Assembly (NCBI RefSeq): GCF_018687785.1
Contig: NZ_LTBL01000001.1
Location: 1,417,780 to 1,481,779, forward strand
Reading direction: 5' to 3'
From: Methanovulcanius yangii
GTDB taxonomy: Archaea; Halobacteriota; Methanomicrobia; Methanomicrobiales; Methanomicrobiaceae
DNA: 64,000 bases
The translations under genes were made by a program, and so were the position numbers. Every line of letters begins with the position of its first letter. Within the stretch, counting starts at the first letter, position 1. Of this stretch, positions 1-64,000 are shown piece by piece. The notes under the pieces were generated by a model. That model was given only the letters and a program-made list of their open reading frames with translations, ran no database searches and was not told the origin of the DNA.

Positions 1-489
1 GCATCGCTGTTACTTCCTGTATATCTTCGGAGGGGGAGATCGAATGAACGTATTATGTCCCACCCTATTGATATGCTTTATTGCATATCACTTAACGATA
101 CAATGTTCCTCTTCCAGACATATAATACATTCCCAAAGTGCATACCAACCCACAATATATTTAAATAGTGCAGGGGCAGAACCAGTCTCAAAACCGCTCC
201 TACCGCACCCTTTTTTCCCAAACGCCGAAGTAAATTGAGAGGCAACGAGGGATTCGGCCCAACCGCCACATCGTCGTCACCCGGAGAGGACCCCGGCGGC
301 ATCAGAGCATGGCGGCACTGTCGGAAAAGATATCATATATGCTTTTTCCGAGATTCGGGACGGATTGAGCCTCGCAGGAACAGCCGAACACGTATGCTCA
401 ATTTGCCCGACCGGACCGCGGCACATGCGATACTCCCTTCCGCCCGCAAGCATGTTCATGCCCAGCCATTCCAATCCACGGGGGGCGGT
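1..489. other. Intergenic stretch without a convincing gene
   Basis: A 64-codon frame at 44-238 (+) follows a good GGAGG-like site. Its product is low-complexity with no recognisable domain, and an AT-rich TATA-like tract (about 150-163) lies inside it, so I do not call it. Two inverted repeats are visible: an 8-bp stem at 321-351 with an AT-rich loop, and a 7-bp stem between 364-370 and 396-402. These could be part of an untranslated RNA or a terminator region for the gene ending at 490. I cannot assign either. Confidence 0.4.
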
Positions 490-1632
490 TTAGAGAGAGA
501 CCCATGCAAGAATGAAGAGTCCGAGCCCAACCATACACAGACCCATGCTTAGGCGAAGGGACCGCCGATACTCCTCACGCCAGCGGCCGACACGTTCCGG
601 CGACAGACCACCTGCGACGAGCAGCGTTATGACAATGAGGGGAAGGACAAAGATGAGGTTGTACAGGAGAAGTGCCCCCACGGTCCTGATGCCCGGTGCA
701 GACGCGAGCATTCCCAGCACGGCAAGATAGACACCGCCGGTGCATGGCAGTTCGAAAAATCCGGTCAGAATGCCTATGGCAAAGGCTGCAGGAATCGTGT
801 GCCTACCCGTCAGGCGCTTGAGTATGGCACTGCCACCTTCAGGAATGGCAAGAGAGACAACCGCCCGGCCCGTCACCCCTTCCGCCACCATAAATATCCC
901 GATGATAATTGCCACCAGCGCTGCGAATATGGAGAACCCTGCGCCGATATCAAGGACACGGACAGCCGCCAGGATGCCGATGCCGGAGAGGATGTAGATG
1001 AGAAACACCCCCGCGGCATAGGCAAACCCGGTTGCAATGACACTCTTCCTGCTTCCTGCGCTGAGAAGAGTGACCAGAAGGAACACCAGCACCGCAAAGG
1101 CACAGGGATTGACCCCGTCAACGAGGGCTGCCCCTGCGATGATGAGAAGCGACGGCCCGGCAGGGGGAGGCGAGGAAGGAGACGGAACCACCCCCGCATC
1201 GCTTGTTGCATCGGGAGAGGGGGAAACGGAAACCGTGCCATTTTCGAGGTATCCGGGCAATTTTGTCGAAATCGCAGTATACCCTTCGAGGAAGAGGCCG
1301 TCGCTGGTGAAGACGGCGGGGTACGACGGATACGGCTCGCCATGCGCCTGACCCATTTGGAAAAAGAGGTCACGAACGGAGGCGTTGCCCGTCACATCGC
1401 AGTATTCAAAACGAACCGCAGGGTATGCAACTGAGAGGTTCTCCACTACAGGATGCGCCTTAGTACAGGCATGACATGTCTCACTGAAGAAAAAAAACAC
1501 GACCCGCCCCGCGTCATTCACCGCACCCGTACAGGAATGGACGTCGGCCGCCCCGGCCCCCGCCACAAGCCCCCATACAAGCATGGAGAGAACAAGTATT
1601 GGCACTACGCCCCGGGAGACACCCCGCACCAT
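490..1632 (-). CDS. Secreted thioredoxin-fold protein fused to a CcdA/DsbD-like membrane domain
   Basis: This 380-residue protein has an N-terminal signal/membrane segment (about 1-28), then an extracytoplasmic thioredoxin-like domain with a CHAC redox pair at 53-56. A Ser/Pro-rich linker (about 130-157) leads to a six-helix-like region resembling CcdA/DsbD. That region has the two characteristic Pro-Cys sites (VNPCAFAV near the first helix, ELPCTGG in the second half). In this family the membrane Cys pair carries electrons from cytoplasmic thioredoxin to extracytoplasmic thiols. The fusion therefore looks like a self-contained thiol reduction conduit; this is inference. A TATA-like CATATAAGC lies at about 1674-1683 on this strand. 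The ATG at 1632 follows GAGGT with almost no spacing, so the adjacent GTG codon is an alternative start. It is convergent with nothing visible and separate from the ribosomal block. Confidence 0.82.
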   Translation of the reverse strand: MVRGVSRGVVPILVLSMLVWGLVAGAGAADVHSCTGAVNDAGRVVFFFFSETCHACTKAHPVVENLSVAYPAVRFEYCDVTGNASVRDLFFQMGQAHGEPYPSYPAVFTSDGLFLEGYTAISTKLPGYLENGTVSVSPSPDATSDAGVVPSPSSPPPAGPSLLIIAGAALVDGVNPCAFAVLVFLLVTLLSAGSRKSVIATGFAYAAGVFLIYILSGIGILAAVRVLDIGAGFSIFAALVAIIIGIFMVAEGVTGRAVVSLAIPEGGSAILKRLTGRHTIPAAFAIGILTGFFELPCTGGVYLAVLGMLASAPGIRTVGALLLYNLIFVLPLIVITLLVAGGLSPERVGRWREEYRRSLRLSMGLCMVGLGLFILAWVSL

Positions 1633-1876
1633 ACCTCGATATAGACTGGGGAGGTTCTTAATCCTGCCGCACCCGCTTATATGCCATCATCGGCCCCTAT
1701 CTACAATCCGACTGCAATTTTGCATCTTACATACGAACAAAAGGTAAAATGGACGTTCAAAAAACCCATAGCCCGCGTGCGGACAGAATGGCACGAACGG
1801 CATCGGCCGGAAGATCTGCGAAAGAACCCGATGGAATAATGCGGAACGATATACAGGATACGTAAGAGAATTGCGT

Positions 1877-1910
1877 CTTACCTCCCGGAAAGGGAGGTGA
1901 AGAAAAAAGA
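1877..1910 (-). terminator. Hairpin plus T-run after the L12 gene
   Basis: Directly downstream of the L12 stop codon the minus strand reads a T-rich run (complement of 1901-1910) followed by a 6-bp inverted repeat, CCTCCC 1881-1886 with GGGAGG 1892-1897. Archaeal termination depends mainly on the T-run. This is a likely end of the secE-spt5-ribosomal transcript. Confidence 0.6.
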
Positions 1911-1911
1911 T

Positions 1912-2217
1912 TTAGCCGAAGAGTGCACCGAGGCCGGCCATGCCGTCCTCTTCTGCCTCTTCCTCTTCCTCTTCAGCCTCTTCCTCGACAGCTGCCTCCG
2001 CTGCTGCGGGTGCTGCTGCGGGTGCTGCTGCTGCGGGTGCAACCGCTGCCTTTGCGATGGCCTCTTCGATGTCCACACCGTCAAGTGCGGCAATGAGTGC
2101 CTTCACACGTGCATCGTCAACGTCGGTACCTGCTGCGGCCAGTACTGCGGTGACCGCTTCTTCCGTAATTTCCTTGCCTGCGTTGTGCAGGATAAGTGCT
2201 GCGTAGATGTATTCCAT
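1912..2217 (-). CDS. rpl12: Ribosomal stalk protein P1/L12 (archaeal L12e)
   Basis: This is the 101-residue archaeal stalk protein. It has an N-terminal dimerisation helix region starting [10 protein letters not shown], an Ala/Pro-rich hinge (about 58-78), a long Glu-rich stretch and the diagnostic C-terminal tail ending MAGLGALFG, which recruits translation factors. I choose the ATG at 2217 because GAGGTG lies 7 bases upstream; a TTG 15 bases further up would overlap that site. It is the last gene of the L11-L1-P0-L12 group and is followed by a T-run terminator. Confidence 0.97.
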
Positions 2218-2243
2218 TTTCAAACACCTCAATTCTAATCTGA

Positions 2244-3092
2244 TTATTCAACAACTCCCTTCAGGGCTTTTGCCTGCGCATTTGCCCGTCCGATGATCAT
2301 TTCAACGACGCCCTTCTCATACACAACAGCCTCGACACCGAGGTTGCGTGCTTCGCCTGCCGCCTTTGCAATGATAGCCTCGATCGTTGCCGCTGTCGGA
2401 TACACTGCGTTGACCGACAGGTTGAACGCCTGCTGTGCTGCGAGGACGATGTTGTTGAAGTATTCTGTCTCATCGATTGCCAGTACGGACGGTTCGTAGA
2501 ACGTGCCGTCGTAGTAGGCGACCTGAAGACTCAGTCCGACATCCTTCGTGCGGATGTCAAGCTTTGCAAGCACGTCGGCCTGCTTGGCGGTAATCTCTTC
2601 CCCTGCCTTGACGAACGTCTTCGTCTCGCGAATGACGACCTTTCCGCCTTCAATTGCGGCAGGAACGCCTGCCTGCTGAAGCACACCAACGATAGGACCG
2701 GGCTTGAAGGACGTCGGACCCTTCTCGACGACGATGTCCTGGGCTGCGATGTCACCTGCACGGGCGACCATCTTGCTCATCGTCTGCTGGAGCTTCCTGT
2801 AGAGAGCGAACGGGTTTTCATTCGTGTAGATCAGTGCACTCTGTCCGTCGATATGGGTGTTGAGACCGGAGATGGGCTCGCCCAATTCACCGAATGCGTG
2901 CTCAATGAGCGTGTTGCGCGTCATCTTCAGGACTGTAGAGCCGCGGAGGTCGCGGCGCATTTCCTGGAGCTGGCTGGCCGGAATGCCCTGCAGGTCGACA
3001 AGACCGGTGAGGGCGTATTCCTGTGCATACGCTTTGATCACTTCAACTTCGTCTTTCTTCCACTGGGGCAGGTTCACTGTATATAGTGCCAT
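2244..3092 (-). CDS. rplP0: Ribosomal protein P0 (L10 family), without an acidic stalk tail
   Basis: This 282-residue protein is the base of the ribosomal stalk, anchoring L12 dimers to 23S rRNA beside L11. The N-terminal rRNA-binding domain ([18 protein letters not shown]) and the archaeal insertion domain ([18 protein letters not shown]) are clear. They are followed by the helical spine that binds L12. The protein stops after the spine (ending KALKGVVE) and lacks the Glu-rich GLGALFG tail that many archaeal P0 proteins share with L12. The start codon overlaps the L1 stop by one base (TAATG), indicating coupled translation. Confidence 0.95.
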
Positions 3093-3736
3093 TACACTAA
3101 CCTCACTGCCGGACCCATGGATGTCTTGACGTATACCGACCGGATGTTCATTGCACCACTCTCAAGGGATGTTTCAACCTTCTTCAGGACCGCGTCGATG
3201 TTGTCTGCAACCTCTTCAGGCGCCATAGCGGCAGTACCGACCTTCACGTGGAAGGTGGTCTTGTCCTTTGTACGGAACTTGACGGATTTGCGGAGACGTT
3301 CGACAATGGGTCCTACATCCATTCCCTGGGGAACGGGGGTTGGCATTTTACCGCGTGGACCGAGCCTGGTACCGAGGTAACGACCTACAAGAGGCATAAC
3401 CGCGGTCTCTGCGAGGAAATACCGGTATTCGTTCGCCATTTTGCGAGCTTCCCGGGGTTCTCCGCCCAGACGTTCGATTTCTTCAGGTCCGATGATGAGG
3501 TCTACACCTGCAGCTTTTGCCTGGGTGGTGATATCTCCTTTACCAAGGACGGCGATCTTTTCGATCCGACCCGTGCCATTTGGCAGAACCATCGTCTCAT
3601 CAATACGGTTTTTCGGTTGCGCCATGTCGATGTTTCTCAGGTTAATTGCGATTTCAACGCTTTCCTGGAACTTACGCTCAGGCGCAGCTTCTATTGCCGC
3701 GTTTACGGCTTCCAGAATCTGGACCCTTTCAACCAT
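3092..3736 (-). CDS. rpl1: Ribosomal protein L1
   Basis: This 214-residue L1 protein binds the L1 stalk of 23S rRNA. Recognisable segments are the conserved GPRGKMPTPVP motif in the middle and the C-terminal SSL/SVYVKTSMGPAVRL-type strand. The ATG at 3736 follows GGAGG with good spacing. L1 is a known translational autoregulator in bacteria and methanogens, and the leader here has a possible stem that includes the ribosome binding site (3746-3785). It lies between L11 (64-base gap) and P0 (1-base overlap). Confidence 0.97.
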   Translation of the reverse strand: MVERVQILEAVNAAIEAAPERKFQESVEIAINLRNIDMAQPKNRIDETMVLPNGTGRIEKIAVLGKGDITTQAKAAGVDLIIGPEEIERLGGEPREARKMANEYRYFLAETAVMPLVGRYLGTRLGPRGKMPTPVPQGMDVGPIVERLRKSVKFRTKDKTTFHVKVGTAAMAPEEVADNIDAVLKKVETSLESGAMNIRSVYVKTSMGPAVRLV

Positions 3737-3745
3737 TCATTACCT

Positions 3746-3785
3746 CCATAGTGGTACGACCTGCGGGAGAGCAGATCTCCTATGG
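3746..3785 (-). promoter_or_regulatory. Possible L1 autoregulatory leader helix
   Basis: In the L11-L1 gap, CCATA (3746-3750) pairs with TATGG (3781-3785) and GGAGA (3766-3770) pairs with TCTCC (3776-3780). This gives two 5-bp helices stacked directly on one side, with a 15-base bulge on the other and a 5-base loop. The outer stem overlaps the first bases of the L1 ribosome binding site. L1 binding sites in rRNA and mRNA are helices with an asymmetric internal loop, so an autoregulatory role is plausible, but the sequence match to known sites was not checked. Confidence 0.35.
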
Positions 3786-3800
3786 TGTTTTTTTTATAGT
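3786..3800 (-). promoter_or_regulatory. TATA-like element before L1
   Basis: Immediately downstream of the L11 stop codon the minus strand reads GACTATAAAAAAAACA, a good archaeal TATA-like sequence. It could start a separate L1-P0-L12 transcript. If initiation occurs about 25 bases downstream, such a transcript would begin inside the leader helix at 3746-3785 and lack its outer stem, so the helix would form only in read-through mRNA. Confidence 0.35.
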
Positions 3801-4277
3801 CTATTCATTCAGGACACTGTCGTATTCGCCTGCATCGATGAGGGCAAAGATCTCCTTTGGATCCTTTCCTTCAACGGTTACGCCGACACTGACGCATGAC
3901 CCGATAACCTCTTTCGTGCGGTTTTTCAGATCATAGGACAGCATGTCGTCCGTCTTCATGCGGGCAATGCGGACAGCAGCCTCAAGCGGAAGGTCCCCCA
4001 CTTTCACCGTGTTGGGTTCACCGGAACCCTTCTCGATGCCGACCTCTTTCATGATGAGGGCGGTCGTGGGCGGGACACCAACGGATACCGTGAAGTTCTT
4101 CTTCTCGTCGACTTCAACACGAACAGGTACCTGCATCCCGTTGAACTCGGCGGTCTTTTTGTTGATCTCGTCAACAACTGCCTTCACGTTAATTCCGAGT
4201 GGTCCCAGTGCCGGCCCTAACGGGGGTCCGGCCGTGGCTTTTCCGCCGGGTACCAATACCTCGACTACTTCTCCCAT
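3801..4277 (-). CDS. rpl11: Ribosomal protein L11
   Basis: This 158-residue protein binds the GTPase-associated region of 23S rRNA. The N-terminal domain contains the characteristic Pro-rich segment [19 protein letters not shown]. The C-terminal rRNA-binding domain carries the [17 protein letters not shown] segment. A GGTGAT-type site precedes the ATG at 4277. The gap of about 120 bases to spt5 upstream holds a T-run (around 4380) and a TATA-like CCTTATAC, so L11 may have its own promoter. Confidence 0.97.
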
Positions 4278-4398
4278 TGTAATATCACCATGCCTACGTT
4301 ACCGCAGTATAAGGAGCGGCACTCAGCTTGGGTCAGTACAGGTTTGCGTACAACCTCTTAAAGGTAAGGGAGACGCAACCAAAAAATGTGAGAGGGCG

Positions 4399-4866
4399 TT
4401 ATTCCTGTGCCTTCTCGATAACCCGGACATTGTCCCCGCGGACCGTGATGGGGATGGGCACCATCGATTCGTACAATTCAACGGTAATCTCTTCTTTTCC
4501 GGCATCCACGCGCTTGACAACCGCTTTTTCGCCCTTAAACGGTCCGGCGATCAGTTCGACGATGGTCCCCTCGTCGATACCGGCGACCGCTGCCTTCGGC
4601 TCAAGGAAGTGCTCGACTTCCTCAAAGGAGGTCTCGCCCTTGACGACCGCCCGCGCATTCGGGATCAGACGTACGATCTGTTCCATACGGGCATACTCGT
4701 CCGGCGTCTCAATGAGCACATATCCCCTCAGTTCATCAGGCGCCATGATGGACTTGATGTCAAACTCGGGGTGGTCCTTCAGGAGTTTGACGATGTCGTC
4801 AACTACCTTGCGTTCCTTGTTCGCCGTCGTCTTCAGCGCGTATATTTTATTTCCGAAGTCACTCAT
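4399..4866 (-). CDS. spt5: Transcription elongation factor Spt5 (archaeal NusG)
   Basis: This 155-residue protein has an NGN domain (starting NKIYALKTTANKERKV) followed by a KOW domain (about 100-130, GTIVELIAGPFKGEKAVV). Spt5 with Spt4 clamps RNA polymerase and supports elongation and transcription-translation coupling. The ATG at 4866 begins 5 bases after the secE stop. An in-frame GTG at 4875 overlaps that stop as GTGA and is a possible alternative start. Order secE-spt5-L11 is widely conserved in archaea. Confidence 0.95.
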   Translation of the reverse strand: MSDFGNKIYALKTTANKERKVVDDIVKLLKDHPEFDIKSIMAPDELRGYVLIETPDEYARMEQIVRLIPNARAVVKGETSFEEVEHFLEPKAAVAGIDEGTIVELIAGPFKGEKAVVKRVDAGKEEITVELYESMVPIPITVRGDNVRVIEKAQE

Positions 4867-4871
4867 TCCAA

Positions 4872-5051
4872 TCACAGGGCGAGAGCCATGATCTCATAGA
4901 GGATAAACCCAATCATACCCACTATCAGAATACCGATTGCAGCAACGATAGCAATCTTATTGAATTCATCTCTCGTCGGCGTCCTCGCAAGTTTGAGGAC
5001 ACGGATGTATTTCTTGAATACTTCTTCATTGATATTTTTTAGGTCTGCCAT
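4872..5051 (-). CDS. secE: Protein translocase subunit SecE/Sec61-gamma
   Basis: This is a 59-codon gene. The translation starts [20 protein letters not shown] and continues [10 protein letters not shown] before a single hydrophobic helix and the end EIMALAL. This matches SecE/Sec61-gamma: an amphipathic helix with the conserved R-x-P-T/DEF hinge, then one transmembrane segment clamping SecY. AGGTGA lies 8 bases before the ATG. It lies between ftsZ and spt5, its usual archaeal position. Confidence 0.93.
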
Positions 5052-5059
5052 GTCTTATT

Positions 5060-6169
5060 TCACCTGAGGAAGTCGATCTCGAATTCCTTCATTGCAGCAT
5101 GATGGGAGGGGTACCTCTCACTGCGCCCGTATATCTGGGGAGAGTTGACACCCGTCACGACGAGCATGGTACGCATTCTCCCCTGCATCTCCGGGTCAAC
5201 CTGTGCTCCCCAGATAATCCGTGCATCGGGGTCGATGCGCTCGTAGACTTCCTGTACGACTCCTTCTGCCTCGGACATCGTCATGTCCGGCCCACCGACC
5301 ACATTGACGAGAGCGGCGGTCGCACCGGAGATATCGACATCGAGGAGCGGCGACCTGAGCGCCTTCTTGACGGAGTCGGCAGCTTTGTCCTCGCTGTCGC
5401 TCTCGCCCATACCGATCATAGCAACGCCGCCCTTCTCCATAACAGTTCGCACATCGGCAAAGTCAAGGTTCACGAGGCCGGGCTGGGTAATCAGTTCGGT
5501 AATTCCCTTTACTGCGCGCATTAAAATCTCATCAGAGACCTTAAATGCTGCGTGGAGGGGGAGGCGCGGAACGACTTCAAGAAGCCGGTCGTTTGGAACC
5601 ACGATGACGGTGTCCGCAACATCGCGCAGGCGCTCGAGTCCCGCTTCCGCATTTTCCATGCGAATGGCACCTTCTGCCGTGAAGGGCAGGGTGACGACGG
5701 CAATGGTCAGTGCCCCCTCATCACGGGCAGCCTTGGAGATGACCGGCGCGGAGCCCGTACCGGTACCTCCTCCGAGGCCTGCCGTGATAAATACCATGTC
5801 ACACCCCTCGACATGTTTGCGAATCTCCTCTTCCGCCTCCACAGCAGCCTCTTCACCAACCTGCGGCACCGAGCCCGCACCCAGGCCACGGGTTCGCTTG
5901 CGTCCGATGAGAATGCGGGTATCCGCCTTTGTCCGGATCAGGTGCTGGGCATCGGTATTGAGCGCAATGAGCTCGGCACCCTCAATACCTTCCTCCTTCA
6001 TCCGGGTCATCGTGTTGGATCCACCGCCACCACACCCGATGACGGCGATCTGTGTCCGGAGCTGCTGTAAAATCTCCTCAAGTTCAAGGTCATCTTCACA
6101 TGTAGTGTCCAGAATAACCCCGGTCTCTCTGTTCGACCGTTTGATTGCCTCTTCTACTATTGATCTCAT
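5060..6169 (-). CDS. ftsZ: Cell division GTPase FtsZ
   Basis: This 369-residue tubulin-family GTPase polymerises into the division ring. The glycine-rich N-terminal nucleotide site ([10 protein letters not shown], about 44-53), the tubulin signature GGGTGTGS (133-140) and the synergy-loop region ([11 protein letters not shown]) are all present. A short N-terminal extension of about 35 residues precedes the core, as is common in archaeal FtsZ1. The start ATG overlaps the dtdA stop as ATGA, so translation is probably coupled. FtsZ is followed by secE only 8 bases downstream. Confidence 0.96.
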
Positions 6170-7503
6170 AGATAGCTCTCCAATCCCGGGACGTGGATTA
6201 CCTGTTCAGACACATCAGATACCATTGAGGGAGTGATCACCGTCCCCCCAATTTCAATCTCATGGCCTGCGGCCAGTCGTCCGAAAAGCGGTCCTTTCGG
6301 CACCCCCAGTTCAGCTGCCCGCCGGGGGTTAAACCGAACTCTCCGGATGGTGATACTATCACCACTGACCGTAGTCGATCCATCGTTGACTAAGATTTTG
6401 ACGCAGGATGTTATTAAAAGATGCAGTACTTGGACTTCATGTCCGGCGAAGGCAAAAAACACCGGAAGCGGCCGTCCGGACTGCGTGGTGATGCCAGCGG
6501 CGGGAATATCCCGTATCAAGTCCCAAAAGAGGTTTTCATCAATTTTGAGAGCCTCATCAAAGAGATCCGGAGGAATTGATAGTCGTACGGGGAATCCCTC
6601 ACCGGAAATTCCAAGGATTATCAGTCGCGCCCCATCCGATTCCTCGGCTGCACGCGCCCTGAACGCACAATAGGTTGAAAACGGGAGATCCCCCATCTGC
6701 CTGAGTTCGCTCTCGCTCAGGCGGACAATCCCGCAATCGTCGAGGAGCGTCATGACATGGGCAAGGTCATCCCGGGAGAGGGCCTTGCGATCGATATAGG
6801 CCGCATCTGCACCGGACATTGCAGTCATCCGGCGGATCATCTCCGCATCCAGCATCCCCACTTCCCGCGTATGGGCGATATGGCCCCATGCGGCACGGGT
6901 GGCAATGGCGATCTCCGTCTGTCGGGCCGCATAGTGATTCCCCCCGAACCCCGTGAGGACGACACAAGCCGAGGGGCCGTCATGGAGAGCCCCTGCCACA
7001 CTCTGTGCCACCGCCCTGCCCGCATCCTCCCGGACCCATTCCTCCTCCGTGCTGCCGATCTCCACAAAAAACGAGGGTGTTGCAAGGTCCGTGGGGCCGT
7101 GGTGCGTCACCTCGTAGGACACACGAAAGCCGTCCGGCGCGGAGGCGGCAAGGCGGAGGAGGACCGCATGCATCCATTCCGGGGCCGCCCGGGCAAGCTG
7201 ACGGGGGGCACCACCGAGTGCCGCATCGCGAAAATTGCCGGTGACATGCACCGTAAGGGCGCGAACGGGATTCTTGCTGGTATGCCGGGAGATGAAGATG
7301 ATGAGATCGGCCGCTGCACGGGCATCCAGACCCTCCTCGTGGATCAGGCGGCCTTTTGCACCGATGAACCGGACGTGGTGCCCGGCAAACGGGACGGCCC
7401 CCTCCGGCACCTCGTCCAGCCCCATCTCGTGAAGCAGATGATCCCTGATGTTCATTCCCGCAGGGTCGATTTCCGAATATACTATGGCAATGTCCACACG
7501 CAC
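6166..7503 (-). CDS. dtdA: D-aminoacyl-tRNA deacylase, archaeal DTD2 type
   Basis: The product hydrolyses D-amino acids mis-attached to tRNA. The N-terminal half matches the archaeal/plant DTD2 family, including [20 protein letters not shown], a [19 protein letters not shown] segment and [15 protein letters not shown]. The second half (about 270 onward) is an extra domain without catalytic motifs that I recognise; extended DtdA proteins occur in methanogens. I prefer the GTG start at 7503 (445 residues), giving [16 protein letters not shown]. The longest frame would overlap the upstream gene by 29 bases and add a Pro/Ala-rich leader unlike the family. Confidence 0.9.
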
Positions 7504-7543
7504 CTCTCCAGTACCTGATGAAAACGTCTGTTCCGGCGGGGCT

Positions 7544-8011
7544 TCAATCCTTGCCGCCGGGAGACCCGGCATACCGCGTGGCGGCCCGTGCCCGCGATAC
7601 CGCCTCTGCGGGGGAGGGGCAGGGGATCACTCCGTCAATATCCCATGTTCCGAGCCCGAAGACCGGTATGCCCCGCTTCAGGGCCATCGCGATCTCCGAG
7701 AGCGTCCCGTACCCCCCTCCGACGGCAATCACCGCATCCCCGGCTGCAACAACGAGGGTGTTTCTGGCAATCCCGAGACCGGTGGGTATGACAACGGTCA
7801 GATAGGGGTTCCCCGGCCCCTCGCCGGGAAGGATTCCCACCACCATTCCCCCCGCCTCACGGGCGCCGCGGGAAGCGGCTTCCATTACCCCGCCCCTGCC
7901 ACCGCAGACGAGAACGGCACCCGCCCGTCCGATGCACCGTCCGGTCTCTGCGGCATCTAAAAGTTCTTTCCCGTTCGCTTCACCTGCACCGATTACGGCC
8001 ACCTGCATCAT
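7544..8011 (-). CDS. TIGR00725/LOG-like Rossmann-fold protein
   Basis: This 155-residue protein begins MMQVAVIGAGEA and contains the GGRGGVMEAASRGA segment and the GGGYGTLSEIAMAL motif. Both are typical of the lysine-decarboxylase-like (LOG/TIGR00725) nucleotide-binding family. LOG proteins release cytokinin ribose-phosphates or hydrolyse nucleotides, but archaeal members are uncharacterised. GGAGGAA lies a few bases upstream of two consecutive ATG codons (8011 and 8008), so I use 8011. It is first in the block leading to dtdA-ftsZ. Confidence 0.82.
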   Translation of the reverse strand: MMQVAVIGAGEANGKELLDAAETGRCIGRAGAVLVCGGRGGVMEAASRGAREAGGMVVGILPGEGPGNPYLTVVIPTGLGIARNTLVVAAGDAVIAVGGGYGTLSEIAMALKRGIPVFGLGTWDIDGVIPCPSPAEAVSRARAATRYAGSPGGKD

Positions 8012-8103
8012 TCGTATTCCTCCTTCCTGCTGCCCCGTCATTTACACAAATACCTATGTTTCCCTGCGTGCAATATTTACCGATATATACCCGAGGGATT
8101 CTG

Positions 8104-11100
8104 GTGAAAGAGGTCACGAGCAGTTATCAGGCAGAGGATGTGGAGTCCGCGGTCCGCACCTTCTGGAATGAGGAAGATATCTATCGCAAAGTCAAAGAGA
8201 TGCATGCCGCCGACCCGGACTATTTCTTCGTGGACGGCCCCCCCTATACGACCGGGCATATACACCTCGGCACGGCATGGAACAAGATCATCAAGGACTC
8301 GATGCTCCGTTTCGAGCGGATGCAGGGCCAGAACGTCATCGACCGTGCAGGATACGACATGCACGGACTGCCCATCGAGGTGCGGGTGGAGCACGAACTG
8401 GGCTTCACCTCTAAAAAGGATATCGAGGCGTACGGGATTGCCTCATTCATCGAGCAGTGCAAGGAGTTTGCCATCACCCACAAGGACATCATGTCCGAAC
8501 AGTTCAAAAACCTCGGGGTCTGGATGGACTTTGACAACCCGTACCAGACCATCACCCCCGACTATGTCGAAGCGGCGTGGTGGACCCTGAAGCGGGCCGA
8601 GGAGAAAGGCCTCCTCGAACGGGGGTACCGGGTCGTCAACCTCTGCCCCCGCTGTGAGACCGCGATCGCGGACTCCGAGGTGGAATACTGGGACGAAGAG
8701 GACCCCTCGATCTTCGTGAAATTTCCCGTACAGGGCCGTGACAATGAATACCTCGTCATATGGACGACCACGCCCTGGACACTTCCCGCCAACGTCGCTG
8801 TCGCGGTCGATGTGGACTTTGTCTATGCCCGGGTCCGTGCGGTCAAGGACGGCAGGGAGGAGATCCTCTGGATCGGCGAACCCCTCGTGGAGGATGTCCT
8901 CCGGAAAGGGCGCTACCAGGACTTTTCCGTGCTGCAGACCGCCACCGGGGCCGACCTTGTCGGGACGACCTATGACTCACCCCTCGTAAATGTCGTCCCG
9001 ATGCAAAAGGAGATCGCCCACCGCGTCGTTGCGGCGGACTTCGTGACCATGGAAAACACCGGGCTCGTGCACATGGCACCGGGCCACGGGTGGGACGACT
9101 ACGTCGTCGGCCAGCGCGAGGGACTCGCCTCCGTCTGCCCCGTCGACCACTCGGGAACCTATACGGAAGATGCGGGCATCTTTGCCGGCATGTTCGTCAA
9201 GGACGCCGACGAGGCCGTCATGGAGGCCCTCGGCGACCATCTTCTTGCACGGACCACCATCGTCCACCGGTACGGCCACTGCTGGCGATGCAAGACTCCC
9301 ATCATCATGATCTCCACCGAGCAGTGGTTCCTCGCCATCCCGGCAATCAAGGAGAAGCTCCTCGAGGAGATTACAAAGGTCGAGTGGAAACCCGACTGGG
9401 CGGGGTCGGCACGGTTCCACGACTTCGTCGCCGATGCCCGCGACTGGTGCATCTCCCGGCAGCGGTACTGGGGCATCCCCATACCGGTCTGGCAATGCCC
9501 GTCCTGCGATGCACGCCGGGTCTTCGGCACCGTCGCCGAACTCAACGAGGCGGCGGGTTCGGACCTGACCGACCCGCACCGCCCCTACGTCGATACGATC
9601 ACCGTTCCCTGCGCCTGCGGCGGCGAAATGCGCCGTGTGGAGGACATCTTCGATGTCTGGTTTGACTCTGCGATGGCCTCCTGGGCAACCCTCGGGTTCC
9701 CCCGGAAAACTGAGGCCTTCGAACGCCTCTGGCCGGCATCGTTCATCACCGAGGGGCAGGACCAGACCCGCGGTTGGTTCTACTCACAGCTCGGCGCCTC
9801 GACGATCGCATTTGACCGGGCACCCTACAAGAAGGTGCTCATGCACGGCTTCGCACTCGACGCCGAAGGGCGCAAGATGTCCAAATCCTTCGGCAATGTC
9901 GTCACCCCCGAAGAGGTCATCGCAAAGGTGGGCGTCGACGTCCTGCGCCTGTACGTCCTCTCCGCAAGCGCTCCATGGGACGACCTGAAGTTTAACTGGG
10001 AGGGCGTGCGCACCACCAACCGGACGGTCAACATCCTCTGGAACGTCTACCGTTTCCCACTCCCCTATATGATCCTCGACGGGTTTACCCCCATGACCGG
10101 GGCGGACGGGGTCTGGAACGCCGAATATGTTGCTGAACACCTCGCTGAGATGCCGGACGAGGACCGCTGGATCATCTCCCGTGTCAACAGTATGGCCCGA
10201 ACAGTGACGAACGCCATTCCCGAGGGGATGCTGCACAAGGCCACCCGTGAAATCCTGACAACCATCCTCGAGGACATCTCCCGCTGGTATGTCCAGCTCG
10301 TCCGGCAGCGGATGTGGCTCGAGGAGGATGCCGTGGAGAAGGTGCAGGCATATGAGACGATGTACTATGTGATGCGCCGTCTTTGCACTGTCCTTGCCCC
10401 CTTTGCCCCCCACCTGACCGATCATATCTACGACAACCTCCGTACCGGTGACGACCCGCAGAGCGTCCACATGCTCCCGTGGTTTGCAGGGGAGGATGCA
10501 CTGGTTGACACGGACCTCGAGACGGAGATGGACGTCATCCGGTCCTTCGACGACGCGGTGGCAACCGCACGCCAGGAAGGCGGACGAAAACTCCGCTGGC
10601 CGGTGGGCGAGGTCACCGTCCTCACAGACGATGACGCGGTGGCAGCCGCCATCGGAACAATGAACGCTCTTGCCTGCCAGCGTGCCAACGCCCGTGGCGT
10701 GACCGTCGTTACCGGCGCATGGGAGAAGATGGGCTGGGCGGCAGCGGCGAACATGCGTGCCATCGGCCCGGAGTTCGGCAAGGAAGGACCGAAGGTGAAG
10801 GCGGCAATCGAAGCGGCCGATGCGGCCGCCCTGAGAAGCGCCCTTCTCTCCGAAGGAAGTGCCGATGTCGGCGGCTTCACCATCTCGACAAACCACGTGG
10901 AGTTCTCGGAGAAACTTCCCGGAGGGGTCTTTGCCGCCCCCATGAATGCCGCGACGGTCTGCGTCGATGTGACCCTCACCGACGCGCTCGAGGCCGAAGG
11001 CTACGCCCGGGAAGTGATCCGCCGTATCCAGGAGATGCGCCGCCAGATGGACCTGAACGTCGAGGACTTTATCAATGCGGCCGTCGTCATCGGAGACGCA

Positions 11101-11262
11101 CGGGTGCAGGGCCTCCTTGCCGGCTGGGAGAATGAGATTGCAGGCGAGGTCCGGGCAACGGCCTTCGCCATTGCGGATTACGCCGGCGAGGGCGACCTCG
11201 TGCAGGACTGGGATATCGAAGGTATCCCGGTCACCATCGCCCTTTCACGCGCGGAAGAGTGA
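8104..11262 (+). CDS. ileS: Isoleucyl-tRNA synthetase
   Basis: This class I synthetase of about 1052 residues charges tRNA-Ile. The HIGH-type motif GHIHLG is at 51-56 and the KMSKS motif at 591-595. A CP1 editing domain and a zinc-ribbon-like region with CPSCDARR and CACGGEM Cys pairs lie between them. An anticodon-binding C-terminal domain follows. I choose the GTG at 8104 because GAGGG precedes it and the product begins KEVTSSYQAEDVE; the longer frame from 8056 would include the promoter-like ATATATA. The 3' end overlaps convergent thg1 by 18 bases. Confidence 0.97.
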   Translation: MKEVTSSYQAEDVESAVRTFWNEEDIYRKVKEMHAADPDYFFVDGPPYTTGHIHLGTAWNKIIKDSMLRFERMQGQNVIDRAGYDMHGLPIEVRVEHELGFTSKKDIEAYGIASFIEQCKEFAITHKDIMSEQFKNLGVWMDFDNPYQTITPDYVEAAWWTLKRAEEKGLLERGYRVVNLCPRCETAIADSEVEYWDEEDPSIFVKFPVQGRDNEYLVIWTTTPWTLPANVAVAVDVDFVYARVRAVKDGREEILWIGEPLVEDVLRKGRYQDFSVLQTATGADLVGTTYDSPLVNVVPMQKEIAHRVVAADFVTMENTGLVHMAPGHGWDDYVVGQREGLASVCPVDHSGTYTEDAGIFAGMFVKDADEAVMEALGDHLLARTTIVHRYGHCWRCKTPIIMISTEQWFLAIPAIKEKLLEEITKVEWKPDWAGSARFHDFVADARDWCISRQRYWGIPIPVWQCPSCDARRVFGTVAELNEAAGSDLTDPHRPYVDTITVPCACGGEMRRVEDIFDVWFDSAMASWATLGFPRKTEAFERLWPASFITEGQDQTRGWFYSQLGASTIAFDRAPYKKVLMHGFALDAEGRKMSKSFGNVVTPEEVIAKVGVDVLRLYVLSASAPWDDLKFNWEGVRTTNRTVNILWNVYRFPLPYMILDGFTPMTGADGVWNAEYVAEHLAEMPDEDRWIISRVNSMARTVTNAIPEGMLHKATREILTTILEDISRWYVQLVRQRMWLEEDAVEKVQAYETMYYVMRRLCTVLAPFAPHLTDHIYDNLRTGDDPQSVHMLPWFAGEDALVDTDLETEMDVIRSFDDAVATARQEGGRKLRWPVGEVTVLTDDDAVAAAIGTMNALACQRANARGVTVVTGAWEKMGWAAAANMRAIGPEFGKEGPKVKAAIEAADAAALRSALLSEGSADVGGFTISTNHVEFSEKLPGGVFAAPMNAATVCVDVTLTDALEAEGYAREVIRRIQEMRRQMDLNVEDFINAAVVIGDARVQGLLAGWENEIAGEVRATAFAIADYAGEGDLVQDWDIEGIPVTIALSRAEE

Positions 11263-11973
11263 ACGAATATAGGCCGCCCCTTCCGGGGTGGAGAAGAGGG
11301 GCAGGTCTGCATCGGTCCTGACCACCCTCCGTTCGGCCTCCACGTGCTCCCCGGAGACAGGATTGAATCCTTTTTTTATGACCGGCACCCGCCGGACAAT
11401 GACACCGCGACGCTGCCACGACGGCGTCCTTGCAAGATTGACCCCCCGCTCGAACATAAAATCGTGCATGCCGGGTGCCTTCATGCCCTTCAGCTCCCGC
11501 GCCGCCTGCCGGGAGGTCATCCCCCCGTCGATGAGAGCCTGCTGGCAGTAGGCGTTGATGTGGTTGCGCCATGCCTCACGCTGGCGCAGGTCAAAGTAGG
11601 CACATGCGGCCGCTTCGTCGACCGGGATGATACGGGCGTCGAAAGAGAGCGGCGAGGAGACACCGAGGGCAAGAGTCAGGGCACTTGCGGCAAACCCCGC
11701 GCAGACGGAATCAATCTTCTCCACCCGGCCCCTGAATGGTGCCTGCAGGAAGCAGAGCGAGATTTCGTCCGAGAAGGTATATGCAAAGGCGGGTTCGAGA
11801 CCGGAATCCTCGATCAGCGCCCTGCAGACGTCAGCCATTGCATGGCAAAACCTCTCGTCATATGGTTTTTTCAGGCCCAGGTCCCGGGTCAGGCGGTGGA
11901 ACGCCCGTCCGTCGAGACGTACGATGAGAGGGGCAAATATTGTCAGATTTTTAAATATCTCTCTTTCTTCCAT
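11245..11973 (-). CDS. thg1: tRNA-His guanylyltransferase (Thg1)
   Basis: This 242-residue 3'-to-5' polymerase adds G-1 to tRNA-His. Metal-binding carboxylates are visible in VRLDGRAFHRL (D21) and YTFSDEISL (D69, E70). The HINAYCQQAL segment and a FKKGFNPVSG-like C-terminal region also fit the family. The ATG at 11973 gives MEEREIF, a typical N-terminus; no strong ribosome binding site is seen. The tRNA-His gene in this window (57013-57084) lacks an encoded G-1, so this enzyme has a clear substrate. It is convergent with and overlaps the end of ileS. Confidence 0.93.
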   Translation of the reverse strand: MEEREIFKNLTIFAPLIVRLDGRAFHRLTRDLGLKKPYDERFCHAMADVCRALIEDSGLEPAFAYTFSDEISLCFLQAPFRGRVEKIDSVCAGFAASALTLALGVSSPLSFDARIIPVDEAAACAYFDLRQREAWRNHINAYCQQALIDGGMTSRQAARELKGMKAPGMHDFMFERGVNLARTPSWQRRGVIVRRVPVIKKGFNPVSGEHVEAERRVVRTDADLPLFSTPEGAAYIRSLFRA

Positions 11974-12060
11974 GACAGAAGCGCTCAATGGTATGGGTGG
12001 GGCATTCCCGAAAAAAGTATTGGTCCGGCATTGGGAACTGCCGGAAAATGATGTTTGGCC

Positions 12061-12318
12061 TTAATCCTCCTTTTTCTCGAGCGAACCGACGAGATGGCGG
12101 ATGATGACCACATCACCGACCGCAAGTATGATGCGGTAGGGGATCTTGATTCCCTTGAAATTTTTCAGTTCAATGAGTTCGGGATTCAGCTTCGAGACGG
12201 CCAGGGACTCGATCTTTTTCCCGTCGACATTGATGACCACATCGTCCACATCACCGACATACACCGCTTTATCGGTATAGACGTGCATCCCGAACATTTC
12301 CGTTATTGCGCTCTTCAT
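12061..12318 (-). CDS. PRC-barrel domain protein
   Basis: This 85-residue protein consists of a single PRC-barrel domain, with the pattern VGDVDDVVINVDGKKIESLAV and IPYRIILAVGDVVII. Small PRC-barrel proteins are common in methanogens; related domains occur in RimM and photosynthetic reaction centres, and roles in RNA metabolism or division have been proposed. The promoter is shared with the divergent S2P protease gene, and the transcript appears leaderless. Confidence 0.85.
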   Translation of the reverse strand: MKSAITEMFGMHVYTDKAVYVGDVDDVVINVDGKKIESLAVSKLNPELIELKNFKGIKIPYRIILAVGDVVIIRHLVGSLEKKED

Positions 12319-12370
12319 TGGTATCGTTTTAGGGTATAATCATTAAATATTAAAAATATAATCCATTTCC
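12319..12370. promoter_or_regulatory. Bidirectional AT-rich promoter for two leaderless genes
   Basis: Only 52 bases separate the divergent ATG codons at 12318 and 12371. A near-palindromic CATTAAATATTAA tract sits close to the midpoint (12341-12353), about 25-28 bases from either start codon. That is the expected TATA-to-start spacing for leaderless transcripts in both directions. No ribosome binding site is seen on either side. Confidence 0.6.
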
Positions 12371-13528
12371 ATGGACAGTTCCATTCAGATCGGGACGATC
12401 AGCGGCATCCCGATCCGCATACATTTCACCTTTTTTCTGATCATCCCGATCTTCGCCTTCATAATCGGGACGCAGATCGACCTCACGGTCGCCCTCGTCG
12501 AACAGGTTTTCGGCCTCACCGAGCCGATCAGCACCGAATACATCACTACAGGAGTTATGCCCTATGTATTGGGAGCCATTCTTTCGTTTCTTCTCTTTAC
12601 GGGCGTATTCCTCCATGAACTCGCCCATTCATGGGTCGCCCTGAGGAAAGGGATGAAGGTCGGGTCCATCACCCTCTTCATTCTCGGGGGCGCATCCGAG
12701 ATCGAGGACGAGATCTCCCCCAACCCGCGTGACGAACTGCCGATGGCAATCGCAGGCCCCCTCATGAGCCTCTTTCTTGGCATAGTCTCCGAAGGTGTCG
12801 CATACGCAAGCCTTCTCTTTATCCCGAACGATGCGCTTGCCGGTCTCTTCTTCTATATCTTCGGGTATCTCGGCATCCTCAACATCATCCTCTTCGTCTT
12901 CAACCTTCTGCCGGCATTTCCCATGGACGGCGGGCGTGTCCTCAGGGCCATCCTCGCATTCTGGCTTCCCATCGACAGGGCAACAAAGATCGCCGCTGAA
13001 ATCGGGCGTATCGTCGCGATCATCTTCGGGATCATCGGCATCCTCTCCTTCAACCTTGTTCTGATCCTGATCGCGGTCTTCATCTATCTCGGGGCAGGGC
13101 AGGAAGCGGCGATGGTGCGCTACAACCTCCTCCTCAAGGGCTTGTATGTGAAGGATGCGATGACCTCTCCGGTGAAGGTCATCTCCCCCGATATGCCCAT
13201 CCACGAGGTGCTTGCCCTTATGCAGTCGACGCGGCATCTCGGGTTCCCCGTTGTCGAGCGGGGGGCACTCGTCGGCATGGTTACCCTGCAGGACATCCAC
13301 ACTGCCCCCCAGATCGACAGGGAGGCCCTCCAGGCCCGCGATATCATGACACGCGAGGTGGTGACGGTCGCCCCCGACAGCGGCCTCTACGAGGCGCTCA
13401 GGATACTTGCGCCAAACACCTTCGGCAGGATACCTGTCGTCCGGGACGGCGAGGTGGTGGGCATCGTCACCCGGTCGGACATTCTCAAAATAATGGAACT
13501 GCAGGAAGTCAGGGTCACAACCACCTGA
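12371..13528 (+). CDS. Site-2-protease-like zinc metalloprotease with CBS pair
   Basis: This 385-residue membrane protein is an M50-family intramembrane protease. The zinc motif HELAH is at 82-86 and the second catalytic motif NLLPAFPMDGG at 178-188, within several hydrophobic helices. A cytoplasmic CBS-domain pair (about 255-375) follows, containing VKDAMTSPVKVISPD and ARDIMTREVVTVAPD. CBS pairs bind adenosyl ligands and probably gate the protease; this is inference from the architecture, which is common in archaea. The substrate is unknown, and anti-sigma factors are not expected in archaea. Confidence 0.94.
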   Translation: MDSSIQIGTISGIPIRIHFTFFLIIPIFAFIIGTQIDLTVALVEQVFGLTEPISTEYITTGVMPYVLGAILSFLLFTGVFLHELAHSWVALRKGMKVGSITLFILGGASEIEDEISPNPRDELPMAIAGPLMSLFLGIVSEGVAYASLLFIPNDALAGLFFYIFGYLGILNIILFVFNLLPAFPMDGGRVLRAILAFWLPIDRATKIAAEIGRIVAIIFGIIGILSFNLVLILIAVFIYLGAGQEAAMVRYNLLLKGLYVKDAMTSPVKVISPDMPIHEVLALMQSTRHLGFPVVERGALVGMVTLQDIHTAPQIDREALQARDIMTREVVTVAPDSGLYEALRILAPNTFGRIPVVRDGEVVGIVTRSDILKIMELQEVRVTTT

Positions 13529-13546
13529 CGGCCCACTGATCCGTTG

Positions 13547-15205
13547 TTATCGTTCCCCGAACGTGAGGTACGGGTCCACAGGCGTCTCCGTCCCTATCGC
13601 CTGCCGGAATGAGGCCATGTCGGCAAAGGGGCGCCGGGCCATCAGCGAGGCCACCCGTTTCTTCCCGACACCGGGAATCCACTTCAGTGCCGACGGGGGG
13701 AGGGCATTGATGGCTATGGGTGCGGGAAGGCCCGTGACCGATCGCATCCCGTGCGAGACGACGACCGCATCGAGCGTCGTCCCTGACGGGAGGGACATTG
13801 GAATGCCGACGAGTATCGGATAGGAGCCCATCTGCCGGCCGAAACTGGTTTGTCCGCTCTCCTCCACCATCACATCCTTCAGGCAGGTGCCCTCGGGAAA
13901 CACCCTCCTGAGCATCGGGACGTCGAACTCCTTTCGCACCCGCTCCTTGAAGAGGCGGAACCGGGCATCATGCTCTCCGAGGGTGTTGTCTTCCCATGCG
14001 GCCGTCCCTTCGAACGGCATGAGCTGACGAATATTCACCCGCCGCACCATGAGGCCTTCCGCAAGGACATCTCGGAGGAAGACCTCGTTCATGTCATAAG
14101 TGGCCTCCGTCTCACCGGCGAGACCGCAGACGAAGTTGAGGCCGGGAAGGAGCTCCGGCACCCCGTTCCGTCTGCCGCTCCCCACCGTATTGACAATTCG
14201 GATGGCCTCCATCACGTCATCCGGCAGCGCCTTGAGGTTGTTTGCCCGCACCACCGCAGGGTCTGCCGTCTCCATCCCGAAGGCGGCAACATCCCCTGGC
14301 GTGTGCCACCGGACGATGGACTCGAGGGATTCGCGGGCAGCCTCCGGGTGGCGCGCAATCGTGCCGGGGTTGACATTGTCGATGTGCAGGGTCCGGAGGA
14401 GGGGGGCCGCCGTTCGGACGCCTTCGAAGAGCCGTTCGAGTGCCTCCGGGTCGGGCCGGGGAAACTCCCCTCCCCCCGTCGCGCCGTAGGCGAGGAGGTC
14501 GGGCTGGCGACCGAGGCGGAAATGAACCGCTCCTGCCGATGCGAGGGCCGCCACTTCCGCCAGGATGCCCGGCATCTCCCGCCGGCGTGGCAGTCCATAG
14601 AAGGGTTCGGTGCAGAACGAGCACCCCCCGGTGACGGCACGCGAACAGCCGCGTGCGGTCTCCAGCTCGCACATAACGCGGGGAAAGGATGGATGGTCGG
14701 TTATTACGGGTGCCCCGGCAACCGCCCATCGATCGATATCAGCGTAGGAGAGCGTCCCCTCTGGTTCACCGCCGGAAAGAAGGGCGTCGAGTGCTGCAGG
14801 AACTTCGCCGCTGAGAATATGACGGAATCCCGATATCGCGTGACGGACCGCCGCCTCTCCTCCTCCGGCGGAGCTCCCGAAGATGACCGGCCCGCCGAGT
14901 GCGGTCAGTGGATGCCGGAGGGCAGCCCCGATTTGCCGGATCTCGGTCAGGGATGCCGGGGTGCCGCCGAGATACTTCCCGGGCACCGTTACGCCCGCGA
15001 TCATGACCACGACATCTGCACGGTCGCATTCCTGTAACAGGGCGGCATCCTGCCGTATCTGGTCGATGGTGGCATACCGTACACGGTAGCCGTGTGAAGA
15101 GAGGACCCCGGCACAGTAGCGGATGTACGGTGCAATGTAGGGCGGCACGCCAAAACATGCGGGCTCGTCCACATATCCATCGATGATCCATGCATCAGAG
15201 GTCAT
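13547..15205 (-). CDS. COG1031-type radical SAM protein with C-terminal helix-hairpin-helix
   Basis: This 552-residue protein has an N-terminal B12-binding-like domain (about 60-150), then a radical SAM core with an unusual Cys spacing, C187-x7-C195-x2-C198, rather than the canonical x3. The C-terminus (about 500-530) contains a helix-hairpin-helix-like IPGVGKKRVASLMAR segment. This combination fits the archaeal COG1031 family, whose reaction is not known to me. It overlaps mptE by 11 bases and probably belongs to the same operon as the DHH phosphoesterase, suggesting shared expression rather than proving a shared pathway. Confidence 0.88.
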   Translation of the reverse strand: MTSDAWIIDGYVDEPACFGVPPYIAPYIRYCAGVLSSHGYRVRYATIDQIRQDAALLQECDRADVVVMIAGVTVPGKYLGGTPASLTEIRQIGAALRHPLTALGGPVIFGSSAGGGEAAVRHAISGFRHILSGEVPAALDALLSGGEPEGTLSYADIDRWAVAGAPVITDHPSFPRVMCELETARGCSRAVTGGCSFCTEPFYGLPRRREMPGILAEVAALASAGAVHFRLGRQPDLLAYGATGGGEFPRPDPEALERLFEGVRTAAPLLRTLHIDNVNPGTIARHPEAARESLESIVRWHTPGDVAAFGMETADPAVVRANNLKALPDDVMEAIRIVNTVGSGRRNGVPELLPGLNFVCGLAGETEATYDMNEVFLRDVLAEGLMVRRVNIRQLMPFEGTAAWEDNTLGEHDARFRLFKERVRKEFDVPMLRRVFPEGTCLKDVMVEESGQTSFGRQMGSYPILVGIPMSLPSGTTLDAVVVSHGMRSVTGLPAPIAINALPPSALKWIPGVGKKRVASLMARRPFADMASFRQAIGTETPVDPYLTFGER

Positions 15206-15815
15206 AGCCGATGAGGGAGAGGAGGGCCCGCGCCCAGAGAAGTTTACCGCGCTTCATGGGAGGAACCGACATGTCATCGAGATCGAACCCAAGGATGACG
15301 ACCTTGTCCGCCCCGAGGGCGTCGGCTGCAAAGACCGCACGGTCCCCGTCGGTAAACCCCCCCCAGTTGTGCACATGGCCGAACGGACGTGTCTGGCAGG
15401 TCAGGACCAGCGGCCCTTCGAACATCGGGACCCACCGCCGGACGAGGGGGATGTTGTCGCCATGGGCGTGAACCACCATCACCGTTCCCTCGCGGTTCAT
15501 CGCAACGAAGCTCTCCTCGGCGCCGTCGAGGTCGGTGAAGACCGCGTCCGGACGGATGCCCGCACGCCAGAGGAGATCGGCCGCGGCATCGGCGGCAAAG
15601 ACGGTTTCTTCGCAGCAGGGAAGGTCGTCCTTCAGGCACGGTGCATTCCCGCAGACGGTAACCGTCCGCCCGGCACAGAGTTCTTCCAGACGTGCGACAT
15701 CGTCTTGCGCCGTGAGCACGGCAGCAATCTCCGCAGCCTCCTCGTCACCTTCCCGGTCAAACCCGAAGGTATCAAGGATGCGGAGATAGTGAGGTTCCCA
15801 GTCCTCAAATCTCAT
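15195..15815 (-). CDS. mptE: 6-hydroxymethyl-7,8-dihydropterin pyrophosphokinase MptE
   Basis: This 206-residue protein resembles archaeal MptE, which activates 6-hydroxymethyldihydropterin with ATP during tetrahydromethanopterin synthesis. It carries the family features VCGNAPCLK, ADAAADLLWRAGIRPDAVFTDLDG, HAHGDNIP and a GFTDGDRAVFAA segment. The ATG at 15815 follows GAGGAA; a start at 15833 would include the ribosome binding site. Its ends overlap both neighbours by 11 bases, indicating a tight operon. Tetrahydromethanopterin is the C1 carrier of methanogenesis, which supports the methanogen assignment. Confidence 0.88.
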   Translation of the reverse strand: MRFEDWEPHYLRILDTFGFDREGDEEAAEIAAVLTAQDDVARLEELCAGRTVTVCGNAPCLKDDLPCCEETVFAADAAADLLWRAGIRPDAVFTDLDGAEESFVAMNREGTVMVVHAHGDNIPLVRRWVPMFEGPLVLTCQTRPFGHVHNWGGFTDGDRAVFAADALGADKVVILGFDLDDMSVPPMKRGKLLWARALLSLIGYDL

Positions 15816-17280
15816 TCGCTGATTCCTCTTCATCTATACCGACAATATGCATGAATTTCCTGAGAATCGGATCAATGATGAGTTCCAGCAGTTCGTCTTT
15901 GTTGCGGGCGAGCGTGAAGACAGAGAGGGGGATTGTTGCGGCGCCCATTGCGGAGTGCCCCCCCGCTTCGCCGATTCCCTCGAACGCCTCCTCCATCGCC
16001 TGCCCGATATTGAGCCGGATATCCTTGTTCCGGGCGGAGAATGCGATCACATTGTCGGTGATGCCATAGACAAGCGAGGTGTTGACCCCTTCCAGCTGGA
16101 TAAGGAGGTCCGCCGCCTGCGGGATGGCATCCCGGTTTCTGACGTACCCGACGCTGGAGAAGAGATAGCCCGAGAGAAGCCGGCGGTTTTTAATGGCATT
16201 GCCGAGCACCTCGAGCGTCTCCTGCGAAACCGACTGCGATGTGATCTTTTCCAGCAGTTCGGATTCCGTCAGCGGAAGGAGAAACGCGGCTAGGGTGAGA
16301 TCCTGCGGGGTGGTATTGCGCCGGAAACAGCGCGTGTCGGCCATAATGCCATAAAAAAGAGCGGTTGCGATGTTGGAGTCCACGGGGACATCGAGTTCCC
16401 GCAGGTACTGGGTCATGAGACTTGCGGTCGCACCCATGTCAGGCCGTTTATCGACAAAATCCGCAGCATTTTTCGCAAGATCGCCATTCGGGTGATGATC
16501 AATGATGATATTGACGTGGGACTCCTTTGGAAGCGCGTTGTTCACGCCGGGGGCCGGGGAATCGACGATCGCAAGGTAATCGCAGTCCCTGAGTATGTCC
16601 GGAGTAATGCGCTCCATCCTGATGTCGAGGAGATTGACAAAGGCACGGTTTTCCTGGTGACCAATCTTACCGTCATAGAGAATCCGGCATTCCAGTACAC
16701 CCTTACTCGCCGCTTTTCCGAGAGCGCACAGCGCCATCGCGCTGGAGATCGTATCCGGGTCAGGGTTGGTATGCGTGACGATTCCCATCGTACCCCGCCA
16801 GCTGGAGAGCAGGTCATTCAACCTGCGTGCCTGACGGGAGGACTGCAGTTTGCGTGCGTGGTGAACCGCCTTCTTCGCAAACACTTCCTGTGGGTGGAGT
16901 ACTTCATCTGCTCCAACTGCGGAGAGCAGGTCAACGGTCCCCGAATCGACGGCTCTGACGATGACGTACGCGGATGGAAATGTACTCTTGATGGTCCTGA
17001 CTGCCGCAAGATTGCCTTTTTCATCACTTGCGAGGACAAAGACCACACGCGGTACCGGGACTTCCCTGAGCATGTCCGGGTCTCCGATATCGCGAACGAG
17101 CGCCTCATATTTCTGATCCCTGAGATCCTGCACCTTGTGCTCGTCCCTATCTATGATGACGATGTCGGCAGTCTCTTTGAGGAGCTCGTAGAGAACATTG
17201 TATCCGATACTTCCGCATCCGAGTATCAGGTATTCGGTGGTTGCCGTCGTTTGAGATCCTTGCGGATTCGTCTCAGGCAT
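15805..17280 (-). CDS. RCK-N/DHH-DHHA1 phosphoesterase
   Basis: This 491-residue protein combines an N-terminal Rossmann RCK/TrkA-N domain (GCGSIG at 21-26, acidic strand end near D44) with a DHH phosphoesterase. DHH motifs are TNPDPDTISSA (about 171-181), VDSPAPG, IIDHHPNGD and MADTRCF. The DHHA1 substrate motif GEAGGHSAMGAA lies near the C-terminus. DHH-DHHA1 enzymes degrade short oligonucleotides or cyclic dinucleotides such as c-di-AMP, and RCK domains bind nucleotides. A nucleotide-sensing phosphodiesterase is therefore plausible, but the substrate is inferred. It is first in the operon with mptE. Confidence 0.88.
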   Translation of the reverse strand: MPETNPQGSQTTATTEYLILGCGSIGYNVLYELLKETADIVIIDRDEHKVQDLRDQKYEALVRDIGDPDMLREVPVPRVVFVLASDEKGNLAAVRTIKSTFPSAYVIVRAVDSGTVDLLSAVGADEVLHPQEVFAKKAVHHARKLQSSRQARRLNDLLSSWRGTMGIVTHTNPDPDTISSAMALCALGKAASKGVLECRILYDGKIGHQENRAFVNLLDIRMERITPDILRDCDYLAIVDSPAPGVNNALPKESHVNIIIDHHPNGDLAKNAADFVDKRPDMGATASLMTQYLRELDVPVDSNIATALFYGIMADTRCFRRNTTPQDLTLAAFLLPLTESELLEKITSQSVSQETLEVLGNAIKNRRLLSGYLFSSVGYVRNRDAIPQAADLLIQLEGVNTSLVYGITDNVIAFSARNKDIRLNIGQAMEEAFEGIGEAGGHSAMGAATIPLSVFTLARNKDELLELIIDPILRKFMHIVGIDEEESANEI

Positions 17281-17324
17281 GGTAAGGTAAGTTTCTGTTG
17301 TTCAGGGATAATTAAGGATCTCCG

Positions 17325-17336
17325 AAAAGTATATGA
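17325..17336 (+). promoter_or_regulatory. TATA-like element for tRNA-Lys
   Basis: AAAGTATATGA lies about 40 bases upstream of the mature tRNA-Lys 5' end, a reasonable distance for a short leader removed by RNase P. It also lies just upstream of the divergent phosphoesterase gene, so it may be used in either direction. Confidence 0.4.
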
Positions 17337-17370
17337 CCAATTACCTACCACGTAGTTAGGTCAAACGAGT

Positions 17371-17444
17371 GGGCCTGTAGCTTAGTCAGGAAGAGCGACG
17401 GACTCTTAATCCGTCGGCCAGGGGTTCAAATCCCTTCAGGCCCG
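17371..17444 (+). tRNA. tRNA-Lys (anticodon CTT)
   Basis: The 74-base sequence folds as a cloverleaf. The acceptor GGGCCTG pairs with CAGGCCC, with discriminator G. The anticodon arm ACGGA-CTCTTAA-TCCGT has anticodon CTT at 17405-17407, and the T arm has GGGGTTCAAATCCC. There is no encoded CCA and no intron. Confidence 0.97.
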
Positions 17445-17534
17445 TTTACATCTTTTTATGCGGATTTTAAGCAGATATTGAGGATTTTAATTTTTGTATT
17501 CCCACCGCAGGGGAGAGAAAGGGGCGGCAGATGT

Positions 17535-17553
17535 CCGGGGAGGAAAGCCCCGG
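17535..17553. repeat. GC-rich hairpin downstream of ABC ATPase gene
   Basis: CCGGGG (17535-17540) and CCCCGG (17548-17553) form a perfect 6-bp stem with a 7-base loop, 18 bases beyond the stop of the minus-strand ATPase gene. No T-run follows on that strand, so termination is uncertain. Confidence 0.4.
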
Positions 17554-17570
17554 TGCCCACCATGAAAAAG

Positions 17571-18461
17571 TTATTTCCCGATTTTCAGGAGCATTTCTTC
17601 GAGACTGGGGTACCTCGATTCGATGCGTTTGACCGTCCCTCCCGCGCCTGCTATGAGGGCGGTGGCGGCATTGAGGGCGGACATATCCGCGGCCTCGGTG
17701 ACGTACTCCCCCGCGTCACGGGAGACCGCAAGTGCTTCCGGCAGAACTGATGCGTCGGGGACGGTGAACCGGATGTGGTAGCTGAACGTGCCGAACTTCG
17801 ACCGGAGTTCGTCCATCGTCCCGAAGGCAATCTCCCGACCCTTCCGGAGAATGAGAATCCGGTCGCAGATCTCCTCGACCTGCAGGAGGTTGTGGGCGGA
17901 GAGGAGGATCGTCCTTTCTTCCTCGTCCCGGAGTCGTGCCAGATACTCGATGATGTAGCGAGAGGTCATCGGGTCAAGCCCGGAGGTGGGTTCGTCATAG
18001 ATGAGGAGCGACGGATCGTGGATGAGTGAGCGCGCAATTGCCACCTTGCGCCGCATCCCCTTGGAGAGTTCGCCGATCTTCTTCCCGCCATGATCCAGCT
18101 GGAGTGAGCTCAGGAGGCGCTCCCCCCGATCGGCGATCGTTGCGCGGTCGAGATGGTAGAGTTCGCCGAAGAACGAGAGATAGGAATCGACGGTCATCGT
18201 GTCATAGAGGCGGGACTCTTCGGGGAGGTACCCCAGGGTCCTCCTCAGACTGACGGGATCGCGTACGACGTCGATACCATTTATGACAAGGGTTCCGGCG
18301 GTCGGCTGCATGAGCCCCGCCATGATCTTCAGGAGGGTCGTCTTCCCCGCTCCGTTATGCCCGATAATCCCGAATATGCCGGGTTCATCCGTCTCAAAAC
18401 TGACGCCGTCGAGCGCCCGGAATCCGTCATAGTCCTTGATGAGCCCTTCCGCACGTATCAT
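17571..18461 (-). CDS. ABC transporter ATP-binding protein
   Basis: This 296-residue nucleotide-binding subunit has Walker A GHNGAGKTTLLK (about 34-45), the signature LSKGMRRKVAIA and Walker B LLIYDEPTSGLDP. A C-terminal extension of about 80 residues is typical of ABC-2 exporter ATPases. It is divergent from two ABC-2-like permease genes 69 bases away, so the three probably form one exporter. The substrate cannot be read from the sequence. Confidence 0.94.
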   Translation of the reverse strand: MIRAEGLIKDYDGFRALDGVSFETDEPGIFGIIGHNGAGKTTLLKIMAGLMQPTAGTLVINGIDVVRDPVSLRRTLGYLPEESRLYDTMTVDSYLSFFGELYHLDRATIADRGERLLSSLQLDHGGKKIGELSKGMRRKVAIARSLIHDPSLLIYDEPTSGLDPMTSRYIIEYLARLRDEEERTILLSAHNLLQVEEICDRILILRKGREIAFGTMDELRSKFGTFSYHIRFTVPDASVLPEALAVSRDAGEYVTEAADMSALNAATALIAGAGGTVKRIESRYPSLEEMLLKIGK

Positions 18462-18530
18462 CCAATCAGGCAGAGGTTTGTATTCATCATTATAAATCTT
18501 AATGTATCATTACCTGCCACCTCTGATTAC

Positions 18531-20339
18531 GTGAGGGGGGCGGCGGCGAGAGACATCCTTTCCATCGGCAGATGGGAAGTGCGGCGTACGGCGACATCGA
18601 TGTCACGCGAGGTGGTACCGGTAGCCATCCTCCTCTTTGTCCTTTTGATCTTTGCCACCGGATATGTCCAGCAGACCGGTATGCATCTGCAGGACGGGAT
18701 GTTTACGGCGGGAACCGACTCCCCCGAGGTGGCCTCCCTCCTCTCATCCGATCCCCGCTTCGTGGCCTTCCTCTCTTCCGACGAGACCCTCCTGCAGGCG
18801 GCAGACCCCGATCTGCTGTTCACCCGCGGAGCCCTCTCGGTGGCGGAGACGGACAAGGGTTCGGCAGCGGCAAATGCCATACAGACCGACTATGTCTCCT
18901 ACCTCACCGCTGTCTATAACCGCGAGGGGGACCTGTTCGCTGCCTATCCCCTCTGGATCGATCTGCAATACGTCGAAAGCGAACTCGACTTTACGGCTAC
19001 CCAGTCGGGGCAGCAGATCGGCAGCCTCCGGCGCATGGGTGCGAGTCTCATCCCGGACCGGCCGGTGGTGGAACTCCCCACCCCTTCGCCCGAACTTGGT
19101 GCATCAAAAGAAGAACTCCGGGCGGCACTTGTTGCGTCCGAGGGTGATGAGAGTGCGGTCGCCCGGTATACCGACACCCTTTCCTCCGGACCGGACCTCG
19201 GGGACTATGCAACTCCCTCCCAGATCACCCCCTCCCTTCCCTTCGACGCAATCGTTCTCATATTCGTCTTCATCTTCCCCCTGTACTTCACCTCGCAATT
19301 TTTCATGATGAGTATCATGAACGAGCGAATCGACCGAAGAGGTGAGATCCTCCTTTCGACTCCTGCCCGGCCATGGGTGGTCATCGCCGGAAAGATGCTC
19401 CCTTATCTCGTGCTGATGGTGGCGGTCACGGCCATCCTCACCATCCATACCGGGGCGACATTTGCCGTCATCGTCGCCCTCGTCCCCGTCATCTTCTTCT
19501 TCCTCGCGGGTGCCCTCCTCATCGGAATGACATCGCGCAGCTTCAAGGAGCTCTCCTTCATCTCGATATTCTTCTCGACGATTGCCACCTCCTATCTCTT
19601 CTTCCCGAGCATCTTTGCCCATATCCACGTCATCTCCCTCATATCCCCCCTCACCCTCGTCATCTACGATCTGGAGGGTGGGGGATTCACTCTCGGCGAC
19701 TACTTCTACTCCACCTTCCTCTTCTGGGCAACGAGCGCCATCATATTCGCGATCTGCATTGTAAATTTCCGTGAGGAACGCCTCTTCAGCCTTCACCCGC
19801 TGAGAATGAAGATGAGGGAATACGTAGCGGCACTCATTCCGGCCTCGCATCCCTTCGCGGCACTATTCGGGCTGACCATCTGTACCATCCCCTTCGTGCT
19901 CATGGCCCAGATGATGGGGCTTGTCGTTCTCTTCAATCTCCCATTGCCGCTCTCCCTCGTGCTGCTGGTCGTTATCGCGGCATTCATCGAGGAATGGGCA
20001 AAGTCAGTGGGCATCTTTGCCGTGTACAGCCGGCGGCCGTCATTCCTGACATGGAAAAACCTCATTCTCTGCTGTCTTGCGGTGATGGCGGGATTTTTCA
20101 TTGGGGAAAAACTGCTCCTCTTTGCAACCCTTGCCCAGATCTCCGAATCACTCTTCGGAGCGGCACTCTTCTCGAGTCTTCACGTTCTCTGGCTCCCCCT
20201 TACTCTCCACTTTACGGGAGCATTTGTCGTGACCGCCATCCTGAAGGTCGCCGGACCGCGGTCGTACCCTGTGGCTCTTCTGGGCGGGACAGCCGTGCAC
20301 AGCATCTATAACCTCTTCATCCTCACCGGGGGGATCTGA
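18531..20339 (+). CDS. ABC-2 permease fused to a PrsW-like intramembrane protease domain
   Basis: The product is about 602 residues. The N-terminal part starts like ABC-2/NatB-type permeases (a cytoplasmic RWEVRR segment, one membrane helix, a large external domain, then a cluster of helices). From about residue 430 a second helical domain carries PrsW-type motifs: EEWAK (487-491), a GFFIGEK segment, HVLWLPLTLH (H551, H560) and VHSIYNL (H590). PrsW is a membrane protease that trims signalling proteins. I choose the GTG at 18531 because a TATAAAT lies at 18491-18497; the longer frame runs through the divergent ATPase gene. It is followed 2 bases later by a second permease. Confidence 0.82.
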   Translation: MRGAAARDILSIGRWEVRRTATSMSREVVPVAILLFVLLIFATGYVQQTGMHLQDGMFTAGTDSPEVASLLSSDPRFVAFLSSDETLLQAADPDLLFTRGALSVAETDKGSAAANAIQTDYVSYLTAVYNREGDLFAAYPLWIDLQYVESELDFTATQSGQQIGSLRRMGASLIPDRPVVELPTPSPELGASKEELRAALVASEGDESAVARYTDTLSSGPDLGDYATPSQITPSLPFDAIVLIFVFIFPLYFTSQFFMMSIMNERIDRRGEILLSTPARPWVVIAGKMLPYLVLMVAVTAILTIHTGATFAVIVALVPVIFFFLAGALLIGMTSRSFKELSFISIFFSTIATSYLFFPSIFAHIHVISLISPLTLVIYDLEGGGFTLGDYFYSTFLFWATSAIIFAICIVNFREERLFSLHPLRMKMREYVAALIPASHPFAALFGLTICTIPFVLMAQMMGLVVLFNLPLPLSLVLLVVIAAFIEEWAKSVGIFAVYSRRPSFLTWKNLILCCLAVMAGFFIGEKLLLFATLAQISESLFGAALFSSLHVLWLPLTLHFTGAFVVTAILKVAGPRSYPVALLGGTAVHSIYNLFILTGGI

Positions 20340-20341
20340 CC

Positions 20342-21424
20342 ATGGGATGGCACCATGTGGGAACGATCGCAAAAAAAGAGATCCGCTCGCTCGGAACGGA
20401 GAAGACGATCGTCTTTGCCATTCTTCTCCAGATTTTCATCGCCATGTTCTCCTCGTTTTTACTGGTGGGTCTGGCGGCGATGTATGACCCCGATGCACTC
20501 GCGGAGTACTCGACGACCCGTGACCCCATCGCCTACACGGGGACCGCTTCGCCGCTTCTCAATCAACTGAAGGAGGAAGGGGACTTCAGGGTCTACGAGA
20601 TGGATTTTTCCACCGCCATCGCAGCCCTCGAGGAACGGAAGATCTCCGCAGTGGTATGGGTCCCCGATACGGCGCCCGATGCCGAACAGCCGATCAAGAT
20701 CACCCTCTATACCATTCAAAACGATATCCGGTCATCCGTCGTCAATACAAAACTCAAGGATGTCTTTCTCGCATATGAGGCAGACCTGAGGGAAGTCCGG
20801 GGGGACCGGCTGACCGCACCACCGGTCGATCTCGGTCTTCCGAACGAAGCCCCGCGGACGAACTTCTTCGAGTTTGTCTATGGCCTTCTCATCCCCCTCC
20901 TGATCTTCATGCCCGCCATCATCTCCGCCGCCCTTATCATCGACTTCATCACCGAGGAATTCCAGCACAATACCATCGAGACCCTGATCTCCACCCCCGC
21001 ATCCTTTTCCGACATGGTCTGGGGAAAGGTGCTTGCCTGCTTCGTGATTGTGCCCGTACAGTCAGGAGCATGGCTTATCCTTCTTATGGCAAATGGCATT
21101 GCAATCCAGGGAACGATGCCCATTCTCCTGCATGTCAGTGCCGGCGCCCTCGGCATGATCCTCCTCTCCGCATTTTGTGCCCTCCATTACCGGGAGCGGA
21201 CGAATGCCCAGTTCATCTTCTCGACGGCACTTGTGGTCGTCATCATGGCGGCCCTTGCCCTCCCCGGCAATCCCGCCAACCTCATCGTCCGCCTCTCGGT
21301 CGGTGCCGCGGGCCCTGCCCACTGGCTCGTCCTCGGGGGAATGGCCGTCCTGCTCATCATGGCGATCGCCGTCCTCGACAGGTATGCCCGGAAGGTCGGG
21401 AGGGATTATACCGGCGGTCGGTGA
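20342..21424 (+). CDS. ABC-2 type permease
   Basis: This 360-residue membrane protein has an N-terminal helix, an extracytoplasmic domain (about 45-180) and five or six further helices. The segment EEFQHNTIETLISTPAS is typical of ABC-2 exporter permeases, where it contacts the ATPase. It begins 2 bases after the preceding permease, so the two are co-transcribed and probably form a heterodimer served by the divergent ATPase. Confidence 0.88.
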   Translation: MGWHHVGTIAKKEIRSLGTEKTIVFAILLQIFIAMFSSFLLVGLAAMYDPDALAEYSTTRDPIAYTGTASPLLNQLKEEGDFRVYEMDFSTAIAALEERKISAVVWVPDTAPDAEQPIKITLYTIQNDIRSSVVNTKLKDVFLAYEADLREVRGDRLTAPPVDLGLPNEAPRTNFFEFVYGLLIPLLIFMPAIISAALIIDFITEEFQHNTIETLISTPASFSDMVWGKVLACFVIVPVQSGAWLILLMANGIAIQGTMPILLHVSAGALGMILLSAFCALHYRERTNAQFIFSTALVVVIMAALALPGNPANLIVRLSVGAAGPAHWLVLGGMAVLLIMAIAVLDRYARKVGRDYTGGR

Positions 21425-21488
21425 ATGCAAATCCCCGGAGACTCACAAACGCTTTTATACTATTCTGCGGCAGGGAGGACTGATCAGC

Positions 21489-22841
21489 ATGAAAACGTAT
21501 GCATGGTTCCTGATAGCCCTCCTTCTTTGTGCTGCCGCCCTTGTTTCGCCGTCCATGGCACAGGGGGCTTCACAGCCGATCCAGGGATACGCCTGGTATG
21601 ACATCTACACGAACGTGGATGTGGCGAGCATCTACTTCGACGGGATCTACCAGGGACAGACAGCAAACGGGTACCTCTCGGTGGAGGTTCCCGTCCCCTC
21701 ATCCTACAGCACGGTGACCGCCCGGCGCGGCGGATACAACAGTGCCTCAGCCTCCCTCCCCTATCCGGTGATGGACAAACGGTATTCGGTCAGCCTTACT
21801 CTCTCCCCGCTCGTCCCCTCATACGGGTGGCTCAATGTCAATTCCGTCCCGTCAGGGGCATCGGTATATGTCGACAGCAGCTACCGGGGGCGTACACCCC
21901 AGACGATACAGCTCAACCATGACTCCTATTACCTGAGCGTCGAAAAGGACGGTTATTATTCGTACCAGACGACGGTCTATGTCTACGCAGGCCAGACCAC
22001 CTATGTGAGCCCCACCCTCAGTGAAAAACCGGTCTACGGGACACTCTCGGTGACCACCTCTCCCTCCGGTGCCTATGTCTACGTGGACGGAACCTACAAG
22101 GGGGTCACCCCGGCGATGGTCGGCGGTCTCACCGAGGGGTCGCATTTCATTGAGCTGACAAAATCGGGGTACCAGGACTGGACGGGGACGGCCAGAATCT
22201 ATGCGAAACAGACGACCTATATGAGCCAGGTACTCACACCTGTCAGTGCTCCGACGACCGGAGCCATCGCGGTGACATCCAACCCCTCCTATGCATCGGT
22301 CTATCTCGACGGGGGATACCAGGGGCAGACCGAACCGGGCTCCCCGTTCATCATCAGCGGGGTTTCCCCGGGGACCCGCACGGTGATGGTCCGGCTGACA
22401 GGATACGAGGACTCGATGAGCCAGGTGACGGTGAACTCGGGACAGACCACCACCGTGGAGGCACAACTCGTGCCTGCCACGACCGGGGACGGCACACTTT
22501 CCATCTCCTCCTCGCCGACGGGGGCGGACGTCTATATCGACAATGCCAAACGCGGCATCGCCCCGGTGACGATCGACGGGATGGCACCAGGGACCTATGC
22601 CATCAGCCTCCGGCTTCCGGGATACAGTGACTGGTCAGGAGAGGCTGTCGTGAATGCCGGAGCAACCTCATATGTGTCGGGGACCCTTTCACCCCTTCCG
22701 GCAGAGACCCCTGCATCAACCCTCATGGCAGCATTCGCTCTTGCCCTCCTCGGGGGATCTTCATCTGTGCCCGCCGTCGGAATTCCTGAACCTTTTTTTT
22801 TCTTTGCCATTTCAAGAATCCTTATCATCCCCGGATATTAA
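21489..22841 (+). CDS. PEGA-repeat surface protein with an apparent C-terminal frameshift
   Basis: The frame encodes 450 residues: a signal peptide (about 1-25) and five to six tandem PEGA-like domains of about 75 residues, marked by SGASVYVDSSYRG, SGAYVYVDGTYKG and TGADVYIDNAKRG. PEGA domains are extracellular beta-sandwiches found in archaeal surface proteins. After ALALLGG at 22752-22756 the frame continues into non-homologous sequence ending at 22841. One extra G in that five-G run would instead give GGIFICARRRNS then TGA at 22787-22789. That forms a hydrophobic anchor with an RRR end like the neighbouring paralogue, followed directly by a T-run. Confidence 0.85.
   Translation: MKTYAWFLIALLLCAAALVSPSMAQGASQPIQGYAWYDIYTNVDVASIYFDGIYQGQTANGYLSVEVPVPSSYSTVTARRGGYNSASASLPYPVMDKRYSVSLTLSPLVPSYGWLNVNSVPSGASVYVDSSYRGRTPQTIQLNHDSYYLSVEKDGYYSYQTTVYVYAGQTTYVSPTLSEKPVYGTLSVTTSPSGAYVYVDGTYKGVTPAMVGGLTEGSHFIELTKSGYQDWTGTARIYAKQTTYMSQVLTPVSAPTTGAIAVTSNPSYASVYLDGGYQGQTEPGSPFIISGVSPGTRTVMVRLTGYEDSMSQVTVNSGQTTTVEAQLVPATTGDGTLSISSSPTGADVYIDNAKRGIAPVTIDGMAPGTYAISLRLPGYSDWSGEAVVNAGATSYVSGTLSPLPAETPASTLMAAFALALLGGSSSVPAVGIPEPFFFFAISRILIIPGY
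22791..22805 (+). terminator. T-run terminator after PEGA gene
   Basis: Nine consecutive T residues, then C and three more T, begin 4 bases after the out-of-frame TGA at 22787-22789. This lies inside the currently read frame, which supports the view that the authentic stop is at 22789. Confidence 0.6.
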
Positions 22842-22912
22842 TCGGGAATTATTTCGTCAGCCTTAATCGACCGATTCTGGCCAGAATGGAAGAATGATAA
22901 ATTTTTCAGCAA

Positions 22913-22923
22913 TTATTTATATG
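22913..22923 (+). promoter_or_regulatory. TATA-like element for second PEGA gene
   Basis: ATTTATATG lies about 25 bases before the ATG at 22942, the spacing expected for a leaderless transcript. This decides against the ATG at 22894. Confidence 0.5.
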
Positions 22924-22941
22924 CACAGCAATAATTCCACT

Positions 22942-24255
22942 ATGATTCATATGAACTACAGTATTCCTGCAGCTGCAATGGCTCTGCTTCTCCTCTGTGC
23001 GGCAGTGCCTTCGGCAATGTGCGCCGGTACCATCGGCGGAGATGAAGGATGGTATGACATCCATACAAACGTGGACGGCGCTGCCATCTATTTCGACGGC
23101 GAATACAAGGGCGAAACTACCGGCGGCATTCTGAGTGTTGCCGTCTACTCGACGGCGACGCCGTACAGCACCGTTACCGCCTCCAAGAACGGCTACAGTT
23201 CTGCATCCGCAAATCTTCCCACCATGCCCGGCGCGGGTGAACACCAGTCGGTCTACCTGACCCTGAACCCCATCCAGCCAACGACCGGCGCCATCAGGAT
23301 CAGTTCCTCCCCGAGCGGTGCCGACGTCTACATCGACGGCGTCTACAAGGGTACGACCACCGAGACGGTGAGCGGCCTTTCGGCAGGCAGCCACGACCTG
23401 CGCCTGAAGTACCCCGGCTACAATGACTACTACGACACCATCACCATCACCGCTGGACAGACGGTGACCACCCAGGCGGTCCTCAAGGCACAGGCGACCT
23501 ACGGCACCATCTCGGTGACCACCACACCTTCCAATGCGCAGGTGTATATCGACGGTGACTACAAGGGCACCTCTCCCCGGACCGTCGGCGGCCTCTCCCA
23601 GGGCGCTCACATCCTCGAGATCACGATGCCCGGATACGAGGAGTGGTCCAACCAATTCAATATCCACTCCAATCAGGTCACCTACGTGACCGCGACCCTG
23701 AAGGCGATCCCCAACCCTACGACAGGAACGGTCTCGATCACCTCCAACCCGGCTTATGCGTCGGTCTACCTTGACGGCGTCTACCATGGACAGACCGAAC
23801 CCGGCACACCGCTCGTCATCAACGGCGTCACCGCAGGCACCCACACGGTGAAGGTGACCCTTGCCGGCTATCAGGACTCCGTCACCTCGGTGACCGTCAA
23901 CTCCGGACAGACCTCGACGGTGACCGCAAACCTGCAGGGCGGTGCGACCGGCAACGGCGCCATCGATGTCACCTCGTCTCCCACCGGTGCAACGGTGTAC
24001 CTTAACAACGTCAACAAGGGCATAACCCCGGTCACCCTTACGGACCTTACTCCCGGCAGCTACACGGTGACCCTCAAGCTCTCCGGGTATACCGATTATT
24101 CCAGCACGGTCGAAGTGAATTCCGGTGCGACGTCCTATGTCTCGGCAAGCCTCTCCCCCACGAGCACTCCGACCCAGTCCCCGGTTCCGGTCTTCGGCCT
24201 TCTGGCCGGTCTCGGCATCGCAGGGCTCCTCGCTGCATCTCGCCGCAGGGACTAA
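22942..24255 (+). CDS. PEGA-repeat surface protein
   Basis: The 437-residue product has a signal peptide (about 1-27) and five PEGA-like domains with SGADVYIDGVYKG, SNAQVYIDGDYKG, AYASVYLDGVYHG and TGATVYLNNVNKG motifs. A Thr/Pro-rich linker leads to a C-terminal hydrophobic helix ending in RRRD, typical of cell-surface-anchored archaeal proteins. It is a close paralogue of the gene just upstream, sharing domain order. The start at 22942 fits an upstream TATA box; ATG 22951 is an alternative. The function is presumably structural or adhesive. Confidence 0.88.
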   Translation: MIHMNYSIPAAAMALLLLCAAVPSAMCAGTIGGDEGWYDIHTNVDGAAIYFDGEYKGETTGGILSVAVYSTATPYSTVTASKNGYSSASANLPTMPGAGEHQSVYLTLNPIQPTTGAIRISSSPSGADVYIDGVYKGTTTETVSGLSAGSHDLRLKYPGYNDYYDTITITAGQTVTTQAVLKAQATYGTISVTTTPSNAQVYIDGDYKGTSPRTVGGLSQGAHILEITMPGYEEWSNQFNIHSNQVTYVTATLKAIPNPTTGTVSITSNPAYASVYLDGVYHGQTEPGTPLVINGVTAGTHTVKVTLAGYQDSVTSVTVNSGQTSTVTANLQGGATGNGAIDVTSSPTGATVYLNNVNKGITPVTLTDLTPGSYTVTLKLSGYTDYSSTVEVNSGATSYVSASLSPTSTPTQSPVPVFGLLAGLGIAGLLAASRRRD

Positions 24256-24387
24256 AACCACCAATCATTTTTACATAAATTTCTCCAGCCGGATACCCCC
24301 GTGACTTTGAGGGCGAACCGGTCAGGGTGGATGTTCCCGTTCCCGATGGATCGCTTATATGCCTCTGCCATCACAACAATAGAGTAT

Positions 24388-25701
24388 ATGAGAGTCACCG
24401 TCATCTCGCCGGATATGCACACCTACGGGGCGATGCTCATCGGGGGCGTGCTTCGTGACGCAGGATATGAGGTCGAACTGAGAAGAGAACTTGCCGCCGA
24501 CCCGGACAGCACCGTTCTCCTCTCCCTCTACTCCACCCAGCACCTGATGAACCCGGGCATCAAGGCATTTGTCGCCGGCCACCGGGAGAGGGGCGGTGCC
24601 GTCTATGTGGGCGGACCCGTCTCCGCCGCACCGGATATCGTGCTCGGCGAACTCTCCCCCGATGCGGTCTGCGTCGGCGAGGGCGAGGAGACGGTGCTCC
24701 GGCTACTGGCGGAAGGTCCGCATGAGGGCATCCCCGGATGTGCATGGATGGAGGCGGATGAGATGCGCTTCACCGGCCCCGCCCCCCCGGCGTCCGTGCA
24801 CCGCCCCCTGCCCTTCATACCTCCCGGTATCGGCAGCCAGGACATCCGCGGGGCGTCGGCCTATATCGAGAGTCACCGCGGGTGCATCGGCGCCTGCACC
24901 TTCTGTCAGGTACCCCGCTTCTTCGGGCGGGAGGTCCGCAGCCGCGATTTGGAGGACGTGCTCGCCGAGGTGCAGGCGTTCAAAGATGCCGGAGCAAAGC
25001 GTCTCTCGGTCTCCGGCGGCACCGGGTCGCTCTACTGCTGCGGTCCCGGCGGGGCGGTGAACGACGATGCCTTCGCCGCCCTTCTGGAGGGGATGGCGGA
25101 GATCATGGGTCCGAAGAACATCTCATCTCCGGACATCCGGGTGGACTGCATCTCCGACACGGTCCTCGATGCCATCCGCGACTATACAATCGGCTGGGTC
25201 TTCTTCGGGCTCGAATCCGGAAGCGACCGCATCCTGCGCCTGATGGGGAAGGGCGTGACCGCCGACGATGCGGGCAGAGGTGTGGAGGCCTGCCGCGAAC
25301 ACGGACTGAAGGTCGCAGGGAGCTTCATCGTCGGATACCCGACGGAAACGGAGGAGGAGTACGAGGAGACGAAGGACTTCATTACGATGTACGGGCTCGA
25401 CGATGTCTTCGTTTCCATCGCAGAGCCCATCCCCTCGACGCCGCTTGCCGATCTCGTCCTGCGGACGCCCCGGGAGGAGAACCCCGTGTACAGGCCACAT
25501 GAAGGGGAATACCGATCCCTTCACCTGACCGAGGCCGAGGCACGCTCCTTCGACCTTCAGCAGCACGCGGACCTCTTCAAGCCCGGCCTGCACGTGGTCA
25601 CCGACGAGGTCTTCTCCGCCTATCTCGCGGGGGTCCGGAAGGACGGCGAGGATGTCCGGCGGGTGACCGAACTGCTCTTCTCCTATTACGGCCGAAAATA
25701 G
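24388..25701 (+). CDS. B12-binding radical SAM protein (possible MCR glutamine methyltransferase)
   Basis: This 437-residue enzyme starts MRVTVISPDMHTYGAMLIGG and has an N-terminal B12-binding-like domain (about 1-115). A canonical radical SAM C166-x3-C170-x2-C173 cluster follows in HRGCIGACTFCQVPRFFGRE, then SGGTGSLY and the GLESGSDRILRLMGKG segment. Methanogens use B12-dependent radical SAM enzymes to methylate methyl-coenzyme M reductase, and one such enzyme (MgmA) modifies a glutamine. This gene could be that or the related MJ_1487-type family; I cannot decide from memory. A CTTATATG TATA-like site lies near 24354. Confidence 0.85.
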   Translation: MRVTVISPDMHTYGAMLIGGVLRDAGYEVELRRELAADPDSTVLLSLYSTQHLMNPGIKAFVAGHRERGGAVYVGGPVSAAPDIVLGELSPDAVCVGEGEETVLRLLAEGPHEGIPGCAWMEADEMRFTGPAPPASVHRPLPFIPPGIGSQDIRGASAYIESHRGCIGACTFCQVPRFFGREVRSRDLEDVLAEVQAFKDAGAKRLSVSGGTGSLYCCGPGGAVNDDAFAALLEGMAEIMGPKNISSPDIRVDCISDTVLDAIRDYTIGWVFFGLESGSDRILRLMGKGVTADDAGRGVEACREHGLKVAGSFIVGYPTETEEEYEETKDFITMYGLDDVFVSIAEPIPSTPLADLVLRTPREENPVYRPHEGEYRSLHLTEAEARSFDLQQHADLFKPGLHVVTDEVFSAYLAGVRKDGEDVRRVTELLFSYYGRK

Positions 25702-25750
25702 GACCTCATCCGATCTTTTATTATGCCGGAGGACTGATCCTCAGGCTGGT

Positions 25751-26539
25751 ATGGCATGCAGGTACTTTACGGTGGACGCCTTCACCTCCCGGCCGTTTAC
25801 CGGCAATCCCGCAGGGGTCTGCCTGATTGAGGGGGAGGTCTCGCCGGACTGGATGCAGGCGGTCGCCGGTGAGATGCGGCACTCGGAGACGGCATTTGTC
25901 CGTCGTTCGGGTACCGGGTGGGAGATCCGGTGGTTCACCCCCACGATGGAGGTCGACCTCTGCGGGCATGCCACCTGTGCGGCGGCACATGTTCTCGTCG
26001 AGGAGGGTGAAGAGGAGGAAGGAGCGATCGTCTCCTTCTCGTCTGCCGGCGGCGACCTTGAAGCGGTGGTGGATGCGGGCACGGTGACACTCACCTTCCC
26101 CGCCCTTCCCGCCGAGGCGGCCCCGGTGCCTGCAGGGCTCGAGGCGGCCCTCGGCGTTCCGGTGGAGGACTTCCGGGTGAGCACCTACGACTGGCTGGTG
26201 CGTACCGGCGGCGCCATCCTCGTCGAGGGGGCGGCACCCGACATGAAGGCGCTGGAGGGCTTCCCCGCCCGCGGCATCATTCTCACCGCCGCATCCGACG
26301 GCGGACGGTATGACATCATCTCCCGGTTCTTTGCGCCGGCGGCGGGCATTCCCGAAGACCCGGTGACGGGATCGGCCCACTGCGTTCTCGGCCCCTACTG
26401 GCAGCACCTGACGGGACGTGATCACTTACAGGCCTTCCAGGCGTCCAAGCGGGGCGGGGAGATAATGGTGACGGTGGACGGCGACGAGGTGCTTCTTACC
26501 GGACGGGCGGTGACGGTGCTGCGGGGGATGCTGGAGTGA
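25751..26539 (+). CDS. PhzF-family isomerase
   Basis: This 262-residue protein begins MACRYFTVDAFTSRPFTGNP, the hallmark N-terminus of PhzF/diaminopimelate-epimerase-fold proteins. It contains the RHSETAFVRR region with the catalytic-type Glu and LCGHATCAAAHVL. The C-terminal PEDPVTGSAHCVLGPYW motif is also diagnostic. PhzF proteins act as isomerases; outside phenazine clusters, as here, the substrate is unknown. It is preceded by the radical SAM gene (50-base gap). Confidence 0.92.
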   Translation: MACRYFTVDAFTSRPFTGNPAGVCLIEGEVSPDWMQAVAGEMRHSETAFVRRSGTGWEIRWFTPTMEVDLCGHATCAAAHVLVEEGEEEEGAIVSFSSAGGDLEAVVDAGTVTLTFPALPAEAAPVPAGLEAALGVPVEDFRVSTYDWLVRTGGAILVEGAAPDMKALEGFPARGIILTAASDGGRYDIISRFFAPAAGIPEDPVTGSAHCVLGPYWQHLTGRDHLQAFQASKRGGEIMVTVDGDEVLLTGRAVTVLRGMLE

Positions 26540-26616
26540 GAATGCGTTCATCAGACCCATGCCGCGAACACAGCGCTTAAGATAATTCGACAACGATTCA
26601 TGAAACAGGTGAGGGC

Positions 26617-26712
26617 ATGAGATGTAACTTTGTGGAGAAGAGGGGCTATCGACCCATCATTTATGGCATTGCGACGATTGTTGCGATTGTTGTTTTCATG
26701 TGTCTTCTGTAG
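26617..26712 (+). CDS. Candidate 31-residue single-helix membrane peptide
   Basis: ATG at 26617 follows AGGTGAGGGC, a good ribosome binding site. The frame encodes a short basic N-terminus (MRCNFVEKRGYRP) and one hydrophobic helix (IIYGIATIVAIVVFMCLL), then TAG. The layout is that of a type II single-pass microprotein. It occupies an otherwise empty gap between the PhzF gene and the thioredoxin-like gene. Chance cannot be excluded at this length. Confidence 0.45.
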   Translation: MRCNFVEKRGYRPIIYGIATIVAIVVFMCLL

Positions 26713-26826
26713 ACGATGTGTCCGGGCGAAAGCCATACCGGAAGAGGGGAGCCTTTTCCCAGGAGGACGGTATGGTTCAGGACGAAATCTCTTTTTAAAA
26801 AATAGGTATGGCTGATCGGATCTATC

Positions 26827-27594
26827 TTAATTGATTTTCCGGGTCATTGTATTCGCACCAGCCACTGCTACAACGGCAAAGGCGCCAAGTGCACCCCAGA
26901 CAGCGAGTGGCGTGGCAACGGAGGTGTTTGCATCGGCCGGCAATTCCACATCATTCCACTGGAGCTCCCATCCTTCGACATGGACGGCATGCTCAAAGGT
27001 GATGTTCTGTTTTCCGACCCGGATAGGGGGCGGGGTGATGGTTTCGTACTGGTGACCGGCGAGTGTAGTATTGATATTCGGGGTGTTGATCAGATCCTTC
27101 AGGAATGCATTCTCCGCACCGCCTTCTTCGAAGATGAGGACCCGGTTCGCCCGCCAGAGCTTCGGGTAGCCTTCCAGTGATGAAATATCGAGTGTCTTGA
27201 AAGTGAGAAGGGACGTGGAATCTGCAAAGGTTCCGTTCCTTTGTGCATCGAGGATGGGGGTGATATTGGTGAGGATGGTGTTCTTTCCGACGAAAGCGTG
27301 ATTATTACCTAGGATCATTTTTGGTATACTTTGCACAACGCTATATTTTTCTGAGAAATCACGGTTCAATAGAGCATTTTCCGTATGCTCAGAAAGTTCG
27401 TAATCAACCACCAGCAGTTCCGGATACAATGCAGTTATTTCAGTAAAAACATGCATATCCACATCTTCACAGGAACCACAGCTATTCGATGAGAAAAGAA
27501 ATGCATAATATTCCCCCTCATTTCCCTGAGCATCGACAACACCCATGCAACAGATGAAAACGAGAAACACTACCCACAAACGTCTCCACTTCAT
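26827..27594 (-). CDS. Secreted membrane-anchored thioredoxin-like CxxC protein
   Basis: This 255-residue protein has a signal peptide (about 1-22) and an extracytoplasmic domain whose first strand and CGSC redox pair (39-42, in SSNSCGSCEDVD) resemble thioredoxin-fold proteins. The SIPKMILG segment may hold the cis-Pro. A C-terminal transmembrane helix (about 228-248) ends in TRKIN. Several N-x-S/T sites are consistent with extracellular glycosylation. It lies 175 bases downstream of the giant surface-protein gene with its own TATA box, so a role in forming or shuffling disulfides of that Cys-rich protein is plausible but unproven. Confidence 0.72.
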   Translation of the reverse strand: MKWRRLWVVFLVFICCMGVVDAQGNEGEYYAFLFSSNSCGSCEDVDMHVFTEITALYPELLVVDYELSEHTENALLNRDFSEKYSVVQSIPKMILGNNHAFVGKNTILTNITPILDAQRNGTFADSTSLLTFKTLDISSLEGYPKLWRANRVLIFEEGGAENAFLKDLINTPNINTTLAGHQYETITPPPIRVGKQNITFEHAVHVEGWELQWNDVELPADANTSVATPLAVWGALGAFAVVAVAGANTMTRKIN

Positions 27595-27616
27595 ATGATG
27601 AGGGTAATCAGACGAC

Positions 27617-27628
27617 CATAAATAACCA
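27617..27628 (-). promoter_or_regulatory. TATA-like element for thioredoxin-like gene
   Basis: GGTTATTTATGG on the minus strand lies about 28 bases before the ATG at 27594, consistent with a leaderless transcript independent of the giant gene upstream. Confidence 0.5.
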
Positions 27629-27769
27629 CCGACTGGCAGACCAGCACAATAGCATTTAATTCATAAAGCAGCAGGTATCCGGCCCCAATTTCAGGATTCC
27701 AAAATAAACAGCCTTCAATTCGACAAAAAATTGAAGATTTATAACATGGGGATGGGGAAAGCCCTATCC

Positions 27770-30700
27770 TCACATTATTTTAATGAAGAATTTTTCATCC
27801 TTCGCGTTTTTATTCTCCTCTTTCTTTAACTGTCCAGGTGCTTCTGCACTGCCAGCCATGCACACATCTGAAGTACACACGCCGTCATCCGGATAATATG
27901 CAGTGAATTCCTCACATCCCCACTTGTAGTTGTTGATGCAATCAGCAAGCTCATGTGCGTCACCGTACTCTCCTCCCTCGTAGAGGACGTTGAGTATGTA
28001 ATCCCAGAGTTCCGCTACGGACACAATCGTTCCTTTGCAGTTGACTTCTTCAGATTCACATGCAGCCTTCAGAACGTCATAGCATTCCATGTAGATGATT
28101 GCTCCATATTCGTCTTCATACGAATACCGTGAGTAATCAATGGAATATACGAACCCGTCTTCGCTGTACGCCGAGGTGAGTTTCATTGCAATCATCTGTG
28201 CAATAGCCTTCTGCTTCGCATCCGATGCATCATAGTTCGCAAGCCGCTCATAGACATCCTCCCAGGCAAGACAGGTTGGGTCTATCATACCACAGGGCGG
28301 GGTTGGATAGTCTATCTCGAAGAATTCATCAGGCACCTGACGGCCGTTTGGCTTTTCGTCAAGGTACTTGCCTACATTATTCTTCCAGAATCCAATGGTC
28401 AGGCCACACCATTCGTTGAGATAGTCGTTGTCGATCGTGGTCTGGTTGCACGTATCGTTGCCGGGAGTGACCGTGACGGTGGTGTCACTGATGCTGACAA
28501 GCCATTCGGGACCGGGGTTGGTCTCGCTGACGGTGTAGTCACCAGGAACGAGGTTGTCCCATTTCAGCGTGCCGCCGAGGTAGCCGATCGTCTTGCAGTC
28601 GCCACTCGGATACGAAGGTCCGGTGATACAGACCTCGAACGTCTTGGCATCGTCGGGAGTGACGCCGTCCCAGTCGACGTTCTTGATCACTTCGAGACAG
28701 CCGAGGATGTACTCGTTCGTCACCGTCGCGGTTCCGACACCGCCACTTGTAACAGTAGCGCCGGAGTCGTCGATGACGGGGACTTCCCACTCACTGCCGA
28801 GAGCAGATTCCGTGACCGTGTAGGTGCCGGGAATCAGGTCGTCCCATCTCAGGACGCCGCCGGTCGTGCTCTTACAGTCACCACTCGGATACGAAGGACC
28901 GGTGATACAGATCTCAAAGAGAGTTCCGTCGGGAGTTACGCCGTTCCAGATGACATCTTTCGTTACCTCAAGGGAGCCGAGGATGTACTCGTTCGTCACC
29001 GTCGCGGTTCCGACACCACCACTTGTAACAGTAGCGCCGGAGTCGTCGATGACGGGGACTTCCCACTCACTGCCGAGAGCAGATTCCGTGACCGTGTAGG
29101 TGCCGGGAATCAGGTCGTCCCATCTCAGGACGCCGCCGGTCGTGCTCTTACAGTCACCACTCGGATACGAAGGACCGGTGATACAGATCTCAAAGAGAGT
29201 TCCGTCGGGAGTTACGCCGTTCCAGATGACATCTTTCGTTACCTCAAGGGAGCCGAGGATGTACTCGTTCGTCACCGTCGCGGTTCCGACACCACCACTT
29301 GTAACAGTAGCGCCGGAGTCGTCGATGACGGGGACTTCCCACTCACTGCCGAGAGCAGATTCCGTGACCGTGTAGGTGCCGGGAATCAGGTCGTCCCATC
29401 TCAGGACGCCGCCGGTCGTGCTCTTACAGTCACCACTCGGATACGAAGGACCGGTGATACAGATCTCAAAGAGAGTTCCGTCGGGAGTTACGCCGTTCCA
29501 GATGACATCTTTCGTTACCTCAAGGGAGCCGAGGATGTACTCGTTCGTCACCGTCGCGGTTCCGACACCACCACTTGTAACAGTAGCGCCGGAGTCGTCG
29601 ATGACGGGGACTTCCCACTCACTGCCGAGAGCAGATTCCGTGACCGTGTAGGTGCCGGGAATCAGGTCGTCCCATCTCAGGACGCCGCCGGTCGTGCTCT
29701 TACAGTCACCACTCGGATACGAAGGACCGGTGATACAGATCTCAAAGAGAGTTCCGCCGGGAGTTACGCCGTTCCAGATGACATCTTTCGTTACCTCAAG
29801 GGAGCCGAGGATGTACTCGTTCGTCACCGTCGCGGTTCCGACACCACCACTTGTAACAGTAGCGCCGGAGTCGTCGATGACGGGGACTTCCCACTCACTG
29901 CCGAGAGCAGATTCCGTGACCGTGTAGGTGCCGGGAATCAGGTCGTCCCATCTCAGGACGCCGCCGGTCGTGCTCTTACAGTCACCACTCGGATACGAAG
30001 GACCGGTGATACAGATCTCAAAGAGAGTTCCGTCGGGAGTTACGCCGTTCCAGATGACATCTTTCGTTACCTCAAGGGAGCCGAGGATGTACTCGTTCGT
30101 CACCGTCGCGGTTCCGACACCGCCACTTGTAACAGTAGCGCCGGAGTCGTCGATGACGGGGACTTCCCACTCACTGCCGAGAGCAGATTCCGTGACCGTG
30201 TAGGTGCCGGGAATCAGGTCGTCCCATCTCAGGACGCCGCCGGTCGTGCTCTTACAGTCACCACTCGGATACGAAGGACCGGTGATACAGATCTCAAAGA
30301 GAGTTCCGTCGGGAGTTACGCCGTTCCAGATGACATCTTTCGTTACCTCAAGGGAGCCGAGGATGTACTCGTTCGTCACCGTCGCGGTTCCGACACCGCC
30401 ACTTGTAACAGTAGCGCCGGAGTCGTCGATGACGGGGACTTCCCACTCACTGCCGAGAGCAGATTCCGTGACCGTGTAGGTGCCGGGAATCAGGTCGTCC
30501 CATCTCAGGACGCCGCCGGTCGTGCTCTTACAGTCACCACTCGGATACGAAGGACCGGTGATACAGATCTCAAAGAGAGTTCCGTCGGGAGTTACGCCGT
30601 TCCAGATGACATCTTTCGTTACCTCAAGGGAGCCGAGGATGTACTCGTTCGTCACCGTCGCGGTTCCGACACCACCACTTGTAACAGTAGCGCCGGAGTC

Positions 30701-33700
30701 GTCGATGACGGGGACTTCCCACTCACTGCCGAGAGCAGATTCCGTGACCGTGTAGGTGCCGGGAATCAGGTCGTCCCATCTCAGGACGCCGCCGGTCGTG
30801 CTCTTACAGTCACCACTCGGATACGAAGGACCGGTGATACAGATCTCAAAGAGAGTTCCGTCGGGAGTTACGCCGTTCCAGATGACATCTTTCGTTACCT
30901 CAAGGGAGCCGAGGATGTACTCGTTCGTCACCGTCGCGGTTCCGACACCACCACTTGTAACAGTAGCGCCGGAGTCGTCGATGACGGGGACTTCCCACTC
31001 ACTGCCGAGAGCAGATTCCGTGACCGTGTAGGTGCCGGGAATCAGGTCGTCCCATCTCAGGACGCCGCCGGTCGTGCTCTTACAGTCACCACTCGGATAC
31101 GAAGGACCGGTGATACAGATCTCAAAGAGAGTTCCGTCGGGAGTTACGCCGTTCCAGATGACATCTTTCGTTACCTCAAGGGAGCCGAGGATGTACTCGT
31201 TCGTCACCGTCGCGGTTCCGACACCGCCACTTGTAACAGTAGCGCCGGAGTCGTCGATGACGGGGACTTCCCACTCACTGCCGAGAGCAGATTCCGTGAC
31301 CGTGTAGGTGCCGGGAATCAGGTCGTCCCATCTCAGGACGCCGCCGGTCGTGCTCTTACAGTCACCACTCGGATACGAAGGACCGGTGATACAGATCTCA
31401 AAGAGAGTTCCGTCGGGAGTTACGCCGTTCCAGATGACATCTTTCGTTACCTCAAGGGAGCCGAGGATGTACTCGTTCGTCACCGTCGCGGTTCCGACAC
31501 CGCCACTTGTAACAGTAGCGCCGGAGTCGTCGATGACGGGGACTTCCCACTCACTGCCGAGAGCAGATTCCGTGACCGTGTAGGTGCCGGGAATCAGGTC
31601 GTCCCATCTCAGGACGCCGCCGGTCGTGCTCTTACAGTCACCACTCGGATACGAAGGACCGGTGATACAGATCTCAAAGAGAGTTCCGTCGGGAGTTACG
31701 CCGTTCCAGATGACATCTTTCGTTACCTCAAGGGAGCCGAGGATGTACTCGTTCGTCACCGTCGCGGTTCCGACACCGCCACTTGTAACAGTAGCGCCGG
31801 AGTCGTCGATGACGGGGACTTCCCACTCACTGCCGAGAGCAGATTCCGTGACCGTGTAGGTGCCGGGAATCAGGTCGTCCCATCTCAGGACGCCGCCGGT
31901 CGTGCTCTTACAGTCACCACTCGGATACGAAGGACCGGTGATACAGATCTCAAAGAGAGTTCCGTCGGGAGTTACGCCGTTCCAGATGACATCTTTCGTT
32001 ACCTCAAGGGAGCCGAGGATGTACTCGTTCGTCACCGTCGCGGTTCCGACACCACCACTTGTAACAGTAGCGCCGGAGTCGTCGATGACGGGGACTTCCC
32101 ACTCACTGCCGAGAGCAGATTCCGTGACCGTGTAGGTGCCGGGAATCAGGTCGTCCCATCTCAGGACGCCGCCGGTCGTGCTCTTACAGTCACCACTCGG
32201 ATACGAAGGACCGGTGATACAGATCTCAAAGAGAGTTCCGTCGGGAGTTACGCCGTTCCAGATGACATCTTTCGTTACCTCAAGGGAGCCGAGGATGTAC
32301 TCGTTCGTCACCGTCGCGGTTCCGACACCGCCACTTGTAACAGTAGCGCCGGAGTCGTCGATGACGGGGACTTCCCACTCACTGCCGAGAGCAGATTCCG
32401 TGACCGTGTAGGTGCCGGGAATCAGGTCGTCCCATCTCAGGACGCCGCCGGTCGTGCTCTTACAGTCACCACTCGGATACGAAGGACCGGTGATACAGAT
32501 CTCAAAGAGAGTTCCGTCGGGAGTTACGCCGTTCCAGATGACATCTTTCGTTACCTCAAGGGAGCCGAGGATGTACTCGTTCGTCACCGTCGCGGTTCCG
32601 ACACCGCCACTTGTAACAGTAGCGCCGGAGTCGTCGATGACGGGGACTTCCCACTCACTGCCGAGAGCAGATTCCGTGACCGTGTAGGTGCCGGGAATCA
32701 GGTCGTCCCATCTCAGGACGCCGCCGGTCGTGCTCTTACAGTCACCACTCGGATACGAAGGACCGGTGATACAGATCTCAAAGAGAGTTCCGTCGGGAGT
32801 TACGCCGTTCCAGATGACATCTTTCGTTACCTCAAGGGAGCCGAGGATGTACTCGTTCGTCACCGTCGCGGTTCCGACACCGCCACTTGTAACAGTAGCG
32901 CCGGAGTCGTCGATGACGGGGACTTCCCACTCACTGCCGAGAGCAGATTCCGTGACCGTGTAGGTGCCGGGAATCAGGTCGTCCCATCTCAGGACGCCGC
33001 CGGTCGTGCTCTTACAGTCACCACTCGGATACGAAGGACCGGTGATACAGATCTCAAAGAGAGTTCCGTCGGGAGTTACGCCGTTCCAGATGACATCTTT
33101 CGTTACCTCAAGGGAGCCGAGGATGTACTCGTTCGTCACCGTCGCGGTTCCGACACCGCCACTTGTAACAGTAGCGCCGGAGTCGTCGATGACGGGGACT
33201 TCCCACTCACTGCCGAGAGCAGATTCCGTGACCGTGTAGGTGCCGGGAATCAGGTCGTCCCATCTCAGGACGCCGCCGGTCGTGCTCTTACAGTCACCAC
33301 TCGGATACGAAGGACCGGTGATACAGATCTCAAAGAGAGTTCCGTCGGGAGTTACGCCGTTCCAGATGACATCTTTCGTTACCTCAAGGGAGCCGAGGAT
33401 GTACTCGTTCGTCACCGTCGCGGTTCCGACACCGCCACTTGTAACAGTAGCGCCGGAGTCGTCGATGACGGGGACTTCCCACTCACTGCCGAGAGCAGAT
33501 TCCGTGACCGTGTAGGTGCCGGGAATCAGGTCGTCCCATCTCAGGACGCCGCCGGTCGTGCTCTTACAGTCACCACTCGGATACGAAGGACCGGTGATAC
33601 AGATCTCAAAGAGAGTTCCGTCGGGAGTTACGCCGTTCCAGATGACATCTTTCGTTACCTCAAGGGAGCCGAGGATGTACTCGTTCGTCACCGTCGCGGT

Positions 33701-36700
33701 TCCGACACCACCACTTGTAACAGTAGCGCCGGAGTCGTCGATGACGGGGACTTCCCACTCACTGCCGAGAGCAGATTCCGTGACCGTGTAGGTGCCGGGA
33801 ATCAGGTCGTCCCATCTCAGGACGCCGCCGGTCGTGCTCTTACAGTCACCACTCGGATACGAAGGACCGGTGATACAGATCTCAAAGAGAGTTCCGTCGG
33901 GAGTTACGCCGTTCCAGATGACATCTTTCGTTACCTCAAGGGAGCCGAGGATGTACTCGTTCGTCACCGTCGCGGTTCCGACACCGCCACTTGTAACAGT
34001 AGCGCCGGAGTCGTCGATGACGGGGACTTCCCACTCACTGCCGAGAGCAGATTCCGTGACCGTGTAGGTGCCGGGAATCAGGTCGTCCCATCTCAGGACG
34101 CCGCCGGTCGTGCTCTTACAGTCACCACTCGGATACGAAGGACCGGTGATACAGATCTCAAAGAGAGTTCCGTCGGGAGTTACGCCGTTCCAGATGACAT
34201 CTTTCGTTACCTCAAGGGAGCCGAGGATGTACTCGTTCGTCACCGTCGCGGTTCCGACACCGCCACTTGTAACAGTAGCGCCGGAGTCGTCGATGACGGG
34301 GACTTCCCACTCACTGCCGAGAGCAGATTCCGTGACCGTGTAGGTGCCGGGAATCAGGTCGTCCCATCTCAGGACGCCGCCGGTCGTGCTCTTACAGTCA
34401 CCACTCGGATACGAAGGACCGGTGATACAGATCTCAAAGAGAGTTCCGTCGGGAGTTACGCCGTTCCAGATGACATCTTTCGTTACCTCAAGGGAGCCGA
34501 GGATGTACTCGTTCGTCACCGTCGCGGTTCCGACACCGCCACTTGTAACAGTAGCGCCGGAGTCGTCGATGACGGGGACTTCCCACTCACTGCCGAGAGC
34601 AGATTCCGTGACCGTGTAGGTGCCGGGAATCAGGTCGTCCCATCTCAGGACGCCGCCGGTCGTGCTCTTACAGTCACCACTCGGATACGAAGGACCGGTG
34701 ATACAGATCTCAAAGAGAGTTCCGTCGGGAGTTACGCCGTTCCAGATGACATCTTTCGTTACCTCAAGGGAGCCGAGGATGTACTCGTTCGTCACCGTCG
34801 CGGTTCCGACACCGCCACTTGTAACAGTAGCGCCGGAGTCGTCGATGACGGGGACTTCCCACTCACTGCCGAGAGCAGATTCCGTGACCGTGTAGGTGCC
34901 GGGAATCAGGTCGTCCCATCTCAGGACGCCGCCGGTCGTGCTCTTACAGTCACCACTCGGATACGAAGGACCGGTGATACAGATCTCAAAGAGAGTTCCG
35001 TCGGGAGTTACGCCGTTCCAGATGACATCTTTCGTTACCTCAAGGGAGCCGAGGATGTACTCGTTCGTCACCGTCGCGGTTCCGACACCGCCACTTGTAA
35101 CAGTAGCGCCGGAGTCGTCGATGACGGGGACTTCCCACTCACTGCCGAGAGCAGATTCCGTGACCGTGTAGGTGCCGGGAATCAGGTCGTCCCATCTCAG
35201 GACGCCGCCGGTCGTGCTCTTACAGTCACCACTCGGATACGAAGGACCGGTGATACAGATCTCAAAGAGAGTTCCGTCGGGAGTTACGCCGTTCCAGATG
35301 ACATCTTTCGTTACCTCAAGGGAGCCGAGGATGTACTCGTTCGTCACCGTCGCGGTTCCGACACCGCCACTTGTAACAGTAGCGCCGGAGTCGTCGATGA
35401 CGGGGACTTCCCACTCACTGCCGAGAGCAGATTCCGTGACCGTGTAGGTGCCGGGAATCAGGTCGTCCCATCTCAGGACGCCGCCGGTCGTGCTCTTACA
35501 GTCACCACTCGGATACGAAGGACCGGTGATACAGATCTCAAAGAGAGTTCCGTCGGGAGTTACGCCGTTCCAGATGACATCTTTCGTTACCTCAAGGGAG
35601 CCGAGGATGTACTCGTTCGTCACCGTCGCGGTTCCGACACCGCCACTTGTAACAGTAGCGCCGGAGTCGTCGATGACGGGGACTTCCCACTCACTGCCGA
35701 GAGCAGATTCCGTGACCGTGTAGGTGCCGGGAATCAGGTCGTCCCATCTCAGGACGCCGCCGGTCGTGCTCTTACAGTCACCACTCGGATACGAAGGACC
35801 GGTGATACAGATCTCAAAGAGAGTTCCGTCGGGAGTTACGCCGTTCCAGATGACATCTTTCGTTACCTCAAGGGAGCCGAGGATGTACTCGTTCGTCACC
35901 GTCGCGGTTCCGACACCGCCACTTGTAACAGTAGCGCCGGAGTCGTCGATGACGGGGACTTCCCACTCACTGCCGAGAGCAGATTCCGTGACCGTGTAGG
36001 TGCCGGGAATCAGGTCGTCCCATCTCAGGACGCCGCCGGTCGTGCTCTTACAGTCACCACTCGGATACGAAGGACCGGTGATACAGATCTCAAAGAGAGT
36101 TCCGTCGGGAGTTACGCCGTTCCAGATGACATCTTTCGTTACCTCAAGGGAGCCGAGGATGTACTCGTTCGTCACCGTCGCGGTTCCGACACCGCCACTT
36201 GTAACAGTAGCGCCGGAGTCGTCGATGACGGGGACTTCCCACTCACTGCCGAGAGCAGATTCCGTGACCGTGTAGGTGCCGGGAATCAGGTCGTCCCATC
36301 TCAGGACGCCGCCGGTCGTGCTCTTACAGTCACCACTCGGATACGAAGGACCGGTGATACAGATCTCAAAGAGAGTTCCGTCGGGAGTTACGCCGTTCCA
36401 GATGACATCTTTCGTTACCTCAAGGGAGCCGAGGATGTACTCGTTCGTCACCGTCGCGGTTCCGACACCGCCACTTGTAACAGTAGCGCCGGAGTCGTCG
36501 ATGACGGGGACTTCCCACTCACTGCCGAGAGCAGATTCCGTGACCGTGTAGGTGCCGGGAATCAGGTCGTCCCATCTCAGGACGCCGCCGGTCGTGCTCT
36601 TACAGTCACCACTCGGATACGAAGGACCGGTGATACAGATCTCAAAGAGAGTTCCGTCGGGAGTTACGCCGTTCCAGATGACATCTTTCGTTACCTCAAG

Positions 36701-39700
36701 GGAGCCGAGGATGTACTCGTTCGTCACCGTCGCGGTTCCGACACCGCCACTTGTAACAGTAGCGCCGGAGTCGTCGATGACGGGGACTTCCCACTCACTG
36801 CCGAGAGCAGATTCCGTGACCGTGTAGGTGCCGGGAATCAGGTCGTCCCATCTCAGGACGCCGCCGGTCGTGCTCTTACAGTCACCACTCGGATACGAAG
36901 GACCGGTGATACAGATCTCAAAGAGAGTTCCGTCGGGAGTTACGCCGTTCCAGATGACATCTTTCGTTACCTCAAGGGAGCCGAGGATGTACTCGTTCGT
37001 CACCGTCGCGGTTCCGACACCGCCACTTGTAACAGTAGCGCCGGAGTCGTCGATGACGGGGACTTCCCACTCACTGCCGAGAGCAGATTCCGTGACCGTG
37101 TAGGTGCCGGGAATCAGGTCGTCCCATCTCAGGACGCCGCCGGTCGTGCTCTTACAGTCACCACTCGGATACGAAGGACCGGTGATACAGATCTCAAAGA
37201 GAGTTCCGTCGGGAGTTACGCCGTTCCAGATGACATCTTTCGTTACCTCAAGGGAGCCGAGGATGTACTCGTTCGTCACCGTCGCGGTTCCGACACCGCC
37301 ACTTGTAACAGTAGCGCCGGAGTCGTCGATGACGGGGACTTCCCACTCACTGCCGAGAGCAGATTCCGTGACCGTGTAGGTGCCGGGAATCAGGTCGTCC
37401 CATCTCAGGACGCCGCCGGTCGTGCTCTTACAGTCACCACTCGGATACGAAGGACCGGTGATACAGATCTCAAAGAGAGTTCCGTCGGGAGTTACGCCGT
37501 TCCAGATGACATCTTTCGTTACCTCAAGGGAGCCGAGGATGTACTCGTTCGTCACCGTCGCGGTTCCGACACCGCCACTTGTAACAGTAGCGCCGGAGTC
37601 GTCGATGACGGGGACTTCCCACTCACTGCCGAGAGCAGATTCCGTGACCGTGTAGGTGCCGGGAATCAGGTCGTCCCATCTCAGGACGCCGCCGGTCGTG
37701 CTCTTACAGTCACCACTCGGATACGAAGGACCGGTGATACAGATCTCAAAGAGAGTTCCGTCGGGAGTTACGCCGTTCCAGATGACATCTTTCGTTACCT
37801 CAAGGGAGCCGAGGATGTACTCGTTCGTCACCGTCGCGGTTCCGACACCGCCACTTGTAACAGTAGCGCCGGAGTCGTCGATGACGGGGACTTCCCACTC
37901 ACTGCCGAGAGCAGATTCCGTGACCGTGTAGGTGCCGGGAATCAGGTCGTCCCATCTCAGGACGCCGCCGGTCGTGCTCTTACAGTCACCACTCGGATAC
38001 GAAGGACCGGTGATACAGATCTCAAAGAGAGTTCCGTCGGGAGTTACGCCGTTCCAGATGACATCTTTCGTTACCTCAAGGGAGCCGAGGATGTACTCGT
38101 TCGTCACCGTCGCGGTTCCGACACCGCCACTTGTAACAGTAGCGCCGGAGTCGTCGATGACGGGGACTTCCCACTCACTGCCGAGAGCAGATTCCGTGAC
38201 CGTGTAGGTGCCGGGAATCAGGTCGTCCCATCTCAGGACGCCGCCGGTCGTGCTCTTACAGTCACCACTCGGATACGAAGGACCGGTGATACAGATCTCA
38301 AAGAGAGTTCCGTCGGGAGTTACGCCGTTCCAGATGACATCTTTCGTTACCTCAAGGGAGCCGAGGATGTACTCGTTCGTCACCGTCGCGGTTCCGACAC
38401 CGCCACTTGTAACAGTAGCGCCGGAGTCGTCGATGACGGGGACTTCCCACTCACTGCCGAGAGCAGATTCCGTGACCGTGTAGGTGCCGGGAATCAGGTC
38501 GTCCCATCTCAGGACGCCGCCGGTCGTGCTCTTACAGTCACCACTCGGATACGAAGGACCGGTGATACAGATCTCAAAGAGAGTTCCGTCGGGAGTTACG
38601 CCGTTCCAGATGACATCTTTCGTTACCTCAAGGGAGCCGAGGATGTACTCGTTCGTCACCGTCGCGGTTCCGACACCGCCACTTGTAACAGTAGCGCCGG
38701 AGTCGTCGATGACGGGGACTTCCCACTCACTGCCGAGAGCAGATTCCGTGACCGTGTAGGTGCCGGGAATCAGGTCGTCCCATCTCAGGACGCCGCCGGT
38801 CGTGCTCTTACAGTCACCACTCGGATACGAAGGACCGGTGATACAGATCTCAAAGAGAGTTCCGTCGGGAGTTACGCCGTTCCAGATGACATCTTTCGTT
38901 ACCTCAAGGGAGCCGAGGATGTACTCGTTCGTCACCGTCGCGGTTCCGACACCGCCACTTGTAACAGTAGCGCCGGAGTCGTCGATGACGGGGACTTCCC
39001 ACTCACTGCCGAGAGCAGATTCCGTGACCGTGTAGGTGCCGGGAATCAGGTCGTCCCATCTCAGGACGCCGCCGGTCGTGCTCTTACAGTCACCACTCGG
39101 ATACGAAGGACCGGTGATACAGATCTCAAAGAGAGTTCCGTCGGGAGTTACGCCGTTCCAGATGACATCTTTCGTTACCTCAAGGGAGCCGAGGATGTAC
39201 TCGTTCGTCACCGTCGCGGTTCCGACACCACCACTTGTAACAGTAGCGCCGGAGTCGTCGATGACGGGGACTTCCCACTCACTGCCGAGAGCAGATTCCG
39301 TGACCGTGTAGGTGCCGGGAATCAGGTCGTCCCATCTCAGGACGCCGCCGGTCGTGCTCTTACAGTCACCACTCGGATACGAAGGACCGGTGATACAGAT
39401 CTCAAAGAGAGTTCCGTCGGGAGTTACGCCGTTCCAGATGACATCTTTCGTTACCTCAAGGGAGCCGAGGATGTACTCGTTCGTCACCGTCGCGGTTCCG
39501 ACACCGCCACTTGTAACAGTAGCGCCGGAGTCGTCGATGACGGGGACTTCCCACTCACTGCCGAGAGCAGATTCCGTGACCGTGTAGGTGCCGGGAATCA
39601 GGTCGTCCCATCTCAGGACGCCGCCGGTCGTGCTCTTACAGTCACCACTCGGATACGAAGGACCGGTGATACAGATCTCAAAGAGAGTTCCGTCGGGAGT

Positions 39701-42700
39701 TACGCCGTTCCAGATGACATCTTTCGTTACCTCAAGGGAGCCGAGGATGTACTCGTTCGTCACCGTCGCGGTTCCGACACCGCCACTTGTAACAGTAGCG
39801 CCGGAGTCGTCGATGACGGGGACTTCCCACTCACTGCCGAGAGCAGATTCCGTGACCGTGTAGGTGCCGGGAATCAGGTCGTCCCATCTCAGGACGCCGC
39901 CGGTCGTGCTCTTACAGTCACCACTCGGATACGAAGGACCGGTGATACAGATCTCAAAGAGAGTTCCGTCGGGAGTTACGCCGTTCCAGATGACATCTTT
40001 CGTTACCTCAAGGGAGCCGAGGATGTACTCGTTCGTCACCGTCGCGGTTCCGACACCACCACTTGTAACAGTAGCGCCGGAGTCGTCGATGACGGGGACT
40101 TCCCACTCACTGCCGAGAGCAGATTCCGTGACCGTGTAGGTGCCGGGAATCAGGTCGTCCCATCTCAGGACGCCGCCGGTCGTGCTCTTACAGTCACCAC
40201 TCGGATACGAAGGACCGGTGATACAGATCTCAAAGAGAGTTCCGTCGGGAGTTACGCCGTTCCAGATGACATCTTTCGTTACCTCAAGGGAGCCGAGGAT
40301 GTACTCGTTCGTCACCGTCGCGGTTCCGACACCGCCACTTGTAACAGTAGCGCCGGAGTCGTCGATGACGGGGACTTCCCACTCACTGCCGAGAGCAGAT
40401 TCCGTGACCGTGTAGGTGCCGGGAATCAGGTCGTCCCATCTCAGGACGCCGCCGGTCGTGCTCTTACAGTCACCACTCGGATACGAAGGACCGGTGATAC
40501 AGATCTCAAAGAGAGTTCCGTCGGGAGTTACGCCGTTCCAGATGACATCTTTCGTTACCTCAAGGGAGCCGAGGATGTACTCGTTCGTCACCGTCGCGGT
40601 TCCGACACCGCCACTTGTAACAGTAGCGCCGGAGTCGTCGATGACGGGGACTTCCCACTCACTGCCGAGAGCAGATTCCGTGACCGTGTAGGTGCCGGGA
40701 ATCAGGTCGTCCCATCTCAGGACGCCGCCGGTCGTGCTCTTACAGTCACCACTCGGATACGAAGGACCGGTGATACAGATCTCAAAGAGAGTTCCGTCGG
40801 GAGTTACGCCGTTCCAGATGACATCTTTCGTTACCTCAAGGGAGCCGAGGATGTACTCGTTCGTCACCGTCGCGGTTCCGACACCGCCACTTGTAACAGT
40901 AGCGCCGGAGTCGTCGATGACGGGGACTTCCCACTCACTGCCGAGAGCAGATTCCGTGACCGTGTAGGTGCCGGGAATCAGGTCGTCCCATCTCAGGACG
41001 CCGCCGGTCGTGCTCTTACAGTCACCACTCGGATACGAAGGACCGGTGATACAGATCTCAAAGAGAGTTCCGTCGGGAGTTACGCCGTTCCAGATGACAT
41101 CTTTCGTTACCTCAAGGGAGCCGAGGATGTACTCGTTCGTCACCGTCGCGGTTCCGACACCACCACTTGTAACAGTAGCGCCGGAGTCGTCGATGACGGG
41201 GACTTCCCACTCACTGCCGAGAGCAGATTCCGTGACCGTGTAGGTGCCGGGAATCAGGTCGTCCCATCTCAGGACGCCGCCGGTCGTGCTCTTACAGTCA
41301 CCACTCGGATACGAAGGACCGGTGATACAGATCTCAAAGAGAGTTCCGTCGGGAGTTACGCCGTTCCAGATGACATCTTTCGTTACCTCAAGGGAGCCGA
41401 GGATGTACTCGTTCGTCACCGTCGCGGTTCCGACACCGCCACTTGTAACAGTAGCGCCGGAGTCGTCGATGACGGGGACTTCCCACTCACTGCCGAGAGC
41501 AGATTCCGTGACCGTGTAGGTGCCGGGAATCAGGTCGTCCCATCTCAGGACGCCGCCGGTCGTGCTCTTACAGTCACCACTCGGATACGAAGGACCGGTG
41601 ATACAGATCTCAAAGAGAGTTCCGTCGGGAGTTACGCCGTTCCAGATGACATCTTTCGTTACCTCAAGGGAGCCGAGGATGTACTCGTTCGTCACCGTCG
41701 CGGTTCCGACACCACCACTTGTAACAGTAGCGCCGGAGTCGTCGATGACGGGGACTTCCCACTCACTGCCGAGAGCAGATTCCGTGACCGTGTAGGTGCC
41801 GGGAATCAGGTCGTCCCATCTCAGGACGCCGCCGGTCGTGCTCTTACAGTCACCACTCGGATACGAAGGACCGGTGATACAGATCTCAAAGAGAGTTCCG
41901 TCGGGAGTTACGCCGTTCCAGATGACATCTTTCGTTACCTCAAGGGAGCCGAGGATGTACTCGTTCGTCACCGTCGCGGTTCCGACACCGCCACTTGTAA
42001 CAGTAGCGCCGGAGTCGTCGATGACGGGGACTTCCCACTCACTGCCGAGAGCAGATTCCGTGACCGTGTAGGTGCCGGGAATCAGGTCGTCCCATCTCAG
42101 GACGCCGCCGGTCGTGCTCTTACAGTCACCACTCGGATACGAAGGACCGGTGATACAGATCTCAAAGAGAGTTCCGTCGGGAGTTACGCCGTTCCAGATG
42201 ACATCTTTCGTTACCTCAAGGGAGCCGAGGATGTACTCGTTCGTCACCGTCGCGGTTCCGACACCGCCACTTGTAACAGTAGCGCCGGAGTCGTCGATGA
42301 CGGGGACTTCCCACTCACTGCCGAGAGCAGATTCCGTGACCGTGTAGGTGCCGGGAATCAGGTCGTCCCATCTCAGGACGCCGCCGGTCGTGCTCTTACA
42401 GTCACCACTCGGATACGAAGGACCGGTGATACAGATCTCAAAGAGAGTTCCGTCGGGAGTTACGCCGTTCCAGATGACATCTTTCGTTACCTCAAGGGAG
42501 CCGAGGATGTACTCGTTCGTCACCGTCGCGGTTCCGACACCGCCACTTGTAACAGTAGCGCCGGAGTCGTCGATGACGGGGACTTCCCACTCACTGCCGA
42601 GAGCAGATTCCGTGACCGTGTAGGTGCCGGGAATCAGGTCGTCCCATCTCAGGACGCCGCCGGTCGTGCTCTTACAGTCACCACTCGGATACGAAGGACC

Positions 42701-44404
42701 GGTGATACAGATCTCAAAGAGAGTTCCGTCGGGAGTTACGCCGTTCCAGATGACATCTTTCGTTACCTCAAGGGAGCCGAGGATGTACTCGTTCGTCACC
42801 GTCGCGGTTCCGACACCACCACTTGTAACAGTAGCGCCGGAGTCGTCGATGACGGGGACTTCCCACTCACTGCCGAGAGCAGATTCCGTGACCGTGTAGG
42901 TGCCGGGAATCAGGTCGTCCCATCTCAGGACGCCGCCGGTCGTGCTCTTACAGTCACCACTCGGATACGAAGGACCGGTGATACAGATCTCAAAGAGAGT
43001 TCCGTCGGGAGTTACGCCGTTCCAGATGACATCTTTCGTTACCTCAAGGGAGCCGAGGATGTACTCGTTCGTCACCGTCGCGGTTCCGACACCACCACTT
43101 GTAACAGTAGCGCCGGAGTCGTCGATGACGGGGACTTCCCACTCACTGCCGAGAGCAGATTCCGTGACCGTGTAGGTGCCGGGAATCAGGTCGTCCCATC
43201 TCAGGACGCCGCCGGTCGTGCTCTTACAGTCACCACTCGGATACGAAGGACCGGTGATACAGATCTCAAAGAGAGTTCCGTCGGGAGTTACGCCGTTCCA
43301 GATGACATCTTTCGTTACCTCAAGGGAGCCGGGATTGTACGTGTTCGTAACGGGGGCTACGGAACATTCACTGCCAGCATACACCATGACTGTCTGGGGA
43401 CTGCCAGTCACAATCCATTCATCCCCTATCGCCGTTTCGGTGATGGTGTACTCACCAGGTGTCAGGTCGTAGAGCGTCTGGGTTCCACCGATCTGATCAA
43501 AGTATAGGTAGCCATCATAGCCGGGTCCGACAACATGGATTTCAAACTGGACCGTATACGGAGTAATATCACCCCAGTCGACGTTCTTCACGACCTCAAG
43601 GCAACCCTTATCTTCGATCCGGACGGCCCACTCTTCGAAGTCGGCATTGTGCTCCATGTCGGGTTGTATACCACTCTCAGTGACGAAGTAAACCCACTTT
43701 GAGCGATCTGTGCCCATCAGTTCCACCGGTGCAAGAACGGTCAGGTCACTTTTCCCGCTGCCGGGTTCAAGAACGTAATTGAGCTTAATATAGGCCTCTC
43801 CCTCAGCATCGAGACTCCACATAAGAACAGCATTCTCACCTCCTGGCGACTCGAATTTTCTGCTTGTCCAGTTATAAGCGTGCAGATCAGGGTCATCATC
43901 CAAATAAATCCTCAGTTCGTCGATCGAGAGAAGAGGATCGCTTGCGACCTGATTGATATCACCATTAACTTCGTAATAGTAATTTCCCGAATCTTCCGGA
44001 TATTCCACAATTGGGAATTCGCTCAACTGGATATTTCGAGTCCATTGAACGTTCTTGTCGGTTTCATACCCGTCCTGTATGGGGCGGAATCCCGTGTTGT
44101 AGTTTTGCTGAATATCCTCATTGCCCTTCGTCCGCACAAAAGGACTAAAAGTACCTGTCCCCGTTGCTGAGGGTAAGGCACCCTGTAAGAACCAGACATC
44201 TTGGTACTCAACCCAATTATCCGCAACGGACAGATCCAGTTCAGTGAGGAATACAGTACCATTCCACACTACTACCGGCTCTACTTGTTCAGCTGCCACC
44301 GGCACCGCAAAGGCCGATAGACAGAGCGCCAGAACCAGCACCATAAGAACAGCATACCGAAGCGGTATGCCGCGTTCATTACGTGTTTCTTTTTCTGTTT
44401 TCAT
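27770..44404 (-). CDS. Giant secreted surface protein with 53 near-identical CnaB/SpaA-like repeats
   Basis: The product is about 5544 residues. Order: signal peptide (about 1-40); a unique N-terminal domain (about 41-267) shared with the paralogue at 45599-48853; one divergent CnaB-like domain (268-358); 53 tandem 92-residue repeats (359-5234); one more divergent repeat (from 5235); and a Cys-rich C-terminal domain with TIGFWKNN (about 5328-5544). Each repeat has SLEVTK, TYTVTES and TVTNEY, matching the Lys, Glu and Asn of isopeptide-forming CnaB folds, plus two Cys. No C-terminal membrane anchor or sorting signal is seen. I choose ATG 44404 because AAGGAG lies 9 bases upstream. It is probably a fibre or adhesin outside the cell. 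Confidence 0.92.
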   Translation of the reverse strand: MKTEKETRNERGIPLRYAVLMVLVLALCLSAFAVPVAAEQVEPVVVWNGTVFLTELDLSVADNWVEYQDVWFLQGALPSATGTGTFSPFVRTKGNEDIQQNYNTGFRPIQDGYETDKNVQWTRNIQLSEFPIVEYPEDSGNYYYEVNGDINQVASDPLLSIDELRIYLDDDPDLHAYNWTSRKFESPGGENAVLMWSLDAEGEAYIKLNYVLEPGSGKSDLTVLAPVELMGTDRSKWVYFVTESGIQPDMEHNADFEEWAVRIEDKGCLEVVKNVDWGDITPYTVQFEIHVVGPGYDGYLYFDQIGGTQTLYDLTPGEYTITETAIGDEWIVTGSPQTVMVYAGSECSVAPVTNTYNPGSLEVTKDVIWNGVTPDGTLFEICITGPSYPSGDCKSTTGGVLRWDDLIPGTYTVTESALGSEWEVPVIDDSGATVTSGGVGTATVTNEYILGSLEVTKDVIWNGVTPDGTLFEICITGPSYPSGDCKSTTGGVLRWDDLIPGTYTVTESALGSEWEVPVIDDSGATVTSGGVGTATVTNEYILGSLEVTKDVIWNGVTPDGTLFEICITGPSYPSGDCKSTTGGVLRWDDLIPGTYTVTESALGSEWEVPVIDDSGATVTSGGVGTATVTNEYILGSLEVTKDVIWNGVTPDGTLFEICITGPSYPSGDCKSTTGGVLRWDDLIPGTYTVTESALGSEWEVPVIDDSGATVTSGGVGTATVTNEYILGSLEVTKDVIWNGVTPDGTLFEICITGPSYPSGDCKSTTGGVLRWDDLIPGTYTVTESALGSEWEVPVIDDSGATVTSGGVGTATVTNEYILGSLEVTKDVIWNGVTPDGTLFEICITGPSYPSGDCKSTTGGVLRWDDLIPGTYTVTESALGSEWEVPVIDDSGATVTSGGVGTATVTNEYILGSLEVTKDVIWNGVTPDGTLFEICITGPSYPSGDCKSTTGGVLRWDDLIPGTYTVTESALGSEWEVPVIDDSGATVTSGGVGTATVTNEYILGSLEVTKDVIWNGVTPDGTLFEICITGPSYPSGDCKSTTGGVLRWDDLIPGTYTVTESALGSEWEVPVIDDSGATVTSGGVGTATVTNEYILGSLEVTKDVIWNGVTPDGTLFEICITGPSYPSGDCKSTTGGVLRWDDLIPGTYTVTESALGSEWEVPVIDDSGATVTSGGVGTATVTNEYILGSLEVTKDVIWNGVTPDGTLFEICITGPSYPSGDCKSTTGGVLRWDDLIPGTYTVTESALGSEWEVPVIDDSGATVTSGGVGTATVTNEYILGSLEVTKDVIWNGVTPDGTLFEICITGPSYPSGDCKSTTGGVLRWDDLIPGTYTVTESALGSEWEVPVIDDSGATVTSGGVGTATVTNEYILGSLEVTKDVIWNGVTPDGTLFEICITGPSYPSGDCKSTTGGVLRWDDLIPGTYTVTESALGSEWEVPVIDDSGATVTSGGVGTATVTNEYILGSLEVTKDVIWNGVTPDGTLFEICITGPSYPSGDCKSTTGGVLRWDDLIPGTYTVTESALGSEWEVPVIDDSGATVTSGGVGTATVTNEYILGSLEVTKDVIWNGVTPDGTLFEICITGPSYPSGDCKSTTGGVLRWDDLIPGTYTVTESALGSEWEVPVIDDSGATVTSGGVGTATVTNEYILGSLEVTKDVIWNGVTPDGTLFEICITGPSYPSGDCKSTTGGVLRWDDLIPGTYTVTESALGSEWEVPVIDDSGATVTSGGVGTATVTNEYILGSLEVTKDVIWNGVTPDGTLFEICITGPSYPSGDCKSTTGGVLRWDDLIPGTYTVTESALGSEWEVPVIDDSGATVTSGGVGTATVTNEYILGSLEVTKDVIWNGVTPDGTLFEICITGPSYPSGDCKSTTGGVLRWDDLIPGTYTVTESALGSEWEVPVIDDSGATVTSGGVGTATVTNEYILGSLEVTKDVIWNGVTPDGTLFEICITGPSYPSGDCKSTTGGVLRWDDLIPGTYTVTESALGSEWEVPVIDDSGATVTSGGVGTATVTNEYILGSLEVTKDVIWNGVTPDGTLFEICITGPSYPSGDCKSTTGGVLRWDDLIPGTYTVTESALGSEWEVPVIDDSGATVTSGGVGTATVTNEYILGSLEVTKDVIWNGVTPDGTLFEICITGPSYPSGDCKSTTGGVLRWDDLIPGTYTVTESALGSEWEVPVIDDSGATVTSGGVGTATVTNEYILGSLEVTKDVIWNGVTPDGTLFEICITGPSYPSGDCKSTTGGVLRWDDLIPGTYTVTESALGSEWEVPVIDDSGATVTSGGVGTATVTNEYILGSLEVTKDVIWNGVTPDGTLFEICITGPSYPSGDCKSTTGGVLRWDDLIPGTYTVTESALGSEWEVPVIDDSGATVTSGGVGTATVTNEYILGSLEVTKDVIWNGVTPDGTLFEICITGPSYPSGDCKSTTGGVLRWDDLIPGTYTVTESALGSEWEVPVIDDSGATVTSGGVGTATVTNEYILGSLEVTKDVIWNGVTPDGTLFEICITGPSYPSGDCKSTTGGVLRWDDLIPGTYTVTESALGSEWEVPVIDDSGATVTSGGVGTATVTNEYILGSLEVTKDVIWNGVTPDGTLFEICITGPSYPSGDCKSTTGGVLRWDDLIPGTYTVTESALGSEWEVPVIDDSGATVTSGGVGTATVTNEYILGSLEVTKDVIWNGVTPDGTLFEICITGPSYPSGDCKSTTGGVLRWDDLIPGTYTVTESALGSEWEVPVIDDSGATVTSGGVGTATVTNEYILGSLEVTKDVIWNGVTPDGTLFEICITGPSYPSGDCKSTTGGVLRWDDLIPGTYTVTESALGSEWEVPVIDDSGATVTSGGVGTATVTNEYILGSLEVTKDVIWNGVTPDGTLFEICITGPSYPSGDCKSTTGGVLRWDDLIPGTYTVTESALGSEWEVPVIDDSGATVTSGGVGTATVTNEYILGSLEVTKDVIWNGVTPDGTLFEICITGPSYPSGDCKSTTGGVLRWDDLIPGTYTVTESALGSEWEVPVIDDSGATVTSGGVGTATVTNEYILGSLEVTKDVIWNGVTPDGTLFEICITGPSYPSGDCKSTTGGVLRWDDLIPGTYTVTESALGSEWEVPVIDDSGATVTSGGVGTATVTNEYILGSLEVTKDVIWNGVTPDGTLFEICITGPSYPSGDCKSTTGGVLRWDDLIPGTYTVTESALGSEWEVPVIDDSGATVTSGGVGTATVTNEYILGSLEVTKDVIWNGVTPDGTLFEICITGPSYPSGDCKSTTGGVLRWDDLIPGTYTVTESALGSEWEVPVIDDSGATVTSGGVGTATVTNEYILGSLEVTKDVIWNGVTPDGTLFEICITGPSYPSGDCKSTTGGVLRWDDLIPGTYTVTESALGSEWEVPVIDDSGATVTSGGVGTATVTNEYILGSLEVTKDVIWNGVTPDGTLFEICITGPSYPSGDCKSTTGGVLRWDDLIPGTYTVTESALGSEWEVPVIDDSGATVTSGGVGTATVTNEYILGSLEVTKDVIWNGVTPDGTLFEICITGPSYPSGDCKSTTGGVLRWDDLIPGTYTVTESALGSEWEVPVIDDSGATVTSGGVGTATVTNEYILGSLEVTKDVIWNGVTPDGTLFEICITGPSYPSGDCKSTTGGVLRWDDLIPGTYTVTESALGSEWEVPVIDDSGATVTSGGVGTATVTNEYILGSLEVTKDVIWNGVTPDGTLFEICITGPSYPSGDCKSTTGGVLRWDDLIPGTYTVTESALGSEWEVPVIDDSGATVTSGGVGTATVTNEYILGSLEVTKDVIWNGVTPDGTLFEICITGPSYPSGDCKSTTGGVLRWDDLIPGTYTVTESALGSEWEVPVIDDSGATVTSGGVGTATVTNEYILGSLEVTKDVIWNGVTPDGTLFEICITGPSYPSGDCKSTTGGVLRWDDLIPGTYTVTESALGSEWEVPVIDDSGATVTSGGVGTATVTNEYILGSLEVTKDVIWNGVTPDGTLFEICITGPSYPSGDCKSTTGGVLRWDDLIPGTYTVTESALGSEWEVPVIDDSGATVTSGGVGTATVTNEYILGSLEVTKDVIWNGVTPDGTLFEICITGPSYPSGDCKSTTGGVLRWDDLIPGTYTVTESALGSEWEVPVIDDSGATVTSGGVGTATVTNEYILGSLEVTKDVIWNGVTPDGTLFEICITGPSYPSGDCKSTTGGVLRWDDLIPGTYTVTESALGSEWEVPVIDDSGATVTSGGVGTATVTNEYILGSLEVTKDVIWNGVTPDGTLFEICITGPSYPSGDCKSTTGGVLRWDDLIPGTYTVTESALGSEWEVPVIDDSGATVTSGGVGTATVTNEYILGSLEVTKDVIWNGVTPDGTLFEICITGPSYPSGDCKSTTGGVLRWDDLIPGTYTVTESALGSEWEVPVIDDSGATVTSGGVGTATVTNEYILGSLEVTKDVIWNGVTPDGTLFEICITGPSYPSGDCKSTTGGVLRWDDLIPGTYTVTESALGSEWEVPVIDDSGATVTSGGVGTATVTNEYILGSLEVTKDVIWNGVTPDGTLFEICITGPSYPSGDCKSTTGGVLRWDDLIPGTYTVTESALGSEWEVPVIDDSGATVTSGGVGTATVTNEYILGSLEVTKDVIWNGVTPDGTLFEICITGPSYPSGDCKSTTGGVLRWDDLIPGTYTVTESALGSEWEVPVIDDSGATVTSGGVGTATVTNEYILGSLEVTKDVIWNGVTPDGTLFEICITGPSYPSGDCKSTTGGVLRWDDLIPGTYTVTESALGSEWEVPVIDDSGATVTSGGVGTATVTNEYILGSLEVTKDVIWNGVTPDGTLFEICITGPSYPSGDCKSTTGGVLRWDDLIPGTYTVTESALGSEWEVPVIDDSGATVTSGGVGTATVTNEYILGSLEVTKDVIWNGVTPGGTLFEICITGPSYPSGDCKSTTGGVLRWDDLIPGTYTVTESALGSEWEVPVIDDSGATVTSGGVGTATVTNEYILGSLEVTKDVIWNGVTPDGTLFEICITGPSYPSGDCKSTTGGVLRWDDLIPGTYTVTESALGSEWEVPVIDDSGATVTSGGVGTATVTNEYILGSLEVTKDVIWNGVTPDGTLFEICITGPSYPSGDCKSTTGGVLRWDDLIPGTYTVTESALGSEWEVPVIDDSGATVTSGGVGTATVTNEYILGSLEVTKDVIWNGVTPDGTLFEICITGPSYPSGDCKSTTGGVLRWDDLIPGTYTVTESALGSEWEVPVIDDSGATVTSGGVGTATVTNEYILGCLEVIKNVDWDGVTPDDAKTFEVCITGPSYPSGDCKTIGYLGGTLKWDNLVPGDYTVSETNPGPEWLVSISDTTVTVTPGNDTCNQTTIDNDYLNEWCGLTIGFWKNNVGKYLDEKPNGRQVPDEFFEIDYPTPPCGMIDPTCLAWEDVYERLANYDASDAKQKAIAQMIAMKLTSAYSEDGFVYSIDYSRYSYEDEYGAIIYMECYDVLKAACESEEVNCKGTIVSVAELWDYILNVLYEGGEYGDAHELADCINNYKWGCEEFTAYYPDDGVCTSDVCMAGSAEAPGQLKKEENKNAKDEKFFIKIM
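28703..43330 (-). repeat. Array of 53 tandem 276-bp coding repeats
   Basis: The array is 14,628 bp, exactly 53 x 276 bp, all in one frame. Units look identical except at two columns. One is a synonymous Gly codon (GGT in 14 units, GGC in 39). The other is a single Asp-to-Gly change in unit 50 (near 29757). Counting from the protein N-terminus, GGT occurs in units 1, 2, 6, 8, 12, 15, 35, 41, 45, 46 and 49-52; units 16-34 are an unbroken GGC run. This indicates very recent expansion or strong homogenisation. The copy number depends on correct long-read assembly. Confidence 0.95.
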
Positions 44405-45598
44405 CTTCATTTTCTCCTTGAATTTTTCAACTCCATTTTCTGAATTTTGAATTATTATCCTGGGAAACATTCTCGCCACACAGAGTGCAGGGGGGGAAAA
44501 CCGGGTTCGCCATCCAGACGCATAGCTACAACTGGTACACTAACAGAAGTACTACGAAGAGGCTGAAACGGCTGTGCGGGGGATACTTGAATACAAGAGA
44601 TAAAAGCCCCTTTTGATGGAAGTCAACGTTTCCATCTCTTTTGCCCGGTTATTGTGGCAAGAAATTATGCATCATTCACTTGTACGGCATTCCCCCCGGA
44701 ACGACAGATACGGACAGAAAGACAGTGGTGGCAACCAGCGGACATCCTCACGAAGAAGAATGCCGTTATCTGTCCACAAACACTTATACTTCAATAAATT
44801 CACCCCAATCCCCCTTTGTTTGGGCTAAGCCCATATTAGGGGTCCAACTATATATAATTCTCTTTGCATATCGATAAATTAAAATAATATAAACCGGTTT
44901 TTCTTTATCTCCGCCCCATTACTCCCCCCTACACCCATAGGAGAAACGATTCAAATTTTCCCAGGAAATATGCTCAATCAAAGAGCCTTTTATCGCCATT
45001 CAGGGGATGATACGACCCACCATACCGGGCGTCCGGAATGTCGATGTATCCGGCACCTGAAACGCATTTGTGTTGCCGGCGAGAAAATACGATATTGTTC
45101 TTCCGGAATCCAGGGCATACGCACCATTCAGTTGCGCAGGCGTTCGTGATCATGGCCATCACCCCGCTGCCACAACCCGGCAATATAGCCGTCTGCGTAT
45201 TGAGGAGAATAGCCCGTTCGATTCCCATCGTCACCCGGTAGCAACGTTTCACCGGAAACATCGATACCGCATCAAAATGGGTTCATGGACGATACGTCAC
45301 CCACCCGCCACATGGTGAGACCTGCCTCCCCCCAACGGCGGAGCACAACCCCAATTCATCTCACAAAATGTACTTATCCAAATGGCAATGGACCCGCAAC
45401 TGGTGGCGATACATCCATTGTGAACCAAACCCTCCCGGCGTGGCAGGCCTTCCGGCCAGCAACCGTCGTTCCCGGGCCCGGATACCAGGCAAGCTCAAGT
45501 GAACCGCCTGCAGGGACAACCCTCCCCCCGCGATTCGCATCACGGGAGGGGAGGGCCGGAGAACGACCATTCTCCATTCCCCGACATTTCCAGGATTA
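44405..45598. other. Long leader and AT-rich promoter region of the giant gene; remainder empty
   Basis: About 400 bases of non-coding sequence precede the giant gene start. The proximal end has the AAGGAG site (44414-44419). The conserved upstream element and TATA-like tract are at 44801-44857. Beyond that, 44860-44935 is AT-rich. From about 44974 to 45598 I see only frames with no recognisable domain; the best, a 95-codon minus-strand frame at 44974-45261, is Cys-rich but has no clear ribosome binding site and is not called. Confidence 0.5.
44801..44857 (-). promoter_or_regulatory. Shared leader element and TATA box, copy 1 (giant gene)
   Basis: On the minus strand a TATATATA tract (about 44848-44857) is followed after about 25 bases by GCCCAAACAAAGGGGGATTG and GGGTG (44801-44824). 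The paralogue has GCCCGAACAAAGGGAGATGG and GGTG at 49255-49277 after an AT-rich TATA-like tract. The distances from element to start codon are 397 and 402 bases. The element would mark the 5' end of a leader of about 400 bases in each case. Confidence 0.55.
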
Positions 45599-48500
45599 TC
45601 AGCTATTCTCCTCACAGGTGCAGATCACACCATTGTCATAGCCGTCGTAGTCCTCGCATCCCCACTTGTAATTGTTGATGCAGTCGGCAAGCTCCTGTGC
45701 CGCGCTGTAGTCTTTGTCGCAATAGAGATCCTCGATCAGCTCCCAGAGGTCCCCGACATTCATCGGATTTCCTCCAATGCACTTGGATGCGTCCTTCAGG
45801 ACCCAGTAGCAGTCCTCATAGACCCACCCGCAGGCATCACAGTCATACCACTTGTAGCGGTTATAGTCGATGACATAGTTGCCGAAGTCGCCCTCAACGT
45901 AGAGCTCGGTAAGCTTCATTGCAAGCATCTGGGCAACGGCCTTCTCCTGAGCATTCGAAGCATCGTAGTCGGCAATCAGACCATAGACATGCTCCCAACC
46001 ACAGCATCCGGAACAGAATGCCGGATCAACATCCATACAGACGGCGCAGGGATCGATACCCTCGAAGAACCAGTCAGGCACCTGACGGCCATTTGTCCAC
46101 TCCTCGTTGTACTTGTAGATGTTGTTCTTCCAGAATCCGATGGTGTATCCGCACCATTCATTTCTCGGGTAGTAGTTGCCGAAGTACTCCTTCGCCAGCT
46201 GGCCCGGTATGAGAACACCGACCTCCTTGATGGCAAGTGAATCCACTATCAAATCAGCGTTTGTCGGCACCCAGCCTTCCTGGATGTCTTCGCTCAGCCA
46301 GTACTTGCCCGGCATGAGGAGTTCGCCACACATGTATTCAGACATGTACGTATCAAAGCAGACTTTGCCATTCTCGTCGGTGTACCCCCACGCGACCGGC
46401 AGGGTCGGCGCATCCTTTCCGTCACAGTCATCATCGTCAATCCAGAGGGTCATCTTCCAGCCCTCGAGCATCTGCTCGCAGGGTTCACGAATCCCGTTCT
46501 CGTTGACATCTTCAAACTTGTACGCACAGACCTTCACCGGCTGGAAGTTGCCGAAGTTGATCGTTGCCTCATCGCCGGACAGGAGAACGCCGACATAGAT
46601 GACACCAAGTGAATCAACCTGGAAGTCAATGTTCGTCGGGTACCATCCGCCCTTGATCGTCTCGCTCACCCAGTACTTGCCGGGTTCGAGATCGGTGAAA
46701 CAGACCATGCCCTCGCAGTTGGTTAAGCCGCATGCAATGACCTCACTCGGCCCGTCAACACCTGTCCAGAGCTTGATCTCCCAGCCTTCAAGGAGCTCTT
46801 CATCACCATCATAGGTCTTGTCGCGCTCGTCGTCCTGGAACTTCCGGACGCAGATGTCGACCGGCTTGAACATTCCGGCATCCCACGTGAGGTCGGTTTC
46901 ACCCGCGCTCAGTGTCGTCATGGTGGTATCACCGGTGTACGGGTCTGCATCGCTGTCCTTTGCGTCATCAGCGCCCTGGTTTGCGGGGCTGAATCTCCAT
47001 CCATCGGGCAGATCAAAGTTGAGATAGTACGAGCCGGGCTTCAGGCAGTTGAAGAGGTAATTGCCATTCGCATCAGTCGCCGTTTCGGCGACCTTCATGC
47101 TGCTGCCATCAAAGAGCGTGACCTGAACTCCCGCGACGCCAGGTTCTCCGGCGTCCTGGATACCGTCTGCATCCATGTCTTCCCAGACGAAGTCACCGAT
47201 GGTTGCCGGCACGTAGGTGTTCGTCACGGTTGCCTCTGCACAGTCACCGTCGGGCTCGACAGTTACCGGCGACCCGTCGATGCAGACCATCCACGCTGAG
47301 CCGGGGTCGGTTTCACTGATCGTGTATTCACCAGGAATCAGATCCTCCCAGACCACTGTGCCACCCATGTAACCGATGCATTTGCAGCTGCCATCCGGAT
47401 AGGAGGGGCCGGTAATGCAGACCTCAAAGGTCTGTTCCGACTTTGGATCGCACAGACCCCAGTCGACGATCTTGGTCACCTCAAGACAGCCACGGTTGTA
47501 TATGTTTGTCACACCTACCTGGGCACATGCTTCGCCAGCCTCAACCATGACCTCACTGTCGGGACAGTACTTAACCGTCCACTGCGCCGGGTCAACGTCC
47601 ACTTCTTCAACGGTGTAGCATCCAGGGATCAGATCGTCCCATGTCAGGACCTGCCCATCAGCGGTCGCATACTTCGTATCACCCGTGGGGTAGGACGGTC
47701 CGGTGATCATGATCGCAAATTCGACCGGTTTTGCTGCCGCACCGTTCCAGTCGATCGTTTTTGTCACATCGAGACAGCCAAGCTTGTGCTCGTTCGTGAC
47801 CGTCGCTGTTGCCACCTCGTCAGCCACCACTGTCGCAGGCGAGCCCGTAATCACCGGGACCTCCCACTCACTGCCCGGGGAGGTTTCGGTGACGATATAC
47901 TCGCCGGGGACCAGGTCCTCCCAGAGGAGCGTTCCACCGGTGGTGGTCTTGCAGTCGCCGTCCGGGTACGAGGGTCCGGTGATGCAGATCTCAAACGTCG
48001 TCCCGTCAGGAGTGACACCATTCCAGATGACATCCTTTGTCACCTCAAGCGAGCCCTTCTCGACGATCTCGACCGCCCACTCTTCAAATCCGTCGTTGTG
48101 CGGGTAGACCACGCCGCTCTTCGTTACGAAGATGACATACACGTTCTTGTCTGCGGGGAAGAAACCCACCGGGGCAAGGACGGTCAGGTCACTCTTTCCG
48201 CTCCCTGCTTCCAGGGCGTAATCGAGCTTGATCCACGCATCTTCTGTGATGCCATCGAGATTCCATTCAAGCGCTACCGCAACACCGGGATCGTCGAACG
48301 TTTTGGTACCATCATTATACATGTGCAGGTTGTCACCGCCGGGCCCGGCAGTAAACACCCGGAGTTCGTCGATCGACAGGAGGGACCTCCCATTGACCTG
48401 GTTGATGTCACCGTTGAACTCATAGTAATAATTCGTGGTTCCTGCAGGATACTCATACTCGACAATTGGAACATCCTTCAGCTGGAGGCTGTGCGTCCAC

Positions 48501-48853
48501 TGGGTGTTCTTGTCGGTATCAAACCCTTCCTGGATCGGACGGAAGTCGGTGTTGTAGTTCTTCTGGACGTCATTCTGCCCGCTCGTCCGCACGAACGGTG
48601 CAAAGGTTCCGGTCCCCGTCGCTACGGGAAGCGGCCCCTGGATAAAGATGGCTCCCTGATACTCAACGACATTCCCCGCAGAGGACAGGTCAATCGTCGG
48701 TGTCAGCCCGTTGGACTTCTTGTCCTGTCCCGGCGGGGCCGCCATCGCCGGCGCCGCCATCGCCGTCAGGACGAGGGCTGCGACAAGGACGACGAGAAGA
48801 ACCGGCAGGACCGGCACCCCATGTTCATGTTGTACTACGTTTCTTCGTTTCAT
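45599..48853 (-). CDS. Secreted surface protein with CnaB-like and SdrD-B-like domains
   Basis: This 1084-residue paralogue of the giant protein has a signal peptide (about 1-39) and a shared N-terminal domain (to about 267). Three CnaB/SpaA-like domains follow (about 268-357, 358-453 and 454-546), then three SdrD-B-like domains (from about 547, 661 and 771). Calcium-loop-like motifs are DMDADGIQDAGE and DVNENGIREPCE. The Cys-rich C-terminal domain (about 895-1084) contains TIGFWKNN. The first CnaB domain is strikingly close to the repeat unit of the giant protein. Start 48853 has GGAG 10 bases upstream. No membrane anchor is seen at the C-terminus, so attachment must involve the C-terminal domain or another protein. 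Confidence 0.92.
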   Translation of the reverse strand: MKRRNVVQHEHGVPVLPVLLVVLVAALVLTAMAAPAMAAPPGQDKKSNGLTPTIDLSSAGNVVEYQGAIFIQGPLPVATGTGTFAPFVRTSGQNDVQKNYNTDFRPIQEGFDTDKNTQWTHSLQLKDVPIVEYEYPAGTTNYYYEFNGDINQVNGRSLLSIDELRVFTAGPGGDNLHMYNDGTKTFDDPGVAVALEWNLDGITEDAWIKLDYALEAGSGKSDLTVLAPVGFFPADKNVYVIFVTKSGVVYPHNDGFEEWAVEIVEKGSLEVTKDVIWNGVTPDGTTFEICITGPSYPDGDCKTTTGGTLLWEDLVPGEYIVTETSPGSEWEVPVITGSPATVVADEVATATVTNEHKLGCLDVTKTIDWNGAAAKPVEFAIMITGPSYPTGDTKYATADGQVLTWDDLIPGCYTVEEVDVDPAQWTVKYCPDSEVMVEAGEACAQVGVTNIYNRGCLEVTKIVDWGLCDPKSEQTFEVCITGPSYPDGSCKCIGYMGGTVVWEDLIPGEYTISETDPGSAWMVCIDGSPVTVEPDGDCAEATVTNTYVPATIGDFVWEDMDADGIQDAGEPGVAGVQVTLFDGSSMKVAETATDANGNYLFNCLKPGSYYLNFDLPDGWRFSPANQGADDAKDSDADPYTGDTTMTTLSAGETDLTWDAGMFKPVDICVRKFQDDERDKTYDGDEELLEGWEIKLWTGVDGPSEVIACGLTNCEGMVCFTDLEPGKYWVSETIKGGWYPTNIDFQVDSLGVIYVGVLLSGDEATINFGNFQPVKVCAYKFEDVNENGIREPCEQMLEGWKMTLWIDDDDCDGKDAPTLPVAWGYTDENGKVCFDTYMSEYMCGELLMPGKYWLSEDIQEGWVPTNADLIVDSLAIKEVGVLIPGQLAKEYFGNYYPRNEWCGYTIGFWKNNIYKYNEEWTNGRQVPDWFFEGIDPCAVCMDVDPAFCSGCCGWEHVYGLIADYDASNAQEKAVAQMLAMKLTELYVEGDFGNYVIDYNRYKWYDCDACGWVYEDCYWVLKDASKCIGGNPMNVGDLWELIEDLYCDKDYSAAQELADCINNYKWGCEDYDGYDNGVICTCEENS

Positions 48854-49728
48854 GTTCAAATTTCTCCATTATTTTTTGCTTCTACATACTGGCGCATCCC
48901 GATTTGGTCAAAACAATGACCACGGGGGGAATCAGGATTCATCCACAGATTTCACAGGAAACCCATGGATTCCGGACATCGGGCACTTTACGTAATCCAG
49001 ATATGCAATCGCTGTAAGGGAGACACACGAAAATGAGCGATGTGAGACGCAGCCGAACCTGCAAAACTGCCGTATTCCATCTCAGATGCCCGGCATACAA
49101 TCCAGAAAACTCATTGCATAAAGATTAAGGTTCATCCCTCCGAGTGGTCATATGTGGGTTGTGTTCAGATGGTATTGGTGTCGGACAACACACGGCATCC
49201 GGGAACCGGATGCCTGCTACCCCTGAACATTTACCCATTGAAATTCTGATCAAACACCCCATCTCCCTTTGTTCGGGCACTCGCCCTATATCCCACACAA
49301 ATATTTAAAATATCCTGATCAAATAACAATATTTAAATATTATTACCTAAGTTTTCCCAGAAATCCGCCCACTTCCTACAGGAAATTTTCATAAAATAAC
49401 ATAAAATATAATAAAATTATTTGAATCTTTTTTTATTATTGCATTATGTCCACCAAAACAGGATATAAGCCCATATTACCCCCAATATTTCTAAAGAAAA
49501 CCATTAAGGAATAAATACCAATTTCAACCCCAAATCAGGGATACAGAAAAACACCAAAAGACGGAAAACCACCCATGCAATTCACCCGGCTCCCAACCAG
49601 ACATGAGGTGCCGCACCAGGCCCGGGGACCTCAGCGACCACCCGTATCAGAATAGAAGGGAGGAACAGGGAAAGCCCCCAATTCCCGGCCTGTTGTGTTC
49701 CCGAAGAGTCTCAGGCCTTCCGCCCCCT
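48854..49728. other. Long leader and AT-rich promoter region of the smaller surface-protein gene
   Basis: No gene is supported here. About 400 bases of leader precede the start at 48853, ending at the shared element 49255-49310. A strongly AT-rich tract (about 49295-49520) follows, with several TATA-like TTTAAATA sites. The 13-mer TAAGCCCATATTA at 49466-49478 also occurs at 44826-44838 beside the giant gene. The final 150 bases run up to the 3' end of acs. Confidence 0.5.
49255..49310 (-). promoter_or_regulatory. Shared leader element and TATA box, copy 2 (smaller gene)
   Basis: GCCCGAACAAAGGGAGATGG followed by GGTG (complement of 49255-49277) matches the element before the giant gene, with an ATTTTAAATATT TATA-like tract (about 49301-49312) about 25 bases ahead of it. 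A GGGC/GCCC inverted repeat flanks the start of the shared block in both copies. Confidence 0.55.
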
Positions 49729-51621
49729 TCACTCCTCTAAGGTCGAGATATCCCCCGGATCAATCCCGAGCTCCTTCGCCTTCAGGACGCGCCGCATGAT
49801 CTTGCCGCTTCTCGTCTTCGGGAGCGAGTCGACGAAGTCGATCTCCGAGGGCATCGCAATCGGGCCGATGCTCATCCGGACATGGTAGGTGAGCTCGCTC
49901 TTCAGCTTCTCGCTCGGTTTGAACCCCTCCCGGAGGATGACAAACGCCTTGATCGCCTGCCCCTTCATCACATCCGGTTTGCCGATCACCGCCGACTCGG
50001 CGACCGCCTCGTGCGAGACGAGGGCGCTCTCCACCTCGGCCGTCCCGAGGTTGTGCCCGGCGACGATGATGATATCATCCGACCGCCCGAGGACCATGAT
50101 GTAGCCATCTTCATCCTTCACCGCGAGATCCCCTGCAGTATAGTACGAGTCGATCGTCGACCAGTACTTCCGGTAGCGCTCGTCGTTGTTGTGCACCGCC
50201 CGCATCATCGAAGGCCACGGCTCCTTGATCACGAGGAGGCCGCCGGTGCCGGGAGCGACAGAGGCCCCTTCGCTGTCGACAACATCGGCGACGACACCGG
50301 GGATGGGACGCCCCGCAAAGCCGGGCTTCATCTTCTCGCCCACCGTGGTCGTGATCATGTGCATCCCGGTCTCGGTCTGCCACCAGGTGTCGAGCACCGG
50401 GCAGCGGGCTCCGCCGATGGTGTGATAGTACCACTCGAAGGCCTCGGGGTTGAGGGGTTCGCCCACCGACCCGATGAGCCGGAGGGAATCGAGGTTGCAC
50501 TTCTGTGGCCACTCCTCGCCGAACCGCATGAACATCCGGATCGCCGTCGGGGCGGTGTAGAAGATCGTCACCCCGAAGTCCTCCACGATACGCCAGAAGA
50601 TCCCGGGGTCCGGGTAGTCCGGGACCACCTCGGTGATCAGCACCGTCGCCCCGGCCGCGAGCGGCCCGTAGACGATGTAGCTGTGACCGGTGATCCAGCC
50701 CGGATCGGCCGTGCACCAGTGGACGTCGTTGTCCTTCATGTCGAAGATGTACTTCGTGGTGTAGTATGTCCCGACCATGTAGCCGGCACAGGTGTGCACG
50801 ATTCCCTTGGGAGGGCCGGTCGTCCCGCTCGTATAGAGGATGAAAAGAGGGTCCTCCGCATCCATCACTTCCGGTTCGCAGTAGGGGTCGGCCGCCTCCA
50901 TGATCTCCTCAAAATCCACCTCCATCTCGGAGAAGAGCTCGAGCGAGGGCGAGGTGCGCCGCAGGACGACGATCTTCTCCACCGTCGGGGCATTGACGAC
51001 CGCCTCGTCCACGATGGTCTTCAAGGCCACACGTTTCCCGCGGCGATATCCTACATCGGCGGTGATGACGATCTTTGCCCCCGCATCACGGATGCGGGCA
51101 TTGAGGGCGGCGGCCCCGAACCCGCCGTAGACGATGCTGTGCACCGCCCCGATTCTCGCACAGGCAAGAAGGGCGATGATATGCTCGGGGACGAGCGGCA
51201 TGTAGAGGCAGACGGTATCCCCCTTCCTCACCCCGAGATCCCTGAGGGCATTTGCAAACCGCATCACCTTGCGGTGAAGCTGCCGGTACGTAAGCACCCG
51301 TTCGACCTCCTCATCCTCGCCACGCCAGATGAGAGCGACCTTGTTGCGCCGCTCGCTTGCCGCATGCCGGTCGAGACAGTTGGCAGTAATATTCAGTTTC
51401 GCGTTCGTAAACCAGCGGGCGTAGGGAAGCTCCCATTCCCGGACCGCATCCCATGGCCGATACCAGTCCAGTTCACCCGCGATATCCGCCCAGAACTTCT
51501 CCGGGTCATCCAGAAACCGTTTGTAGGCCTCATCGTATGACCCCAGCCATGACTGGTCCCGGTATGACGGGTCGGGGCGGTAGGATTTTTTTTCCAGTGG
51601 GACATCGAATGTTCCTGACAT
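49729..51621 (-). CDS. acs: Acetyl-CoA synthetase (AMP-forming)
   Basis: This 630-residue enzyme makes acetyl-CoA from acetate, ATP and CoA via acetyl-AMP, important for carbon assimilation in acetate-requiring methanogens. Visible motifs are YTSGTTGPPKGIVHT (P-loop), DTWWQTETG, YYTAGDLAVKDEDGY and the C-terminal KTRSGKIMRR containing the catalytic Lys. Length matches the family. ATG 51621 has AGGTGAG a few bases upstream; the GTG at 51630 lies inside that site. It is divergent from a wHTH-PAS regulator 206 bases away. Confidence 0.97.
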   Translation of the reverse strand: MSGTFDVPLEKKSYRPDPSYRDQSWLGSYDEAYKRFLDDPEKFWADIAGELDWYRPWDAVREWELPYARWFTNAKLNITANCLDRHAASERRNKVALIWRGEDEEVERVLTYRQLHRKVMRFANALRDLGVRKGDTVCLYMPLVPEHIIALLACARIGAVHSIVYGGFGAAALNARIRDAGAKIVITADVGYRRGKRVALKTIVDEAVVNAPTVEKIVVLRRTSPSLELFSEMEVDFEEIMEAADPYCEPEVMDAEDPLFILYTSGTTGPPKGIVHTCAGYMVGTYYTTKYIFDMKDNDVHWCTADPGWITGHSYIVYGPLAAGATVLITEVVPDYPDPGIFWRIVEDFGVTIFYTAPTAIRMFMRFGEEWPQKCNLDSLRLIGSVGEPLNPEAFEWYYHTIGGARCPVLDTWWQTETGMHMITTTVGEKMKPGFAGRPIPGVVADVVDSEGASVAPGTGGLLVIKEPWPSMMRAVHNNDERYRKYWSTIDSYYTAGDLAVKDEDGYIMVLGRSDDIIIVAGHNLGTAEVESALVSHEAVAESAVIGKPDVMKGQAIKAFVILREGFKPSEKLKSELTYHVRMSIGPIAMPSEIDFVDSLPKTRSGKIMRRVLKAKELGIDPGDISTLEE

Positions 51622-51827
51622 TGCACTCACCTACATGATTAATCATGTAAATATCCGGAGTTTCCCCCCCTTCCATTCCGATAGCGGTTGAGAAGAAGGA
51701 GGTTTTACAGGCACCATGCAGTGCACTATGGATCATAGTTGCCAGATAACAGGTATTAAATCTTTGAATGCACCACAAATATGCACTGCATTTATCCTGC
51801 ACACCGCGTGGGGGGCACCAGAACAAT

Positions 51828-53228
51828 ATGACGGGAAAATTCACGGAAATGGGATCCGTACGGGAAATTGTCGCCGGAAATCCAAAAGGTTTGAGTATCA
51901 CCGAGATCGCAGATGCCCTGCATATCCATCGCAACACCGCCGCCAGGTATCTCGATATCCTCATGCTGCGGGGCGATGTCGATATCAAACAGAGTGGAGC
52001 CGCCAAGAACTACTACCCGGCGAGGCGCATTCCCGTTGCCGCCCTCCTCGCCTATGTCGATGAGCCGGCCGTGATCGTCAGCCGCCGCATGGAGGTTGCA
52101 CAGACAAACCAGCGGGCTCTCGACCTCTTCGGCTGCGGGGTCGACGCCCTGTACGGCATCTCCCTTGAGGAGTTGCCGCACTCGATCTTCAGGGATGACG
52201 GCGTCCTCGAAAGAGTGCGGCTGTCCATCCAGGGCACGCCGGGAAGCCTGCGTCTGCGGGCACGGGTTCGAGGGGAAAAACGGGCCCTCCACCTCCGCTT
52301 CCCACCCGTCGTCTTCGACAACGGGAAAGAGGGCTGTGCCATCGTCTTCGCGGACGAGACAGAATACCGGACGGCAAAGGAGCACGCAGGCGACTGGCAG
52401 GAACGATACGAGGCGCTCACGATGGATCAGACCGAATCGATCGTCCACCTGAAACCCGACATGACCGTGACGTTTGCCAACCCCGCATTCTGCCGCCGGA
52501 CAGGCCGAAGCGAAGACGAACTGCGGGGGCTCAGGTTCCTCCCGATGGTTTCGGCCGAGGGGAGGGAGCGGGTCAAGGATATCCTCACGTCCCTGACCGC
52601 AGATGAACCCGCCCGGACTGTCGAGGTGCGAACCGTCCTTCCCGAGGGGACCCTCGCATGGGAGAAGTGGACATTCCGGGCGCTCTTCGGCGAGGGGGCA
52701 CGGGTCACCGGTTTTCACGCCGCCGGCCACGACATCACGGCCCTCAAAAACTGCACCGAACAGCTCCGCCAGTATCACGAGAACCTTGAAGCCCTCATCG
52801 CGGAGCGGATCCGGGAGATGCAGGTCGCCAACCGCTCGCTTCTGGAGGTCATCGCTGAAAAGGAAGCACTCGAACGGGAGATACTTTTCACCCAGTTCGC
52901 CTTCGACCACGCCTCGGACTCCATCCTCCTCTTCGATGCGGCAGGGAAGGTCTACAAGGCGAACCGGACGGCAGAGGATCTCCTCGGCTACCGGCACGAC
53001 GAACTCGGCTCCATTACCGTCTTCGATGTCAATCCCTCCATCAGCAAGGAACGGTGGGAACGGATGTGGGCAGGGGCAGTGCCGGGAAAAAAGGAACGGA
53101 GCATCTCCGTCCACCGGCGAAAGGACGGGACCGTCATCGACGTCGAGGTCTCCCGGACCTTTGTCCAGTACGATGACCGGATGTACTTCTGTTCGATCGC
53201 CCGGGAAGTTGGGACGGCCACCGAGTAG
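51828..53228 (+). CDS. Winged-helix/PAS sensory regulator
   Basis: The 466-residue protein has an N-terminal helix-turn-helix (LSITEIADALHIHRNTAARY) with a wing. Three PAS-like segments follow (about 70-170, 180-300 and 350-460), with a coiled-coil linker at about 310-350. No kinase or output domain follows. Such HTH-PAS proteins are abundant in Methanomicrobiales and are presumed ligand- or redox-sensing transcription regulators. ATG 51828 is preferred over 51768, which lies in the promoter-like region. Divergence from acs makes acs a candidate target. Confidence 0.85.
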   Translation: MTGKFTEMGSVREIVAGNPKGLSITEIADALHIHRNTAARYLDILMLRGDVDIKQSGAAKNYYPARRIPVAALLAYVDEPAVIVSRRMEVAQTNQRALDLFGCGVDALYGISLEELPHSIFRDDGVLERVRLSIQGTPGSLRLRARVRGEKRALHLRFPPVVFDNGKEGCAIVFADETEYRTAKEHAGDWQERYEALTMDQTESIVHLKPDMTVTFANPAFCRRTGRSEDELRGLRFLPMVSAEGRERVKDILTSLTADEPARTVEVRTVLPEGTLAWEKWTFRALFGEGARVTGFHAAGHDITALKNCTEQLRQYHENLEALIAERIREMQVANRSLLEVIAEKEALEREILFTQFAFDHASDSILLFDAAGKVYKANRTAEDLLGYRHDELGSITVFDVNPSISKERWERMWAGAVPGKKERSISVHRRKDGTVIDVEVSRTFVQYDDRMYFCSIAREVGTATE

Positions 53229-53366
53229 AGATGATTCTTTCGATCCAAATAATGACAAAGAATTGAAAAATACCTAAAAATATTCCCTCTTTTTCTGGAT
53301 TATAATTGTATATGCCCTGAAATATATTGACACAAACTTTTTCCTTTGGCAATCCAATTCTCTCGC

Positions 53367-53531
53367 ATGGCGAAGAACACAGGAAAGGGACACCGAAAAG
53401 GTGCAGTAAAAAACGCCAGCCAATTTTCAAATCCAAAGACAGGTCTGCATTATAAAAGAGATTCAAAAACGGGTAAGATCGTCGGGGCAAAAAAATCAGG
53501 AGGGAAATTCAAAGGAGTCCGGAGAGAGTGA
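53367..53531 (+). CDS. Small basic conserved protein, paired with HNH nuclease
   Basis: This 54-residue protein begins MAKNTGKGHRKGAVKNASQF and continues with NPKTGLHYKRDSKTG and KFKGVRRE. I recall similar short Lys/Gly-rich proteins in many bacterial genomes, without a known function. The gene stops 1 base before the HNH gene start, so the two are co-transcribed. ATG 53367 is chosen; the longer frame begins in a TTG-like start within the AT-rich leader. The region is AT-rich compared with its neighbours, suggesting transfer. Confidence 0.7.
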   Translation: MAKNTGKGHRKGAVKNASQFSNPKTGLHYKRDSKTGKIVGAKKSGGKFKGVRRE

Positions 53532-53532
53532 G

Positions 53533-54045
53533 ATGGTCCCAAATAATCCATTCTTTGATGATCGTTCCGATTCGGAAAGAACAAGACAGGCATTAACACC
53601 GGCCAAAATAAAGAAAATCAAAGAGGCTACGGGGAATAAATGTGAAATGTGCAGGAAAAAATATCCCCTACATAATCTCAAGGTTCACCACATTGTCCCA
53701 GTTCACACCGCATCCGGGCAAAAGGATCTGAATACTCAAAGCAATCTACTTGTTCTCTGTTCTATTTGCCATGACAATGTCCATGCTGTTAAACCTCGTA
53801 ACGCAATAACCAAATCAAGGCAAAAAGAATTCATTAAAAAGCGCCCTGAAAAAGTCAAAAAAGATATTCAGGATATATTGAGGAATAGACAAAAAATCAA
53901 TGACAATTCCACGAACTCTCAAATGAGAGGAGTGAAAATTGCATCACCTAATTTTGATCAGATTAGGATTGATACTCCTGACATCTTTGGTTCAGGCCGA
54001 TCAAAGAAGAAAGGAAAAACGAAAGATCCGTGGGATTTTTTTTAA
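53533..54045 (+). CDS. HNH endonuclease
   Basis: This 170-residue protein has an HNH domain. A structural zinc pair C37-x2-C40 and C76-x2-C79 flanks the active-site VHHIVPVH (H52, H53), N71 and HDNVH (80-84). The C-terminal half is Lys-rich without recognised domain. Base composition is clearly more AT-rich than neighbouring genes. The pairing with a small basic protein 1 base upstream resembles a mobile or defence-type module, but no methylase or phage gene is adjacent. Confidence 0.88.
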   Translation: MVPNNPFFDDRSDSERTRQALTPAKIKKIKEATGNKCEMCRKKYPLHNLKVHHIVPVHTASGQKDLNTQSNLLVLCSICHDNVHAVKPRNAITKSRQKEFIKKRPEKVKKDIQDILRNRQKINDNSTNSQMRGVKIASPNFDQIRIDTPDIFGSGRSKKKGKTKDPWDFF

Positions 54046-54094
54046 TACAACCATCGAATTTTCTTTTATCTGGATATTTGCTCACAGAATACAT

Positions 54095-54607
54095 TCATCC
54101 TCCCCTGCATACCGCAATGCACTGCGCAAGCTCCTGCGCACGGCCCGTGCCGAGGAGAAAGCGGTCGCCGTCACGACATTCGATGCGCACCCCGCGGGTG
54201 CCGGCGGCGGAGTAGGCACGCCCCCACCGCCCCCACCGGATGCCCCAGCCGCCGAACTCCCGCAGGGGCGAATAGGTCACCGCCTCTGCCCGGACGATGT
54301 CGCTGCAGGGCACCGTTTTCCATCGGATGTGGAAGGGGACATACCGGTACATGAGAACACCGTCCCGAAGCAGTATCTCCAGATGGGCTCCATACATCAG
54401 GGCGGGCAGGCCGACACCGAAGAGCAGGACGAAGACCCACATCAGCCAGTCCGGAGCCGGGTTCGTCCCGAAGGGAATGCCATAGATGATCTGCCGCACA
54501 AAGGCCACCCACATCAGGGCTCCGATGAAGCCGACGACGGCCAGAAGCAATGGATGGCGCATATACTGTCGTTCGTAATATCGGATATTCCCCCCCTCAT
54601 TGATCAT
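54095..54607 (-). CDS. Two-helix membrane protein with PH-like C-terminal domain
   Basis: The 170-residue product has two hydrophobic helices (about 20-40 and 55-75), then a hydrophilic domain of about 95 residues with strand-rich pattern LRDGVLMYRYVPFHIRWKTV and RGVRIECRDGDRFLLGT. This is reminiscent of bacterial PH-like (DUF6141-type) membrane proteins; the assignment is tentative. The start overlaps the stop of the MFS gene as ATGA, indicating coupled translation and a possible functional link. Confidence 0.68.
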   Translation of the reverse strand: MINEGGNIRYYERQYMRHPLLLAVVGFIGALMWVAFVRQIIYGIPFGTNPAPDWLMWVFVLLFGVGLPALMYGAHLEILLRDGVLMYRYVPFHIRWKTVPCSDIVRAEAVTYSPLREFGGWGIRWGRWGRAYSAAGTRGVRIECRDGDRFLLGTGRAQELAQCIAVCRGG

Positions 54608-55815
54608 ACCGGTTCACCACCCTTCCGGCCCCCCATGTTCCCTTCCAGATCCTTCTTTGCGAGGACAAAAACCCCGAGGGCTGCCACCTGCAGGGCGACC
54701 ATCAGGAAGATCATGGTCGGCCGCGACACCATGTAGAGCCACCCGGCGGCAAGGCCGCCGGCAAAGAAGGATGCCCCGTAGATCGTATTGAAGATGCCGT
54801 AAGCACGGCCCCGTTTTGATATGTGCGTGTAATCCGCCACTGCCGCCCGGAGAACCGTCTCCTGCACCCCCATCACCGCCCCCCAGAGGACCGCACCGGC
54901 TAGTGCGGCCGCGTATGCCGTCCCGAAGACGAGGAGGGGGACGGCCATCCCCAGGACCGGCATCAGGACGAGGGTTCCCAGGCCGAACCGGTCGTAGGCC
55001 CGCCCGGCGACGAGGGCCACCACCGCATCCACCCCCATCGCAATCGCATAAAAGAGCGGGATCTGTGCGCCGGGGACGATGCCCTCTGCGACGAAGTGGA
55101 AGCTGATCAGGGGAAACGCCGCAAATCCCGCGACTGTCAGCGCCGTAAAGATACCGTACCGGGCGAGGGCCCGGAGGGGCGGGGCCTCCTTTTCCAACGC
55201 CGCGTACGGTTCGAAGGTGGCGGGGTCGGGGGCCCGGAACCGCATGATGACGAGGACGGCGATCATCAGGACAAAGGGGACGGCAAGGAGGGCAAACCCG
55301 CCCCGGTAATCGCCCTGCGCAAGATACGCCCCGGTGAAGATCAGGGGGCCGACGACGGCGCCCACCTGATCGAGCGCCTCATGGATGCCGAACCCCCACC
55401 CCCTTCCCGTCGAAGCCGTCAGGTTCGAGAGGATGGCATCCTTGGCAGGCGCCCGGATGCCCTTGCCCATCCGCTCCACGATATAGAGCCCCGCGGCCGC
55501 CTCCCATGACCCGGCAAGTGCAAGAAACGGCACCGCAATGAGCATCCCGTAGCCCAGGAAGACCAGCGTCCAGTAATGCCGCGTCATGTCGGCAAGATAG
55601 CCGGAGACGAGGCGGAGGAGATAGCCCAGAAACTCCCCCACCCCCGCCACAAGACCGACGACAAAGGCGGTTGCACCAAGATAGTAGAGGTACGGTCCCG
55701 CAACACTCCGTGCCCCTTCGTAGATCACGTCCCCGAACATCGCGACAATGCCGAAGAGAACGATGAGGAGGTAGGCGTTGCGGCGAAGAACATCCGGACC
55801 GGCAGGATGCTGCAT
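54604..55815 (-). CDS. Major facilitator superfamily transporter
   Basis: This 403-residue protein has about twelve hydrophobic segments and the MFS loop pattern (RLVSGYLADMTRHYW between helices 2 and 3; AGRAYDRFGLG in the second half). The ERMGKGIRAPAKDAILSNLT segment is typical of a subgroup of drug/unknown efflux MFS proteins. ATG 55815 is chosen because a GTTTATACC TATA box lies 27 bases upstream, giving a leaderless transcript. The substrate is unknown. Confidence 0.88.
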   Translation of the reverse strand: MQHPAGPDVLRRNAYLLIVLFGIVAMFGDVIYEGARSVAGPYLYYLGATAFVVGLVAGVGEFLGYLLRLVSGYLADMTRHYWTLVFLGYGMLIAVPFLALAGSWEAAAGLYIVERMGKGIRAPAKDAILSNLTASTGRGWGFGIHEALDQVGAVVGPLIFTGAYLAQGDYRGGFALLAVPFVLMIAVLVIMRFRAPDPATFEPYAALEKEAPPLRALARYGIFTALTVAGFAAFPLISFHFVAEGIVPGAQIPLFYAIAMGVDAVVALVAGRAYDRFGLGTLVLMPVLGMAVPLLVFGTAYAAALAGAVLWGAVMGVQETVLRAAVADYTHISKRGRAYGIFNTIYGASFFAGGLAAGWLYMVSRPTMIFLMVALQVAALGVFVLAKKDLEGNMGGRKGGEPV

Positions 55816-55837
55816 ACTACCGATATTCACGGCAAGG

Positions 55838-55846
55838 GGTATAAAC
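55838..55846 (-). promoter_or_regulatory. TATA box for MFS gene
   Basis: TTTATACC on the minus strand is centred 27 bases before ATG 55815, the leaderless spacing seen repeatedly in this window. Confidence 0.6.
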
Positions 55847-56021
55847 CCGAAGGAAGGAGGACGCCCGGCAGCGGGTGACCACCGCCCCATCCGGTTTATC
55901 AGGATGAAGACCGCTCTCGTGAAGAACCTATCCGCATCCCGTCAGCATCATTATCTCCTGATGATCAGAACCCCCCTTCCAAAAGCCGAATAGTTAACAT
56001 GTCCCCTGACAACAATGTAGC

Positions 56022-56798
56022 ATGGCAATCGAGTACCTCATTCACCGCGAATGTCCGGTAAAGGAGGCACTCCCGATTGGGAATATTGTTACACGAATAA
56101 AACTCATGACCAGTGCCCGGGCCATCATGCAGCACCCGCCGCAGGAGGGTGCGTCAGAGGAGGAGATGCGTGCAACCCCCTTTATCTACGTCCTCTACGG
56201 GCCCGACGGAGAAGAACGGAGCACCCGCTTCACGGTGGGCCAGGCACTCGACCTCGGCGATGAGCTCGCCCGCCTGGGAAAAGGCTGTAAAAAGTGCCCG
56301 ATCGCAGGAACCGGCCCCTTCCGGTGCTATGGCTCCATCTCCTACCCCATCTCCGCCTCCGCAGAGCAGTGGCTCTGCTCACTCTGCACCGCCGCCATTG
56401 AGAAAGGGGGGACGAATGCATCGGTGGTGGAGAGAATACCCCGTATCGGCCTGACGGGGGCAGCCTTCGAGGCAATGCGAAAGGAAGGACGCGGAACATA
56501 TTTCGAGAGCAGAGAAGCGGCAACTGCCACCATCCGGCAAAACATGTTCACGAGGGAGACGATCACCTCCAGCCAGCTCCTCGAACTGTTCTTCGGCACA
56601 AGCCCCCTTGAGGGCCGACACATCATGCTCCTCCTCATTCTGGCGGGAGCGGACCCGACCGGCGAGCCGCCGGATGCAAACCACTCGCTCCCCCCTCCAC
56701 CGGAGGATAACGACTCCCGCGTCGGAGAGTTCATTGAGTTCTTTGAACGCCTCTCCTCCGCATTTCTGCTCGACGTCAGCGTCGGTGTCGATTACTGA
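56022..56798 (+). CDS. Unrecognised protein with five-Cys cluster
   Basis: This 258-residue soluble protein is not one I recognise. Its notable feature is a Cys cluster: CKKC (C89, C92), C102 and CSLC (C119, C122), plus C11. The pattern is suitable for a zinc ribbon or Fe-S site. The C-terminal third is acidic and Pro-rich (about 215-235), then helical. It stands alone between the MFS gene and tRNA-His. No signal peptide or helix is seen. A zinc-dependent binding or redox role is possible. Confidence 0.65.
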   Translation: MAIEYLIHRECPVKEALPIGNIVTRIKLMTSARAIMQHPPQEGASEEEMRATPFIYVLYGPDGEERSTRFTVGQALDLGDELARLGKGCKKCPIAGTGPFRCYGSISYPISASAEQWLCSLCTAAIEKGGTNASVVERIPRIGLTGAAFEAMRKEGRGTYFESREAATATIRQNMFTRETITSSQLLELFFGTSPLEGRHIMLLLILAGADPTGEPPDANHSLPPPPEDNDSRVGEFIEFFERLSSAFLLDVSVGVDY

Positions 56799-57012
56799 AC
56801 CGGGAACCGCCCCTGATGCATCCCCCATCCACATACCCTCACACGGGAGAGAGGAGAAGAAGAGATGCGGAAGACCTCCCACTGCCGGTCAAGCACAGGG
56901 CAGAGGACGATGAATCAAGATACCGTCCCGGCGACGCTTCGAACCAAAAGAGGGCCTTCGCTCGAAACAAATGAACCCTCCGCGCCTCCATCAGGCAGAA
57001 GGAAAAAACAAA

Positions 57013-57084
57013 GGCCGGGGCCGAGATTTGAACCCGAGTCCAAGGAACCACAATCCTTGAGGATAACCACTACCCTACCCCGGC
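57013..57084 (-). tRNA. tRNA-His (anticodon GTG), no encoded G-1
   Basis: The 72-base sequence on the minus strand folds with acceptor GCCGGGG and CCCCGGC, discriminator C73 and anticodon loop TTGTGGT (anticodon GTG at 57049-57051). The base preceding the acceptor is T, not G, so the essential G-1 must be added after transcription, consistent with thg1 in this window. CCA is not encoded. Confidence 0.95.
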
Positions 57085-57111
57085 AGAAATGCCTTTCTAT
57101 TTTCTACGTCC

Positions 57112-57121
57112 CAAATATTTA
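57112..57121. promoter_or_regulatory. AT-rich TATA element upstream of tRNA-His
   Basis: The near-symmetric AAATATTTAA lies about 30 bases upstream of the tRNA-His 5' end. It could also direct rightward transcription toward the structured sequence at 57164-57288. Confidence 0.45.
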
Positions 57122-57163
57122 ATCTATTGATTCTGCTCCGCCCGCACAGGAACATCCGGGGCA

Positions 57164-57288
57164 GCGGACGGGGGAAACGTGCCGGAACGCCCCATGGAAA
57201 TACCCCCGACTCCCCCCAAACGGCGGCACCCGGAGGCGTCCACGGAGAGGCGCATCCCGGGGAGAGATGAACACGCACCCCCGTCCGC
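57164..57288. ncRNA. Candidate structured RNA between tRNA-His and aIF5B
   Basis: GCGGACGGGGG (57164-57174) pairs perfectly with CCCCCGTCCGC (57278-57288). Inside this, CGTG (57178-57181) pairs with CACG (57272-57275) across a small AAA/CA internal loop. A closed helix of 15 pairs therefore brackets about 90 GC-rich bases. No protein frame here is convincing. I do not recognise it as RNase P, SRP RNA or a snoRNA, and the transcribed strand is unknown. Confidence 0.42.
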
Positions 57289-57378
57289 CACGATCAGGTC
57301 CGAACGACCCGTCAATCCACCGCCACCCGGAGAGGGGCACGCAGGGCCACGCAGGCACTCTTAAGAATCCCGGTGACT

Positions 57379-57388
57379 ATTTATATGA
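57379..57388 (+). promoter_or_regulatory. TATA element for aIF5B
   Basis: CTATTTATATGA at about 57378-57389 is a good archaeal TATA box about 100 bases before the aIF5B ATG. GGAGGG lies just before the start codon, so the transcript has a leader of about 70 bases. Confidence 0.5.
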
Positions 57389-57482
57389 GTACCAAAGACA
57401 CTGGCACAGGATGCGGGCTGCGGGCCCGGCAGGAGTGCCGGAATACTTTTTCAACCAATAAAACGGGCGGAGGGACAATACC

Positions 57483-59294
57483 ATGGCAAAAAAGAAGAAA
57501 ACAGAGCAGAAAGGAATCGTCGCATCGACGATCCGGACGCCGATCGTCTGCGTGCTGGGCCACGTGGACCACGGCAAGACCTCCCTTCTCGACAAGATCC
57601 GCGGGTCATCGGTCGTCGACAAGGAGGCCGGGGCCATCACCCAGCACATCGGTGCGACCATCGTGCCGCTCCACGCAATCGAAGAGATGAGCGGCACCTC
57701 GGGCAAGATGAAGTTCGACGTCCCCGGCCTCCTCTTCATCGACACGCCCGGACACCATGCCTTCACCACGCTCAGGTCCAGAGGCGGCGCCCTTGCCGAC
57801 ATGGCCATCCTCGTTGTGGATATCAATGAGGGCTTCCAGCCGCAGACCCGCGAGGCGCTCCAGATTTTAAAGACCTACAAGACCCCGTTCGTGATTGCAG
57901 CCACCAAGGTGGATAGAATTCACGGGTGGAAGAAACAGAATAATGCCCCCTTTGCACAGACCTTCGCCCAGCAGAACGACCGCGTGAAGACCGATGTCGA
58001 GATGAAGACCTACGAACTCATCGGGGAACTCTCTGAGATGGGCCTCTCGTGCGAGCGGTACGACCGGGTCAGGGACTTTGCCAAAAACATCGCCATCGTC
58101 CCCGTCTCGGGCATCACGGGAGAGGGCCTCCCCGACCTCCTGATGGTCATGATCGGTCTTGCCCAGCGCTATATGACACAGGACCTCGCCCTCTCGACGG
58201 CCGGGGCGGGCATCGGCACGGTCCTTGAGGTGAAGGAGGAGCGGGGCCTCGGGACCACCCTCGACGTGATCCTCTATGACGGACAGCTCAATGTGGGCGA
58301 CGACATCGTCGTTGGGGCCGAGGGGGGCGGCGTGATCGAGACGAAGATCCGCTCCCTCCTGCAGCCCCGCCCGATGCAGGAGATCCTCACCGAGGACCGT
58401 TTTGACCGGGTGAAGCAGGTGACGGCCGCAACCGGCATCAAGGTCTCCGCCCCGAAACTCGAGGGCGCCATCGCAGGTTCGCCCCTCCGGGTCATCCGCG
58501 GCGATCGGGATGAGATCGTCGAGGCAGTCATCCACGAGATGGAGGATGTGGCCGTCACCCTCTCGGATGACGGCATCTTCATCAAGGCGGACACCATCGG
58601 GGCCCTTGAGGCGCTCTCCAAGGAGCTCGAGGAGAACAACATCCCGATCATGCGGGCCGAGGTGGGGCCGGTCAGCAGGCACGACATCATCGAGGTCAGC
58701 ACCGTCAAAAACCCCCTCCATTCGGTCCTCCTCGCCTTTAACACCCCCATCCTCCCCGATGCCCTCGACACCCTCGAGGAGCCGGGAAACCGGCATGTGC
58801 ATCTCTTCGAGGCGGGCGTCATCTACCACCTCATCGACGATTACCTCGACTGGGAGGAGGAGACAAGGCGTACGATGGAGAAGGAGAGTTTTGAAAAACT
58901 TGTCCTTCCGGCCAAGATCACCCTCCTTCCCGACTGCGTCTTCCGCCAGTCCAACCCCGCAGTGGTCGGCGTCAGGATCATCGGCGGCAAACTGCAGGCG
59001 GGCGTCAACCTCGTCCACCTGGACGGGCGAAAGGTCGGCAGGGTGAAACAGATCAAGAGCGGGCAGGAGAACATCAGCGAGGCTATACAGGGTCTCGAGG
59101 TTGCCATCTCCATCGAAGGGCCGACCGTGGGGCGGCAGATCAATGTGGGCGACGACCTCTACGTCGACATTCCGGAGCATCACGTCAAGGTGCTCGAGCA
59201 TGAGATGATGAATCACCTCTCCGCCTCAATGATTGACATTCTGGACGAATTTACCCGGATGAAGCGCAAAGAACGCCCATTCTGGGGCAAGTAA
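57483..59294 (+). CDS. infB: Translation initiation factor aIF5B
   Basis: This 603-residue GTPase promotes ribosomal subunit joining. The G domain has GHVDHGKT (26-33), DTPGHHAF and a TKVD motif (in IAATKVDRI); beta-barrel domain II, domain III and the C-terminal domain IV follow. Length and the Lys-rich start (MAKKKKTEQKG) match archaeal IF5B. GGAGGG precedes the ATG. The gene is followed by S6e, a pairing common in Euryarchaea. Confidence 0.97.
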   Translation: MAKKKKTEQKGIVASTIRTPIVCVLGHVDHGKTSLLDKIRGSSVVDKEAGAITQHIGATIVPLHAIEEMSGTSGKMKFDVPGLLFIDTPGHHAFTTLRSRGGALADMAILVVDINEGFQPQTREALQILKTYKTPFVIAATKVDRIHGWKKQNNAPFAQTFAQQNDRVKTDVEMKTYELIGELSEMGLSCERYDRVRDFAKNIAIVPVSGITGEGLPDLLMVMIGLAQRYMTQDLALSTAGAGIGTVLEVKEERGLGTTLDVILYDGQLNVGDDIVVGAEGGGVIETKIRSLLQPRPMQEILTEDRFDRVKQVTAATGIKVSAPKLEGAIAGSPLRVIRGDRDEIVEAVIHEMEDVAVTLSDDGIFIKADTIGALEALSKELEENNIPIMRAEVGPVSRHDIIEVSTVKNPLHSVLLAFNTPILPDALDTLEEPGNRHVHLFEAGVIYHLIDDYLDWEEETRRTMEKESFEKLVLPAKITLLPDCVFRQSNPAVVGVRIIGGKLQAGVNLVHLDGRKVGRVKQIKSGQENISEAIQGLEVAISIEGPTVGRQINVGDDLYVDIPEHHVKVLEHEMMNHLSASMIDILDEFTRMKRKERPFWGK

Positions 59295-59382
59295 TCATGG
59301 CGGCACCCCGGGTAATGGAACCCATGATTTTTAATACATTCCAACTAATATTATAGACACTTTCGCAGGAGCAGAATACATC

Positions 59383-59778
59383 ATGGCTGAATTCAAAGTT
59401 GTTTTATCTGACCCCCGTGACGGCGCATCATACAAAGTTGAAGCGACCGGCGGAGTGGCAAATGCCTTTATCGGCAAAAGCATTGGCGACGAGATTTCCG
59501 GCGACGCACTCGGATTTGCCGGTTACACGATTATGATCACCGGCGGTACCGACAAGACCGGCATCCCGGCACGCAAGGACCTTCCCGGTGCGGGCAGGCG
59601 GCGCCTCCTCCTCTCCAAGGGTACCGGGTTTGCCCCCACCTACCACGGTGAGCGCAGGAGAAAGAGTGTCCGGGCAGCAGAGATCACGGGCGACTTCGTC
59701 CAGATCAACGCAAAGGTCACCGGCTACGGCGACAAGACTCTTCAGGAGTACTTCGCCCCGGCAGAAGCTGCAGAGTAA
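59383..59778 (+). CDS. rps6e: Ribosomal protein S6e
   Basis: This 131-residue small-subunit protein begins MAEFKVVLSDPRDGASYKVE. It contains the conserved GGTDKTGIPARKDLPG and RRRLLLSKGTGF segments. Archaeal S6e lacks the long phosphorylated C-terminal helix of eukaryotes, as here. It follows aIF5B by 88 bases. Confidence 0.96.
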   Translation: MAEFKVVLSDPRDGASYKVEATGGVANAFIGKSIGDEISGDALGFAGYTIMITGGTDKTGIPARKDLPGAGRRRLLLSKGTGFAPTYHGERRRKSVRAAEITGDFVQINAKVTGYGDKTLQEYFAPAEAAE

Positions 59779-59859
59779 CCTGCATTTTCATGCAGGTGAA
59801 GGAACAGAGAACCTGAGAAATACACATATCTCTTTTCTTCTCTGCCGCATGCAGAGAAG
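59779..59859. repeat. Two perfect hairpins after S6e
   Basis: CCTGCAT-TTTC-ATGCAGG begins at the base after the S6e stop (59779-59796). A second 9-bp perfect stem, CTTCTCTGC with GCAGAGAAG, spans 59837-59859, preceded by a T-rich tract (59831-59839). They lie between convergent genes and may terminate both transcripts or form a short stable RNA. Confidence 0.5.
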
Positions 59860-59984
59860 GGGATTCGAATGCGAAGACCCGGACAAGAGCAGGGGCTGCC
59901 CTGAAAGGATCCGGCCGCAGGAACCTTCACGCAATCGGAGGAGAGATGCATCTCCGTACATTGCAAAAAAAAGTGTCTGCCGTT

Positions 59985-60455
59985 TCAGCAGCCGTCGCCG
60001 GAGAGCGTCTGTCGCAGAGCCCCCACCATGTCCTCAAACGGGACGCCATGGCGACGGGCCACGATCACCAGAGCGGCTTCGGGACGCAGGTGGCCGTCAA
60101 AGGACTCCCGGATAAGGGCATTGACCTCGGCCGCCACCGCCTCCACCCCGACACCGCGGGCCTGCGCGAGCCGTCCCATCAGAAGGTCACAGGCGTTATC
60201 CTGAACATTGAAGATATCATTTGTCGGGCGAAACCCCAGCGGGATGTTCACTGCCGAGGGATCGAAGGTGGGGATGAGAAGGCCCCCCTCCTCCCGGAGG
60301 AGCCCCTGCTTCCTCCCGAGGCTGACGACAAGGGAGGCCTTGTCACGGTCCATCCACTTGCGATCGATGGCAAAAAAATATATGAATTCGGTCGGGCGCA
60401 GACCCTCCTTCCTCATGGCCTTAAACGGCGCGGCGATCGTCTGTTCGAGCGTCAA
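59985..60455 (-). CDS. DUF2240 family protein
   Basis: The product, about 156 residues, matches the archaeal DUF2240 family as I recall it (LTLEQTIAAPFKAMRKEG, FIYFFAIDRKWM, a helical C-terminal region LRPEAALVIVARRHGV). The function is unknown. The TTG at 60455 overlaps the upstream stop as TTGA, so translation is probably coupled. The longer frame would overlap the upstream gene by more than 80 bases. Confidence 0.78.
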   Translation of the reverse strand: MTLEQTIAAPFKAMRKEGLRPTEFIYFFAIDRKWMDRDKASLVVSLGRKQGLLREEGGLLIPTFDPSAVNIPLGFRPTNDIFNVQDNACDLLMGRLAQARGVGVEAVAAEVNALIRESFDGHLRPEAALVIVARRHGVPFEDMVGALRQTLSGDGC

Positions 60456-60874
60456 CTGACAGCACCCAGAATGAAACGTTTCAGGTCGAGGGCGTCCAGC
60501 CCGGCCATGGAAGAGGTCTTGGCTATAGTGCATTCGGTCGCCATCCCCGCTTCCTCGAGCCGGACGAGAAACACATTGCGGGACCGGGGGATCCTGCGCT
60601 CCGAACTGAGGACCGTCTCCTTGAGTTCTATCTGAAAATCGACCGCCTCCGTAAGGTCGTAGAGCAGACCAGGCACCTCATCGACCGGCTGGAACGATAT
60701 CTTATGATCCGCCACCTGTACCTGGAAATCGATCCTCACCATTTCATCACCAAGTCTCGCTGCTTCATGACTGCCGTTGAGCCGTACAATCGTCGCAACC
60801 GCATCATTGAACGGGACATTGACATCAAAGACGAGATCACACCGCTTGGGAAACCGATGATATATGCGTCGCAT
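60452..60874 (-). CDS. Uncharacterised archaeal protein upstream of DUF2240
   Basis: This 140-residue protein is not recognised. It starts MRRIYHRFPKRCDLVFDVNV and looks alpha/beta, with a MRRIYHRFPKR basic start and an acidic middle; there is no signal peptide or Cys motif. ATG 60874 is chosen as the conserved-looking start; the longer frame begins 36 bases upstream with no ribosome binding site. It is coupled by a 4-base overlap to the DUF2240 gene, so the two may work together. Confidence 0.65.
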   Translation of the reverse strand: MRRIYHRFPKRCDLVFDVNVPFNDAVATIVRLNGSHEAARLGDEMVRIDFQVQVADHKISFQPVDEVPGLLYDLTEAVDFQIELKETVLSSERRIPRSRNVFLVRLEEAGMATECTIAKTSSMAGLDALDLKRFILGAVS

Positions 60875-61011
60875 CAGTACAGTATGAGTCGGCGCTTGAC
60901 TAAAAAGCATCCGCTTTCCAAAAAGTCACAATACCTCATCCAGACCTGCCTGTGCCTGAGGAAAAGGGTGTCACCCGCAAGCATTGCGGGAAAAAATAAT
61001 ATTGTATCCGC

Positions 61012-61389
61012 CTACTCAACAAGGACAGCGTTGATGACGCCATCCTGTCCGGGACGGGATACGATGCGTGCCCTGCCGATCTCGGTCTTGATGATTGCTC
61101 CCTTGGTCAGGAGGTTCCGCCGGACGAAGTTGGGGTTTGCGGTGTTCTGTTCGACGGTCTCCATGCCGACCTTCTTTGTTACACCGGTCTTCGGGTCGGA
61201 GACGTTTGCATACTGTGCACGAAGGACACGGACCTTGTGGTTGCCCCCCATGGTCCGCATGATACGGCGGCGGTCTTCACCGATGTGTGAATCCGCGGAT
61301 GCATTTCCAATCTCTGCTTTCCTTTTCCCGCGGGCGTGCGTGAGCCGTCCGCCGGTTTCTTTCCTTACTGATCTGCCATGCCACTGCAT
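61012..61389 (-). CDS. rps8e: Ribosomal protein S8e
   Basis: This 125-residue small-subunit protein begins MQWHGRSVRKETGGRLTHAR and contains the RGKRKAEIGN and NPNFVRRNLLTKGAII segments. These are typical of archaeal S8e, which is shorter than the eukaryotic form. It stands between the DUF2240 pair and hypB. Confidence 0.96.
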   Translation of the reverse strand: MQWHGRSVRKETGGRLTHARGKRKAEIGNASADSHIGEDRRRIMRTMGGNHKVRVLRAQYANVSDPKTGVTKKVGMETVEQNTANPNFVRRNLLTKGAIIKTEIGRARIVSRPGQDGVINAVLVE

Positions 61390-61508
61390 TGTATACGCAC
61401 CTTTTGGTTGTAGGATGATATTCAGGAGCGGGCCGGTGCCGGCAGTACCGGCGGTCTACCCACTGAAGTGCTATAATAATTCATTTTGCAGATATTTAAC
61501 TGCACTGA

Positions 61509-62156
61509 TCATTTAACGATCGCATCGAGGAGGGCGTCGACCCCTTCACCCGTCTTCATGTTGGTTTTGAACACCGGCATATTCGGGTTATAGCGGTGAA
61601 TATCCGCCTCGAGCCGCCCGACATCACAGCCGACATACCCTGCGAGGTCCACCTTGTTGATGACGGCGATATCGGACTCCCGAAACATCATCGGGTGCTT
61701 GTTTGCGACATCGTCACCCTCGGTGGTGGAGACGACGACAATACGCTTCTCGGCGCCCAGCTGAAAATCGGTGGGGCATACCATGTTCCCGACATTCTCG
61801 ATGAAGAGGATGTCGATCTCATCGAGCGGAATCTGGTCCAGCGCATGCCCGACGAGATGGGCATCGAGGTGGCACTCCTTTCCGGTGTTTGCATTCACCG
61901 CGGGGGCACCGGTTGCGACGATCCGCTGGAAGTCGTCGTCCCCGTAGACATCACCGGCTATGGCGCCGACCACGAGGCCACGCTCCCTGAGCCGGGGCAC
62001 CATCTGCTCGATGAGCGCCGTCTTGCCGGATCCGATGGCGCCGAGGAGATCAAAGGCCCGTACCGAGGCGTCCATGAGACGGTGATGGTTCCGGTGCGCA
62101 AGGCGGTTGTTCGCGTCGAAGACATCCTTCTCGATGCTGACGTCAATATGATGCAT
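61509..62156 (-). CDS. hypB: Hydrogenase nickel incorporation GTPase HypB
   Basis: This 215-residue GTPase delivers nickel to [NiFe] hydrogenases with HypA. The P-loop GAIGSGKT is at 39-46; the metal/dimer site (NANTGKECHLDAH), ENVGNMVCP and NKVDLA motifs follow. It lacks the His-rich N-terminal tail of some bacterial HypB. Methanogens need several [NiFe] hydrogenases, so this gene fits hydrogenotrophic growth. It is divergent from srp19 and shares its TATA box. Confidence 0.95.
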   Translation of the reverse strand: MHHIDVSIEKDVFDANNRLAHRNHHRLMDASVRAFDLLGAIGSGKTALIEQMVPRLRERGLVVGAIAGDVYGDDDFQRIVATGAPAVNANTGKECHLDAHLVGHALDQIPLDEIDILFIENVGNMVCPTDFQLGAEKRIVVVSTTEGDDVANKHPMMFRESDIAVINKVDLAGYVGCDVGRLEADIHRYNPNMPVFKTNMKTGEGVDALLDAIVK

Positions 62157-62212
62157 GAATAGTGGTATCTCAGAAGTTCGGTTTATACCTTCACAATGTC
62201 ATATAGTACAGC
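62157..62212. promoter_or_regulatory. Shared TATA box for hypB and srp19
   Basis: GTTTATACC (62181-62189) is centred 28-29 bases from both divergent start codons (62156 and 62213). This suggests one bidirectional TATA element giving two leaderless transcripts; no ribosome binding sites are seen. Confidence 0.55.
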
Positions 62213-62479
62213 ATGGATCCACAACGCATCCTCTACCCGTGCTACTTTGACCAGTCGCTCACGCGCAGCGGAGGGCGCAGAGTGCCGGCAGCAATGGCAC
62301 AGGAGAACCCGACGGCAAAGGCCATCCATAAGGCGGCAAAACGCCTCGGCCTTTCCGCGAGGATTGAGGAGGCGGCATCCCACCCGGGCCGCTGGCTGAA
62401 GAAGGAAGGCAGGGTCATCGTTGAATGGAAGGGGAGTAAGGAAGAGCTGATCCGCAGGGTTGCGGCAAAGATCCGGTGA
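62213..62479 (+). CDS. srp19: Signal recognition particle subunit SRP19
   Basis: This 88-residue protein binds SRP RNA and helps SRP54 assemble. It begins MDPQRILYPCYFDQSLTRSGG and shows RRVP, NPTAKAIHKAAKRLGL and the final LIRRVAAKIR helix of archaeal SRP19. It appears leaderless and is followed 6 bases later by a PHP gene. Confidence 0.95.
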   Translation: MDPQRILYPCYFDQSLTRSGGRRVPAAMAQENPTAKAIHKAAKRLGLSARIEEAASHPGRWLKKEGRVIVEWKGSKEELIRRVAAKIR

Positions 62480-62485
62480 GTACCC

Positions 62486-63130
62486 ATGTATGACCTCCAT
62501 ACCCACACGATCATGTCGGACGGCGAACTCCTTCCGACCGAGCTGATTCGCCGGGCGGCGGTTCTCGGCTACACCGTTGTGGGGATCACCGACCATGCGG
62601 ACGCATCAAATATCGACAGCCTCATTGCGGCAACGGAGAAGGTCCGCACCAGTGCAGCTGCCTATGGCGTTCGGCTGTTAAACGGCGTCGAGCTCACCCA
62701 TATCCCCCCGGCGGAGATTGCCGACCTCGCCGCCCGGGCAAAGGCAGCAGGGGCGGACATCGTCATCGTCCACGGCGAGACGACGGTCGAACCGGTGGCG
62801 CCCGGCACCAATGCCGCCGCATGCACCTGCCCGGATGTGGACGTCCTGGCCCACCCCGGACTCATCACCCCGGAAGATGCACGCCAGGCCGCCGCACACG
62901 GTATCGCACTCGAGATCACCGCACGGGGCGGGCACAACCGCACCAACGGACACATCGTCCAGCTCGCCCGCATGACCGGCTGCAGGCTGGTGGTCAACTC
63001 CGACGGGCATGCCCCCGGAGACCTGATGACGGCGGCCGACCGGATGGCAATTGCAAGGGGGGCAGGCATGACCGCTGATGAGTGCGCCGCCGCCCTCGAC
63101 ACCGCGGCACTTGCCGTCCTCCCCAGGTAA
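62486..63130 (+). CDS. PHP-domain phosphoesterase (histidinol-phosphatase-like)
   Basis: This 214-residue protein is a PHP domain with metal ligands in DLHTHTIMSDGE, ITDHAD, GVELTH, VHGE, LAHPG and NSDGHAPGD. Family members hydrolyse phosphoesters, for example histidinol phosphate or nucleotides. Archaeal members next to srp19 are annotated as histidinol-phosphatase-like without proof. It lies 6 bases after srp19, so they are co-transcribed. Confidence 0.9.
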   Translation: MYDLHTHTIMSDGELLPTELIRRAAVLGYTVVGITDHADASNIDSLIAATEKVRTSAAAYGVRLLNGVELTHIPPAEIADLAARAKAAGADIVIVHGETTVEPVAPGTNAAACTCPDVDVLAHPGLITPEDARQAAAHGIALEITARGGHNRTNGHIVQLARMTGCRLVVNSDGHAPGDLMTAADRMAIARGAGMTADECAAALDTAALAVLPR

Positions 63131-63337
63131 ATCAGCCACCCGGTTCCGCGCACCGGAAGCAGAGGGAATGCCACAGGGAAGGGGAACCCATGCCGCAGAA
63201 AATCCCGGATATCGTTTAAAAACTTTCCGGGAACCCTCTCGCGCCCCGTTTTTGCACGGCGCTGTGGCAGGCATGACATCGGAAATTGTTCCACCGATAT
63301 ATAAGGATATTGAAAGGTTTTTTATACCTTTATGCCA

Positions 63338-63350
63338 AACATATATAGGT
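63338..63350 (+). promoter_or_regulatory. TATA-like element before gar1
   Basis: ACATATATAGG lies about 50 bases before the TTG start of gar1; a second TTTTTATACC tract is at about 63320-63331. Either could serve the gar1-tfb transcript. Confidence 0.45.
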
Positions 63351-63392
63351 TACGAAGCACACCGTCAACCACATTTTGGAAGGTTTTTTAAA

Positions 63393-63617
63393 TTGAAACT
63401 GGCAGGACGAGTAAAACATATCTGTGGCAGTCGGACCCTCGTCATCGAGTGCGATCCGGGACAGCTTCCGCGTCTACACACCACCGTCACGGACCGTCGC
63501 CTGAAACCTGTTGGAAAGCTGGTTGAGGTGTTTGGAAACATCAGAGCGCCCTATGGACTCGTTGTCTGCAAAGGCACGTGCACCACCATCCCGGGGGAGA
63601 AGCTCTTCACGAAATAA
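63393..63617 (+). CDS. gar1: H/ACA RNP component Gar1
   Basis: This 74-residue protein is the archaeal Gar1 of H/ACA pseudouridylation RNPs. It shows the beta-barrel pattern KLAGRVKHIC, LKPVGKLVEVFGNIRAPYGLV. I choose the TTG at 63393, which directly precedes the conserved KLAGRV start; upstream residues do not look like the family. It is followed by tfb with a 15-base gap, the gar1-tfb pair common in Euryarchaea. Confidence 0.9.
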   Translation: MKLAGRVKHICGSRTLVIECDPGQLPRLHTTVTDRRLKPVGKLVEVFGNIRAPYGLVVCKGTCTTIPGEKLFTK

Positions 63618-63632
63618 TCAAGGTGAGATACA

Positions 63633-64000
63633 ATGCAGGAAATTGAGAAACTCAAACAGCTTCAGTCCCAGCGCGAGGCTTTGCGCCAGAGAACTGCGGA
63701 AAAACAGGAGAAAACAACAAAGATCGAGGAGACGACCAAGACCGTCTGTCCCGAGTGCGGCAGCCGCCAGCTCGTTCAGGACTACGAGCGTGCCGAACTC
63801 GTCTGCCAGAACTGTGGTCTGGTTCTGGACGAGGAGTTCATCGACCGCGGTCCCGAGTGGCGTGCCTTCGACCACGACCAGCGGATGAAGCGGTCCCGTG
63901 TCGGCGCCCCGATGACGTTTACGATCCACGACAAGGGTCTCTCCACGATGATCGACTGGAGGAACCGTGACTCCTACGGCCGTGCCATCTCCTCCAAAAA
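63633..64000 (+). CDS. tfb: Transcription initiation factor B (TFB), 5' part
   Basis: The gene runs off the window; 122 codons are visible. After a coiled N-terminal segment there is a zinc ribbon, CPECG (about 38-42) and CQNCG (about 57-61). The B-finger region follows (DRGPEWRAF, then [19 protein letters not shown]). TFB recruits RNA polymerase to TBP-bound promoters. AGGTGAG precedes the ATG. Confidence 0.97.

Follow-up and report, generated by a model that had tools for sequence, protein, structure and literature searches.

A giant methanogen surface protein with a near-identical CnaB-like repeat array: a candidate periscope-type adhesin

Marinomonas primoryensis MpAFP is a bacterial RTX-type adhesin. 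In this giant protein about 120 identical 104-residue Ig-like repeats, which depend on Ca2+, extend the tip (PMC4083281). In the periscope proteins (SasG, Rib, Sgo_0707 and CdrA), a head at the N-terminus and a base at the C-terminus enclose near-identical domains encoded by near-identical DNA; these proteins have been described for bacteria, with archaea unmentioned (PMC8201768). In Gram-positive CnaB proteins, covering the families SpaA (PF17802), DUF5979 (PF19407), SdrD_B (PF17210) and DUF7601 (PF24547), the common fold is a transthyretin-like beta-sandwich. The pilins and fibrillar adhesins built from it form tandem stalks whose domains carry a Lys-Glu-Asn triad on the first, an inner and the last strand. 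All four are isopeptide families frequent in the stalks of fibrillar adhesins (PMC12617251). Isopeptide-type stalks also occur in methanogens, where the DUF11/CLIPPER surface proteins, some of them acquired from bacteria, supply the main examples: the archaeal cases surveyed are primarily CnaA-like DUF11 (PMC12617251).

Here we describe a locus in a window of 64,000 nucleotides (the whole stretch of DNA that was analysed) that resembles each of these systems and departs from each. Its central gene encodes a tandem stalk of domains with the CnaB fold and triad; unlike the Gram-positive proteins, the domains score below the family cut-offs, carry a conserved Cys pair and belong to a methanogen protein with neither LPXTG motif nor sortase polymerisation. 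As in periscope proteins, there is a long array of highly identical domains and DNA, and probable head and base domains are present, but the host is an archaeon, the stalk consists of 55 CnaB domains, the probable anchor is different and the length variation is one that we infer. Where MpAFP relies on Ca2+, covalent locking is predicted here, in an archaeal protein with an N-terminal signal peptide. Compared with the DUF11 proteins, the array is CnaB-like and near-identical, and no ArtA/PGF-CTERM anchor accompanies it. We consider it fairly probable that this protein is a secreted, cell-anchored, covalently locked fibrillar stalk of variable length, that is, an adhesin of the periscope type.

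The repeat array and its copy number

The features of the gene, from the N-terminal end of the protein to its C-terminal end, are as follows.

27770..44404, minus strand: giant surface protein gene, 5544 codons plus stop, uninterrupted, 16.6 kb
44291..44404, minus strand: N-terminal signal peptide of 38 residues, MKTEKETRNERGIPLRYAVLMVLVLALCLSAFAVPVAA, recognised by hydropathy; a very similar leader is found on a sister-species surface protein
43607..44290, minus strand: N-terminal domain, probable distal head, common to the paralog, a second giant protein and sister species G122
43331..43606, minus strand: divergent CnaB-like unit 0, N-terminal flank of the array
28703..43330, minus strand: 53 near-identical CnaB-like units of 92 residues (276 nucleotides each), head to tail
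28418..28702, minus strand: divergent CnaB-like unit 54, C-terminal flank of the array
27869..28408, minus strand: C-terminal domain with conserved Cys (GFWKNN...ADCINNYKWGC), probably an anchor or dock on the cell-proximal side
27773..27868, minus strand: Lys-rich hydrophilic tail without membrane helix or sorting motif; a comparable PPGQ/K-rich tail occurs in a sister-species gene

The open frame reaches back to a GTG at 44479 and contains, at 44404, the ATG that is accompanied by the signal peptide; it closes at the stop codon at 27770. Counted from this ATG, the single uninterrupted frame of 5544 codons given by an earlier sequence-only reading is exact, and so is the 53-unit array said to occupy 88% of it (4876 of 5544 residues). 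Tandem Repeats Finder independently returned a period of 276, 53.5 copies and 99% matches, with a score of 29184 that is far beyond chance. Together with the divergent unit at either end, the CnaB-like units number 55 and make up 91% of the protein. These two flanking units, the upstream paralog and a second contig composed of repeats (see below) add to what that reading had reported.

The amino-acid sequence is identical in 51 of the 53 array units. The variation in the array is limited to a synonymous site at unit nucleotide 230, which is either C or T, a single D-to-G change and the codon at the junction of the final unit. The array contains 106 Cys residues. Its 53 units are free of N-glycosylation sequons; the protein has four, which are confined to the N-terminal domain and divergent unit 54. 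Near-zero diversity of this kind fits a recent runaway duplication, and the presence of only three CnaB units in the upstream paralog could be read in the same sense: the array would be a neutral or selfish, satellite-like expansion whose length has no function, only the flanking domains being of consequence. We regard this as improbable, since the length of the unit is a multiple of three, the frame and the K-E-N triad are intact in every array copy, and a sister species has, in a gene at the same locus, units that are identical to one another but differ in sequence from these, so that expansion recurs.

The number of units calls for more caution than the array itself. The genome assembly consists of two contigs, C1, which carries the gene, and C2, which is 11,012 bp long and is made up solely of the array unit (about 40 copies). 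Relative to the unit, C2 contains 58 mismatches, 39 deletions and 30 insertions, many of them frame-breaking, and no part of it (1-11012) is placed on or merged into C1. These features suggest that C2 derives from long uncorrected reads lying wholly within the array that were left unplaced by the assembler. C2 is to be taken as an array fragment and not as a plasmid. Apart from additional units, the C/T pattern along C2 is similar to a portion of that in C1, but an equally high score was reached in 28 of 1000 shuffles, so that placement on C1 by this single variant is only suggestive. The array is real, but because a repeat-only contig exists, 53 is not settled as the copy number; the true gene may have more or fewer units, or the population may contain several lengths. 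We put the chance that 53 is an outcome of assembly at slightly better than even, the unmerged, error-laden C2 and its C/T pattern arguing for it, and the clean frame of C1 across 53 units, bounded at each end by a unique divergent unit, arguing against it. Such an outcome concerns the number only and is compatible with the adhesin reading. Consensus polishing could likewise be a partial source of the extreme identity of the units.

Fold and predicted cross-links of the unit

An AlphaFold2 model of two consecutive units, built with an alignment of 18 other unit pairs, has a mean pLDDT of 93.4 and is all-beta, with eight strands per unit. The CnaB-like fold proposed from the letters of the sequence, for which structure prediction had been named as a check, is borne out by this beta-sandwich and by its structural matches. 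Isopeptide pilins (PitA, the S. pyogenes major pilin, SpaA and RrgB) rank first in a Foldseek search, in which the highest TM score, 0.65, goes to the TIE protein of B. anthracis; VIA-align gives Z values near 10 to the same pilin group, and the matches of the two programs also take in the B repeats of SdrD and Cna. Among the VIA-align matches is a Mobiluncus mulieris adhesin (PDB 5u5o/5u6f; Z 10.1, rmsd 2.6, 92 residues aligned) that has disulfide, isopeptide and ester cross-links. The likeness would extend to the occurrence of disulfide and isopeptide in one protein; the Mobiluncus adhesin, however, is bacterial, and its ester-bond chemistry is not indicated in the giant protein.

A second check proposed earlier, an HMM search with one unit, gave a divided result. 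The expected families were matched, but below their Pfam gathering scores: DUF5979 at 22.1 against a cut-off of 25 bits and SpaA at 16.8 against 23.1, along with a weak sub-cutoff match to DUF7601. When 13 related units were searched at E < 0.1, SpaA was matched by 12 and DUF5979 by nine. Against the PDB, the sequence of a single unit found chance-level matches only, and a unit profile found weak matches to filamins and pilins.

In 13 units from Chloroflexota, WWE3, Thermoplasmatales and this genus, K7, E57, N88, C24 and C35 are invariant. The model places Lys7 in strand 1, Glu57 at the end of the strand spanning 51-57 and Asn88 in the last strand, in agreement with the CnaB triad as set out in PMC12617251. 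A wider set of units includes one, from a sister species, with Asp in place of Asn. The Cys pair is not universal, being missing from several Thermoplasmatales units and from divergent unit 0. Judged by the modelled fold and the triad, the unit is a CnaB-like domain beneath present Pfam cut-offs. Each stalk domain is predicted to form a self-catalysed isopeptide bond between Lys7 and Asn88, Glu57 serving as catalytic acid; a Cys24-Cys35 disulfide is probable as well.

Ends of the protein and neighbouring genes

Hydropathy along the giant protein reaches its maximum, 2.7, within the first 60 residues and stays below 1.0 elsewhere. The N-terminal domain behind the signal peptide is 59%, 48% and 53% identical to its counterparts in the paralog, the second giant protein and G122, respectively; this genome has three copies of it and G122 one, and the genes of the other sister species, G123, have other heads. 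Pfam and NCBIfam hold no family of its own for it, and the head yielded no recognisable binding domain. The second giant protein of this genome, a secreted protein of 4637 residues (C1:790616-804529, plus strand), has the N-terminal-type domain in an internal position; its other parts include a single CnaB-like unit as well as tandem-95 and NHL-type repeats.

Only two copies of the C-terminal domain occur in this genome; both sister species have it too, as does G011, a distant genome of the same order. It sits behind a CnaB-only stalk in the giant protein, behind CnaB and SdrD_B domains in the paralog, in G122 and in the first G123 gene, behind DUF11-like repeats in the second G123 gene and behind another beta-repeat in G011. 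Because this domain is constant while heads and stalks vary, the architecture makes it the likely base or anchor. Its model (pLDDT 82.7) is mostly helical; the best E values were no lower than 0.8 with Foldseek and 0.36 by sequence, and assignment to a known fold was rejected, as the PDB offered no convincing match. In G011 (L056:7053-12368), the beta-repeat stalk in front of the domain is without Pfam matches.

A motif and hydropathy check upheld the earlier statement that no C-terminal membrane anchor or sorting motif is present: the C-terminus of the giant protein has no PGF-CTERM, LPXTG or membrane helix, and that of the paralog likewise no PGF-CTERM. Anchoring through either motif was accordingly discarded. 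The genome encodes one archaeosortase-like protein (C1:867854-868555) and one PGF-CTERM protein (C1:1269867-1269935, in an 820-residue frame), none other being found; for sortase there is a sub-cutoff match only. The absence of the motif is meaningful because archaeosortase and a PGF-CTERM protein occur elsewhere in the genome. As far as sequence can tell, the giant surface proteins bypass the archaeosortase/PGF-CTERM route, and the protein described here is neither a sortase-assembled pilin nor a PGF-CTERM substrate.

The lack of a C-terminal helix or sorting motif in a genome so equipped, and a C-terminal domain that matches no known fold, would also fit a protein that is released or is part of an extracellular matrix or sheath, the C-terminal domain then acting as a folding or oligomerisation cap. 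We think this unlikely, since anchored fibrillar proteins usually combine a constant C-terminal domain with variable heads and stalks, and attachment to the S-layer is possible without a sorting motif. The anchored adhesin that we favour has points against it: no known anchor fold, no binding domain found in the head and a unit that falls below Pfam cut-offs. A general argument, that near-identical neighbouring domains are prone to misfold together (PMC8201768), counts against the array protein too.

Three neighbouring genes complete the locus.

26827..27594, minus strand: secreted, membrane-anchored thioredoxin-like CxxC protein, a neighbour kept in three of three genus genomes
45599..48853, minus strand: paralog just upstream, with the same N-terminal domain, three CnaB-like units, SdrD_B domains and the same C-terminal domain
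49729..51630, minus strand: acetyl-CoA synthetase, bordering the surface-protein locus in this genome and also in G123, where it is recognised by sequence likeness

On the minus strand the order is acetyl-CoA synthetase, paralog, giant gene and thioredoxin-like gene, with a gene for McrA glutamine methyltransferase beyond. Since the window encodes this enzyme, the host is a methanogen, which supports the archaeal origin previously proposed. Upstream of the methyltransferase gene, two adjoining genes (21177-24255) have weak matches to LIC10124-type lipoproteins.

Besides a signal peptide and a C-terminal helix, the thioredoxin-like protein (255 residues) has a cis-Pro motif; CxxC is present in all ten aligned members of its family. 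Compared with E. coli thioredoxin, the family profile aligned at CxxC and cis-Pro (probability 86%, P 5e-6), and Pfam gave no match. Close orthologs (66-70% identity) are confined to this genus and lie in this neighbourhood each time. The frames of distant relatives from other genera are longer, and one includes a sub-cutoff SfLAP membrane-protein match.

Relatives of the locus and a model for the thread

Among 232 genomes of the order, the unit was found in the three of this genus only. Its named relatives outside the order, at 48-58% identity, belong to Chloroflexota, WWE3 and one Thermoplasmatales genome; most are Anaerolineae surface proteins, and one to six units per gene were seen. Within the class taken as Anaerolineae, 12 of 396 genomes carry the unit. 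One such relative also has a sub-cutoff match to a thioester domain. This distribution suggests that the unit has moved horizontally between bacteria and archaea, in one direction or the other. A viral origin was considered and rejected, no relative of the unit being present among viral contigs.

The G123 locus comprises a gene resembling acetyl-CoA synthetase, one for a CnaB/SdrD_B protein, one for a thioredoxin-like protein, one for another surface protein and a further two of the thioredoxin-like kind. In its CnaB/SdrD_B gene, two adjacent units beside an assembly gap are identical at 264 of 264 nucleotides. The stalk of the second surface gene (L033:10395-14700) is DUF11-like and is interrupted by an assembly gap within a repeat; the gene ends in the same C-terminal domain as the giant protein, here of the GFWQNN type. 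In G122 the head lies at one contig end, and the last units and the C-terminal domain, followed by the thioredoxin-like gene, on another; the gene thus appears to be split within the stalk. Because the genes of both sister species break in the stalk, and because G123 has identical adjacent units of another sequence, it seems that repeats have expanded at this locus more than once within the genus, and from different unit sequences. The broken arrays of G122 and G123 and contig C2 are compatible with a varying repeat number.

Together, these observations can be accommodated in the following model. The signal peptide would export the giant protein; the N-terminal domain would be the probable distal, binding head, the 55 CnaB-like domains would form the stalk and the Cys-containing C-terminal domain would hold the base at the cell envelope. 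With one isopeptide bond and a probable disulfide per domain, the rod should resist stretching and proteolysis, the disulfides probably being made or repaired by the secreted thioredoxin-like neighbour. A CnaB domain measures 4-5 nm in length. At that spacing the thread would extend over roughly 200-250 nm, a figure made uncertain by contig C2, and it would be very long and stiff, as had been surmised from the sequence. Like that of bacterial periscope proteins, its length should vary across cells and strains, because the DNA units are virtually identical and unequal recombination between them, adding or removing units, is therefore possible. From the features described above we infer bond formation, C-terminal anchoring, adhesion and variation of length in vivo. 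A more elaborate picture, which we offer tentatively and hold to be rather doubtful as a whole, is that of an archaeal periscope with recombination-tuned length, an isopeptide/disulfide double lock, a dedicated thioredoxin-like partner, a new motif-free C-terminal anchor and units acquired from bacteria of the Anaerolineae type, contact with which they perhaps serve.

Anaerolineae often live alongside methanogens. The distribution of the unit points to gene exchange between the two groups, and the giant protein to a new way of retaining proteins on the archaeal surface. The array is in addition a natural test of how misfolding is avoided among identical neighbouring domains. Isopeptide stalks and periscope proteins are known mainly from bacteria; a methanogen with about 55 CnaB domains in one protein would extend both to the archaea.
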